Source of the DNA: Thermothelomyces thermophilus ATCC 42464
Lineage: Eukaryota > Ascomycota > Sordariomycetes > Sordariales > Chaetomiaceae
Assembly (NCBI RefSeq): GCF_000226095.1
Contig: NC_016475.1
Coordinates: 2,418,001 to 2,482,000 of the forward strand
Reading direction: 5' to 3'
Length of the DNA: 64,000 nt
Positions 1 to 64,000 of this stretch are shown here, one piece after another; the stretch's first letter is position 1, and the number at the start of each line of letters is the position of its first letter. Below the pieces are notes generated by a model. It saw only the letters and a program-made list of their open reading frames with translations. It made no database searches and was not told where the DNA came from. A program made the position numbers and the translations under genes.

Positions 1-1
1 G

Positions 2-1201
2 GCGGCGCTCGCCCCCTTGTCGCACGCCAACGTTCCCGATCCGGCCAAGGACGCCACCCCCTACCATGAAGAGTTCGTTCTGTTCCGCAGCGCCAACATG
101 GCCTCACCCGATAAGCTCTCGAGCGGCGTCGGCTTCCACTCGTTCCGCATCCCGGCCGTTGTCCGGACTAACACAGGCCGGATCCTCGCCTTTGCCGAAG
201 GCCGCCGCCACAACAACCGCGACTATGGCGACATCAACCTGGTCTACAAGCGCACCAAGACCACCACCAGCCACGGCGCCTCCTTCAGCGACTGGGAGCC
301 ACTGAAGGAAGTCGTCGGCGCCGGCGCCGGAACGTGGGGTAACCCGACGCCCGTGGTCGACGGCGACACCATCTACCTCTTCATGTCCTGGAACGGCGCC
401 CAGTACAGCCAGAACGGGGGCGACACACTGCCGGACGGCAGCAAGACCAAGAAGATCGATAGCACCTGGGAGGGCCGCCGCCACCTGTACCTCAGCAAGA
501 GCACCGACGACGGCGCGACCTGGTCCGAGCCCGAGGACTTGACCGAGACGCTGACCCCGGCCGGCCGGGCCTGGGACGCCGTCGGGCCGGGCATTGGCAT
601 CCGCCTGACCACGGGCGAGCTGGTGGTGCCCGCACAGCAGCGCAACATCATCGGGCGCGGGCCCCCCGGCAACCGCACCTGGTCGGTGCAGTCTCTCCCG
701 GGCGCCGGGTCCGAGGGCACCATCGCGCAGACGCCCGACGGTCAGCTCTACCGCAACGACCGGCCGGGCAGCAACAGCGACTACCGCCGCGTGGCCCGCG
801 GCAACCTCACCAGCTTCGGCGCCTTCGCCGACGACACGGGCCTGCCGGATCCCGGGTGCGAGGGCTCGGTGCTGCTGTACAACTTGGCCGACGACAAGGG
901 CCCGGCGCGGGTCGTCTTCATGAACTCGGCCAGCAAGGACAGCCGCCGGGCGATGCGCGTGCGCATCAGCTACGACAGCGACGCTGCCAAGTTCAACTTT
1001 GGGCGCGAGCTCGGCGACGCCCCCGTGTCCGGCGCCGGCTACGAGGGCGGGTACTCGAGCATGACCAAGACGGCCGACTACAAGATCGGTGCCCTGGTCG
1101 AGAGCGACTTTTACAACGACAAGGGCGGGGAGAAGTCGTACCGCGCCATCATCTGGAGACGCTTCAACCTGTCGTGGATCCTGAACGGGCCGCGCAATTA
1201 G
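2..1201 (+). CDS. Secreted exo-alpha-sialidase (GH33-like), 5' end missing
   Basis: The frame is open from the window edge, so the start codon lies upstream. The first residues (AALAPLSHANVPDPAKD) look like the end of a signal peptide, so the enzyme is probably secreted. The family hydrolyses terminal sialic acids on a six-bladed propeller. Visible hallmarks are the FRIP motif (HSFRIPAVVRT), whose Arg belongs to the substrate-binding triad, an Asp box (STDDGATW), and a late Arg-containing strand (SYRAIIWRRF). About 395 residues are visible, near full length for fungal sialidases. The closest kind I know is the Aspergillus fumigatus enzyme, which prefers Kdn over Neu5Ac; substrate cannot be read from sequence. 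It ends 162 bp from the convergent phosphatase gene, so the two 3' regions are shared. Confidence 0.85.
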   Translation, partial: AALAPLSHANVPDPAKDATPYHEEFVLFRSANMASPDKLSSGVGFHSFRIPAVVRTNTGRILAFAEGRRHNNRDYGDINLVYKRTKTTTSHGASFSDWEPLKEVVGAGAGTWGNPTPVVDGDTIYLFMSWNGAQYSQNGGDTLPDGSKTKKIDSTWEGRRHLYLSKSTDDGATWSEPEDLTETLTPAGRAWDAVGPGIGIRLTTGELVVPAQQRNIIGRGPPGNRTWSVQSLPGAGSEGTIAQTPDGQLYRNDRPGSNSDYRRVARGNLTSFGAFADDTGLPDPGCEGSVLLYNLADDKGPARVVFMNSASKDSRRAMRVRISYDSDAAKFNFGRELGDAPVSGAGYEGGYSSMTKTADYKIGALVESDFYNDKGGEKSYRAIIWRRFNLSWILNGPRN

Positions 1202-1363
1202 GGGGGCTAGTGCGGATTGAATGCTCCTTTTTCATGAGATCATAGACCAAGAAATGTAATGCGAAGAAGCTCGCTACTATCGCAATTCTGGTATTTTATG
1301 TATTCTGACCGGCACACGCTGAGCGATAGTGCGACAGAATTACGCGGCGCCTTGGCTGATGAA

Positions 1364-3739
1364 TTATTTGATGTACATCTTCTCGAACCCAACAACGTCC
1401 CACTTCCCGGTCTCCGTGTTGAGCGTCAGGTTCGTGCCCGTCGTCGTGCCGCCGCGGACGAACCCGGCCTCGACGTTGCCACCGGCCACTGGACGCGTCA
1501 GGTGATTCTTTCCCGAAGCGATCGTGAAGTTGGCCAGCGGGAGATCCCACGCATTGGGGGTGGCCACGCTGGGCGAGCCTATCATAGCGCCAAAGAGTTA
1601 GTGTGCTCTTCTTTTCTTTTTTTTTCCTTTTTTCCTTTCTTTTTTTTTTTTCCCACACTTCCGTTTTCTTTGTTTCCCGAATAGAAATAACCATCCACAA
1701 TGCTACTAATTAATTAATTTAAGGGGCAGAAACTCACCAAAATACTGCGCCGTTACCGCTTCCTCGCGGATCCTGAGGATGAAGTAACCGCGGTAGTACC
1801 CCTCCTGCCACTGCATCAGCTCGTTGGCCTCGACCTGCTGGCGGGCCTTCTCGCGCGCGGCCAGGATGGGGCCGCTCTGGCCGGACGAGCTGACGGCGGT
1901 GCCGGCGAACTCGACGCCCACGGCGCCCTCGCCGGTCTGGGAGTCGTACGGCTTCTCGCCGAGCCAGGCCAGGTCCGAGACCCAGTTCTGGTGGCTGTCG
2001 CCGGCGAGGAAGACGTTGTTGCCGATCTTGTTATCGTACAGGTGCTTGAGCGTGCGGTTGCGGTTGGCCGTGTACCCCGACCACGTGTCGCCGCTGTTGT
2101 TGATGTCCGAGAAGATGACCTGGCTGCCGACGACGCGCCAGGCGGCCCCCCGCCGCGACGACTCGGCCAGCTGGTTGTAGAACCAGTGCTCCTGGCGCGA
2201 GCCCATCAGCGACCGCGAGGCGTCGTCACGGATCAGGTCGATGTAGTGGTCGTTCCAGCCCAGGCTAGTGATGCTCCGGTCGTAGTTGCGCGTATCAAGG
2301 ATGATCAGGTCCAGCAGCCGGCCCAGTTTGAAGGACCGCCAGATCCGAAGATTGTCGTCGAGGTCGACTTGGCTGGGAGAAAGTCAGTTAGTTGCCTTTT
2401 CGGCTGGTGATATCGGAGGGGGATGATCGGGTGAGGGGATGATAATACTTACCGGATAGGCATCCACTCGAAGTAGGCCCGCACGGCGTTCATCTTACGC
2501 TGATCGACGCTGATGGACGGGCCGTCCTTGCGGAAGGAGTCTTCGGTGTTGTTCAGCGCGCTGAATCCGTCCCTGTAACCGTTGTTGGCAATTTCTGTTT
2601 CGTTCATGTCAGCACCAAGCCCCGATCCCAAGCATGGCCATGGCGGCCCATACCATGATCATCCCACGTCGGCATCCAAGCATAGTTCTGAGACAGGAGC
2701 TGCAAATCGGGATCAGTGCGGTACTGTTTGTTGTTTTCGTCAGTCACCTGCTGTATTCCGGTATCTAATTAAGGCCGACACGCTCACCTGTCCGTGACGG
2801 GTCCTATAGTCCCACAGGCTAAAGATGATGCGTGGCGGGTTGTGTGCACGCTCGCCCCCCTGAGCTCCTTCGTATATGTAGTCACCTAGGTGGACCACGT
2901 AGTCGTGCTTGTCCTTCCGCGCCGCGTTGCCGTAGGCATTGAAATAGCCATTGGCTGAGCTACCAGTCAGCAGTGATGGCGAAGCCCGATGAGAGTTAAT
3001 ATCTTACGGAAATTGCTGCACGAGAACACCGCAAGGTTGATCTCGTCCAGCTTAGCATTCTCCCTTGGAGCCGTTTTTGTCCTTCCCACCGGGCTGGCGT
3101 TATCGGACTTGCAAACGTTGAATTGGTAGTTGTAGGTGGTGAATGGCTTCAGGCCCTTGGCCTCGACCTACGTTTCGTCAGCCTCATGAATTACCGCACA
3201 AGACGCATGATCTTTTTTCTTTTCTTTTCTTTTTTCTGCCTCTTATTTTCACCAACCTTGACAGTGTAGTCAATATCGCTAGTGGTGTAGGCAGTACCCT
3301 GCGAAACAATGTGCTTCCCGGATCCGCCGTGACCAGGACGTTTCGAGCCTTTCTCCTGGGCTTCCCAGACCTTCCATTCGACGCAAATTGGGTTAGGATC
3401 CGCCTTGACGTACTTTTCGGTCTCGTGATTGTACAGGTCAACGGTTCCCTCGACGGTCACATTGCTGTTATCTGAAGCCAGGGACGGCGCGACGCGGGTC
3501 CAGAGAATGACGCTGTCCGGATAGGGGTCGCCAGACGCGATACCGTGAGTGAAGTTCAACTCGGATGGCTTATACGGCACGGCGCCGCGCTTCATGCTGC
3601 GGCGGGCGACTGCCGGGACGTCGATGCCAAGGTTGACATGGCGCCGGGAAGGGCTGAGGTAGTTGATGTTCCCATCAAATGAGGCAGACGCCAGAGGCGC
3701 CGACAGAGCTGCGAGGCTCAGAGTCGACAGGATATGCAT
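1364..3739 (-). CDS. Secreted PhoD-family alkaline phosphatase, 7 exons
   Basis: Exons on the minus strand are 3257-3739, 3008-3167, 2788-2954, 2654-2723, 2453-2594, 1738-2372 and 1364-1578. All junctions keep phase and give 623 residues. The start at 3739 opens a clear signal peptide (MHILSTLSLAALSAPLASA). The PhoD N-terminal domain (HGIASGDPYPDSVILWTRVAP is spread over this region) is followed by the metallophosphatase part with VHLGDYIYEG, WDDHEIANNGY, LDTRNYD and the metal-site motif GDSHQNWVSDL. PhoD enzymes are metal-dependent phosphomonoesterases or phosphodiesterases acting outside the plasma membrane or in the wall. Six introns of roughly 53-159 nt interrupt it. Expression under phosphate control is likely for the family, but the only supporting site is a distant CACGTG at 5027-5032. 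Exact substrate unknown. Confidence 0.88.
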
Positions 3740-6700
3740 CGTTGACGAGCCGGTTGAGCTTGGGAGTCTCTGGGAGGTTGACCGAGCATGCAGCGCCCAC
3801 CTCTTCAACTCCCCTTAGCTCCCATCCGTACTGGATTTATATCATTTTCTGGAAGCCCTCGGATGCTCTACTGCCATATTCCCCCCCCACACCCCCGGCA
3901 TATTCGGTGGATGTTTGAGGTAGGACAAGGTATTATCTCGTCCTCTTTCCTCCTTCCACCTTCTAGATTCAAACAACTTTCTGCATCCCATGGCGCGGAG
4001 GACTGGTAACTTAACCGCAGTTTGGCCAATAAGTCTTGCCCACATATACACGAGTTCTGTTGGTTCCTGAATGATGCAATTAGTGTTGTTGACGGAGGCA
4101 GGGCCTGCTTGAGCAACGTGAAGCGGTGCTGCAGTGCTATTGGGCGGATGCTACGTGGGGTCCTTGAAAGGTACTGTAGTATCGTAGTATCGAAGTCGGA
4201 AACCGGTAGTAATTAATCGGCAACCAAGACTCGATCTTCTCTAGCAAATAGCAGCGGACTGGTTGTAAGCACGCCAGTTGAATTCTTCCTTTTTTTATGA
4301 AAGGTCGGCGCGAGGGATTCCTGTTGTGTTGATACTTCAACTGCAATTGGAATGCCAGTCATCTTTGCAAAAAGCTGGTATGGTCGCACTGAGTGAGATA
4401 TGCACCTCGGTTTCGGATCGAGCCACCGCGGACGGAGCAGTTTAATCCATCCCATGTGTATATATAAAAAACCCCGACTGTGTTATAATTACGCCTCGCG
4501 CAACTCTTGTCGTGGCCCACAGTAGGCGTGAAGCTTCGCTTCATCGGCCGTAGGTTCGACCGTGTCGGGGTATTTCCATCCCAACTAATTACTTCGTGCG
4601 AGGGGCTTAACAGCCCAGCCACACCTCTGTGGCCAACGCAACCCTTATTTACTAGCGATACATAGGGAAGGAGTACCGCGGGAGGCCAAGAATGTAGCAT
4701 CCAATGGCCGGTCAGATTTATCTAGAGGATTAGCCGTTGATTGAAGCGAAGCTCCTTCCTTCGCTCTTCAATGTATGTTCATTTTAGGGACGTAATTAGT
4801 CATTGAGGCTTCGCTTCAACCGAGAGGCCCTGCTACTGGCTTCCGCCTCGTTTGGCAACGAGTTGGGTTGGGCAATAAAAGGGGAATTTATACAAACATA
4901 AAAAAGTCCTCCTTAAACAGTTCCAGACAGCATGCGATCAGAGTGTACGTATAGTACTCGGAAACGAGAAGTATGTTTACTACATATAGAAGCGTAGTAC
5001 AGAACCGTGTGAGGGTTGATTGTTGGCACGTGCGTGATCATGATCTATTCGTGCTGCTGCACCGCACTCGTACGCTGATAAGGCACAGAATCAGGTACTG
5101 ATCAAAGTGTGTCACCCGTCCTATGTGTGTACTTTATAAAGTAGGTATCGACTTGGTACACACTTCAGCGACTTTGGAGTCCGCGATCTCAACCAAGATT
5201 ATTGCTCGATCCCCGCCGAGAACCCATGGCAAGGATTGAGAGACACACGAGAGGATCTCTACAAGTGTTCGCACACGATTACATAATCACTCTAGTTTTC
5301 GATTTAGTGCACACAGTTCGAGTTTAAGTCATGCCAGATGGCGCACTACTACAATGTTAAGGCCATGGTCCGAATCTTAAATGGAAAATGTATGGAGCAA
5401 TGATTCAAATCAGGGATTTGTTGGGCACACGTAGTACGTACATAAAGCTTCATACTGCCAGTACTTCAAGACGCAGGTTGCTGTTGAGATAAGTTCCAAG
5501 TACGTCTGAGATAATAACTTGTGAAGGGCGCAGACCGGTCGTAGACCGGCTTGACATCTCTATCTATACTACGCTCCTCATAGGGATCAAACAATGTTGA
5601 ATATCTCGTTTACGAGTCTACTCGGTATACACTCTGTAAGACTTAATTCCTAGTTCTGTGGTTCCATTCACTGGAACAAGGCCGATCTATCCCGTATACT
5701 GTGGTACTTCTGCGGTGGATGCTTTTGCTTGTGGTCGTGCCACTCAGCGCTCTGGTCACTGTGATCTGCGATATCTCGCGCCTGTGACAGCAAGTGATGC
5801 CCGTCAAAGCAACGGACCGAATCAAAACGAGAGGTACCGAATCCACTATAAAGTACGCCAGAGCCTTTTGGTCTGGACAGCACCCGCTCACACTTGCCGC
5901 TCAAAAAGAAACAAAAAAAAGTTATTATCCAGACGGTCACTTGCATTTAGGCAATGACTGTATTCTTCTGTATCGCATTTTGAAATCTGTCAATGTCTAT
6001 TGCTAAAGACCTTATTTCAGAGACGCACACACTTCGGTGGTGGCTGTGTGCTGTGGTAGACAGGAGAGTGACGGGAGCAAGAGGGTTTAACTAGCGCAGG
6101 GAGTGTGCAACCGCTTACAGGGGCAGATGCGGGTAGATGGCGGGGGATGTGTGGCCTCGATGTTGCCAACCAATCAGCAGGGCGCCTTTACCGCTGGCCC
6201 GTCTGCACATCCAAACTGATTCAGCCAACCAGGGAACGGGAGGGCCTCGCAACTCCCGTCACTCACACCTCAGTTCAGCCAAGGACGGGCGATAGCAACG
6301 CTCACAGGTCGCACAGCACATGCGCTGCGCCCGCCAAACCCTGCTCCATCATGCGAGCACCCGCAGTTCCTGGATTTGAGGGCCGGCAAGCTCGAAGCGG
6401 CTTCACACAAAAATAACCAATGAAAGAGTGCAGCGGCAATCAGCGCCAGAGCCCCGTCGCCCGCACGCTTTGCCCACGAGTCCCATTCCCGACACAAAGT
6501 GCGGCTCGCCTGCGATGGAATGCGTCTCAACAGCCGCTATATACCTAGTCGGGGCCTGATGAGATGCAGTGATCGCAGTTTTTGTGCCCATTTGCTGTAG
6601 CCGTCGCAATCGTTGACTGCACATCTCAATCACATCGTGTTTCGAACATGGCGGATACTGCAATCCGTCCCTGAATCCCATCCTCTCCTGGCGACGCCCC

Positions 6701-6812
6701 CCTCCCCCCCCCCCCCCCCCCCCGGGACACCCTCACCGTTTCCGGTCCCGGACAGAAGAATCCCCTGCCCGGACTTGTCACCCTCCATCCCCCCCGCCCT
6801 TTCCTCACCACC
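3740..6812. other. Gene-free region, partly AT-rich
   Basis: Only short, unconvincing reading frames occur here. The first few hundred bases must hold the phosphatase promoter; a TATAAAT-like element lies on the minus strand at about 3835-3841. From about 4800 to 6050 composition turns AT-rich with many TA dinucleotides. Short inverted repeats of GAAGCGAAGC type lie at 4740-4821. A run of 20 C at 6704-6723 sits about 90 bp before the next start codon. Confidence 0.6.
3835..3841 (-). promoter_or_regulatory. TATA-like element upstream of phosphatase
   Basis: Reading the minus strand gives TATAAAT about 95 bases before the phosphatase ATG at 3739. Position is reasonable for a short 5' leader. 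Such AT-rich heptamers are common, so this is only a candidate. Confidence 0.3.
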
Positions 6813-8741
6813 ATGCTACCTGGTGTGACGGCGTATAACTCTGCCTTGGTTCTCCTCTGCGCGACTTTGTCTCGGATCCCCTCGTGTGTCGCTGCTCCGT
6901 GGACCGAATTCTTGTCGCGACGATTCGACCTCATCCTCGACTACTCGCCCGCTCCGCCGCCCGAGGACGGCCCTCCAGCCTCAGCAGGTGCCCTCCGCGA
7001 CCCGGCCTTTCTCCCCGCTCAGATCGGCGGCATAGTCGGAGCCTACGCCTTATCGCTGGTGCTGGTCGCCCTCCTTCTCCTTGCCCTGTCCAAGAGACGC
7101 CGCGAACACTTGCGGAACCGCGACCTTGCTCCGGAAGAAGGGGGCGTGTTCTTCTCAGGCTTCAACCCTTTTCCCGAGCCATTCCTGCTCCAGTCCGAGG
7201 AGGAATACAAGAGACAGCTCGAGGCGTTCCAGCAGCTCACCGAACTCGAGCAGCAGCAGCAGTTCCACCTCTACCAGGCCCAACCGGAGCAACCTTTCCA
7301 GCAGCTCTCTCTTGAGATCCCCACCAGCCCGATCAGGAACTTCTCGCTCCCATCAACTTCGCCTCTGAGCCCGACCAGGACTGGCCCGCTCAGCCCGACG
7401 AAGTCGCAGCGCTCGCTCTTCACTTCCCCGTCGCCGACCTCGACCATTCGTGCGCCCGGCCTCGAGCTCGTAGTTGACCAGACGGTCTTGCACCGGGACA
7501 GAACCATGGCGCAACAACAGCTGGAGGAGATGTACAAGTATGTCATGGAGCACGAGCAGGCCAAGGCGGAAGGGAGAGAGTACGAGGGACCGCCGATCGC
7601 GTCCCCGTCATCCGGTGCGAGCCCGACCAAGGGCCCCAAGAAGGAAAGGAACAAGCCGTCGAACCTGAACCTTTCGCGGGACGACAAGGCCCAGTCGCGC
7701 GGCTCCTCCTTCCTCTCCTTCCTCAAGTCTCCACGCAAGAGCAAGATGAACGCCAACGTGACCATCTCGTCTCCCATCTTGACCCCAATGTCGGGGACTT
7801 TCCCACGGCACGACGACCAGGAGATGAACGCCATGGCGCCCCGACACTATGCTCCTGCGGCGCCGCCTCCGGTGCCCTCCTCATCCGACCTGTCCTTCCG
7901 CCGCGCGACGGCCTCGACGGCGGGCGGCAGCCACCACCTTCCAACCCCTGACATCTCCCCCGTGAGCTCGCAGAGCATCGACTCGCGCATCGACGCCGCC
8001 ATAGGCAAGCCCCCATCCAGGGCCGCCTGGCGCGAACGGCACGAGCGAGAAGGGCGAAGTAGCAATCGCCTCCCCTCTCATTCGCATAACGACTCGAGCG
8101 CGACCAGCACGGCCGGCGACCACGAGCCGGTCTCGGCCAGCTCGGAGCGGTCCACCACCCGCCTCGTAGGCCTGCCGGCGTCCCCGCGCCCCAATGCCAC
8201 CCGCTTCCCCAGCGACCTTTCCCTCCCGGCCTCCCCCCGCCCGCACCAGCAATCTTTCCAGCAGCAGCAGCAGCAGCAGCAGCAGTCCGGCCCCAATAAC
8301 AACAGCAACAGCAACGACAGCAACGACAGCAGCAACAACAACAACAAAAACAACGCCTCCTCCTCTACCTCGTCGTTCCCGCGGCCCTCGGCCGTCCGCG
8401 AGGGCGGCACGCTCCCGCTGCGCACCTACGAGCAGCAGCAGCAGCAGCAGCAACAGGGGTCCTCGGTGACGAGCCCGACGGCGGCGAGCTTCGCGACGAC
8501 GACGAGGCAGACCGTCTTCACGCGGGCGGAAGGCCCGCTCTCGCCCGGGACGGCCCTGCCGACGGGCATGCGGACGCCCTGGACGGGGGCGCCGGTGCCG
8601 TACTCGCCGTACCAGCCCTTCTCGCCCGTCGTGCCCATCACGCCCAGCGTGGTGACGCGGGCGGACCGGAAGCGGATGAAGAAGCTGGAGCCGAGGACGC
8701 CGACCGTCGAGATGGTTCGTAGCGATGAGGAGCTATGGTGA
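6813..8741 (+). CDS. Single-pass membrane protein with long disordered polyQ/polyN tail
   Basis: One intronless frame of 642 residues starts at an ATG in good context (CACCATG). I do not recognise a named family. Residues 1-27 look like a signal peptide. A hydrophobic segment at about 70-92 followed by KRRRE predicts one membrane span with a cytosolic C-terminal tail of about 550 residues. That tail is low in hydrophobics and rich in Pro, Ser and Thr, with many S/T-P sites (repeats such as PLSPTRTGPLSPTKS). It carries two polyglutamine runs (bases about 8260-8284 and 8431-8455) and an Asn/Ser-rich stretch between them. It ends in a basic-acidic tail (KRMKK then SDEELW). The architecture suggests a plasma or internal membrane scaffold or sensor regulated by proline-directed kinases; this is inference only. 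It lies head-to-tail before the SREBP gene. Confidence 0.8.
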   Translation: MLPGVTAYNSALVLLCATLSRIPSCVAAPWTEFLSRRFDLILDYSPAPPPEDGPPASAGALRDPAFLPAQIGGIVGAYALSLVLVALLLLALSKRRREHLRNRDLAPEEGGVFFSGFNPFPEPFLLQSEEEYKRQLEAFQQLTELEQQQQFHLYQAQPEQPFQQLSLEIPTSPIRNFSLPSTSPLSPTRTGPLSPTKSQRSLFTSPSPTSTIRAPGLELVVDQTVLHRDRTMAQQQLEEMYKYVMEHEQAKAEGREYEGPPIASPSSGASPTKGPKKERNKPSNLNLSRDDKAQSRGSSFLSFLKSPRKSKMNANVTISSPILTPMSGTFPRHDDQEMNAMAPRHYAPAAPPPVPSSSDLSFRRATASTAGGSHHLPTPDISPVSSQSIDSRIDAAIGKPPSRAAWRERHEREGRSSNRLPSHSHNDSSATSTAGDHEPVSASSERSTTRLVGLPASPRPNATRFPSDLSLPASPRPHQQSFQQQQQQQQQSGPNNNSNSNDSNDSSNNNNKNNASSSTSSFPRPSAVREGGTLPLRTYEQQQQQQQQGSSVTSPTAASFATTTRQTVFTRAEGPLSPGTALPTGMRTPWTGAPVPYSPYQPFSPVVPITPSVVTRADRKRMKKLEPRTPTVEMVRSDEELW

Positions 8742-11143
8742 TTCCATTTTTTTTGGTTTTTTTTTCTTTTGGTCTTGGCTTTTGTCCTTGTTTCCGGGTT
8801 CCTTTTGCTTCTCTCCTCCGTATCCTTCTCTTTTTCTTTTCTTTTCCTTTTTTTCCCCTCTTTTCGTCGGTTTCTCTTTTTATCTATGTTGTAGTGGTTC
8901 TGGTCTCGGCTTTATTTTGCGATCTCTTCCTTGTCGGGGTAAATGGTTCCCTTAAGCTTAGGGGGCGGTGGGCTATCCGGGGTCAAGAGTGGCTGTGATG
9001 TAGAAAAGGATTCGATATCCGATATCCGATATCCGTATATATATCTTGACGAGCAAACGAAGAACCTATTTCGATCTGATGCTGGATGCATTGGCGCCGA
9101 AGCGTTTTTAGTCAACCCTGTGGTGGCGGGCAGGTGCTGAACACTACAGGAACCGTAGAGCAGGTAGGTAAGCCTGAGGAAGTCGGTCGTGTTTTAAGGG
9201 GGGGAACAAGGGGCATCTTGATGAAACGGTTGCGGATTCCCTCCCCTTGGGTGCACACTTATATTTCGAATTCCGTATCGACTTTTTCGTCTTTATGTGG
9301 AACACGGCCGAACTGTATCCGTACCTCTTCTTTAGAGTTTCACACAAGGGGATCAAACCAACCTCTCTTGGCAGCCGCGAGTGGAGTCGATGCGGTGACC
9401 GGGCAAACCCGAACGTAGTGTAGTGTAAGCATAGTGTACAGGTATCGCTGTGTTGACATTCTTGGTAAAGGGAAAGGGAAACCTTTTCATGTACGAAATG
9501 AAGCATGAGGTCATGCGGTTGGCCGAGGGTAGGGGTTCATACGCTAGCCTGTGTGGAGGGACCGACAATTCCTCGGCTTGAGTCGCGTTCGAAGGAAGAG
9601 AACCCCTTAGGAAAGGGGACCGTCTGGAGGTGCCCTCCACATCCCGTGACCGGGAGGTAGGTAGCTACACGAAGTCGGAAAGGTCGAGGCCGCCAGGCAT
9701 CAGTAATCTACCCATCGATCGTGATAACAGCGTTCCTTCACATTTGCAGCTTACATACTTCAACAAGACCATATTTCCGTCTTGAGCAACTGCGCTCTAA
9801 TCTGTTCCTTTGCGTAGAGTACGTCAGATCTCGTCCTCTTGCCAATCAGGCTTGTCAACCATCGGGACCACGACCCACTGCTTCCCGCTTCAGACGGGAC
9901 GAAAGCGCGGGCAAGAATTAGCGGCCGATCCTGGTGTTCACCTACATTAGGAGGATTCTATCCGCTATTCCATACTTTACCTAGTATTCTTCCTGAGTGA
10001 CGATGATAGCACTCGGACAGGCAGTCTCCCCCTCTTGGTGGCTTGCTCGCAATCAGACTTTAAGCTGAGCTCTCGCCCAAGTGTATTGCATTTGTTGCGT
10101 ATACGTGCTACCATGTATGTATGTGCATTTATGCGGCACATAACATGCCTTATGTATGTACCTCCGTACATACATAAAGGTTGCCAGAGGCGGACAAACA
10201 GGTGCCGGGGTCCTGGCGAAAGATGCGGAGCTACGCTCCGTACTCCGTAGGATTACTACACAGTCGTGTCGACAAGTAGGTAGGTATGTACTCGGTGACC
10301 TTATTAACGCAAGCAGCAACTACTCCGTAGCTCTTGAAATTCCGTATTTTATGCGTGAACTGTACTGCATACGTACCTTACATGCTTAGACTTCGTCACC
10401 CGGAGCACTGGTGTAGTCCAAGTACGAAGTAGCACGTACATCGCCCTCACGTGCAAACGGCTGTTATCTGCTGGGTCCGAAATGGTGGGTCAGATTGGTA
10501 CCCCATAGGGAATGACTGTGCGCGGTTGATTGGCGTGCGATGCTTCGAAGGCTTGTCGAGATGCATTGCCAGAAGAAAGGGCTTGGTGGGGCAGGATCTC
10601 GCGCTAATAAGGAGAAAAAACAAGGTAGGGTGCAGGCATCGGCCCAATGTGAAGAGGGATTCTGGCCCAGTTCTCGCCTCCGGCTGCACGTGCCACCGCC
10701 GCCGTGCCCCCACCGGAGCTGCTCGGGTGCATCCGCCTGTCCATCATACGATTCCGGGGCGAATCGTCCCACTCATAACCTGATTATGTCCGAGTTCCCA
10801 TCTTCCAACCTCAGTCTTCGCCAAAAATTTCGAGAGCATCAGAGTCCGCGCCAGCATTGCGGTCAAGGCATTCCCGAGACAGATTAAGCTTCAGGGAGCT
10901 CCCAAGCGAATCCTGCGGACACCACTGACCAGTATTCCAATTGGCCGGACCGCCTCCTCAGTCCCCGCACGCCTCGCGGCCGTCCACCACCCTCCGCCAG
11001 AGCCAGCGCCCAATTGCCCTTTTCGCTCAGTGGACTCGGCTTGCTGCGCGCACGCCCACAGTAAGACCCGCATGCAACCGCTGACCTCCGTTGCGGCTCG
11101 CAGACCCCGGGCACTAGTGTAAGGGCAGAGAGGAAGGAACAAC
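8742..11143. other. Intergenic region with short palindromes and TACTCCGTAG copies
   Basis: No gene is recognisable. The first 200 bases are T-rich, as expected of a 3' region. Three tandem GATATCC-like units lie at about 9011-9033. A perfect 12-bp inverted repeat occupies 10150-10177, and TACTCCGTAG occurs at 10241 and 10321. CACGTG E-boxes lie near 10448 and 10686, within 700 bp of the SREBP start; SREBPs can bind E-boxes, so autoregulation is possible but unproven. Confidence 0.55.
10150..10177. repeat. Perfect 12-bp inverted repeat, 4-nt spacer
   Basis: TTATGTATGTAC is followed by CTCC and then its exact reverse complement GTACATACATAA. Related GTATGTAC/GTACATAC strings recur in other gaps of the window (for example 44155-44178, 52809-52817 and 62882-62898). 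Confidence 0.85.
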
Positions 11144-11401
11144 ATGGCCAGCCTCGACGGCAACGCGCCTGAGTTGTTTGCCAACATGGACGGAGGTTTG
11201 GATGTCTTCGACCTTGGGGATGCGGCGCTGGGAGACAGCGGTCTTGCGGGGGATTTCGGTGATGGAGCCCTTGGCAGTTCGGAGCCAATCTCGACGGCTC
11301 CTACTTCAGTTACCACTACTACCGCAGCCGAGACCGTCTCCCCTATTAGTATTGCGGGTGGGACGCTATCTGACGCTTCGCCGGATGTTGCCGGACCCTC
11401 C

Positions 11402-11443
<42 letters not shown>

Positions 11444-12225
11444 CGGCAGCAGCAACAGCATCCCGGCTTCTTCGAGTCGGCTACTACTCCGCAATGGGAA
11501 TTTCAGAATACACCACCGTATGACTCCCCGATCAACCCCTTCGGTACTGCGCCCCAACCGACTTGGGAACTCCCGCTCAACCTCAGCAAGCCGCCCCAAC
11601 CCCAACAACAAACATCTTCCTACCCTCAGACGTCTACCGCCGCCACAAACGACCCGAATCCTGCCCCTTCCACCTCGGCGGGCAATGTGCCCCTAGCCCC
11701 AGCATTTGCGCCAAGCTTGCAACCCGCCCAGCCAGAGCATATTCGGAACATTCAGGACACACTCACGCCAGCGCAGCGTGAGCGCCTCAAATCCATTGCC
11801 ATGCCTCCGCATCTTCAGTATCACTCGCCCCAGAGCAACGCTGGCAGTCCGGACTCCGCGTCCAGCGGCCAAGACAAGGCCGCCCTGTCGTCGCCCGACC
11901 CTGCCGCGCCGGCGAAACCCACCAGCAGGAAGCGCAAGTCATCGGCTTCCGCCGACGACGACGACGATGAAGATGAGGTTGAGCAGCCGGTCAAGAAGAC
12001 GGCGCATAACATGATTGAGAAACGGTACCGGACCAACCTCAATGATAAGATAGCAGCTCTGAGAGATAGCGTTCCTTCACTACGGATCATGTCAAAGAGC
12101 GCACGCGGAGAAGACACGACCGAAGACAGGGAGGAGCTTCACGGCCTGACACCTGCCCACAAACTGAACAAGGCGACGGTAGGTTTAAACAATAACCCGA
12201 ACCCGCCCCCCACCCCCCCCCCCCC

Positions 12226-12268
<43 letters not shown>

Positions 12269-14475
12269 ACCCTCTCGCTCTTTCAATGCTTCATCAAATG
12301 CGGCGGTCTGACGGCGTCTAGGTCTTGAGCAAGGCTACCGAGTACATCAGGCACCTGGAGAAACGGAATAATCGTCTCCTTGAGGAGAACAGCAACATGC
12401 AGGCGAGGATTGCCGCCTTTGAGAAGCTGTTCATGGCCGGCGCCATGAGCGGCCAACTGCCCAATCCGCTGCAGCAACAACCCGCTCCGATGCAATATCC
12501 TCAGGATACGAGCTCCTACTTGAACACGCCCATGGCAACACCTCGGGGCCCCGACCCCCCGGGGATGATCCCCATTCCGGACGACATGAAACGAATCCTC
12601 GCGGCCCAGCAGATGAACGCCGGCCGTCCATATCCGGTGCCCGCGCAACAGTTCGGCCAGAACCCAACGTTTATGCGGCAGCAGCAGATCCAACAACAGC
12701 AACAGCAATCCCAAGCACAGTCCGGCCGCTGGAACCCTTACCTGGGGAAGCTCATGGTGGGTTCCCTCGCCGGCTTGATGCTGGTCGAGGCGCTCGTCGA
12801 ATCCGAGCCCTCCGGCGACAGCACCGATTCACGCGGCCTCGGCCTTGTTCCCTCGGTCAACTACATTACCTCGTTTGTCCGATCTTCCCACGTCAGCGTC
12901 GGGGGTTATTACGTCTCGGCAATCCACTTGCTTGCCAAGTTGCGGCTCCTCTCCCTCCTGGGCTTCGTCTTCTGGCTGGCCTGCTCGTCGTTCGTAGACA
13001 CGTCGGCCTTCAAGCCTTCCAACAAGACCGAGAACACCGCCGCCGTCGTCAAGGCTGTGCCATCTCTCGCCTCGCCGATTCATGTCAGGAGACAGGCCTG
13101 GCTCACCGCTATCCAAACCGTTTGGGTACCTAGGCATAACATCTTCCTCGAAGCTGCCGCCCTGCTTCTCAAGACGTGGAAGTACACTTTGAGGAACCTC
13201 GTCGGCTCCCACAGCTACCTCTCGCTCGCCGGCCTGAGTGAGGAGCAAGAGGCCGCCCGGATCAAGGCTTGGTCGATCGCTCTGGACGCTCAGCTCGCAG
13301 GCGGCGATGTCGAGATCAACAAGAGCCGTCTTACGCTAACCCTGATCGCATCGGGCACACTCCCCGACACACCCCTCCGGCTGATGCTAAAGGCGTTGCA
13401 TATCCGGGTCCTGCTTTGGCAGCTCAACGGCGCCCGCTGGGCGGCCAACGTGATTGCCGCGAAGCTTGCCAGGGACAGGTGGAACGAAGCAAGACAGCTG
13501 AACCGCATCCTCAACTCGCTTCCAGAGGGCGATGCTTCCGCTGATGACGCCCTTCCCGAGTACCTGGCCACCCTGATTGAGCAGGATTGCGACGAGGTCC
13601 TCACCGATGCCATCATCCAGCGTGTGCACAACCTCGCTTGGAATCGGCACACCACTCATAACGTTGTCGGGAAGATCGACGGCATGGACACCGTCGTCGA
13701 AGACGCCGCCGTGCGCTCGCCCATGGACGCCGTTGCGGCCTGGTATTCCTGCCTGATACTCCATCGCGTCCTTCTAGCCAGCCTTCGCCAGCCCCGCGAC
13801 GACCTCGCCGCCGCCCACCGTCCCGAAGACGCCATCGCTCTGGCGGCCAAGATCGCCCCCATCGGTTCCAACGCCCAGGTCCGCGCCCTCGTCGCCCGCG
13901 CCGTGTTTGCCGAGGGCGCACGCGGCTCGCACATCGTCGCCGCCCTCCAGGCGCTGGGCCCCTCCGTCAATCCGGATAAACACCAGGATTACCGTCGCGG
14001 CGTCCCGCCGCTGATCGACTCCCCCATGACCTCGATCATGCCGGATCCCGACGCGCAGATGGCACTGCGCTGCGCCATGGGCATCGCCCAGCTTCAGAAA
14101 TTTGAGAACCCGCCCACGGCAGCGTATCCCATCATCTCTTCGGTACTGCCGGCCGGCACCGACATCGAGAAGGTCTCGCTACTGGGCTATGCCGCGGCGT
14201 TCCGACTTATGGAAACTCTCAATCGACACGCCGTGGCGAGGGAGACGTCCGCTCGGTCCCTGGAGAGGTTGGCCGGCAGTCTTCGAATCTGGATGGGCTG
14301 CGAGCGGGCCGCGGGAGAGAAGCTCGGGGTGGATGCCGCCATGCGTAGCGCCATGATCAAGCGCTGTCTGGCGGTCACCAAGAGCGTGGTAGGCATGGAG
14401 GCTGAGGCCGACCCGGGCTATTGGAGTATGGATGATTGTGCGGGTGCCGACGGGGAGGGGGAGGATGGATGTTGA
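11144..14475 (+). CDS. sre1: Sterol regulatory element-binding protein (membrane-tethered bHLH factor)
   Basis: Two exons, 11144-12178 and 12322-14475, encode 1062 residues. The acidic N-terminus is followed by a polyQ run (from about residue 88). The bHLH has the basic region [17 protein letters not shown], whose Tyr in place of the usual Arg is the SREBP signature. The intron splits the loop, and helix 2 plus a zipper follow ([19 protein letters not shown]). Two hydrophobic segments at about 487-505 and 548-568 would form the membrane hairpin in the ER, and a long alpha-helical C-terminus follows, as in fungal SREBPs. Known role: cleaved when sterol or oxygen is low (Dsc complex and rhomboid protease in moulds), releasing the N-terminal factor to activate ergosterol, iron and hypoxia genes. 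Family identity is firm. No SCAP-type partner is visible here. Confidence 0.92.
12179..12321 (+). other. SREBP intron with C14-A41 homopolymer tract
   Basis: The donor GTAGGT at 12179 and acceptor TAG at 12319-12321 join ACG to GTC in phase and restore the bHLH loop to helix 2. Inside are 14 C (12213-12226) directly followed by 41 A (12227-12267). That purine run lies where fungal introns are usually pyrimidine-rich. Confidence 0.85.
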
Positions 14476-15905
14476 CTTGACATGACTCCTATGGACGGCG
14501 TGTTTCACCCATCTTTGGGGGGAGGGTGACTCATGCCTCTCCTCCTTCTTTTTCTTTGGTTTTCTTTGTTTTCTGGTTTCCCCCCCCCTTTCCCACGTCG
14601 AACGCGCTTTCTTCGCGGTTGCGTCTGGTATGCATTGCGGCATATACACCTTGTAGTTGCATGGCTTCCTTTTCCTCCCCTTCGATCTTCCGTTCTTTCA
14701 TTGTTCTCCATCTTCACTTCTATCTCACCTTCCATAGCTTCGCAGTCTACACGCTACGAGCTGGATGTGGCGTACGGGCGAATTCGGGGTGGATCAAGAG
14801 GATACAGAAAAAAAAGCGAACGACATCACAGTTGCTTGGTGCTTCTCACTATTGGTGTATCGGAGTTGTACGGTTCGGCTTGGGAGGTGGAAGCGAAGTA
14901 AGATGTCAGAAAGAACACGATCGGGCTATAGGTGTTTTCCTCTTTTTTTTTCGTTTCTTGTTTTTTCTGTCTGCCACTCTGCAAGGTCTCTCGGAAAGCG
15001 CCATATATATCTCTCTTAGCTGCTTGTCAGCGTTATCGGTCTTGCCGCTATAATCTGTTTTTCCTGGTCGTCTCGGTGCGAAGCTCCATTTGCTTCTCAA
15101 GGGAGTTTTTTTTGACTGTCGAGAGAGGCAAAAGGGAGTGGCTGGTCTCCGAGAATCGAATGGATGATGGTGCTAAGGTATGAAAAGTTGAGCTAGGTAG
15201 CAGTAGATAGGAGTGCGTTTTTTAAATTGAAACTCTCCTCTTGCTTCTCAACTCTTTAATTTTCCGTCCCGATCCTGGCCAGTACCGAGCATATGTAGCA
15301 TAGATGAAACACGTCGCGGGCTGGGAACAGTTACATGTGCAAGACGGGAGGGGTAGCAATACTTGGGCACGGCTAGGAACCAACCCTTCCCCCTTTCTCT
15401 GCCCCGAGACTCGCATTGCTGCCAGCAGCTATACGGCTCTGCCCCATCGTCTGATAGTTAAAGAGAGCTTGTGCTTCTAGTTTGGACTGGTATGAAGTTT
15501 CAACAGGGCGTTAAAACCTTTAGGAGGCCGGTATGACAGATGTGAAAGATTCGACCGCAATTGTACTGTACATACAATGGTATATACAAAAACACTGGTT
15601 AGTTTGGCTCCTCTAACCTTGGAATACTACCGGTACCAGCCTCAGAAACCTTGGCTCGTTCTGCATCATGACATGTCAACCTTATTTACAGTGAAAAAGA
15701 AACCAATCTGTGCTCATAAAATCGGTGGTATGCGGGGACGCCCTGCAGAGTGAGACCGTCTCTCCCCTTTGCATCCTGGTATCCGTTCAATAGCAATCTG
15801 TTGTAGATCAATATGCAGCACCTCTTTCCGAGAGTGCCAGGCACAAAACAATCTTTCACCCCTCCAGACTCGTCAACTCAACCCCCAACTGTGGTCATAT
15901 CGCAA
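14476..15905. other. Convergent 3' intergenic region
   Basis: This gap lies between the convergent SREBP and deaminase genes. It is T-rich with short runs of T and no credible reading frame, so I read it as two 3' untranslated regions and spacer. Confidence 0.55.
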
Positions 15906-17345
15906 TCAAGCCTTGATCCCATTCATCAGCGGCGCGGAATTGGGCAGCCCAGGAGACCTAGGCCTCTGCCGCTCCGGGTTAGGCGTCGAGCGCCGAAGGA
16001 GCGACGGGTCCCCGATGCGCGATGCCATGCGGTCGGGCACGAAGTCGGGCGTTGGAGACCGCGAGAGAACGGTGGTGTACTCTGTGCCCTCGGTGAACTC
16101 GGCGGACTCGTTCCCAGCCGGCGGTGAGACAGGGCGCAGGTGGCGGCGGGGTGCGGAGAGGTCCGGAGACGGAGAGCGCGAGCGTACCGGATACTCGGTG
16201 GCCGGCGTGGCGCGGAGGAGGCGGGAGGTGGTTGGCTGGGGGCTGTGGATCGTCGAGGCTGGGAACTCGTCCGTTACGATGGTTGTTGGGACGGTGGCGG
16301 GGCCTGTGCGAACTTTGGATGGAAGGATTTGCTCGAAGCCCTGAGCTTGGGCTACCTGTTCGATGTCCTTGAAATACTGTCCAAGTCATTAGGCGGGGCG
16401 AGAAAAGAAAGATAAAGTCTGATTGGGGTGTTGCTTTTTTGGGGGTACCTTGACAGTCTTGACTTGCAGCTCTAGCGTCGCGTCCTCGTCGCACACAATC
16501 ATCGAGTGTGGGTGCAGCTGCACGGCCGAGAGCGTCCACATGTGATTGACCCCCTGTTCGACGCATCGCTGCAGGGCGATGGCTTTGCGGGCGCCGAGCG
16601 CGAGCACCACAATCTCGCGTGCCTCCAGCACGGTCTGGACGCCCACAGTCAGAGCCATCTTCGGCACTTTCTCGAGATCGTCGCCAAAGAAGCGGCTGTT
16701 GGCTAGGATGGTGCCGTAGGCGAGTGTCTTGACCCGGGTGCGGGAAGCCAGGCTGGAGCCGGGCTCGTTAAAAGCGAGATGGCCGTCCTCGCCCATTCCT
16801 GCGAGAAACAAGTCGATGCCGCCCGCTGCCTGGATCTTGGCTTCATATTCGACACACTCCGCCTCTAGATTGGGGGCATTCCCGTCGAGAATGTGGACAT
16901 TGCTTGGGTGGATGTTGACGTGGGAGAAGAAATGCTTCCACATGAAGGAGTGGTAGCTCTCAGGGTGGTCCCTGGGAATGCCGATGTACTCGTCCTGTGC
17001 GAGAGGGTTGGTCTCTTCTCAACACCCACTCGACTAGTGCTCGACTGCTTACCATGTTGAAAGTGACAACATTCTCAAAGGATACCTGCCATGTTCCCGT
17101 CAAGCACGCATCAGCACACATCAAGATCGAATCACGAGTCGAGCTGCGGCTGTCCCCCGTCTTACCTCGCCAGCTTTGTATTTTTCTACAAGCCTTTTGT
17201 AAACACCAAGCGGGGTACTCCCAGTTGGGAGACCCAGAACGAAGGGATGTGCTGGTGTGGGGGCGAAGTGGTTGATACGGTCGACAATGTAGTTCGCGAC
17301 GTAGGCACTGGCGGCCTCGGCGTTGTCTCTGATGATGAACCTCAT
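15906..17345 (-). CDS. dam1: Glucosamine-6-phosphate deaminase/isomerase
   Basis: Exons 17166-17345, 17053-17085, 16449-16994 and 15906-16376 are all in phase and give 409 residues. The enzyme converts GlcN-6-P to fructose-6-P and ammonia, the last step of GlcNAc catabolism, in the cytosol. The NagB fold is plain: start MRFIIRDN, phosphate loop [19 protein letters not shown] (catalytic Asp) built across a 33-nt exon, [12 protein letters not shown], and the lid/active-site stretch [16 protein letters not shown]. Catalytic domain and length match the family up to about residue 260. A further extension of roughly 140 residues, rich in Pro, Ser and Arg, lies mainly in the last exon and looks disordered; it has many SP motifs. 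This is the left-most member of the GlcNAc cluster, and it shares a 2.2-kb divergent promoter with the kinase gene. Confidence 0.93.
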
Positions 17346-19564
17346 CTTTAGTCAACTCCTCGATTAGGACGGTGCTGATTTCGGTAATGCGTCAAAAATG
17401 CTCTAGTAAGAAAGGCTTAGTATAACAGGGTTGGATAGGGTCGTGTCGTGTGAGCTGCTGCAGTGAAGAATGAATCGCTAGGTCGGAGATTCTAAGGGTG
17501 ATGGTAGCAGATGATATGAAGGGGACTGGTTAAACATTCGGATAGCACCCGGGGACAAAGACTGTGGATAAGACTGGGGGGACATGTGAGTGTTAGCGTA
17601 ACCGCGAGCTCGTCGGCCACTGGCCGGAGCGCCTGTGTGAAACGAACAGAGGATAGCATCGGTCATGGCGGCTGCCGGGCGTGCCAGGTGTCGATGGGCG
17701 AACATCGCTGGAGGCATGGAGTCACAGATGGAACGTTCTTGCGGCCAGGTTCTCTCCCACACAGTAGGCGGCACAGTGGCGAGTTGGGGAGCCATAGACT
17801 AAGGATGGGCCCAACGGACTGGTGCTGCAAGCAGGGTCTCTTTGCCTTGTCAACTGGAGAACTGGCAGGTCACAAGTCGCGCAGCGCTGGGTCCAATGAG
17901 GGAACGTAGAAGATCGGTCATGACGGGAACAACCGCAACTGTCAGGCGGTCCCCGAACTTTTACTATACAGGGTTAGCTCCTTCCTCGATTCTTTGTCCG
18001 GCGAAGGGCAGGCGCAGGTCGGTCTTGCCAAGATGGCAGCCTGAGAGTAATCACGATCTATGATATAATAATACTCAGCACATTCGTACTCGGAAGGAGC
18101 AATCAGCTGTCGGCATCAGCGTGAACTTCGCCTTCGGGTTCAACTCTCTGGAGAATTTGGGTAATGAATGAGGCTCTTCGCATCCTACACGGGTCTGCAG
18201 GTGGTCCCGCCCCAAATTACTTGCAGACGACTAACTCCATGGCTCGATGCTGAGGCAGTGTTTGGAATTGATGGTTCTGATTCTCGTCTCATGCAAGGTG
18301 AATTAAGCTTTTGTCGGGCCCATGCGCCTGCCCGAAGAAGACGGCGCCAAGCTGCCTGCACTGCATGCCCCACATATTCCCGCTGACGCCTTGGATCCAT
18401 CCGCCCCCGCCCCACAGTGCACCGAAGCTAGTCCGATCGACAACAGCTCCCGTCGCAAGTGGAACGGGGCACTGGCAACTAAACCCCAAGGCAACGTTAC
18501 GTCCCCTAGTGTTCCCCCGGGGGGCTTTGAGTACGCAGCGGTCCACGGCAGCGGCCACCTCAGCGCAGGGACACTCGGGATCCTCACTCTTCCCACCGAG
18601 TCGGGGCAGGGCATTTTCTCGGCACTTTCGGGCTGCGACAAGAGCTCATTTCGTATCCGTAGTCGCAGGTTTCTCGCCGGCACTCCACCGCCCCTAGGTA
18701 CCCTGGGCTGGCGAGTCGCATCACCACGCCAGGGTGCCGACTTCTCGATCTCTCTCCAGCGTTGCTACCGTCTTCCGCCATTCAACGCCCGCAATTGAAC
18801 TGCCATTGGCCACGCTCGCTACCCCTGGATATTGAACGATCTTGACGAACAGTCCCCGACCGCCTGTTGCCCTCTCGAACATCTGTCTCAAACAACCTTA
18901 CATAGTACGAAGAGGCCCGGTGATCCGCTCGGACCAGGCCTCATTCGTTCTTACAGGACCCTCACTTCAACCGGAACTTGAACGGTTCCTTGTCTTCCCG
19001 CCCCCACCTGTACGGGCCCGCTCTCGTAACCTCCTGCTTCCGCCTTCCTCGCGACCTTGTATGTACTTTTGTACTGTACGGTCCACACACTGCACTAGTG
19101 CGAGGGTAAAGGGCAGGTCGCCCTGTTGTTCCTTTTGCGCGCCTCCCGCTCCTGCACGGCGGCACCCATAGGCAGGTTTCATTTTTACCGTGTCAGCCTT
19201 TTTTTTTGGAGCCCGGCAGTGGTGTGTTTACGGGGCACACAGCGTGCCAACGGCCAGCTCGGGCAAGGTAGTGCGCGTGCGCGCTGAACCTGCTGGGCCC
19301 AGATCGATCCAACCAACGCTGTCAACCTTCGCTCCCCCCCCCCCTTTTGGTCATCTCGCTCTTTAACGTTGTTCAGTCTTCCTCGGCTGGGCTTGCCGAG
19401 TCGTCCACGGCACCTCTCTGCCAACCGCCGGAGGAGCTGCCTCGTATTTGCTGGAATGTGTCTCTCGTTCCGTCTCCTCCCTCGCTATTCCCTGGATGAC
19501 TTTAAAGCAAACACCCTGTCTTCTGCCAACGCTCTTTCCGGCTCTCATCTAGTGTCATGCCGCC
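17346..19564. promoter_or_regulatory. Divergent promoter region between dam1 and hxk3
   Basis: No gene is recognisable in these 2.2 kb; reading frames at 18311-18798 lack any family signature. As both flanking genes point away, regulatory sites for both should lie here. The minus strand has CGCAAAA at 19133-19139, matching the core CRCAAA(A/T) bound by Ndt80-type factors; the longer string CGCGCAAAAG recurs upstream of ron1. CT-rich tracts lie just before the hxk3 start. Confidence 0.45.
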
Positions 19565-19586
19565 ATGCCGCTCGTTTCCGCAATGA
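19557..19586 (+). promoter_or_regulatory. Nine-residue uORF overlapping the hxk3 start
   Basis: An ATG at 19557 opens a 10-codon frame (MPPCRSFPQ, stop TGA at 19584-19586). It starts 8 bases before the main ATG at 19565, in another frame, and ends within the main coding region. A ribosome using it could not reinitiate at the main start except by backward scanning, so it should lower kinase translation unless leaky-scanned. Confidence 0.6.
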
Positions 19587-21363
19587 TGTCGCTCCGGGAG
19601 GCCCTCCTCGCGGCTGTTAGGTCTCTCCTACGCGGCAAGTCCTTTCTCAAAGCCCTCCTCGCCTTCTGGACAGCCAGCCCTGTCACCCCTATCAACTCCC
19701 AAGATGCCGGGGCCAAGGTCAACGCCGACCCCGCAGCCGACTTCCTCGCCGAGGCCGAGCACCTGCTGCTGGGGTTCATCGAAGCCGGCGGGCTGAAACG
19801 CTTCTCGCGAAAGCTGAAGCGCCAGTTCAAGGAAAGGCTGTGGTCGAACACGGAGTGCATGCTGCCCTCGTACAATTCACAACTACCCACGGGGCGCGAG
19901 TCAGGCCAGTATCTCGCCCTCGACGTTGGCGGGTCGACGCTGCGCGTGGCCCTGGTGGAGCTCGGGGGCAAGGGCGCTGAAGGGGCAGAGGGCAGCATCA
20001 TCCGGATGGACACGTTCAAGATCGACAGCCATGTCAGGAATCTGAGGGGTGCCCGGTTTTTCGACTGGATGGCCGAGAGGATACAGCAGACCGTGGCCAA
20101 AGACAGCACTCGGGGACACGTCCCCGACGTCCCGCTCCTCATGGGGTTGGCCTGGAGTTTCCCTATCGAGTATGTAATCGGCTTATGTATATATATACCG
20201 CGCGATTAGCTCAGCCCGCTAACCGTACCAGGCAAACCTCTTCGAAGGGGGGCAAGCTGTCCGTCATGGGCAAAGGCTTCCTCGCCCACGAGGGTCTCGT
20301 GGGGCAGGACCTGGGAGACATCATCAAGTCCGCTTGCCAGAAGCAAGGACTGCACGTCGAGCTCTCGGCTATCGTCAACGATTCGAGCGCCGCTCTGCTT
20401 TCTGAGGCATATGTTACCCCCTCGACCCGCTTCAGCCTCGTCCTCGGCACCGGCGTGAACATCGCCGTCCACCTCCCAGTCAATACCATTGACCAGCCCA
20501 AATTCGGCGACCGTCCGAGCAGCTGGCACGAGAAAGCCAGCCATGTGATAGTCAACACGGAACTGGGCATGTTCGGCCACGACATTCTGCCCCTGACGAA
20601 ATGGGATAAGCTCCTCAAAGCCGACCATCCCCGACCAGACTTCCAGCCGCTAGAGCAGCTCGTCAGTGGATACTACCTCGGCGAGATCTGCCGCCTTGCC
20701 CTGCTCGACGCCATCGCGTCGACGGGCATCTTCGGCGGAAATGTGCCACCATCACTGCGGACACCTTACTCCCTCGACACTGAAACCCTGTCCTTGATCG
20801 AAGCGTGCGCCTCCCTCTTCACTTGACTTCTTGTTCTCTCTCTCTCGCTCTCTCTCCCCCCCTCTCCCCAGACCACTTGTTTTGCTGACCCAAGAATCAG
20901 AGACACCAGCCCGAGCCTCTCCGATGCCCTTCAAGCCTTCGCCGCCCGCCACCCCATCCCGTCTTACCGCCCCACCACGGCCGACATGTCCTTTCTCCGC
21001 ACCCTCGCATCCCACGTCACGCGGCGCTCGGCCTCGGTCGTCGCCGCCTCCCTCCACGCGCTCTGGGAGCTCAAGGCCGAGGCCGAGCGCGCCATGCTCG
21101 CGAGCCTGCCCGATCCGTCCGGCGCGTTCGCGTTGGAGACGGAGGCCGAGATCGCCCTCGCCTCGTCCAAGACGACCGTGGCCTTCAACGGGTCCGTGAT
21201 CGAGCAGTACCCCGGCTATAGGGCGCGGCTGCAGGCGTTCGTGGATGGATTGCTTGCCGAGGACGACGGTGATGGAGATCTCAAGAAGGGGTCAATCGCG
21301 TTGGTGGAGGCGAGGGAGAGTTCGCTGCGGGGGGCTGCCGTTGCGTTGGCTTGCTTGTCGTAA
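19565..21363 (+). CDS. hxk3: Hexokinase-family N-acetylglucosamine kinase
   Basis: Exons 19565-20169, 20232-20804 and 20901-21363 join in phase to 546 residues. The hexokinase fold is recognisable. The phosphate loop reads LALDVGGSTLRVALVEL, the sugar-binding part LGLAWSFPIEQTS, the catalytic Asp lies in IVNDSSAALL, then LVLGTGVNIA, NTELGMFG and SGYYLGEICRLALL. Ordinary hexokinases have RWTKGF where this protein has VMGKGF, as in fungal GlcNAc kinases such as Candida Hxk1/Nag5. It would phosphorylate GlcNAc to GlcNAc-6-P in the cytosol. The first 45 residues include an unusual hydrophobic/basic helix that could bind a membrane. Its position in the GlcNAc cluster supports this over the regulatory hexokinase-like proteins HxkC or XprF, which remain alternatives. 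A uORF overlaps the start. Confidence 0.85.
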
Positions 21364-22010
21364 TGTAGCCCCCCTCTCCCCCCAACCGGGTTGTTTCGTG
21401 TCGTGTCATGTCATGCCGTGTGTGGGCGTTTTTATTTGGGCGCAAGTTCGCGGGGTAATTTCGCTGTGCATACTATGGTGCCGCGGCCTTTCTATTGGTA
21501 ATTCGATGACTTGTTTGCTTGTATATAGAACGGAGGCATGTAGCGGTGCGGTTATCAGTTATGCGGGATGGGGGGCCAAGGTGGGATCTCGATATCCTTT
21601 TCAATTTCAGCATGATTCTTTGGCGACCATGAGGCTTCTGATGCAAGGTTGGATGGATGATGATGCCGTCTTCAGTAACCAATCTGCCCGGTAAATAACA
21701 CAACCCTCTTACCTCATGACCTAACTAGCTTCAGCCCCTGAAGACCCAACATTCAAGCGACAAATCCAACCAAACCACCGACATACAAACACATAAGGTT
21801 CCCAGAAAACTCCCCAGTGAGAGACGCCAATGCCATCCAGGATGCAATAAAGGAGCCAAAATAGAGAGCAGTTACATCCTTATATGTCTTTGCCCATTCC
21901 ATCCGTCCCCTTCGTCAAATTCATTCATATCATACAAAAGTAAAGTCACCTGATAACCAAGGGCCAAATCCGAAACCAAACCCTGACCCTGACTCGTTTT
22001 GCTTGGATTT
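21364..22010. other. Convergent 3' spacer between hxk3 and ron1
   Basis: These 647 bases separate the stop codons of two convergent genes. I see no reading frame with family features; the region probably holds both 3' untranslated ends. Confidence 0.5.
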
Positions 22011-24047
22011 TCACTCGGCGGCAAAGTACCGCTTTGCTTTGCTCCGCACCTGCTGCGCCTTGACTTCTGGCGGGACGATTGTGTGGTGGACGACGTGCGG
22101 ACGGTAGATGGCGTCGACGGGTGGCATCCTGTTTGTTTCGGTCATGGGTTTCCGTGCGTCAGCATTCATCTAGATTTCCCCCTGCCGGTGGGATTAGAAA
22201 AATAAAAGGGGGTGGGGGGGGGGGGAGAGGGGTTAGCCTTACCAGTCGTCCAGGCTGAGGGGAAAGTACTCGTATAACATGTCATCGGAGTCAAGCGAAC
22301 CCCCAAGATGGTCGTGCGCCCCGCTGCTGCTGCCGGCTTGCCCGGCGGACGCCAGGCCCGCCCCACCACCGGTGGAAGACCGCGTAGAGGCCTTAGTGGT
22401 GAGCCGAGGGCTCTGTGAACTATCGTTGGAGCTGGAACGGTTGGGCGGGCTGCGCTCGTCCTCGGATAGGGAGAGGGATAATGGGAGAGGCTGGGGCCCG
22501 GTTGTGCTGTTGCTGCGTTGTCTGACCGCGGCGGCGTTCGGATTCGCGTTGCCGGCGTTGTTTTGCTTCGCGTTTGCCGAGGAAGGGGGCTCTAGCGAGC
22601 CCCAAGAGGGTACGGGCGGGCGGTTAACGTTGGGCGAGGTCACCGCCAACTTCTTATTCGGATGTTGCGGGTTGGGCGTGTTCATGCCGTAGGGGGTCGC
22701 CCGGTCGGACGGTGATTGCTGGGAGGTTGTTGTGTGGTTAACAATGAACACGCATCGGGGTAGAGGAAGGTGTGTGTGTGTGTGTATGTGTCTCAGTCAT
22801 ACCTGTACGCCCGTCGTCGGGTTATACCGCTGCGTCTTGACCGGCGTGCCATCATCCTGCCTCTCCTGCTTCTCCTGCTTCGCTGCGGCAGAGCCCGAAC
22901 CTTCGGTGTTCCTCCTCTCTAGCGGCCGTTTGTCCCCCAGCGGGACCTCCTTTCGGCTATCAAAGTTCCTCGGGCTCCTTCCCCTCACGATCACGGGGCC
23001 CGACTGGATCTCGGCTACCTTGATGTATTCCCCCGCCTTGCTCTTGACCAGCAGGTTAATCTGCACCACGTAGTGCTGTTGTAGCCCCTTGCGCCGGCCG
23101 TTGTTCGCTGTCGCGTGCTTGAACTGCAGCCTCTTCCAGGCTACCGGGACCGAGACCCGGCTCCCGCCGTCCACCTCCTGGCCGGAGCCGCTAAAGTCGA
23201 GCGGGACCACGGGCGGCGCGCTCACTGCCTTGGACTCCTCGGCACCCAGCGGGGCATTGCTCCCCCTCCAGGGGATTGTGATCATCTCGGCGGCGCGGCC
23301 CTCGATGCTCTCGACCGCCGTGATGGAGGCCGCCAGCTCGACGACGGGGCCGCGCCGTCCCTGGTCGTCGACGTACTGCGCCACGTGCCGCGGCAGCGTG
23401 ATCTGGCCGGAGATCTGCCAGAGGTTGCGCCGGTAGCACGTCAGCTCGAGCGGGCGGCCGGTGGCGTTGCTGTCGGCGCCGAAGACGTCCTCGGCGACGA
23501 AGAACATGCCGTACAGCTCGCCCGTCATGGCCGGCTCGACGAACTGGCCCGTGTCGGTGAGGAGGGTGGCCTTTCCGGGAATGGGGGGCCCGAAGCTGAG
23601 CAGCTTGTTGTCGGGCCCTTCGTCGTCATCGTCTTGGGGCGAGGCGCCGCCTATGCCCATGTGACCGTAGAGGTCGTGGTGGCTGCGGTGGGAATCGGTG
23701 GGTGCGGCGGCGGCGTCGTGCGGCCCGCGCGAGTGGCTCCGGCCGGTGCCGTCGAAGGGCCGAGCCGGGTAGGAGAAGGGGTCCTCGAAGGTGGTGCTGA
23801 AGTTCTCAAAGTCGTAGGCAGTCGGGGTGAAGGGGATCTGGGGCACGTTGACGGGGTCGCTGGCCGGGGAGGTGTGGTTCGCATGGCCGTCGTTATCGAA
23901 GAGGTATGGCGGGTGTACCGACAGCATGGAGTCGTCGAAGGCCATCGAGGCGTCGAAGGCCTCCATCTCCGAAGCCGATATGGACATGGAGTCCGGGCCT
24001 GGAGCGGCGCCGGACGACAGCGCCGGCATGGAACTGAAGCCGGCCAT
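22011..24047 (-). CDS. ron1: Ndt80-family (p53-like fold) transcription factor, RON1-type
   Basis: Exons 22803-24047, 22243-22718 and 22011-22128 give 612 residues. The start at 24047 is the first in-frame ATG after an in-frame TGA at 24081-24083, though an out-of-frame ATG sits 5 bases upstream. An acidic, disordered N-terminus (about 1-130) precedes the Ndt80/PhoG DNA-binding region (about 140-410) with NKLLSFGPPIPGKA, LTCYRRNLWQISGQI, VAWKRLQFKHATANNGRRKG and the end KTQRYNPTTGVQ. A Ser/Pro/Asn-rich linker and a conserved C-terminus follow (DDWMPPVDAIYRPHVVHHT). Ndt80 paralogues VIB-1/XprG share some of this; the genomic setting inside the GlcNAc cluster points to RON1, which activates these genes in Trichoderma. 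Expected in the nucleus. Family certain, paralogue assignment by context. Confidence 0.85.
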
Positions 24048-25038
24048 CTCATCGCCGCTCCGGAAGAGCGTCTGGGCGATTCATGCAGGACTGCGCGGGA
24101 CTCGGATCGGAACTGCAGCGGCACGCAGGGTCGATATCGGCCGGGCATGACATCTGAGATAAGCCCGCTGTCGCACGCTCGGGGAATATGCAAGGCTAAG
24201 CTGTGCGTGGCTGGCGATTGGAACTGGGCCGGCGCGGAGGAGCATACCGCCAAGACTTTCCCGCATGCAGCTCCGATCGCCCACTCCCCGCGTTTTTGTA
24301 GGCAGCCCTTCCCACTAGCGTCCTCAGTAGTGTGTACTGTATAGTAGGGGGCGACCTCTCTCTCTCCACTGTAACCTCGCAGGTCACGGCTACCCCGGAA
24401 GCAGGCCTAACTGGGGATGGATCCTTGCCAAGGTCCCCGCTGAGGTTTGATAGCAACGGCCCGGTTACCACACCAGCTAGCTCTTCGTTGTTTGCCAATC
24501 AACTTGGGGGTGATGCTCATGCGCATACACTAGGTCCTGGTGCAGGAGCCGCTTCCAAACCTGAAAGCAGGATCCCATGGCTCCTTAGGTGGGCAAACCC
24601 CTCTTCTGTGAAATTGCCCGGTTTCCTGATGGCGCGCGCCCGGCGGCGGCGGCGTCTCTCGGCGCTTCTCAAGGGTCTGGGCGCCGCTGCTCCGTGCGAG
24701 ATAAGCCGGTGGAAACGAGTCCAATAAACTCGCGCCGCGCAAAAGCGACAGGAGCCGACCACCTCAAGATTGTTCCAATGCAAAAAGAAAAATAATGAAC
24801 TAGCAGCTGGGACAGCTCCAACCTGCGCACAATATGTACCAAAATATTTAATTTGGAAGTGTCAGGTTCCAAGGTGACGAGGAAAGAGAGAAATCAAAAA
24901 AAAAAAATAATGCTGCGGGATATATAGCCGGGCATAACATATATCTAAGCGTCAGTCGCCGAAAGAATGTCCAACCCACTCAACTACGAGTCAAGTCGCG
25001 TTCACCATGACAACACCAAGACTAGCTGCCATCTTAGA
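24048..25038. promoter_or_regulatory. ron1 upstream / nag3 downstream region
   Basis: No gene is seen. It separates two minus-strand genes, so it holds the ron1 promoter and the nag3 3' end. CGCAAAA lies at 24738-24744 on the plus strand, within a string CGCGCAAAAG also found in the hxk3/dam1 promoter; self-regulation by an Ndt80 factor would fit but is unproven. Confidence 0.4.
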
Positions 25039-28000
25039 TCAAGAAAAGTCCTGCCACTACAAACAGTCAGCTTAGCTCTCTGACCACGACACTTTACGTG
25101 TCAAGCAGAGGGAAACACACTCACATTATCCGGCGAATTCGTAAACTCCTCAAAGACCTGCACCACTTCGAATCCCATAGCCAACAGTGGCTCATGCGCG
25201 TCATCCTGCACCCAGCTCAGCACACTTTTTAGCGACTTGTGCGTCTTGTTCTGCCGCAGGCCCATCAGGGCGAGACCCTGCAGCACCAAGGTTGCCTGAG
25301 CCGACGACGGCGCCACGATCGGGCTCACGATCCCCCCGACAGGCTCGTCAGGCCGCGCCGGAGAGGGCTGCAGGGGCGGGATGAAGCTGGCCAGGGTGCT
25401 CCCGGGCTTGCAGACGATTACCGTGCCAAGCAGCGCCTCGGCGTGGCCCTTGGCCCGGACGACACCGCAGCTCTTGGTCTCTTGCAGCGCGAAGCGGTAC
25501 AGCTCCAGCACCTCCGGGCTTGCGTGTGCGCTGACGTGGGCCAGCACGTTGTCGGCATTGTCCAGGCCGTGGATGAGGTCGAAGGTGATGCCGGCGCGCT
25601 GGATGCTCTGCAGCAGCCCTTCGGGGGCAATCCAGCTGTTGAGAGATGAGACGGCCATGTTGACGAGGCGCCGTGGGAACTGCAGGTCCCAACCCCCGTT
25701 GGTAAACCACTGCTTGAGCCCGGCGCTGTCGTCCGCGGGGATGCCTAGGAAGACGCCCGGGAAGGACATGCCCAGCTGTACCTTCTTGATGCCGCGCTTC
25801 TGGGTCAAGCCGCGCAGGGCTCGCCGTTGGAGGGACCTGCCGATGGAGACATTGCGCTTGGCGGGGTCGACAAAGAGAGCGCCGATAATTCCCGTCCCTT
25901 GGACAAAGTAGGTTGCGCAGAAGCCGTAGAGCGCCTGAGTGCTGCTGTTGCGCACTACGAAGTGGGCTTCCTCGATGTTGGGGCTGAACAGCTCAAAGGA
26001 ATGCGCGCTCGTGGTCTGCAGGAACTGGTGGGCAGGCGCGCTCGCTCTGGCCAAGGATTGTAGGAGGTCCTGTAACCCCTTGGCGTCTCGGTCGCGGTCG
26101 TACGGCTCGACGAGCCAGTGCTGCCTGGATTTGAGCACCTTTCTGCTCTTCCTGAGGGTCCCGGGCAGTGTGCCCCGGGGCTTGATCTTGCCGCATAAGA
26201 CCCGTACGAGAGCGGCCATAGCCGTCTCGGTGAAGTCAAAGGTGCAGATGTAGGTCCCGACCGACTTGTCCATCGCGAAGTCGTAAGGGGAGCTGACGGC
26301 AACCACGATGAGCGACTTCTTCTGCCCATTTGCCCTCAGCAATGAGCACATCATGGAGACGTGCTTTGTAAAGCCTGCCTGGTACAGGTTGCGGTTGGCG
26401 TCCGCCGTCACGATGATGATACACGAGGCTCGGTTGATGAGGTTTTCGTGTACTAGTCATGCATTAGGAGGGAGCAGCGCGGCAGGGCCCGTAGGGGGAG
26501 GAGACTGACCTGGCCTGACACCGTTCGCGGTGTAAGATGTATGTAGCAGCTTCCCATGCCTTGCACGAGCGAGGGATCTTCCGAGCTCGCGAAATACTCC
26601 CTCGCCGCTCATGATGGCTCCCCGATCACGGTGGACCCATTTGTCGTGGAGTGTTACGGGGTCGATTTGTTTCTTCTCCAGCAACGCCTTGGTCATGGAG
26701 GAAGCCGGTAGCGGCCTTACCAGTGGCGTGAGCAGCAGCAGTTCCTCTTCCTGGTGCATGGAAGAGGTCAAGGGGAGCAGCTTTTCGTTGTCTCGTATGA
26801 CGGCGATGGAGTCGTCGTAGGCCTTCAGCGAGAGTGCGAGGTGGCCCGGATGGATCTTGGACAGCAAGCTGATGCCGGGAGGGTTCAACGCCTTCTGCCA
26901 GGAAGTGCACGACTTCTTCATGCGGACGATTCGCCTGAGCGACGTGTAGATGCGCTCTTTCGTGATGAGCTCATTCTCCACGCCCAGTTTCAGGCCGGAA
27001 ATGGCCTCGAGTTGCACATCGTAGGCGCGACAGAGCATGACCAAGTCGCACCCGGCCTCGACTGCCATGACCGTGCCCGTTTTGACGCCAATCTCGTTCC
27101 TGAGACCCTCCATCTCCAAACACTCCGAGATGGCGACACCTTGGAAGCCGAGCTCGTTTCTGAGCAGGTCGTCGACCACCTGTTCAGACAGACACGCGTG
27201 GTTGACGTTCATGGACGGGTTCGCGATGCCACAGCCACCGACAAACATGGCGTCCAGCTTGCCGGTGGCGATGGCGTTGCGGAAGGGAACAAGGGCGCTC
27301 AGAGAGAGTTCCTCCAGGGTCTGGGTGATGATGGGGATGTCCAAGCTGGAGCCGAGAAAATCCAGGTTGCCGTAGGAAGGGAAGTGTTTCCCGCAGGTGG
27401 CAACGCCGGCGTCCTTGTAGCCGTTCATAGCGGCGATGCCGTACTGGGAGACCTCTTGGGGGTCGTCGCCGGTCGCTCGCACGCCCAGCGGCTGGTAGCG
27501 CGCATTGGTGAGCACGTCCAGCACTGGTCCCAAGATCAGGTTGACACCGACGGCCGAGACTTCGGTAGCGGTGGCCTTGGCGATCTTGTAGGCCAGGTCG
27601 GCACTGCTGGCGGCAGCCTGGCCCATGGAGCTGGGGAACTGGCAGATGTAGTCCTCGTCAAAGAGGCTGTTGACGCCGCCATTCTCCTGGTCGAGGGCAA
27701 TCAGCAGGGGGTAGGGATGGCCGGCCTGACGGGCGATGGTCTGGAGCTCCTGGACGAGTCTTGCCGTTTGCTCGGCGGCTGCATTGCATTCCGGTTAGTA
27801 TACGACCTCGATTATAATCAAGCATCTTGCGAGGCGGCCGGGTGTACAACATTTGAGGTTCTTTGCCGTTAGCAGGACCGAGCCCAGGTGATGCTGCTCG
27901 ATTAGAGTACGGATCTGGGGTGTGACTTCGGTCCCATCCCATCCCATAATCAGCATCTGACCGATGGCCCTGACGCACTGTTAGCGGCCGTCTCTAATAG

Positions 28001-28311
28001 ACCTTAATCGTGTCCAGTAATTCATTTATTAATCATCCATCCATCCAACCAGCCAGCCAGCCAGCCAGCCAGCTATCCGCCCATTCAGTCATCCCATTCC
28101 TCGCCACGCCTTGATGCTCGACCGCCATGATGACGGACTCCTCCGGGATGACCGGGAGCGCTGAGCAACAGCAACCTCACTGCCACACGTCAAGCCACAG
28201 ACGGGGCGGAAACGACCACGTCAAACGGAAAAAAGAGATAAGAAGTGCAAAGACGACATACCAGTCGAGGTCCTGCCATAGTGGGTCCAAATCGCCATCC
28301 AAGGTGCTCAT
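25039..28311 (-). CDS. nag3: GH3 beta-N-acetylglucosaminidase fused to a GNAT domain
   Basis: Exons 28262-28311, 27851-27969, 26510-27778, 25125-26452 and 25039-25056 are in phase and give 927 residues. No signal peptide is present, so the enzyme is probably intracellular. Residues about 17-350 are a NagZ-like GH3 barrel: DWAIGQMLIMGWDGTEV, LIALDQENGGVNSLFDEDYI, GVNLILGPVLDVLT, KHFPSYGNLDF and GVAISECLEMEGL. A middle alpha/beta domain follows to about 530. The rest holds a GNAT acetyltransferase fold (GALFVDPAKRNVSIGRSL resembles the acetyl-CoA loop). Known role: hydrolyses GlcNAc from chitobiose or other N-acetylglucosaminides. The usual DSH and SDxLxM catalytic motifs are altered. The last exon (WQDFS) is tiny; without splicing the frame would end at 25101. 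Intron 1 (292 nt) carries an AGCC repeat. Confidence 0.87.
28051..28073. repeat. AGCC tetranucleotide microsatellite in nag3 intron 1
   Basis: About six tandem AGCC units follow a short run of CATC units at about 28034-28046. The array lies inside the first intron of nag3, so length change would not affect the protein. Confidence 0.8.
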
Positions 28312-29723
28312 GTTGTGCTCGGGCTGCGGCAATCGGCGCGGTGGGTTCGGGAACGGTGCTCGGTCGATGGCGGCATAATGCTCCGCCGAATGGTCCGGGA
28401 AAGCCCCAACAGCAGTTGAAGTGTAACAATGCTGCTGCTGTTGCTACTGCTGCTACTGCTGATGCTGCTTGCTCTCAGGAACCATAACTAACGCAGTAAA
28501 GTTACCATACGTATGTCAGCACAATGTGGAGCGCGTTCCGTACCGTTTGCTTGGTCGCTTTTACTGAAGTGGAATCAAAAGTCGACCATTGCTCGATGTG
28601 GATTCCGGGTTCCAGTGTGCACTCGGCGCACCAGAGAAAAGGCTGCAGCTCCTCTGTGTGTAATCCGTACTGTAATCCGTACCAGTATGTGTTGCACCTC
28701 AGTGGCCAATGAGAGGCCGGCCCCGCCAAGGCAGCCTAGCCACAGAGCTGTCAAAGAACGCTTGGCAAGAACGATGGTGGAACGTTTGGGTTACGTTAGT
28801 GAGCTCCAATCGGGCAACGTTACATGCCTGTTCAAGTCTCGAAGCTCCATCAAACACCATCTTGACGCTCAACCATCCGCCGCCAACCGCACGCATCATC
28901 GGGCCGGAGTGGTGGAATGTGCTTCTCCAACAGGGCCTCGAGCAAGCAACCTGGAACTGGGTAACACCTCCATTCCAGGTTGCGTCTCGACGCCACCCTT
29001 CCTCTTCGCACAGTGCAACAGTGCAATCTGGAACCCACCTGCCAAACCGTCACACCATCAGTTATCCGACGGGCCCTGTATTGGGAAACATGTCTCAACA
29101 GACAGCCCAAAGAACCAAGACCCGCTCTGCACCCCGTCCCAGCGAATGCTGCGACTAGCGGAGACCACGGGAGTCTTTGAGGAACTGGGACTGGCTCTCT
29201 CTCATTGGGAGGAGTGTGGGAGAGAGGGCCGATGACCTTGATTGATTGCCAGGGGCGCCGTCCTGCTCCAAACGTCACGGGGCCAAAGCGTGAGATAACG
29301 CAAACCGGAACGCTACACTAGTTCCCGTTCTTTGGTCCCAGGAGCACCGGTGTCACCGGGCGGCGAGTCGCGCTCCCGGTAACGGCGGCCTGAGGCCGGT
29401 GGCACTATGGGACCCCATCGGGACCCATCGGGCAAGTGCGATTATGCTTCTTTGCCATTGTACAGTCCAGACAAGGTAGGGCAGTGTGTAAGGTAGTGCA
29501 GTTCCTCGCAGGGTCGGAACATTAGTCTCAAGCAGGTCATATTTCAATCGGCTCGCCCTCGTTCTCTCATCCTGGAATGTCATGGCGCCCACAACGAAAC
29601 CCCCGGGCAACCTGAGGCCCTACCACATCCTGACTACAGCCCTCGGATCGGTGACCTGAGTGCCGTCAACAGCATTCCCTACCCTAGATCGCCCGAGTTC
29701 CAGTGCACACAGACTCTTGCACA
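28312..29723. promoter_or_regulatory. Divergent promoter between nag3 and dac1
   Basis: The two genes point away from each other across 1.4 kb. A trinucleotide stretch rich in CTG/CTA lies at 28429-28470 in the nag3 leader. CGCAAAC at 29299-29305 partly matches the Ndt80 core. A 240-codon frame at 28513-29235 has no family features or codon signature and is taken as chance. Confidence 0.45.
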
Positions 29724-31547
29724 ATGCCATCGGCTATCCGCTCGGGGTCACCCCGCCACACCGGCATCACCAAGCTGACCAACTGCCGCCTCGTCCGCGG
29801 CGATGAGCTAGTGTGGGACGACATCTGGGTCAGCTCGGCCACGGGCAAGATCATCCGCAGCCAGTCAGCCTTCTACGATGAGCTCATCATGCCTGACGAG
29901 GTCGTTGACCTCGGCGGCCGTATCGTGTCGCCCGGGTTCATCGAGTGCCAGCTGAACGGAGCTTACGGCTTCAATTTCTCCACCATGACCGATGACATGT
30001 CCCAGTACGGCAAGCAGCTGCGGGACCTCAACAAGAAGTTGGCCCGGACGGGAGTCACCTCCTACGTGCCGACCGTGACGAGCCAGACGAGTGAACTCTA
30101 CAAGAAGGTTTGGGATTCGACTCGGTTCCTGCACCCGCCAACCAACCGTAGTAGACACGCAAACGTCCTGACTCTCCTTCTTCTCCTCAGGTCCTCCCAT
30201 ACCTCGGACCGTCAGGCTCCTCTCGCCGAGCCCACGATGGCGCCGAATCCCTGGGTGCCCATGTCGAAGGGCCCTTTCTGAACCCAACCAAGAACGGGGT
30301 GCACAACACCTCCGTCCTACGCGTCGCTAACTCGCTTTCCGACCTGGAGGATATGTACGGCGCCGCCAACATCACCCCGTCCGCCTCCTCCTCCTCCTCC
30401 TCCGCCTCCTCGCAAGACTCGGACTCCTCCTCAACCTCGGGGCCAGAGGAGGAGGGGAAAGTGGAGGAGAAGAAGCACGGGCGTGAGGGCACCATCCCCA
30501 TCAAGATGATCACCGCCGCCCCCGAGCTCGGGGCCATGACGAGCCTCATCCCGGCCCTCGCCTCGCGCGGCATCGTCGTCTCGATCGGCCACTCGGAAGC
30601 CACGTACGAGCAGGCCTCGGCCGCCGTGGCCGCCGGCGCGACCATGATCACCCACCTGTTCAACGCGATGCGGCCGCTCCACCACCGCAACCCGGGCATC
30701 TTTGGCGTGCTCGGCGCCCCCGAGCCGCAACGACAACAACAAGAACAACAAAAACAACCAACAACCCCGCCACCATCACCGCAGTGGCAGCAGCAGCAGC
30801 AGCAGCAGCAGGAGCAGGAGCAGGAGCAGCAGAAGAAGCAGCAGCAGCCGCCAAAGAGGCCCTACTTCGGCCTCATCGCCGACGGCATCCACCTGCACCC
30901 GGCCACGGTCAAGATCGCGTGGCACGCCCACCCGGCCGGCCTGGTCCTGGTCACAGACGCGATGCACATGGTCGGCCTGCCGGACGGGCGGTACCCGTGG
31001 ACCAACGGCGAGGGGGAGCACTTCATCGTCAAGAAGGGCAGCGTGCTGGAGCTCGAGGGCACGGGGGGCGTGATTGCGGGGAGGTAAGAAAGGGAAAAAA
31101 AAAAAAAAAAAACCCGTCTCCCTTTCCCTGTGTTCTTCCTTTTTCCTTCCGTCTTTTGTTTTCCCCCTTGATTGATGCTTCTGTTCCTTCCCCCTTTTCT
31201 TTGCTCTCCCTCGTTCCCAATCCACTCACTCGCCTTTTTTGAAAAAATGTACCGAATTTGACAACACACACTGACTCGGCCGAACCAGTTCCATCACCCT
31301 CGTCGAGTGCGTCTCCAACTTCCTCAACTATACGGGCGCCACGGTCCCCGAGGCTCTGAGGGCCGTGACGGCTACTCCCGCCGCCATGTTGGGTCTGGAG
31401 GTGGTCAAAGGATGTCTCGAGGCCGGCGCGGATGCCGACCTTGTGGTCTTGTCGGAGAACAACGACGAAGGCGGGAGGAGAGAACTGGTAGTTGACGAGG
31501 TGTGGAAGTTTGGTGTTAGGATTTTTGAGCGCGGCCGTGACTGCTAA
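29724..31547 (+). CDS. dac1: N-acetylglucosamine-6-phosphate deacetylase with low-complexity insertions
   Basis: Exons 29724-30107, 30191-31083 and 31289-31547 give 511 residues in phase. The enzyme removes acetate from GlcNAc-6-P to give GlcN-6-P for the deaminase. The amidohydrolase fold is clear: VVDLGGRIVSPGFIE, GVTSYVPTVTSQ, metal-site motif HVEGPFLNP, VSIGHSEATYEQA, MITHLFNAMRPLHHRNPG, LIADGIHLHP and VTDAMHMVGLPDG with the catalytic Asp. Two insertions interrupt it: a Ser/Glu/Lys-rich stretch at about residues 189-229, and a Gln/Glu/Lys/Pro-rich stretch at about 306-350, with an uninterrupted run of eight Gln, between the FNAM and IADGIH elements. The usual length is about 400-430 residues, so these insertions explain most of the excess. 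Right-most gene of the GlcNAc cluster. Confidence 0.93.
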
Positions 31548-31872
31548 ACGGTTTGGTGCAAAGGGGTCCGGGACCATTTCGTGGCCTTGAAAGGCCGGCC
31601 AAAGTTAGCCCATGTGGGTTCAGATCGTTCATTGCCAGGTTGGGTTTATCTCTCAAAGTGGAAGCATAGTAGGCTGGCTGTCAAACATCTCTTGTGAACG
31701 CATTTATTAGGTTTACACTGCAAGATGCACTGAGGCATAGATACCATGCACTGAATTCTTCCGGCTGCAAAGAAAGGGTTACGGCGTTAGTTCACATGGA
31801 CCATCAAATAGATATCTTAGAAGTTTCGTCATTGCAATCATCATCATTATTGCTCTAATGCCAGAGTAGCTT
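31548..31872. other. Convergent 3' spacer
   Basis: These 325 bases lie between the stops of dac1 and the ceramidase gene; nothing else is visible. Confidence 0.5.
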
Positions 31873-34269
31873 TCACGTCAGCGTAAACGAGTTGCTCGTC
31901 CCAGTAAAGGCATTAATACTCCCAATCAACGGCTTCGAGTCGCCATAATATTTGATCCGGTACGTCCCGGGCGCATCTTGCTCGTCGGTCTCCCAGTCTA
32001 TCGTCACCTCACTGTAGCCCAGCATGAAGTTGGTGCGCTTCCAGGTGTACACCAACCGCCAGTCGTAGTCGCTCAACACTTGCGTCCACGTCTTTCCATC
32101 GTCCCCAAGCTTCTCCACGGCGGCAAAGGTGCCCTCGAGGCGCAGGTTGTTTCGCGGGTTGGCACCCTGGAAGGTCGCGCTGATGACAGCACCGCGCGCT
32201 GACGAGCTTGGGGGCTGCTTGATGACCGCGCCAAAGCTCTTCCCGGGAGGCGTGCCATCCTGGACGACACCCGTGATAAAGCTGAGGCTCTTTTCACGGT
32301 TGTCTGGCGGCGTGGGGCCGGGCGGCGGACTATCCTTGGCTGTGGGGGCCAGGTAAGGCAGGGCGCGGAGGGTTAGGTTGATGTAGGCAGGCAGCTCCCA
32401 CTGGCCGAAAAGGGTACTTGCGCCTTCGTACCGCTGCACTGCGTACTCTTCGGGAGTAGTAACGTAGTGGGAATACGAGTTGGCTGGGCCACCGAGGACG
32501 ACGAAGGGCTCGCTGTCGCCGGTTATGGAGTACTCTGACGCAGCCTCCTTCACGGCGTTGCGCCAGCGGCGACCAGCCATGGTGGTCGCCTCAGACGGAG
32601 AGACGATTATGATAAACTGGCCCACTCGGAGGGTTTGAACGTCAACGATATTCGGGCTCCACGCGTAAGGGGTGTCCATCTCTCCGACATCCAGAAGGAC
32701 GGCCTTCGGACCTTGGCATTCCTTCTGCTTAGCGCTGGGGGCCCGGAGAAGTCCCGACACAACCTGCCAGAGAGGGTTGTTGGGCGAGCCTGAGTCGCCC
32801 TGGGTGAAATCAAATGCCCCGGGCCAGTCTGACGTCCCCGCGGCGAATGAGTACCCGAGAGCAGCGGGACAGGTCTGCACCACGGTGCCGTTGTCCAAGG
32901 GGAACGTGTAGTACTGCATGTCTTGGAAGTAGTGGAACGATCTGACAGTCGAGCCCACAACCGGTGTCGACTTGGAGTCGAACGAGTCCTAGATAGTACT
33001 GTCAGAACGCCAAATCTGCTGCTGCACTCGAAGCACACTTACATAGAGCGCCTTGGCTCCTGAAAACTGTCTCCGGGAGATCTCGTAGCAGCTAGAGACG
33101 CCCAAGTCGAGCTTCTGGAACAACGGCCCTCTGCCATGGCACGACTGGGACTTGCCGTCGGCACAGGTGCTGGTTTTGAAGTCGCACATGCTTCCAGAGC
33201 CGTCATCACACCACGCACCAAGGACATTTGGGCTCGTATCTCCGACATTGGCCTGAGAGAAACCAGCAACGAATCCGTCGGTAGCCTGGTCGGTTCCCTT
33301 TACTGACTGCTCAAAGAGATAGGCCGCGAGGCCCTTGTTGTCTCCAGAGACGTGAGTGTTGTTGCCCAGCATTGACGTCCCGTGGACCGCAAACCAGGTC
33401 AGAACGCCAATGCTCTTCCCGTCGGACGCTCTCCTAAACCGCAGCAACGTCAATGTCTTGTCGACATCGTCGGTGTACTGGGCCCTTTCCGACTCGGGAT
33501 TAGCCAGATACGCGTATAGGCTCCTGTTGATGTTGGCGTCGGAGATGGTGGTGGTTCCAAAGTCGAGGTACCCCTGAGGCAGTCAGCACGCGCGATGCAA
33601 CCTCGGCAGGCGAGACACAGGAGACCATACCTCCTGGAGCGACTCGTGCGCTCGCTTGATCGATAGCACGGTGCCGTCCACAATGGCTTGGTAACCCTGG
33701 CGATCGAAACCGAGACTCGTAACCTGCGGCAGGAGGTAGTTGAACCAGCCTCCCGGCCCGCTGTGAGAGTGCGTGCCCGTTATCGCCACGTTTGACTGCC
33801 CATATACCGAGTACTCCGGGCCCAGGGCTGCGAGGCCTTCGAGAACACCATTGCGGACTGCGGTGTCACCGGACTGGGTGTCGAGAACGACGTAGACAAA
33901 CCGGTTGTTGGTCCCCACCTCGCCGATGATGAAGGAGCGGGCGTAGATGCGCTGCCTCAAGCCAGTCCCGACCTGTTCCATGTTCGCGTACCCTGCAAAG
34001 TTGATCTCGACCACCGGACCGGTGATGTCGGCCTTGCCCACCCCGATGAGATACTTGTCGCCGGCTCTCGCTGCCCTGGGGTGCGAGAGGAACGGATTAT
34101 CTGCGTCATCATGGTGCTGGAATCTGGAAGCCAACTTCTCCTCGCCCTGGGCCGAGATGAGCAGGACTGAGGCGAAGAGCGCGAGCAGCAAGATAGTCAC
34201 GGTGGAGATGGTGGCAGCCAGGGCTCTGTTGGGAGCCGGCGCCCCGCGGCGATGGTGCTGAAACGGCAT
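31873..34269 (-). CDS. Neutral/alkaline ceramidase
   Basis: Exons 33631-34269, 33043-33573 and 31873-32988 give 761 residues, a usual length. It hydrolyses ceramide to sphingoid base and fatty acid. A hydrophobic segment at about 19-40 is a signal anchor, so the catalytic part faces the secretory lumen or outside. Family motifs are YLIGVGKADITGP, INFAGYANMEQ, the zinc-ligand stretch ITGTHSHSGPGGW, WFAVHGTSMLGNN with SGDNKG, and GDTSPN, whose Ser corresponds to the nucleophile of the family motif GDVSPN. The C-terminal Ig-like domain follows (TWKRTNFMLGYSEVTIDWE). It lies next to the GlcNAc cluster but has no obvious link to amino-sugar use. Introns are short and in phase 0. Confidence 0.93.
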
Positions 34270-37200
34270 CGTGGGCTATCTCTCGACCGGCGATGGAAAT
34301 CAAGAGCAGGACTCGCGGGCGTGCGACTGGCTCGGTTCAGGACCACTTATACATTCCCACCCTCATCCACTTCTTTTCATTATCAAAATATCACTGGGTC
34401 ACTGGTTGCGGTCGGGCATTGTTGGAGTTGGGGGCAGGGATTCCCCGCAACGCCGATGCCGAACCTGGCAACTGGGTAAGAGTTAACCCCCCCCCCCCCC
34501 CATCCTTGATGAGCGCCGTGCAAAGTGCACTGGCAGCAGAAGCGATGCGGGAACAGATAGCCAATATCGAAACGGGCAAGAGCATGTCAAGGCGATCGGG
34601 GCAGCCTTCCCCTTATGACGTCGCGCATGTAACCCGCCAGGCCCCCGGACCTCAGCAGAGGCTCGTATGTACTGTACGTGCCAGGGCTTGCCTTTCCATA
34701 TTTGGACTGGCAACTGGCGCTTGCCGTGTCGCGTGGGCAACTACTGATAGCAAGGGAGGTACCCTTCCCGCTGCTGGAGCCGGATGTCATTCGCTCCGCG
34801 TGCCAGTCACCCCGGCGCAGGCTGCTCGCCACACCCACTAGCCTCGGATCTTTCCCTAGCGAGACTACACTACCCAAGCCAATCAAACGGCGGTCGATTG
34901 TTGATTCGATAGAAGGTGGTTTGCAGCCATTCTCTGTTGTGCATGGAATTATCACCAGATGTTTCCCGTACGCTGCTGGAAATGGCTACCTCAGGACGAT
35001 CATTATTGGACCATCTGAGCGAATCACGTTCAATCTCCATGTGACCTTGCTCCGAAGCGAAGGAAGCCACACATCCGTAATTGAGAGCCGGGCCGAGGGG
35101 CGAGGGGGAGGGGAGGGGTGACATTACATACGCATGTAATCTGTAAAAGCAAACCACTTCGGACATTTGTACTGTACATCTAATTAGATGCAAACGGAGG
35201 GCCAGCAGACCTGCCCATTGGGTGCCTGTCTCGGATGGCTTTCGTTTGTATCATTCATGTCTCCTGATACCAGAGGCTCACTCCCCCTGTGCTCAAGGGG
35301 CCCGCCCTTTTGGAAGTCGCCTACTCGAGAGTCTCTGGATTCTGGATTCCTACATCCAACTCTGGCCAATGTCTGTCTGGCATCACCCATCACCCATCAC
35401 CCATCACCCATCACCCATCACCCATCACCCATCACCCATCACCCATCACCCATCACCCATCACCCATCACCCATCACACGTGCCGCACTTCTTGTCACGG
35501 TCTTCTTAGAAATCACCGGCCGCACCAGTGCGAAACCGCGCGCGCTCCAAAATAGACCGAGCCGGCGGGGCACTTGAGACCTGGTACTAGAGAATTTACT
35601 GCATCAGGCCCGAGCCCGTCTCCCAGTTCCTGCTCGTCGATTCCTGACTAATTGATTCGCATTTGTTCTTCTCAAGACGCGGATACCATCCATCCAACCC
35701 CCACCCCCCCCTTCCCGGCGCGCCTGGTGTCGGCAAGCCAGGAGGACTACTGGCTTGACAAGCAGATAGGTGACCAAGGTGGTGTTGCCCTCTTATGCTT
35801 GGTATCGTGACCCTTGCCATTACTTATTATTCGACTGCCTTCATCGTCGCTATTGACAGACTTGCAACCTCCCGTCGATATCTCGAGCTGAAGAGCGGGT
35901 GGGAGGGGGTCCGCTGAGGACAGTCTCCGGGGTGCGGCGCGACCCAATGACGTGATAACGGTGTCGTCGACTGTTACGGATTCGATTTAGAGGAAGATGA
36001 TCGGTCAGGAGTCGTCCGGGAGGCCATATATTGGCGAGAATGTTGTATGTCGCCGTGGAAGGGTGTCACTGTCATAACGCTTGCTGTGGTCCTCGCAGCG
36101 TATCGCGCAGCGCCCGCTTGGCGAGGCGCCCGAGGAATTGGAGCCGCTCTTACCACGGAGAGCCAAATTGCCATTTCGTAACTTCCGGCCGTTGCACCAC
36201 AAAAGACACTGATGTACATACATACGAACTCACCAGCCGGAGCACGAAGCACGAAGCAGGTGTGCCGTTCGGTTCGAGTCGGCAATTTCATATCGCGCAA
36301 GCTAACGACATGCCGGTTCATGGCCTGCGGAAGCGACAGAACTATACGTAGGTTGAGCTCTCTTTTTTATCGACGGCTTTTCTCTCGCTGGTTCGAGACC
36401 GCAACCTTGGGAGCAGGGAAGCAGTTCTGGGCCGTTATCGCGGCTGGTTTGGGGCGATGCCACGAACAAAATATCCAGAGTTGGGGTTCAAACCAAGCCG
36501 AGACGGTGCAGAAATAATTAACCAGATGATTACCGGCATAAAGAAATTTGACTGTCACTGCATGTCATCCAACACGTATCTGTGCTGCCGTCCGAGGAAG
36601 ACAAGAGAGGGTACCTCGCGCCCGCCGTTAGATGTCTGAATGAGCAGAGTGACCAACAAGGGGAGCATAAGCAGCAGAAATCAATGCCGGGCAATGTCTC
36701 TCATTTCAGATCATGCAATGTGGCCTAACTAGATGTTCTGGCACAGCTTGAGATCAAGACGGCATCGAGCTGCATGAGAGAGTGCTTGCGGTTTCAGATT
36801 GTGCTTGAACAAAGATGATCGAGTGGTATGTACTATCGATGACGTTCTACTGTGCATTGGCGGTGGCAGAAACAGAGTATACTCCCGGGCCATTGGATCG
36901 TGCCTCAACTCGCACGTACATACATATCCGAGTCGTCTTGGGCTCGTCTTCACTTCACTGTGGAAGGCACGCTGACGCCATGATACCATGCTGGGTTACT
37001 ACCTACATTGAATCGTACACTAATTACTGACAATCGCCACTAAACTCCCCTTTTCGACAGAAACAAAATGATTAAAGGAAATGACGCTGGCTTTCGCTTT
37101 TTGCGTGCGCTCTATAGTGTGCCCAAACATGAAGCTAAAGCCACAATCACAATGTCAAAGACGACCGACCCATCCTTTTGCTATGCAAGTCCATGCCTCC

Positions 37201-37829
37201 AAGTGACAAAACCACCGCAACTCCTCTCAGAACGACCGAGAAGGAAGAAACTCCGAAGCCCGAGCAAAACCGGAGAGACAGGGAAAGGGAAGGAGAGGCC
37301 AAAGATGGTATGTAGAAGGTGCAGGATAATGATGCGAGATGAAACGGGTAGAAGAGAAACAAAACCGGAAACAAAAGGCCTGCCAGGAAACGCCTGTAAA
37401 CCTCTCCCAACCCTTTCTGGCCCCCAGCCGCTTTGCAATGTGGATATTTCCTTCCTTCATAAACATGACAAGGCTTTTTTTTCCCACCCCGCTTCCAAAA
37501 AGAAAAAGAAAACAGCGTTTCTTCCCAGCACGATATCTTAGTTTTCCCGCCACAGGCACCCACTGCCTGCCCGCCTGTCCGTACATCCGTCCGACCCTTG
37601 TCTGACATATCGTGGTCCTCCTGGTTAGTCCAGCAATGAGAGATCAAAATGGGAGGGGAGCAGCGGTCATGGCCGGCCACCAGTCCCATGGTAGCTGCTA
37701 TCCCCTAGTGAAACCGGGAACTTGCGCCTGCTACCGAAGGCGATCGGCCAGGCAGCGGTTGAATCCCGGACTGTGGGGTGGTGAATCCGCGAGAGCGGAC
37801 TTCCGCCGTAGCCTCCTTGGTCTGATGCC
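34270..37829. other. Gene-free region of 3.6 kb with a 7-bp minisatellite
   Basis: No reading frame shows family features. The first part is the ceramidase promoter. It contains a run of 15 C (34487-34501), the CATCACC array at 35381-35476, and several GTACATAC-like strings. Composition is mixed, with AT-rich stretches near 36300-37050. Confidence 0.55.
35381..35476. repeat. CATCACC minisatellite, about 13.7 units
   Basis: Ninety-six bases of perfect tandem CATCACC repeats, followed by a CACGTG hexamer. Nothing coding overlaps with support. Confidence 0.95.
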
Positions 37830-39121
37830 CTAGAGTCCAAGCTGACCAACGGTGGGCTCCATCGTGTTGTCCGACAGGTTGATCAACAGCTGGGCTAGGC
37901 AGCGTTTGGTGGCGGCGTCGTCGCGCAGAACGGCCGAGAACGTCTGATCGCGGAGCGGCTGGGGAAGGCACTGCCGGAGAGCCTCGCGCGCGCGGGCGTT
38001 ATCGCTAAGCCTGTACGGGGGATCGGTCAGTCGGGGCGCGGGAGACTGGGGAAGCTGCTGGGCGGTTTACCTCAAAAAGCACCTAACTACGTGCTTCAGC
38101 AGCCTCGCGGTCTGTTGCTCCACCAGCTGAGCAACCATATTGCTGAGAACCGTACCCACAGCATAGAAGCGCTCGTAGGTGGCGCAGATGTAGTTCAGAC
38201 CGTTGTCGTCGAGGAGGATCTTTTGGACAATGAAGATGGCGACCGTTTTGCTGAGCTCGGAGCCGGTCTCCATGATGCGAAGGCAGAGCGGAATGATCTC
38301 GGTGGTCAGAAGAAAGTTGATCACCTCGGACGAGTCGTTCTTGACCAAGGCGCCGATTACGCCGAGGGATGTCAGCCGGAGGTACTCAAACGGCCGCGAC
38401 TTGGACGTCGTGTTGAGAAAAGGGTATAAATAAAGCGGAATGTGCGCTGCAGCGTGTTAGCCTATCGAGGGCCGTAACAGGCTCATGACGTTTCCACCCG
38501 GGGGTTAGGATGCCAAAACTCTCTCTCTCTTACCAGTCAGGAAGAGGGTGCGCGTCTCGTTGTGCGACGCGACACACTGAAGAAGGGCTAGCGCATTGCA
38601 GACTCTGTTGGAGGCAGCCGCGGTGAGCTGCGACGGGCTCAAGAGGTTATAGACGCTGATGATCTCATGCAACAGCGACGTCATGACACCTGCATCCTCA
38701 TGCGTTAGCCCACGTGTCGTGCAAGACCGGAGGCCCGCATGGCAGAGCCCGGGCGTGCCGTACCAAACGAGTGCCACAGGATCAGGGCGAGCTCGGGAAC
38801 CTGCTCCCGCTTCTTGCTGAGCTCCAAGAGCGCGCCCTCGCGCGTGTTCTCGTTTAGCAGGTCGGCGATGTACTGCAGTGTTCGGCGGTTGTCCTCGGAC
38901 ACGGTCGACTCGAGGGTGTTGTCCGCGGCATGGGCCTGAGTCAAGACTCCAGCGGCGTTGTGCGCGCTGGCAATGCGGTTGTAGTGCTGCTGCTGGGCGA
39001 CACTGGCCGCTGCGGCCGCGGCTTGGGTGTGATGCTGATGCGACGTCTGCTGATGCATCCAGGCAGTCTCGGCGGCCTGGGGGTATTGGTGGTGGCCATA
39101 GACGTGGGGATTGGGCATCAT
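37830..39121 (-). CDS. caf40: CCR4-NOT complex subunit Caf40/Rcd1 (CNOT9)
   Basis: Exons 38764-39121, 38534-38689, 38071-38446 and 37830-38010 give 356 residues in phase. The N-terminal 80 residues are Gln/His/Ala-rich and disordered. The rest is the highly conserved armadillo-like Rcd1 domain: [92 protein letters not shown] and [19 protein letters not shown] near the end. It acts in mRNA deadenylation and translational repression as an adaptor between NOT1 and RNA-bound proteins, in the cytoplasm. Identity is firm because the domain is among the most conserved in eukaryotes. In Neurospora-like fungi it is single-copy and essential or important for development. Confidence 0.95.
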
Positions 39122-40017
39122 CTTGGCTGTTGGCCGTGTAGGGCTGTTGTCCGCTAGAGTTCGGGACGGGGAATGAAAAAGTTTGGATAAAGATCGGAAT
39201 GGCAGCGCGGGCGCGGGCACGGGCGCGGACGCGGGGTCGAGTAAGGCTCGTCGGGTGTCTGGTGTCGGATCAGGAGTCGATGTTGGTTATCGGTCACGCC
39301 GGAAGAGAGAATGCGACAGGGTAGGGCTGTGCGTCATGAGCGGATGTTGTTGCTGGCTGCCGGTCTCGTTCAAGAGGCGACCCGTTTGCCGCACGTTGCG
39401 TGTGTGCCTGGCACCTTGAACTCAAAGTCGGAAGTGGGGGAGGTGGTGTGAAGTCTGATGCTGGATCGTCGAAGGCCGGCAAGATGAGCCACAGGGCCAC
39501 ACACAGAGCCGCAGCCGAATGGGGCGGCATTCTACGAAGTAATCCGCACACCTTTTGGCGGCAAGTGCACAGGCCAGCAGTGGGGTCGGGCCTGGAGCCC
39601 AACTCGCCCTGGCATGCCTGGCCGAAGATTAGCCAATCAGAGCTCGATGACGAGAGCATGGAAACATTGGAACGGTTTACGAAGCACGGCTGTAGTTCTT
39701 TACGAGCCTACCGTACTACAAGAGCCCGGAAGCTGTGGATGAGATGCACTTGCCCAATGCTAAAACATTCATCGTGAGTGCCTGCATGCGCTTTCGAACC
39801 AAAAAATATTTCTCTGGGAAAAACATGCACAGTTCTTCTAAAACTACATAAAAAACAGCAAGCCGAAGCTGTAACAGCCGAGCTCGGCTGAAGAAGAATA
39901 ACTACGGAGTAATGCGAACAGAAACAGAGCGCCGCGCCTAACCATACCCGTTTCAACCCAAAGGATATCTTGATCCTGCTTTACCATCTATTATTCCCAG
40001 GTCCCAATTTTTGTCTA
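39122..40017. other. caf40 upstream / wall-protein downstream region
   Basis: No gene is visible. It contains the caf40 promoter and one copy of the dispersed motif TACTCCGTAG (reverse orientation, 39902-39911). Confidence 0.5.
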
Positions 40018-42925
40018 TCACAAGAAAACAAAGAAAATCAATGCGATGCCACCAAGTACAAGTGCTGTTATCACACCCGGCGGCGCGTCCTTGATCGCTC
40101 CGCCGACCACGACAGCCTGCGTTCCGGCGGTGGACCCGGGAAGTACACCGGTGCCGGCAGGCGTCGTCGTGCCGTTCTTATCGCACGGGCACGGGATAGG
40201 GTAGACCACCGTCAGCTTGGTAAGGGTCTCGATAGGCCTGCCCGGTCCGGTTACACTTGGTGTGCCCGGAGTGATAGGCCCGGTTGAATCGCTGTTACCA
40301 CTGCGAGCGCTGCCGTCGCTGCCGCAAACGTGGCATGGGCTTTCGCCTGCTGTTGGGGTTGGTGCCGACATGTCTGAGCCTCCAGTCTGTGAGCTGTCAC
40401 CGCCAGATCCTTCACCACCACAAACCGTGCAGGGGCTGTCGCCACCACTCCCGTCGTTGGAGCCGCCGGAGCTACCAGCGCCGTTGGAGCCGTCATTCGA
40501 GCCATCGCCATCTGAGCCGTCACTATCGGAACCATCACCGCCAGAGTCGGTACCATCGCCCGGGGTCGACGTAGGCGTGCCAACGGCGTCCCCGGTTTGA
40601 GAAGCACTCTCACTTGAGCCACCGTCGTCACAAACGTGGCAAGGGCTTCCGCTTGTCGCTGAGGTTGGTGCTGGCGTCCCACTCTCACCGTCGGAGCCGC
40701 CGTTGCCGCCACAAACGTGGCATGGGCTCCCGTTTGTTGAGGTCGGGGCTGGTGTGCTATTAGGGCTTCCAGATTGGGAACCAATGCCGCCGCAAACGGA
40801 ACAGCCACCTCCACTGGAGCCGTCACTTCCTTCTCCGCCGGAGCTTCCATCTGAACTTCCACCGGAACTCCCATCAGAGCTTCCGTCAGAGCTTCCATCT
40901 GAGCTTCCACTGGAGCTTCCATCCGAGTCACTACCATTGTTTGAGCCGCCTGTGGACCCGCCACCCTCGGAGCCGCCGCCCTGTGAACCTCCGGAACCCG
41001 GGGTTGAAGTCTGGCCAGCGGCAGTGCCAGTTGGTGTCCCGCTTTCCTCTCCTATGCCGCCACCGCCACCGCCACTACTACTACTCCCTGATCCTCCTCC
41101 TCCTCCTCCTCCTCCTCCTCCTCCTCCAGACCCATCACCATTACCCGGCAGCGACGTCCCCACCGGCTCGCCCGCCTCGTTGACAGTGACCGTAACGGTT
41201 GCGCCACCGACATCGCATCCCTCCGTCGGCACCATGATGGTGGACATGAAGGTGATGGTCGACGTATACACGCCCAAGTCCTCGGACAAAGTGACTGTGA
41301 CCTCGTCGACGACGGTCGTGATCGGCTTCCAGAGCGTGTCGTTCCTGCCGCCGGCGCCCGCGGTCCCGCCCGCCACGCCGGGGGGCGGGAGCACGCCGGG
41401 CGCGAGGGTGGTGCTGAGGAGAACGGGGGTGCCGTTCGAGTCGGTGGTGGTGATGACCGTAGGGGTGCCTGCCGCGCCGCCGCCGGCGCCGCCTGGGAGG
41501 GTGGACGTCACGAGGACGGGGTTTCCGGCTGAGTCGGTTGTCGAGATTGTCGTTACGGCTCCGGCTCCTTCTCCGCCTCCGCCTCCGCTTCCTCCGGAGC
41601 CGGAGCCCGGTGGCGGGGTGGAGGTGATCAGGACTGGATTGCCGTTGGCGTCGGTGGTGGATATAACTGTGGGGGTACCGGCGGCTCCGCCAGCTCCGCC
41701 GTCTCCGTCGGCCGAGAGAGTCGATGTCATGAGCACGGGGTTGCCGGCAGAATCGGTCGTAGAAATAGTCGTTACGGCCCCGCCGGCCGGGAGGGTCGAT
41801 GTCATGAGGATGGCGTTTCCCGCAGCGTCGGTCGTAGAGATTGTTGTTACGGCTCCGCCACTGCCGCTGTCTCCGGAGCCGCCAGATCCTGGTGCATCAT
41901 CTGCTGGCATAGTGGACGTAATCAGAAGCGGCTCGCCGTTGGCGTCGGTTATGCTGATCGTGGTGACAGCTCCCGCTCCGCCTCCGCCTCCGGCGCCTGG
42001 GCCGTATGCGGTAGTGGAGATCATCGTCACCGGTGCGCCGTTCGCGTCGGTGGTGACGATTGTTGTGACAAGCTGGCCGCCAGGGCTGCCATATCCAGGC
42101 AGAGGCGTGGAGCCTGGCGTTGGGGTCATGCCTCCGCTTCCTCCTCCAACTCCCCCACCCGCTCCAGAATCTACTCCGTTATTCGTGCCGTTGATGACTA
42201 CCCACGTGCTGGCCTGTAGCTTTGTGATCGCTGCGCTAACGAGAAATTCCTCAAAGTCGAAGTTCTGCCGCCTAGCGTAATCCGTCTGCATGCCGCTGAA
42301 TGCTAGCGAATATTTGTCTTCGATCACCATGGGATGCGGCTGGATGTAGAGAAGCGTGACGAGCAACACCGGTTGGTTAATGTTTTGACCTGATAATTGG
42401 AAGGGCACCAGCGGGTTGATGTCGGAGATCAAGGTTGGATTGTCTTGAGATCTTCGCTGTAGGCCCGACTGGATGTAAGAGAGATAGATTTTGGACGATG
42501 CTAAGATTTCGAGGGGGTCGAGCGAGGTGAGGTTTATGGATAGCTGCATACCCAGGGCAACATATGTCATGTTTCCTTGTGCCTGGGGGAATATGACGAT
42601 GGGTTCTGAGGAGAGATCTGCCACCAATTAGCCGGATTTCATCGACTGCGATGCATGTCGCTCAGCTCATACCGTCCAAAGTACACCAGGTGCCGGGTGT
42701 ATCGATGGTTGTCGAGCCAACCTTCAAGCTCATATCATTGGGCGCGCTATACGTGCGTCGAACGGGTCGAGAGTGTCGAGCAGAATTGACGGATCTTGAT
42801 TGTGTGCCAGCAAGAAAACCCGTCATCGACTTCTTGGGCCAGAACCCGGCTTCAACATTACTGGAAAGCAGAGAAGCGACAAGCAAAGCCATCAACGGGG
42901 ACGGCAAGATAGAGAAGCCACGCAT
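40018..42925 (-). CDS. Secreted GPI-anchored Gly/Ser-rich wall protein with two internal repeat families
   Basis: Exons 42673-42925 and 40018-42617 give 950 residues. I know no named family. MRGFSILPSPLMALLVASLL begins a signal peptide. Residues to about 270 form a conserved-looking globular part with possible N-glycosylation sites (NMTYVALGMQLSINLT). Then seven degenerate repeats of about 20-40 residues share the core TTISTTDSAGNPVLMTSTL, spaced by Gly-rich linkers. A Ser/Gly/Asp tail follows with five C-x-V-C units (CSVCGG, two CHVCG, CHVCDD, CTVCGG and CHVCGS type). The end (PPGVITALVLGGIALIFFVFL is the hydrophobic part) fits a GPI-anchor signal. Likely a cell-wall or plasma-membrane adhesin-like protein. 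The GC-rich repeats create a long Pro-rich antisense frame that is only a shadow. Confidence 0.85.
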
Positions 42926-45121
42926 CTTGGACGATGAAGAGGGAGATGTGTGCGTGTTTGTGTTTGTGTGCGAGTAAGGACGTGTCAACCGAAGCTTGGT
43001 TCTGGAGACATCAAGTGTCTGTCAACCACGCTTGGAAAACAAATCAATCGACTGACGAGAAAGAACTGGTGGTCATTCTTGAAGAGAAAGAGGGGAGAAA
43101 AAAATGGCATTGATGGACCACAAGACGAACGCGAGAACCCCTGGACAACAAGAGGGAGGACCGTATGCCGCCTTAAACCAGCCTGGACACACCGTGGCTG
43201 CCCTTCCTCCCGCCCAACACGATCCACGCAACCTCATGAGACGGCGGTTTTGGTTTTGAAGCCCATCGGACCCGAGTTGCGGCCGCTTCAAGACTACGAG
43301 TATGACTGCATCCATATGAGAACTAGAAGTTGAGAGCAGAGTGGGCGTTTCACCGCGCTGAGTTAACGGGCCAACGCGCAGACCCGGGCCGTAACTTCGA
43401 AGGGTGACCAGCCGGCCAATATGGGCAACCCACGTCTTGCCCGGCCTTGAGAGATCGGAAAGCATCATTGCGGGAGTGACGACCGGTGTTCTAGAAGCCA
43501 ACCTGGAAGCTCTCGCCTGCGTCTAGGGATTCACCGTGTGGTCCAGGTGTCGAGTGTCACGGCCAGGCACCGGGCCAACAGCGAGAATCGAGTTGCGCTG
43601 TGCCGCGCCGGCGGAGCCTTCGATGTTGCTCCTGTACAACACTGGAAGTCAGCGAGGGGAGCAATTGACATAGCGCTTGGTCTAGGCTGGGACGTTTCGA
43701 ATGTTTTCCATTCGGGGCATAACGAGCTTCGCCATCCCCAGTGTCTGCTTGTTGGCCAGAGCGGGTCACAGGTTGTTATTCGTCGTTGTCACCACCGGCC
43801 ATCCCAATGGCAGCGACTTGGCCAGTGCACACACGACTTGAGACCCGAAAGCTACCAAGCAGGTAATTAGTTTGTTGCTGGCCGCTTCTACGGAATCAGG
43901 AAGTGTGATGCGCCGTGGCCGAAGAATTGCACCCAAGGCGACAAGAATGGTGCTGGATTGTTGGCGAACCTTCCGAGGTTAAAGGAGCGCAGGGGAGATC
44001 CAGGTAGCCTGGGACGGCGATAGCAATAACTGATCTCACCAACAATTCAGGCGCATACAGTGCGGAGAACATACCATACATAATCTGCACACTACAGCAT
44101 AGAGTACGGATACCTCATGGTGCAATTCCTGTACTACGCGTCTGACAGTACTGTGTATGTATGTACATACATACATACGGATCCGTATTCCGTGTTCTGC
44201 CCAGGTACTGCACCTTCCGTGTTTAAACGAGCGCATTACGGTTTTCAGCAATCCGCTGTGTACGGATTAATCTCCACCCAATGACCCTGAAACGGCGGTT
44301 TGCATCTTGAAACGAGCAAAACCGCCAAGCGGTGGATATTATAGAACACCTGCTGTCCTTGCAAACGAAGGACACCATTCTCTTTCTCGAGAAGCGTCGA
44401 GAATGATTTTACATCATTACCTTCTGAGGAGCCACTTAAGACTTGGAATGCGCGCCTGGGCGGACCGGTCAGCTGGACACCGAGAGCTTTCCAGTAGGTA
44501 CTGTACCTTAGGTATGTAGGTGGGTACTTGGGCAGCACGCCACCAACCCGGGCTTTACTAGCCCGCCACCATAGGAAGTGACGCTCCTTCCTTCAATCCT
44601 TCCTCGGCTCGCTGCGCCCCCCCAGCAAAACGCAGCGTTTGGTAGTGTCAAGGGACCCGTGGTCGCGTCATGACAGCCTAACTACTTCGAGCGAGTCCTG
44701 CACGAGCAGCGTTCTATGTACATACATGTCTACAGACCGCCAATATCTTGGGCGACCCCTCATCAATAAATATAACCCCAGAGCACCATCCATCATCACG
44801 TGTGGTATCTATGCATCGACGACGTGAAAAGTCGCGGAGTGGGATACCAAATCGCCAAGCACCCAGTGCCTTTCTAACGCGAACCTCGCTCGCCCTCACT
44901 ACTCGTATGTCGTCGTATCTGCTTCCAGCGATTGCCCAGTTTGGATGAGCATCGAGTCGAACCCAAAGAGTCGCAGACCGAGACCTCTTTAGAAGACCTG
45001 GCGCTCATCACAGGGCGGTGTTGTTGGCCCGGCCTGACCTCTTCTTATCTTCAAATCCTAGCACCCCAAACTGTCCCATTTTCGATTGCCGAACCAACAG
45101 CCAACAGAGAGGACCGACTCG
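42926..45121. other. Gene-free region of 2.2 kb
   Basis: It lies between divergent genes. Reading frames here have no family features. A palindromic GTATGTAC/GTACATAC cluster sits at about 44155-44178. Nothing else stands out. Confidence 0.5.
44155..44178. repeat. Palindromic GTATGTACATAC repeat
   Basis: Tandem GTAT units are followed by tandem CATA units around a central TGTACA, forming a near-perfect self-complementary stretch. It resembles the hairpin at 10150-10177. Confidence 0.75.
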
Positions 45122-48100
45122 ATGGCCGGCGGTGGTGGTGCAACCAATTCGACGGGGCCGCCTCCCCAAGCCGGCGTACTCGAGGGCGTCAACCCAATCG
45201 CCTATTCGCCCTCGAACCCTATCACACTCTTCATCATTCAGGCAAGTAACAAACAAACTAACCTGGTGCCTCTTCACACCCTCTTTTTTTTTTTTTCGAG
45301 TTCCCCTTTCTTCCCCTTTCTCCGGACTCCCAGGGCATTGGTTGGTACCGGGATCTGTGCGTTTCGTTTCCACCGCCGAGGGCGTGGCCTGGTCCCAGCC
45401 GGCCCGGCTCCGCTATACCGGCGAGGCAATGTATGTATGTACTAACAATAGAATTTCATCACACAGGCCACCATTGTCATCATCTTCTGCCAACTGTTGC
45501 ATTGTGAGTTGCCCAACCCTGGAGTCCGACCAGCTGAACGTTCGTCTAACTTACTGCCAAAGACCCTCTTCGGCTGCTGAACCAGCCCCGTGTCATCGCC
45601 GAGGTTCTCGGCGGCATCTTGCTGGGTCCGTCGGTGATGATGCGAATTCCGGGATTCAAAGCCGGTACGTCTGGCTCCCTTGTTCGGTGTGGTATGTGTG
45701 CCCCGGCCGCTGACTCGCCATAGCCATCTTTCCCGAGGAGTCCTTACCCGTCTTCAACAATGTGGCCAACTTGGGTCTGCTGGTCTTCCTCTTCCTGGTT
45801 GCCCTAGAGGTAGGTGGTGGTTGCCCGGCCGCCCGCATGGCTATGGCTTGCAATCAATTGACTCTCAATGCCCCAGGTGGATATCCGTCTGTTCACCCAT
45901 AATTGGAAAGCTGCCCTGAGCGTTGGTCTGGCCGGGATGGTCCTACCCTTTGGCCTGGGCTTCGCCATAGCCTATGGCATCTTCCACCAGTTCCAACCCG
46001 GCAACACCGAGCATCCTGTAGGCTTCGGGACTTTCGGCCTCTTCGTCGGTACCGCTCTCGCCATCACCGCCTTCCCCGTCCTTTGCCGCATTCTCAGCGA
46101 ACTGAATCTGCTTCGTTGCGATGTGGGTGTTACGGTATTAGCTGCCGGCATCGGCAACGATGTGACCGGCTGGATCCTCCTCGCCCTGTGCGTTGCATTG
46201 GTCAACAACAGCAACGGCCTCGCTGCTCTCTGGGCTTTGTTATGCTGCATCGGCTGGACTCTGGTCCTGGTCTTCCTCGTCCGACCCCCTTTTATGTGGG
46301 TCTTGAGACGGACGGGAAGCCTGCAGAACGGTCCTACTCAGGGCATGGTCGCTTTGACCATGCTCATGATACTCGTCTCGGCTTGGTTTACTGGTGAGAT
46401 GGAATTCGCCCGCCAGAATCAAGGTCATGCGACTCGGTTACTGACCGCCGCCCTCTCAGGTATCATCGGTGTTCATCCCATCTTTGGCGCATTTCTGATC
46501 GGCCTGATTTGTCCGCACGACGGCGGTTTTGCCATCAAGCTGACCGAGAAGATCGAAGACCTGATATCGGTTCTGTTCTTGCCCCTGTATTTTGCCCTCT
46601 CGGGTTTAAACACGAACCTGGGTCTTTTGAATGACGGCATCACCTGGGCATATGTCGTCGGCATCACCGTGTGCGCCTTTGTCGGCAAGATTGCGGGCGG
46701 CACGCTCGCGGCCAGGGCTAATAAGCTCCTCTGGCGCGAGAGTCTGACAATCGGCTGTTTGATGAGTTGCAAGGGTCTGGTCGAGCTCATTGTTCTGGTA
46801 CGTCCGTTGCATTCAGCCCCCGAGGCCACCCTGCTGACGACAGTAGAACATTGGTCTCCAAGCGGGTATCCTGTCAGAAACCACCTTCACCATGTTTGTT
46901 GTCATGGCCTTGGTGACAACTGTCGCAACTACGCCCCTTACCAAGGCCTTGTATCCGCCATGGTACCAAAAGAAAGTCGATAAATGGCGGAGAGGGGAGA
47001 TCGACTGGGACGGGAACCCCATCAGCTCTTCTGACTCTGACCAGCACCACGAGAAGCCCGTCGAATCGCAAATTCGTCGCCTCATGGTGCACCTCCGTCT
47101 CGACAGTCTCCCGAGTTTGTTCACATTCATCGCCCTTCTCAGCCCCGAGAGTGTCTCCACGCCCGTGCCCGCCCAATCAGATGAAAAAGAATCTGGGTCA
47201 CAAAGCGAGGTGGTCCGGGTCAAGAAGAAGCCGCTTGAGGTTCACGGCCTGCGCGTCGTTGAACTCTCCAACCGTACATCGTCGGTCATGCATCTGACTG
47301 AGGGGGAAGACTTTTATTCTCTTCAAGACCCCGTCGTCAATGCTTTCCTGGCCTTCTCCCAGCTCCACGATGTTGCTGTTTCTGGCCGTGTCGCAGTCGT
47401 CCCAACCGACGCATACGCTGAGACCCTCATGCACCGAGCCTCGGAGGTCTCATCGGACTTTGCACTGATTCCCTGGGGCGAATACGGAAGCGTATCCGAT
47501 GACATGTCCCTCCCAGTCAGCATGAGCGGAAGCGAACGTTTCCGGCCAAACGCCAATCTTGAGTTTATCAGCCAAACGCTGCAGCAAGCCGCACATACCT
47601 GCAACGCGGGCATCTTCATTGATAACGGCTTTGGCGGTATCACCAAATCCGTCGACCGCCCGGGCCTCTCCCGCTCGAAGAGCGCTCTCTCCATCCGCAG
47701 CTTCCGCACCGAGCTTGCCGCCCTCCCCGTGGCCAACAAGTCCCACCATATCTTCCTTCCCTTCTTCGGTGGACCCGACGACCGCGTTGCCATTCGAATC
47801 GTTCTGCAGCTCGCTCTAAACAAGCATGTCACAGCCTCCATCGTGCGTGTGAACTGGCCGACCTCGGCTCCAGCCGAAACCTCAACAGCCTCAGCAGCAG
47901 CCACCACCACCACCACGCACCCTCCCAACGCGCAGTCCGCACTCGCCCACCAAGAACAACTAGATGCCGCCTTCTTCTCCACCATGCGAGACTCACTTCC
48001 TGCTGACCTCGCCCCGCGCGTCGTCTTCAGCGAGCTCGACATCAGTCCATCTACCGCAGTCCCCACGGCGCTCACCGAGATCTTATTGCTGGCCCAGAGA

Positions 48101-48415
48101 ACTGTAGGGCAGACACCCAAAAACGCGGGCGACGTGGTTGTCTTGGGCAGGCGGATTAGCCGGTTTGGTGATGCCGTTCCGGGCTCCGCGGATGTGCAGG
48201 GTACAGGTGGAAGTGCCGCAGGTGGGAGTGGTGCGGTTGGTGGCGGTGGTCCCGCCGGCGCTGGTGCTGGTGCTGGCGGTGGTGATGGCGGCGGAAGCAC
48301 GGATCTGAGGAGGACGGTGGGTGCTGTTGCGGAGAAACTAGTCACGACTGGGGTGAAGGCAAGTATATTGGTTGTGCAGGCTGGGGGGAGGGGTTTGGAT
48401 GCTGTTTACGCTTAG
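45122..48415 (+). CDS. KHA1: KHA1-like monovalent cation/H+ antiporter (CPA2 family)
   Basis: Exons 45122-45241, 45467-45503, 45563-45664, 45724-45809, 45877-46797 and 46847-48415 give 944 residues in phase. The CPA2 membrane part occupies about 1-440: [81 protein letters not shown] (the conserved Asp of the ion path) and [19 protein letters not shown] long cytosolic tail contains a USP-like part ([18 protein letters not shown]) and a Gly/Ala-rich loop near the end. Yeast Kha1 is a Golgi K+(Na+)/H+ antiporter for internal pH and K+ balance; Golgi or endosome location is inferred from it. The first intron starts with GC; exon 3 uses an AAAG acceptor. The first exon is only 40 codons, so its start rests on context. 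Confidence 0.9.
45242..45466 (+). other. GC-AG intron of the antiporter gene
   Basis: The exon end CAG is followed by GCAAGT, the extended consensus of GC donors, with a TACTAAC branch site at 45440-45446 and acceptor ACACAG. Only this donor keeps the conserved [11 protein letters not shown] frame. The nearby GT (GTAACA) would shift the frame. Confidence 0.8.
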
Positions 48416-48900
48416 GAATGTGTGCTGGGTTTGTTTACCTTGGTTTGGCTTAAATAAATGGCTTAGGGGGTAAGGTTCTTCCTTTCTTCATTCACACCTT
48501 TCTTTTCCTCCCGCCCCTTTTTTCTTACCTCTCAATAGGGTATTCAATTGGTTGCTAGGGTACGCTCGGTTCCGATGTTGGCGGTTTGGGTTTAAGGCTC
48601 GGTTCCCTTGACGATGATCGGAGCAGCATGACGATGACAATGTTGCATATGGCGTCACCTGTTAACATGGGGGCTTTTTCCAGCAGTATCTATCTGTGTC
48701 AGACATACTTGGAAACTTGACAGAATCTGAAGTGCTACGGAGGGAAAATGCGACAGAAGTGCAAAAAACGTGGGTTTACTCCTAAACGCCCACCAGCCCC
48801 GAACCATGCTTGATGCCGTCCCGACGACCAAAAAGTGTAGAATCCGAACAACGTTCCTGCTCTCTTCCTCCTTTCTTCTTTGAGATAAAACAAACCGAGT
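48416..48900. other. Convergent 3' spacer
   Basis: These 485 bases separate the stops of the antiporter and nitrite reductase genes; only 3' sequence is expected and nothing else is seen. Confidence 0.5.
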
Positions 48901-51900
48901 TCACCAATCGGGCGCCCCTCCGCATCCGCCGCCGGCGGTCATCAACTCCAGCCCCTTTCGCATTCCCAACTCGCCGTTCACCATTGTCTTGACGCCCGGC
49001 TTCTTGGCCCTCTGCCCGACGAAGCCGATGCGCTTGTCGACCTCGGCGAACTGGCCCGGCCCGGCCTCCCCCTTCTTGACCCGCCACTTCTTGGTGCCGA
49101 GGGCGGCGTCCAGCTCTTGGACGGGCGGCAGTTTGAGGTAGACCATGCCGTCGTCGCGCTCCTCGGCGTCGAAGGTGGCGATGGACAGGGCGCTATCGTT
49201 CTTGCAGGCACCGGAGCCGAGCGAGAAGTTCTTCTTGTGGTGCGGGCAGCTGATGTAGGGGTCCGGCCGCTGCCTCCCCTCTCCCTCGGAGGCGGCGTCG
49301 CCGCCGCCGGCGGGGTCCTCGCCGAGGAGGGAGTCGGAGAGGATGAAGGCGCGCTTGTGGGGGCACATCTGCTGGGTGGCGTAGTAGCGGCCCTTGAAGC
49401 GCCAGACGGCCAGCTGGGTGTCGCCGCGCTTGATGGTGGCGCTGATGCCGTTGGGGAGGTCGTCGGCGCCGCGGAAGTAGGCGGCCTCGAGGACGGGCTG
49501 CCAGGTGGTCTGGGACCAGCGGTGGCGCAGCGAGGCGAAGTCGTCGGTGGCCTGCTCCTTGGTCCACATGACGGGGCGGGTCTGGTGCCGGTCCGTCTCG
49601 AGCTCCATGTTGTCGACCGTCTCGTCCGTGTTGACAAACTGCCGGAACTTGGCGGCGATGGCGGGCGAGTTGACCGCCTCGGCCCACTCGTCGAAGTAGC
49701 TGTCGACGAGCTCCTGCATCTGCGCCTCGAGCGAGGCATTGATGCCGAGCGAGTCGTTGAGCACCACGTCCCGGAGGTAGTTGATGCCCCCCGGCAGCGA
49801 TTCCAGCCACGAGGCCGTCCGCTGGAGCCGGTCGGCCGTGCGGATGTAGAACATGAGGTAGCGGTCCAGGATCGGGATCACTTCGGTAGGCGGGACGTCC
49901 TTGGCCAGGAGCTCTGCGTGCCTGGGCTTTGCGCCACCGTTGCCGCCGACGAAGACGTTGAACCCCTTTTCGGTCGCAATGAGGCCAAAGCTGCGGAGAG
50001 AGAGAGAGGGTGTGTCGGTCAGTCATGGTTCTCGGAAAGATGTCGACCTCGGGCTAGCCGAAAGAGAAGATTTGGGTTGGAGAAGGGGATAGGGGGGTTA
50101 TGAACTCACTCCTTGCCCTGGGCTTCCGCACACTCGCGCACGCAGCCGCTTACACCGCCCTTGATCTTGTGCGGCGCGCGGATGCTCTTGTACCGCTCCT
50201 CTAGACGCACCGCCATACCGACGCTGTCGCCGACGCCGTATCTGCACCACGTGGTGCCGACGCAGCTCTTGACGGTCCTCAGGGCCTTGGCGTAGGCGTG
50301 CCCGCTCTCCATGCCTGCGGCGACCAGCTTCTTCCAGATGTCGAGCAGGTCCTGCTTCTTGGCGCCAAACATATCGATGCGCTGGCCGCCCGTGATCTTG
50401 GTATACAGGTTGTACTCCTTGGCCACCTGGGCGATTGCCATCAGCTTGTCGGGGGTGATCTCGCCACCGGCCATCCTGGGCACGACGCTGTACGTGCCGT
50501 TGCGCTGAATGTTGGCCAAGAACTGGTCGTTTGTGTCCTGAAGGCCATGGTGCGGCTTGCCCATGACGTGCTTGTTCCACAGGCTGGCAAAGATGCTGCC
50601 CAGGCATGGCTTGCACACCTCGCAGCCGAGACTGTTGGGGTCGGTGCCTGCTTCCCTCATGACCTCCTGGATCGTCTTGAGCCGCTTGACCATGATGATG
50701 TTGTAGAGGTCGGCGCGGCTGTAGTTGAAGTGTGGGCACAGGTTGTTCTTGACCTCGTTGCCCATGTCCTTCATGGTTTTGTTGAAGATGGACGTGACCA
50801 GGGGCAGGCAGCCGCCGCAGCCGGTGCCGGCCTTGGTGCACGCCTTGATGTCGCCTATCGACTTGCAAGTGCCGTCCTTGGTGACCTTGACTATGTCGCC
50901 CTTGGTGACGTTGTGACAGCTGCAGATCTGCGTGTCGTCGTCGAGGTCGTCGCCGTCGTCGCCCTCCTTCTTGGCGCCGATGATCAGCTCGGCCGGCGGG
51001 ATCTCGAGCTCCTTTTGGTTCTTGACCATGGGCACGAGTTTGACATAATCTCTGGTGTCGCCGATCATCATACCGCCGAGCAAGTACTTGCCATCGGCGG
51101 TGAAGATGTACTTCTTGTACACGTTCTGGAACGGGTCCCTGTATGTCAGGGCCTTGACGGGGCTCGACGAGGTGTCGGGCTTGGTGCCATTCACGCCGTG
51201 GGTGCTATGAGCCCCGTTGGTCCCGTTGGCCCCGTTGGCCCCGTTTGTGGCACTCTTCGCGGCGAGCGCTCTCCTCGCCTTGGGCGGCAGCAGCTTGGGC
51301 CCGTCGACGTCGGCAAAGTAGTCCCCAAAGCTGGCGACCTCGACACCCAAAAGCTTGAGCTTGGTGCTAAGGTCGGGCTGCTTGTACAACCTCGGCTGGT
51401 GGAGCTTGGCCTGCGTGAGGTTGAACGACAGCACGTCCGCCATCTCGACGCCGGGGCCAATCAGCCCGAAAACCTGCCCCTCCCAGTTGGCACACTCGCC
51501 AATGGCGTAGATATCGGGGTCGCTGGTCCTGAGGCTGCTGTCCACGATGATGCCGCCGCGGTCGGCGCACTTGAGCCCGGCCTCGCGGGCGAGCTCGTCT
51601 CTCGGGCGGACGCCAATGGCGAAGCATATCGTCGAGCAGGCGAAGGACTCGCCGTCTGCGAGCTTGACCCCCGTTACCCTGTGCTGCTCGTCGACCTCGA
51701 TCCCGGCGACGGACTTGTCGAGCAGGACGTCGACGCCGAGCGCGCGGACCTGGTCGGCCACCATGGCGCCGCCTACCGAGTCCAGCTGGCGGGTGAGAAG
51801 CCACTTGCCGCGCTCGATGACCTTGACCTTGCTGTAGCACTGCAGGTCGGTGAGGGCCTTGGCGGCTTCCAGGCCCAGCAGGCCGCCGCCGACGACGGCG

Positions 51901-52509
51901 CCGACGGTGCCATTCTGATGGGCGGAGAAGGCGATGAGCTTTTCGAGGTCGTCGACGGTGCGGTAGACAAAGACGCCCGTGGCGTCGTAGTTGGGGACCG
52001 CGCGGGGCAGGATGGCATCGGAGCCGGTGGCGAGGACGAGGATGTCATAGTCGACCTCCCTCCCGTCCGCGCAGGTGACGGATTTCCGGGAGGGGTCGAT
52101 CTTGGTGACCTTTGTGTTGAGATGGTAGCTCAGGGCGCCATCTTGGATGCTCTCGTACTGGAAACGGTTGGTCAGACCACGGTTCCGGCCGGCCAAATTC
52201 GGGTTGGGGGGGGAGGAACTGGCGCGTACCCATTCTAACGGGCTGAGGTACAGGTTCTCGACCTTGCGGTGCTCGAAGAAAGTCGTGAGGCCAACGCGAT
52301 TGTAAGCCACATGCTTCTCTTCACCGATGACCGTGATGTCGTACTCCCGCGTCCTCGCATCGAGCTTCAAGAGTTTCTCTCTGCCCAGAGAGCGGGGAGG
52401 TTAGCAGGACTGGGGCAGACAAGGGTTTACTCTCGTTGACGCACATGAAGCTGATGCCAACCATGCCCAGGCCGACAACGACGACCCTCTTGCGAGTTCC
52501 CACCGCCAT
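48901..52509 (-). CDS. nit-6: Assimilatory NAD(P)H nitrite reductase
   Basis: Exons 52445-52509, 52230-52380, 50110-52157 and 48901-49990 give 1117 residues, the usual length. It reduces nitrite to ammonium in the cytosol. Order of sites: FAD loop [20 protein letters not shown](P)H loop [17 protein letters not shown]-like Fe-S part CSCHNV with GTGCGGC; sirohaem/4Fe-4S cysteines in [14 protein letters not shown] and [14 protein letters not shown]-terminal Rieske-type 2Fe-2S cluster CPHKRAF and CPHHKKNF. A Gly/Asn/Thr-rich loop ([20 protein letters not shown]) lies between the reductase and the BFD part. The end is a Gly-rich tail. Expression by NIT2/AreA and NIT4/NirA is known for the family, and candidate sites lie about 1 kb upstream. 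The nitrate reductase and transporter genes are not in the window. Confidence 0.95.
52158..52229 (-). other. 72-nt in-frame intron of nit-6
   Basis: Donor GTACGC and acceptor TTCCAG flank 72 bases with no in-frame stop and a CTGACCAAC branch-like site. Removing it joins LEW to YESIQDG as in other fungal nitrite reductases; retaining it would add 24 residues. Confidence 0.7.
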
Positions 52510-53477
52510 ATCGGGCGTTATTAGGCGGCGGATCAATGCGCCAACAAGACGGGATAGCTGTTAAGGACGCTGGAGGCAAAGATGATGTGAGACAGAAACA
52601 GACTGAGTTCGAGAGTGGGCAGTTCCAGGGGCTCAGTCAATCACAGTCCTACTTGGGACTATACTACCCAAGTGTTGCGTTGGGGTATGAGAATGTGAGA
52701 ATGGAGAAAGAGAAAGAGGCAAACAACAGGGGCGAACAAGAGAAGGAAACGGATCTAAGTCTATTCACGAGACGACCGCCTCTCCAATGCGCCAGAGACA
52801 TTACTCCGTACATACATATCTGAAGACGTGCCCGCCAACGTCTCAGTCATGATGGCCATCGGGTTTGCACGGGAGGAGGCAACACATCATCCCCACCGGT
52901 GTCAGGTCAACGGAGAAGTGCATCTCCGGGGTCGCCCCTCTGGGATATCTCGGGAATCGGAAAGGGGAAGGGACGGGACGGGGGATGGGGAGGAAAGGGT
53001 GGGGGGATCCTCACAAGGAAACATTGTCAGTCGCGGAGTCGAGATCTCAGCGGAAAAGCTCCAGTCGCCGCAGAACTGCACCCAGGCAGGGCAGTAAGGT
53101 AGCCGTATGTAGTGTGCCGAAACGCGGACGGGACGGGCCCAGAAGTGCGCGGGATGGTTCCAGCCTCGCATCTCCACGGGGATATCGACACATCGTTCTT
53201 GTCATAACGCCTAGAACCCCCCCCCCGTTTTTTCTTTTTTCCTAATCTGGCACAAAAAAGAGATATGTATGGACTAATCCTGTTTTTTTTTTTTTTTTTT
53301 GTGCAAGATAGCGCGCCACGTTAACGCAGTACGGAAGTGCGGAATCGCAGGTAAAAAAAGCTTAGGAAGCCGCTCGGCACGGCCCTACACTACGCAAGGG
53401 GTCCAGGCAAGTGCCAAAGTGGAAACCTTGACCATTGCATGTGCCGCGGCAGGAACGTGCGAGACCGTCGTTCGACA

Positions 53478-53671
53478 GATAGGAGATTGTCTGCTGATAA
53501 GTGCGGCAGCCAATCAGGTGTTGCAGAATTCCTCGTCGCTTCCTCCTTGGGAACACCCGCGGAGATAGACCGGGCCAGCCGTTATCTTTTTTTGCCTGAG
53601 GTGCCTCTCTGACCAAGATAATTATTATTTTACAAAGCAGCGCTCTTTCCTCGGCCGATGCTGTAATTATC
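53478..53671 (-). promoter_or_regulatory. GATA cluster with NirA-like site upstream of nit-6
   Basis: Six GATA cores lie within 194 bases: 53478-53481, 53496-53499, 53564-53567 and 53617-53620 on the plus strand, 53583-53586 and 53668-53671 on the minus strand. One abuts CTCCGCGG (minus strand, 53557-53564), which fits the Aspergillus NirA consensus CTCCGHGG. A CCAAT box lies at 53510-53514. Such clusters mark promoters under NIT2/AreA and NIT4/NirA. They are about 1.0-1.2 kb from the start codon. Confidence 0.5.
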
Positions 53672-54401
53672 ATCTGGCAAGTTGCAAGATGGAAACCACT
53701 CCTCTGCGCGCTCGTCACAGTACAGATGTGGCTTAGCTAAGGCCCGGTAAGGTTAGGGTGGGCGGTACGAGCCGCATCATCTGCCCCGACCTTTTGTCAT
53801 TGCTGGATCCTCTCGATGCGAACAAATTCGACCAACAACTTCAGAGACCTGCCGGCCTACTTTAGTCGTGCTTGAACCCACGGACGTAGCTCGGCCTGTT
53901 CTCGCGGGTTCGGAAGAACGAGTTACAGCCCTGCAGATGATTTGCACCAACAACTTCTCGCCGAATGCCCCAATACGAACTGCTATATAATTAAGCAATC
54001 TATACTGTACTACGGTAGCAGTCGTTAACAAGGATTTTGACAGTCCAGGCCCTTGAAAATGGTAAATGGCATGACTTCTCCATTAGAGATCACTCATTTA
54101 AAAAAAGACTCTCATGCCCGTAACACACCACCGATTACTCAATCAATTCCTCTCGTCAAGCATCCTTCAACTTTCTTCTCGCCGCGCAGAGAGGTGGCGA
54201 GAAAACCCGGCAATTATTGCTCCGTAGTGAATTGGCGTCACATCCGGAATGAAGAAAAAAAGGGGAATAACACACCACTAACTCAACTCACGGGATGAGG
54301 GATGCTTGCGACGTATGGAACGTACAGAGTACCGGATAACCAAGACACATTGGCACAATACTCCTTGGTAACGTGACATAAATTCAGGGTCAAAAAAGAA
54401 T

Positions 54402-54451
54402 AAGAGAGAGAGGGAGGGAGGGAGGGACGGAGGGGGAGAGAGAGAGAGAGA
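54402..54451. repeat. GA/GGGA purine-rich microsatellite
   Basis: Tandem GA and GGGA units, interrupted by GGGACGGA, lie 140-190 bp beyond the stop codon of the large membrane protein, probably in its 3' untranslated region. Confidence 0.85.
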
Positions 54452-54589
54452 ATAAAAAAACAAAAAGAAGAGAGAAGCCGCAAAACTACGCCTGCGAGCC
54501 TTACAAAGGTGAGGTATATTACAATATACAGCTGAGGGTATCCAGAACCCCCCCTTTTTTTTCTACCTACAATACATACATAGCCTAAC

Positions 54590-57500
54590 CTAACCAAACA
54601 CCTCAACACGACCGCCCTCCGTCGGCCGCACGCACAAACTATGCAGCCAATCCCTTCCACCCGCCTTGCCGCTACCGACCTCGTCAGCAGCAGCAGCAGC
54701 ATCAGCAGCGACAGCAGCCCTCGGCGCCGTCCACATCTTCATGCCCGGAAAGTGGACAGACGGATCCACCCCACGCTCCACCGCCGCGATCCGCGCCAGC
54801 ACCTCCTGCATCTCCTGCAGCTCCTGCAGCTCCTGCATCGCCTTCCTCCTGCGCGCCCGCGCCGCGGCCGCGACGCCGTCCTCCTCGTCCACCACCATCG
54901 CCGCCGCCGCCGACGACGACGACACGGACGGACGCGCAGAAGTGGTTGTCGGCGCGGTCCACAGGCCGGTCGAGAGACCGGAGCGGGTGGTCGTGCTGCT
55001 GCTGCTGCTGCTGGGCCGGGTCCAGAGGAGTTGCTTGCTCGGATAGCCGCTTGTCGGGGCCGGTGAAGGCGTGGACGCGGGCGCGGGCGCGGCCGGGGCC
55101 GAGGCCGAGGCCGAGACCGAGACCGAGAGGCACGCGGTGTGCAGCCAGTCCCGTCTGTCCATCGATCCCAGAGAGGCAGGACTGTTCTTTCGAGTCCACA
55201 GCTCCGCCGCGCCCAAGTCTATCTCGATGGGCTGTGTAGACATATCCAGTTGCCGGCGTGGGCTCCCGCTCCAGGCGCCGTGGGAGCATGCCAAAGTGTT
55301 GTTGTCTTCTGGCAAGGACGAGACAGGGGATCTGCCACCGGCCGTGGACGTCTCCCAGAGACCGGTCTGCGAGGCGGTGACATGGGAACGAAGGGGAGCG
55401 GTCCAGAGCCGCTCCTTCTCGCGCCTAGCCTCGGGCACCGTCGCCTTCGGCACACACGTGCTGTGCAACCAGTCATGCTTAGTCCTCAGCCCTCGAGAGA
55501 CAACGCTGCTGCTCTTCTGAGACCACAATTCTGCACCGTGCTGCACCTCATCGACGTAGGCGGACGTTTCTTGGCGTCGACGGTGATATCGTATCGTCCA
55601 TTGCGGGGCGGCAGACACGTCCTCGGACAGGAACAGGCCGGGAGACGGACGGTCAGTTGTCCTAGGTGCCGTCCAGAGTCCATTTGGCGCGGAGCTAGCC
55701 ACCGAGCGCGCAGGAGTGGTCCAGAGCTTCTGTGCGCTGGTTGACGCCGCTCCATTCGGCCCCGAGACACAAGCGCTGTGCAGCCAGTCCATTGTTCTCG
55801 TCGTAAGCGCCTGCGTCCAGCTCACCCAAAGACCCATCCCGGTGAAGTCGACAAGGGGCATTTGTGCCAGGACTTCTTGCGTGCGCTGCTTCTTCTGCAG
55901 CGTCCTTCGTCGCTGTGCTCGCTGGGAGGCGGCGTACGCGTCTTCCTCCACCGAAGGAGCAGTTACGGGTTGGTTGTGCTCAGAGTTCGCCGACCACAAC
56001 CCGGTTGACAAGCCCATAGCAGCAGGCACGCGGGGCTTCCAGAGGAGGAGCTGTTCGCCTTGACGATCCCGGACAGGCTCCCGCAAGCCCGGCGAGACAG
56101 CACGAACCTCCTTGCTCTCAGCCGTCGGCGTCTCCTTCGGCTCCTCGCTAACAGGAACCGGCGCCGGGTGAACAAAAACTAGCGACTGCCGAATCCGCAG
56201 ACTCAACCGCCGCTGCAGCTCCTGCACCATCTCTACTCCTGCCAGACCCTCCGCTGTCATCGAAGGCTGCTGCTCCACGATAGCGGCAGGAGGAGCCATG
56301 CTCGTCCGCCGGCGGTATTCCTTGTGCACCGCGCGTTCCACGAACAGCCGCTCCTGCTCGAGTGCCTCAGTCCGCGCTTGAATCATATCATGTTCGTAAC
56401 TTGATGCTGACTCCAGAGCTGTCGGGATCGGCGATGGCGCGTAGCTTGACGTCTGCACCTCATTCACTCCCTCATCCTTCTCCTCTTGCAGGTGTTGATG
56501 CTGATCGCTCGAACGGATATCCTCCTCAGTCTCAGTCTGGCCGTGGCTAGCGCTGTAACCCTGCGAACCCGAGCTTTGGTGCGTCTCAGAGCACTGCTGG
56601 AGGAGGAGAATTTTCTCCGCGTGAGCGGACATGGCCGGATGAACGGCTTCTTGAGGGCAGGTTATGGCCAGAGAGCCGAAGAAGACCGGGTGAACGGCAG
56701 CAATGTCGTACGTGTAGCCCGTCGCGGCCGGATGGAACAACTCAGTGCGGGCGGTCAGGGAGGCGGCCGCGAAGACGGGGTGGCGCGTGGATGAGTCGAA
56801 GGGAAGCCGAGTAGTCGAGAGGAAGACAGCTTCTTGGAGCGCGGCTTCCCACTCGGCCTTGGTGGCGGCTATCCGTCTGGGCTTCCTGGTGACAGGGCGG
56901 CTTGCTTGAATCGCCTCACGAAGAGCGGCCTGCCAGTCTTCGCGGGTGAAGTGTGGTCGCCAAGCCTTTCTTGCCTTAAGCATTGGCTGCTCGCCGAGAA
57001 TCCAATTCCGCTCGCGCTTGTTCACGGCATCTTCGGCAGCCCAGAGTTTTGTCGACGCTAGGCGCTCCAGTGGTCTTTGGTCGACGGGGCGTGGCGCCCG
57101 ACGGATAACCAAGGCAGCAGGCTCCTCCGAGGTGCTACGGTAGTCGGATGGGTTGCGCCCAAGCACAAACAAGCCGTCCCGCGCAGGAGGGCTAGATGCA
57201 GGGCTTGGTGGGATCCACAACCCAGTTGAGCATTGCTCGTTCGCGGTCTTAATCTCTTGAACTTCGGTCGTGTGGCGTGCCATCGTGGACAGCTCAGGAG
57301 TCGGTGTCGAATCGGACGTAACAGGGACCTCGCGGCTGTCCAGAGATGCTTTGGGAAGGGCAGGCAGGCCGACGCTGACAGCGGGCCGGGGCGGTGTCTT
57401 GGACTCCAGGGCATCCTTGAGCACCAGGAGGGTAGAGCTCTCGAGAGTAGCCGAGTCGCGCTGCTGCTCCGAGAGAACTTCCAGGGACGCGTCCAAGCCG

Positions 57501-60500
57501 ATGAAGATGGACTCTTCTTCCTCGTCCGAGCTCAGCTCGTCCGGATCGCTGTCCACGACAGGCTCGAATGATGGCGGGAACAAGCTGTCCCTCGAGGGTA
57601 CGGAATCGGTCCTCAGGAGACTGGCGATCTCCCAGAGAGTAGAGTCGTCAAACTCATCATCGCTGTCCTCCTCGTAGGAGTCCATATCCACAACATCCCG
57701 GTCGTCGTCGTTGTCGTACTCGTCGAAGAACGAGGACGAGTAGTCGGTGGGCGCCCACTGCCCCGTACGACCGGCCATAGCGCCGGACGGACCGCCCGAG
57801 GTCATGGTCCCAGGCATGGCCATGTACATGCTCTGGCGCGGCTGGATGCTTGCCGTGTCTGACTTCTCGCCCCAGGGGAACTGGAAGATACCGAGAGTTC
57901 CGCGCTTGTCCGGGAGCGGCTCTGGGCTTTCGAGAATATCGGGCAGCAGCGTCACGCGCTTGTTACGACGGGGAGGCCGTTGAGTGACAGGACGCGGGGG
58001 CTTCCGCGAGGCGGAGCCCGACTTGGAAGACACACGCGCCAGTGGCTCGGCAGGCGGAGCTGCTGAAGCCCAAAGTGGGCGCCAAAGGCCCGATGTTGTG
58101 CGGTTGGCGGTGTCGTACGGCTTGCGCCAGAGCTGCCTGCTCTCGATCTGGAGGGGCGGCAATTCTTTCCTCTGCGCAGGCCGGAGCGAGAGACCAGGGA
58201 GCGGCGCCTCGGGTTCCGGTGCGGGCCTCGAAGGAGCTGTCCAGAGAAGACCAGTTGGCGCAGCCGCCACCTTTGGTGCCGGCTTCCACAGCGAGACGTG
58301 TTTTGTTGGCTCCTCGGCTGGCTGCTGAGCCGGAATCCCCTCATCGAGAATCGGAAGAGGCGGGAGCTCGGAATCGTCAGAGTCTGGAGGAGTAGGGCTA
58401 GCCAGCTGAGCCTTGGACAGCTGTGTGAAAGCGGCGTTGCTTGCGGTGAGGAGCTTGGCGTCCATGTAATCCATTTGAGCCTCCGTCAACCGCTTCTGCC
58501 ACTTGCTCAGCTTCGGGCTTGGCGAATCTCGTACCGATGCCTCGGGGATCTTGAGGGCCTCGAGATTGTTGTCCCGTTGCATCTGAGCCTCCTGCGAAGC
58601 CCAGTGTTCTAGATCTGTGCTGCGCTGTGCTGACGCCCGGGCAACGTCGAGGGCGCTGGCAACAGACGTGTGTCGCGAATCCCGAACCGTCGGCGAGAGA
58701 GACTGCATGGTGGACATGGAATCCCGGCCCATATCATGCTTGATCTCTTCCCAATGCTCCGCCTGCTGACCCATTTCTCGCTCAAGATCCTTGAGCAGCT
58801 CCATGCGTCGCGACGCACTCTCCGGAGTGGTCTGTGGGAGGTCGTCAAGTTTCCTCAGTTGTGCCCGAATCTGGCGGATAGCCTCTGCTGGCGATTCGAG
58901 CGGAGACGGCTCTGCTTGGTGGATAGCAATGATCTTCCTTGTCGAAATGGTGTGCAGCGGCAGCGGCGCGGGAGGAGGCATCTTCCTAGCCTTGGTTTCC
59001 GTCTTCCTGACCGAGAAAGTCGGGCATTGGTCGCCCACCCGGTGATGCCATGTGGGCAGCTGGGGTGTTGCGACAGGCGCCTCGGCCTCCGAGGCGGGCG
59101 AACCTTGTGCGTCGGCCTGCTGGGCAGATGACGCATTGAGCATGATTGGCAAGGTCTCCCGGCTGCGGCTGTCGGTGGCGTGGGAAAGTTGGGATTCCCT
59201 CGTGTCCTGGCGCTTGGGCATCCGGATTGATGCGGGGAGACCAATCCTCCGCACGACGGGGACGCCGATTGCAACCTCTGGAGTGTTGATAGAGCTCCAG
59301 TTCGTCCCCTCGTCATCAGAGTTGTCGTAGGTCGTCTCCGTCCAAGCGGACACGCGTGGCTGAGCTGGCGGCGGCAAGACGGGAGATGACCCGCGTTTCC
59401 CGTCTGCTTGCTTCGGCTGCGATTCGTCGCTTGAGTTGGCACCGTCGTTGCCGCCAAACGCGCGGAGCCAAGCACTTCCGGCTTCGCCGGCATTTTTCAA
59501 CAGCGTCTTTCCGGACCTTCGCTGGATCTCTTCCACGTCAGAAACGCTCTCAGACCCAGTAGACGTCTTGGTTGTCTGGTTGGAAGCCCGCTGGCCGTGC
59601 TGCTGCTTAGTCGGCGAGGTGCCCGTACCGAGATAGAATGCGGGAACACGGGGCACCTCGGGGACGGACGATCGCCGCTTGCTCGCCGTTGCACTAGGTG
59701 GGTTCGGGAAGAACAGAGTGACCTTTTCCTCAACCGTCATGCTCTTGGTATTGTTGGGGTGAGGCCGGGACGCCACCGTTGCGCTCCGTACTGGCAGAGG
59801 GGGGAGAGGTGGAAGCGCTGTCGGGCTGCCAGGAGACGAAGCAAGCCGAGACTTCCTTCCCATAAGGGATCCGCTGGATCTAGTTCGCCTGTGACCAAAG
59901 GCGGGGCTGAACTCAGCTGGCGAGTCCGCGGGTTTCCGTGGAATGGGTCTGGGACGGTTGACGACGGATTGTGGGCTTGGGGGCTTCGCTGCGGGGAAAC
60001 TGGGCTTAGAGGAAGGATTCCCGGCGGTTTTGATGATAGCCTCGACCGTTGACGGGTCATTGTATTGGATGTTGTTGAGGAACAGAATGGTCCGGTGTTG
60101 GGATCCCGGCTCTTCGGCGACCTTGACGCCCTGCGCCCTTGGGTTTGACGGGAGACCAATGGTGGGCCGTCTCTGGAGAGGCGTCTTTGTTGGCTCGGGA
60201 GGCGGCGTTGGCGGGGACGGGGGCAGCGTTCTTGAGGGGCGGATATTCGGCCTTAGGAGAGGCTGCTGCGAGGTCAATGGCCGGCTGAGCCGAGACTGAG
60301 GGTTTGTCTCGAGAGCCTCTTCGGCCTTCGCTGGGAATGCTGGGCGTGCATGTGCTGACTCCTCCTGGAGCGACGGCCGTGGTGACCTCCGGCGAGTCTC
60401 TTCCCCGCCTGGAGAGGGCTGGGCGGACGTTGTTCGCGCCACGGCCCCGCCTTCTCCGGGCGGAAGGGTCCCTGGGAACAGAGTCTCCCGGATAGATGCG

Positions 60501-61938
60501 GAGGCAACCTCTTTCCTCTTCAGACTGATTCCCCGCTTCAACGCCTCCTCCGGTGCCATGCCGTTTGAGCGCGCTGCAGCGCGGACGCCCACCCTCGCGC
60601 TTTCATCCTGGAGAGCACGGGCTCTCCTCTCCTTTTCCGCCGCCGCGGCCTCTTCCAGACCCATCAAGGCTATTCTGGTGGCAGGATTCTGGTCACCATT
60701 TTGCAGGAGAATCGGGTGACTAATGGCTATCTTTCCTTTTCCAAAGTCAACCAAGCCTGTCTTGGGCATAGCACGAATCCTTTCCGCTTCAGTGGCGAAC
60801 ATAATGCCGGTCTCGTCCTTGACTTTCGGGGCCTCTCTGGGATTGACAAACGTCCTGGAAGAACGCAGGGCTGCTTCCTTGAGATCTTCGAAGCGTGTCG
60901 GGGGGTAGTCGGTGTCGGAGGTTGAGACATCGCGGCTAATATTGATGCGTCTTGGCGACGGCGCCTCGGGAGGATGAGAGCTCGCTTTCCGGGAGGCGAG
61001 CAGAGTATCCGCGCCACCAGCCACGAAGACTACGAATCCTGTTAGCCTGCACCCGACACGGGACGCCCAAGGGAAGTAACGTACTGATCACTATAAGCAG
61101 ACCACCGGCCGGCAGAGCGGTTCTGGTTGCCAAAGCTAAAGTTGCTAGGCCGAGCAGCATGGGCACGCTGGTCTATATATTCCCCCGTCAGCAATCGTGT
61201 AGGCGTGAAGGCGGAACTGTATCCAGATGTACCCCTGTCCAGAATACCAAGCCCAGCAGCACGGCCATTAGCGCTCTGGCTCGGTCGGCCGTGACACCCT
61301 TGCCATACTGGTCATCTTTCGCGGCTCCTCCTGCCGAGTAGGCCCTGATGATGAGGAGCGAGATGATTGCGCCGTCTAGAGCGGTGACAAGGATTCCGAC
61401 AGGGAGGGCTGACGTAGTGGCGACGCAGAAGTCATCGGTCTGGGGCCTGATAAAGCCGATGAAGACGGCCCCAGCGAGGAACCTAGCCAGGACCAAAACC
61501 TGGGGGATCAACTGCATGAGGGAGAGCTTTGCTCCATTGTCGAGATTGAGGGCCCATAGAAGGAATTGCTCGACCGAGAACCTGGCAAGCTGGTCGAACA
61601 CGGTGGCGAAGATGATGCCGACCTGACAGGGCACGTTCGACGCCGTGATGTCAAGGAGAATCGTAATGAAGTCGGTCTGAGCCCACAGGGCTGCGCTGAG
61701 AAGGAAAAGAACGAGGACCAGCCTCTGGCTGTCCCGGAATACCGCGGAGAGGCCGTACCCTTTGACGAAGAGAACGAGGGCAGCAGACGCCGCGTTCAGC
61801 ACAATCCCGCTGGGGTCACCGAGGTAGGTCAGAGACGGCCGTTCATTGCAGGTCTGACTGCGCTTGGCAATGAAGGGGTATAGTTACTCACAAGAAGAAT
61901 GCCGCGATGAGGGCCTGGGTGGCACCCTCGACCGCCAT
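54590..61938 (-). CDS. Very large protein: about seven membrane spans plus disordered tail with LW and DWLH repeats
   Basis: Exons 61892-61938, 61233-61857, 61085-61172 and 54590-61029 give 2399 residues in phase. I do not recognise the family. Residues about 28-285 have six or seven hydrophobic segments (for example LVLVLFLLSAALWAQTDF, QVLVLARFLAGAVFIGFI and PVGILVTALDGAIISLLII), with a short loop before the start. The remaining 2100 residues are Pro/Ser/Arg-rich and mostly disordered. They contain about fifteen LW motifs (STGLWTAP, NGLWTAP, RLWTAP, AELWSQK and similar) and four DWLH-(S/T)-x-C motifs, with acidic patches near the middle (YDNDDDRDVVDMDSYEED). Short Gln/Glu/Lys/Arg stretches could coil. 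Exon 4 could use an acceptor 9 nt upstream. A membrane-anchored scaffold is my guess. Confidence 0.82.
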
Positions 61939-64000
61939 GTTGGCGCCGGCTCCGAGCGGATCACGGGAGGGAACGAGAGAAGAAGAAGAAGAGAAACAGG
62001 GAAACCAGCCCAGTCAATGAAGGGCAAATTAAAAAAAAAAAAAAGAAAGGAAAAGAAGATATCAGCAATAAAAGGAGCGTATCATAGTGGAAGGTTCCCG
62101 CCGGCCACACCGTGATGTTGCGATCATACGGCCGCTGCCATGACCTACCACCAAGGAAGAGAAGAGGTGAGAAGGAGAATCTCGAGAGTCGAGAGCGCCA
62201 GACTACGCAGTAGCCCGAGGACGGGTTCGCGTGCGTGCCGCAACGAGTCGTGAACGAGCGGGCGGTCCTCTTGTGGAGAAAGGGGTCCGGGCCGTGGCGC
62301 CAGAGAGGCTTGGGAGGTACGGATCCGTACATACTCCGTACCCTAGTGTAGGTTAGGGGAGCATCGTGACAGCTGCAGGGTGCTGCCATAACGCCGAACC
62401 GAATCCATCCCAATGGCCGTCTCCCCTGATGAGGCTCTGGCCCAGACAGGATAGGCGGTCGATCGCTCAAACAGGAACCCTGCTCTCAAGGTTCATGCGC
62501 CGACGAGGCGAGGCCGCCGATTGGATGGCGTGCAAGGCTGAAGGGGACATGGGCTTCGGTTCGGTTGCATCGACACCCCCGTCGTGGTGTTTCACTTGAA
62601 ACTTCAGGTGTTACATCTCGCACGGACTGCCGCGAGAACTTTTCCCTACACAGTAGTGTACTGCCACTCCGGGCACTCGACTGGGTGGGCACCACTTTAC
62701 TGTGTAGACTCGCATCGAGGTTGTGTATTAAAAGAAAGGCACTTTTCTTCGTCCCTTGTCTCGATGCGATGCTTGTCGTCCGAATGGGTTTCTGGCCGCA
62801 GGCGAGTAACGGTGGTTACGACTCGCACGGGGGCGTCCAAGTAATCAGACGATAGACCGGGAGGCGAAAGAGTGTTTGTCCGTATGTATGTATGTACAGT
62901 AGAGTACTCCGGCGAGGTTGGCGGCGGATGGAGCAAAAAGCGAATTTGCAACCACACCGACTGAAACAGTCTTCTCGTCGGATGGTCGCCCAAGAACACT
63001 CCAATTGCCACTGTGACCATCCGAGAATACCACAGTCGGGCAGTTTGCAACGCGGTGGCTTTTTATTCAAGCGCGTCGGCGCTGGCGATGAGTTGCAGTG
63101 TGCATCACACTTCAATCGACGACGTACGGACGAGACTTGCCGCTGCGAACGTCGAGGTTCTACTCTGTAGTGTAGCGAGAAGTAGCGTAAGAACTCGTTT
63201 ATTAGGTATGTATGTATATACGTATGTACTTTGGTGGACCTCATCTTGGGAATGTGCGCTGCAAGCGCTGTGGTGTTTGCGGTGCTGTGGTACCGCTGCG
63301 GTTACCTTATCCGTGCGCCAAAACCCCTCTCTGTTTTCCGCTTTCGCATGCAGCGGTTTTACTGCCCAAGGTACCCCTTAGGTAAGTAACTAATTGAACA
63401 CGCCAATTGGGCGCCTTGCATTTGAAACGCACTCAATCACGCAGCAGGTGCTCCGTAAACATCGGTTTCGCCTGGGCAACCTCGTCCCACCAAATAGTTC
63501 GCGCCGAGTTCTCACCAGACGGCAAAGATTAGCTCGAGGCAGGAGATCTCGGCTGCGAGGTGAAAAGACACGGCTTGACAAGGTGCTTTCCCGTACGTTG
63601 TCGGTTCCTACCTGGCATCTCTGAATCGCGCCTTCAACTCCTTCCGCAAGTCCCAAACGCAGTGGAGCGTCTCAGGTAACCTCGATCGCCAACAGCCGCG
63701 ACGGGCGAAGTATGGAGAAAGGTCGTCTAACTGCTGGAGTCAGTTCCAGCCGCGCATTCAGCCGCCGGTGCTAGATGGCATTGCAAGCTGTGTTTTCAGT
63801 TTCCTCGCAACAAATTAGATAACATGGACTTCAATGGTGGACTCGGAATCGGACCGGGGCTCAGCCGGTCGCTAACACCTTTCTCAGCGGGCCGAGAATG
63901 CCCGACTCGTCACCGGGAGGGCGCGGACGTCGTACTCTGTAGTCGATTAATCGGTACGGTATATCCTCTCGGCCAGCATCGGCGCGCAAAGCGGGGGTGA
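61939..64000. other. Gene-free right end
   Basis: Upstream of the large membrane protein no credible gene is visible. One TACTCCGTA copy lies at 62332-62340, and GTATGTATGTAC-like repeats lie at 62882-62898 and 63206-63229. A gene could start just beyond the edge. Confidence 0.5.

Follow-up and report, generated by a model that had tools for sequence, protein, structure and literature searches.

RON1-type clusters for use of the chitin sugar N-acetylglucosamine (GlcNAc) are widespread in ascomycetes and occur, for example, in both Neurospora crassa and Trichoderma reesei (PMC4950302). The T. reesei cluster comprises hxk3, dac1, dam1, nag3/ngs1 and ron1 (PMC4950302, PMC12176254) and depends on both RON1 (PMC4950302) and NGS1 (PMC12176254). 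In N. crassa, the third NDT80 factor, NCU04729, is located inside the GlcNAc cluster (PMC4950302). Candida albicans employs the Ngs1/Rep1 pair, in which a GH3 GlcNAc pocket lacking the catalytic dyad is combined with a GNAT region and an Ndt80-like protein serves as recruiter, with NGS1 encoded outside the catabolic cluster (PMC5063960). A further relative, RmNag from Rhizomucor miehei (PDB 4zm6), keeps the DSH triad (PMC12176254) and has been described as a beta-N-acetylglucosaminidase (PMC4680927).

In this study, we analyzed a 64-kb stretch of the Thermothelomyces thermophilus genome (C4:2418001-2482000), hereafter referred to as the window; genome-wide counts refer to the 7-contig, 38,744,216-bp assembly. 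Like N. crassa, this fungus belongs to the Sordariales. The ortholog comparison is based on published papers together with the PDB and Pfam. By gene content, the locus contains the same five gene families as the T. reesei cluster, likewise including an Ndt80-like activator and a GH3-GNAT protein (PMC4950302, PMC12176254), and its ron1 lies within the cluster, as NCU04729 does in N. crassa (PMC4950302). The pairing of a dyad-less GH3 pocket and GNAT region with an Ndt80-like factor resembles that of C. albicans, whereas ngs1 is found here inside the cluster (PMC5063960). We place at about 0.9 the probability that this locus is an intact RON1-type GlcNAc utilization cluster with three enzymes, a RON1 activator, an NGS1 sensor and an unlinked transporter.

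Organization of the cluster

All five genes are present, and each is intact and spliced in splice-consistent gene models. The dam1 (minus strand) and hxk3 (plus strand) genes are divergently transcribed from an intergenic region of 2,219 bp between start codons (window 17346..19564), ngs1 (minus) and dac1 (plus) diverge from a second region of 1,412 bp (28312..29723), and ron1 is positioned between the two pairs. The Pfam identities of the five neighboring genes and the arrangement of two divergent promoters around a central ron1 thus agree with what a sequence-only reading of the window had described. Homologs of hxk3, dac1 and dam1 adjoin one another, as judged from gene models, Pfam and PDB matches, and the Ndt80-like factor sits within the cluster according to its PF05224 domain and position. 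Identity as a RON1-type GlcNAc catabolic cluster is well supported. Since the protein formerly read as NAG3 is best read as a GlcNAc sensor (see below), the cluster is best interpreted as three predicted enzymes plus two predicted regulators. It represents an ordinary, well-conserved example of a cluster kind that is already known; among the titles and abstract openings of the literature searched, no description of this cluster in Myceliophthora/Thermothelomyces was found.

An HLH region followed by DUF2014, which we take to mark an SREBP-type regulator, neighbors dam1 (window 11123-14472), and a neutral ceramidase gene adjoins dac1 on the opposite strand (31876-34275). Farther away, a nitrite reductase-type protein with Pyr_redox, BFD and NIR_SIR domains is encoded at 50109-52400.

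Catabolic enzymes

The dam1 gene (window 15906..17345, minus strand; 4 exons, 409 aa) encodes a glucosamine-6-phosphate deaminase with a Glucosamine_iso domain (PF01182). Residues 1-259 of DAM1 match the glucosamine-6-phosphate isomerase PDB 1ne7 (E 6.6e-115), and the PDB alignment shows that the DGHxAFNEPG motif is retained. Past the deaminase domain, the C-terminus carries a Ser/Pro/Arg-rich extension of ~150 aa (window 15909-16358) that lies outside the PDB alignments.

The dac1 gene (29724..31547, plus strand; 3 exons, 511 aa) encodes a GlcNAc-6-phosphate deacetylase containing an Amidohydro_1 domain (PF01979). DAC1 aligns with the GlcNAc-6-phosphate deacetylase PDB 7nut (E 1.2e-77) in three stretches flanking inserts, and the EGP, GHS, THLFNAM, ADGxH and VTDA motifs, which presumably serve metal binding and catalysis, are all retained. 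The gaps in the alignment correspond to two in-frame low-complexity inserts at residues 187-231 and 305-351, the first Ser/Glu-rich and ~45 aa long (window 30365-30499), the second Gln-rich, ~47 aa long and bearing a CAG-type run (30719-30859); these inserts are possibly strain-variable. A genome search detected no second copy of either dam1 or dac1.

The hxk3 gene (19565..21363, plus strand; 3 exons, 548 aa) encodes a hexokinase with both Hexokinase_1 (PF00349) and Hexokinase_2 (PF03727) domains, and its genomic context suggests a hexokinase of the GlcNAc-kinase type. Compared with hexokinases in the PDB (best E 5.5e-59), HXK3 retains the Asp of the ND motif, which we assume to be the catalytic residue. 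The aligned Thr-Lys of the TWTK motif, presumably a sugar contact in hexokinases, is replaced by Gly-Lys, and the sugar pocket may consequently be altered. Judged by their conserved residues, DAM1, DAC1 and HXK3 all look functional; their orthology and substrate specificity are assigned by analogy with published orthologs.

The GH3 protein as a predicted GlcNAc sensor

The ngs1 gene (window 25039..28311, minus strand; 5 exons, 927 aa), initially designated nag3, encodes a protein with a Glyco_hydro_3 domain (PF00933) and a sub-threshold Glyco_hydro_3_C match. By sequence, its best PDB relative across both halves is RmNag (4zm6, E 2.1e-89), aligned in two stretches that cover the GH3 domain and the C-terminal half. 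Residues were compared in the three printed PDB alignments (4zm6, 6k5j and 3bmx) among 88 matches. In all three structures the sequence reads KHFPGHG...DSH, whereas NGS1 reads KHFPSYG...GSS; the Asp-His dyad is therefore lost, with D replaced by G199 and H by S201. The nucleophile Asp is likewise replaced by E275, SE standing in place of the TD found in these structures. The signature of active GH3 beta-N-acetylglucosaminidases of the NagZ/RmNag type, KH(FI)PG(HL)Gx4D(ST)H together with the Asp nucleophile, is thus absent from NGS1, which lacks the triad that RmNag keeps (PMC12176254).

D86, R157, K187 and H188 of NGS1 are each offset by 12 positions from D74, R145, K175 and H176 of C. albicans Ngs1, which contact GlcNAc, and V674 and G684 are spaced like its acetyl-CoA-contacting residues; the putative equivalence takes its positions from PMC5063960 and relies on motif and spacing. 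The GlcNAc-binding residues thus appear to be kept. At the dyad His position, C. albicans Ngs1 has Leu whereas NGS1 has Ser (PMC5063960). The second RmNag stretch spans NGS1 residues 463-768 (i-Evalue 4.3e-15) and covers the C-terminal GNAT region, in which Pfam reported no GNAT domain at E <= 0.01. GNAT motif A has the form Q/RxxGxG, and the equivalent position in NGS1 reads RNVSIG; both of these observations count against the sensor interpretation.

Given the loss of both the dyad and the nucleophile Asp, the apparent retention of GlcNAc-binding residues and the RmNag-like C-terminal half, this protein is a poor N-acetylglucosaminidase candidate and is best read as a predicted GlcNAc sensor, NGS1. 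The same course was followed in T. reesei, where nag3 was renamed ngs1 after a similar loss of catalytic residues; the discussion of that paper gives G-S-N in place of D-S-H, and a figure legend names Gly206, Asp208 and Glu282 (PMC12176254).

Alternatively, the GH3 protein could be enzymatically active within the cell, as a beta-N-acetylglucosaminidase or a phosphorylase, and complete a route from glucosaminide to fructose-6-phosphate. This alternative can draw on its strong similarity to NagZ-type proteins and to RmNag, which unlike T. reesei NGS1 keeps the DSH triad (PMC12176254), and on the first annotation of the ortholog as nag3 (PMC4950302). Su et al. also point out that, in Pezizomycotina, Ngs1 orthologs have retained a Glu serving as acid/base in beta-glucosidases, a candidate acid/base with which hydrolase activity may persist (PMC5063960). 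Against this alternative, the dyad positions are occupied by G199 and S201, and E275 stands where the nucleophile Asp would be. In T. reesei, moreover, strains deleted for nag3/ngs1 fail to grow on the free monomer (PMC4950302), and the cluster genes are among those most strongly downregulated upon ngs1 deletion (PMC12176254), effects that are not easily explained by a hydrolase. We therefore consider an active enzyme very unlikely and retain the sensor interpretation. The sequence-only reading is well supported as regards the cluster type. Its claims that nag3 provides an initial intracellular glucosaminidase step and that every step from N-acetylglucosaminide is encoded are not supported, given the NGS1 residue pattern and the published orthologs (PMC5063960, PMC12176254).

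Elsewhere in the genome, a second NagZ-like GH3 protein, 27% identical to NGS1, is encoded at C7:2226703-2227677 in a 358-aa frame with a signal-peptide-like start, a KHFPGLG motif and DEN replacing DSH. Across prokaryote genomes, a search that reaches close relatives only returned six pattern matches to NGS1, none of which was confirmed.

RON1 and the NDT80 family

The ron1 gene (window 22011..24047, minus strand; 3 exons, 612 aa) encodes an Ndt80/PhoG-family DNA-binding protein whose NDT80_PhoG domain (PF05224) spans residues 201-365 (123 bits). Its start codon is uncertain because the frame continues upstream, and one intron has two possible acceptors. The genome contains three NDT80-family genes, located in the cluster, at C2:1798k and at C6:1157k, a number also reported for N. 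crassa (PMC4950302). When compared within this genome only, the paralog closest to RON1 is C2:1798k (E 1.5e-41), followed by C6:1157k (5e-14), and the NDT80 domain is split by an intron in the C2 gene and unsplit in the cluster gene. The A. nidulans protein HxkC/XprF is known as a regulator, a point for the alternative that the central factor is a VIB-1-type starvation/incompatibility regulator and the kinase glycolytic or purely regulatory, the locus not being a GlcNAc regulon. That alternative, also favored by the paralogy of RON1 and VIB-1 (PMC4950302) and by the 32-52% identity of the C2:1798k gene across two aligned parts, is the least probable of those considered and very unlikely: C2:1798k and C6:1157k account for the remaining two members of the family, the intron interrupts the domain only in the C2 gene of this pair, the factor clusters with dac1 and dam1, both detected as single copies, and RON1/XprG and HXK3/HxkC are ortholog pairs (PMC4950302). 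A tentative assignment of the cluster gene as RON1, C2:1798k as VIB-1 and C6:1157k as FSD-1 fits both the sequence comparison and the published family (PMC4950302). The orthology also renders ill-posed the earlier proposal that best hits to VIB-1/XprG and XprF/HxkC would speak against a RON1-type cluster, since XprG or HxkC as top match would confirm that reading.

Transporter

No recognized GlcNAc transporter was found in the 64-kb window by tblastn and Pfam, supporting the earlier claim that the GlcNAc symporter is absent from both the 16-kb cluster stretch and the window. With a UNC-93/NAG-T-like protein encoded on C7 as the tblastn query, the best match had an E-value of 1.6. The window contains 40 non-overlapping ORFs of 150 aa or longer; a Pfam scan of 20 of them identified a Na+/H+ exchanger as the sole transporter family, and the remaining 20 comprise 14 in the cluster stretch and six unscanned ORFs outside it. 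At 61191-62485 on the minus strand, two neighboring frames with 5 and 2 hydrophobic stretches, matching no Pfam family, encode a putative membrane protein. Because of this frame pair and the six unscanned ORFs, absence from the window is not proven.

At least three UNC-93/NAG-T-like genes, all above the PF05978 cut-off, occur elsewhere, at C7:3543856, C4:4049152 and C6:1704373, and ngt1 may be among them. An MFS_1 scan of the genome yielded 253 candidates, nine of which were scored, so more Ngt1 candidates are possible. C. albicans NGT1 is the founding member of TC family 2.A.1.58 (PMC2636803); UNC93A, UNC93B1 and MFSD11 are listed in this family as well (PMC5627054). A transporter missing from the cluster is not unusual and is indeed expected, since T. 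reesei ngt1 is likewise unlinked, lying distant from its cluster on chromosome 7 (PMC12176254), and since Ngt1 does not adjoin the catabolic genes in species having only Ngt1 (PMC3778022).

A candidate promoter element

The two divergent promoters have GGCAACGTTAC in common, represented by GCAACGTTACGTC in the dam1/hxk3 intergenic region (window 18491..18503, plus strand) and by GCAACGTTACATG in the ngs1/dac1 intergenic region (28814..28826, plus strand). We treat both sites as leads only. The joint form, GCAACGTTACRTS, which was identified post hoc, has four exact copies genome-wide. Two are the defining promoter sites, the third is located ~630 bp ahead of the one GH20 N-acetylglucosaminidase gene that was detected, and the fourth is in AT-rich DNA. 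The UNC-93/NAG-T-like transporter gene on C7 has a copy with one mismatch in its upstream region, at a distance of ~1.25 kb, and the upstream region of ron1 lacks the element.

Shuffling controls temper this pattern. For 10-mers found in both promoters as well as in the 1.5-kb region preceding GH20, 8 of 300 dinucleotide shuffles reach the observed number, compared with 20 of 300 for 9-mers and 34 of 300 for 8-mers; when the C7 8-mer is included, 73 of 300 do so. The results for 9-mers and 8-mers, like the C7 match, are therefore within or near chance. The 11 10-mers and three 11-mers shared by the two promoters are within chance (shuffle means 7.7 and 2.0). Genome counts show no enrichment over controls: GCAACGTTACRTS with at most one mismatch has 70 copies versus 117 for the reversed control, the 10-mer GCAACGTTAC has 27 versus 39 for its reversed control, and GMAACGTTACRTS has six, the same as its control. 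That four of the six GMAACGTTACRTS copies lie at GlcNAc genes is circular, because GMAACGTTACRTS was built from those four sites; beside the C3 site returned by the same search, no GlcNAc-related gene was evident among the ORFs, which were read without a family search. Three of the 27 GCAACGTTAC copies lie at GlcNAc genes and one (C5) in AT-rich DNA, and the 23 others fall within an ORF of 300 aa or more (9/23), inside a shorter ORF (5/23) or where no ORF is listed (9/23). Ten of 20 ORFs scanned, drawn from 11 of these 23 loci, match a family, and the only cell-wall-type neighbors among those scanned are a GH81 glucanase, whose ORF is preceded by the site at ~340 bp, and a non-NagZ GH3 protein. 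The 10-mer alone is not specific, and its other neighbors are mostly unrelated.

Other motifs were considered and rejected. The yeast Ndt80 core CACAAA has no copy in any of the three cluster intergenic regions, and the relaxed form CRCAAAW has 1, 0 and 1 copies across them. The palindrome CTTGSCAAG occurs once in each region (window 18024, 24424 and 28761), its only other window copy being at 12931, and as a shared element it amounts to one shared 9-mer, a level that chance can produce (30 shuffles gave a mean of 0.4 and a maximum of 3).

GCAACGTTACRTS may conceivably be a cis element of the GlcNAc regulon, acting via RON1 or a partner factor, and we regard this as a doubtful, weak lead. It resembles neither yeast Ndt80 CACAAA nor the adenine-rich ChIP-seq motif of Rep1, the C. 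albicans RON1 ortholog (PMC9925049), and the difference from the Rep1 motif weakens the cis-element interpretation and disfavors RON1 as the binder. A binding site for filamentous-fungal RON1 was not found in the excerpts of the literature available.

Proposed pathway and biological implications

In the pathway that these genes would form, GlcNAc would be released outside the cell, for example by the secreted-type GH20 enzyme, and taken up via an unlinked transporter, a step suggested by published orthologs. HXK3 would phosphorylate GlcNAc, DAC1 would then deacetylate the phosphorylated sugar, and DAM1 would deaminate the product to fructose-6-phosphate. By analogy with the published orthologs, RON1 would occupy the cluster promoters, intracellular GlcNAc would be bound by the dead GH3 pocket of NGS1, and the GNAT region of NGS1 may activate transcription.

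For this fungus, the analysis corrects the interpretation of one gene, whose product is predicted to be a sensor rather than an enzyme, and indicates that the missing transporter is no anomaly. A shared promoter element as a possible mark of GlcNAc-regulated genes is a point of some value; if true, GCAACGTTACRTS would link the dispersed transporter and the secreted enzyme to the cluster.
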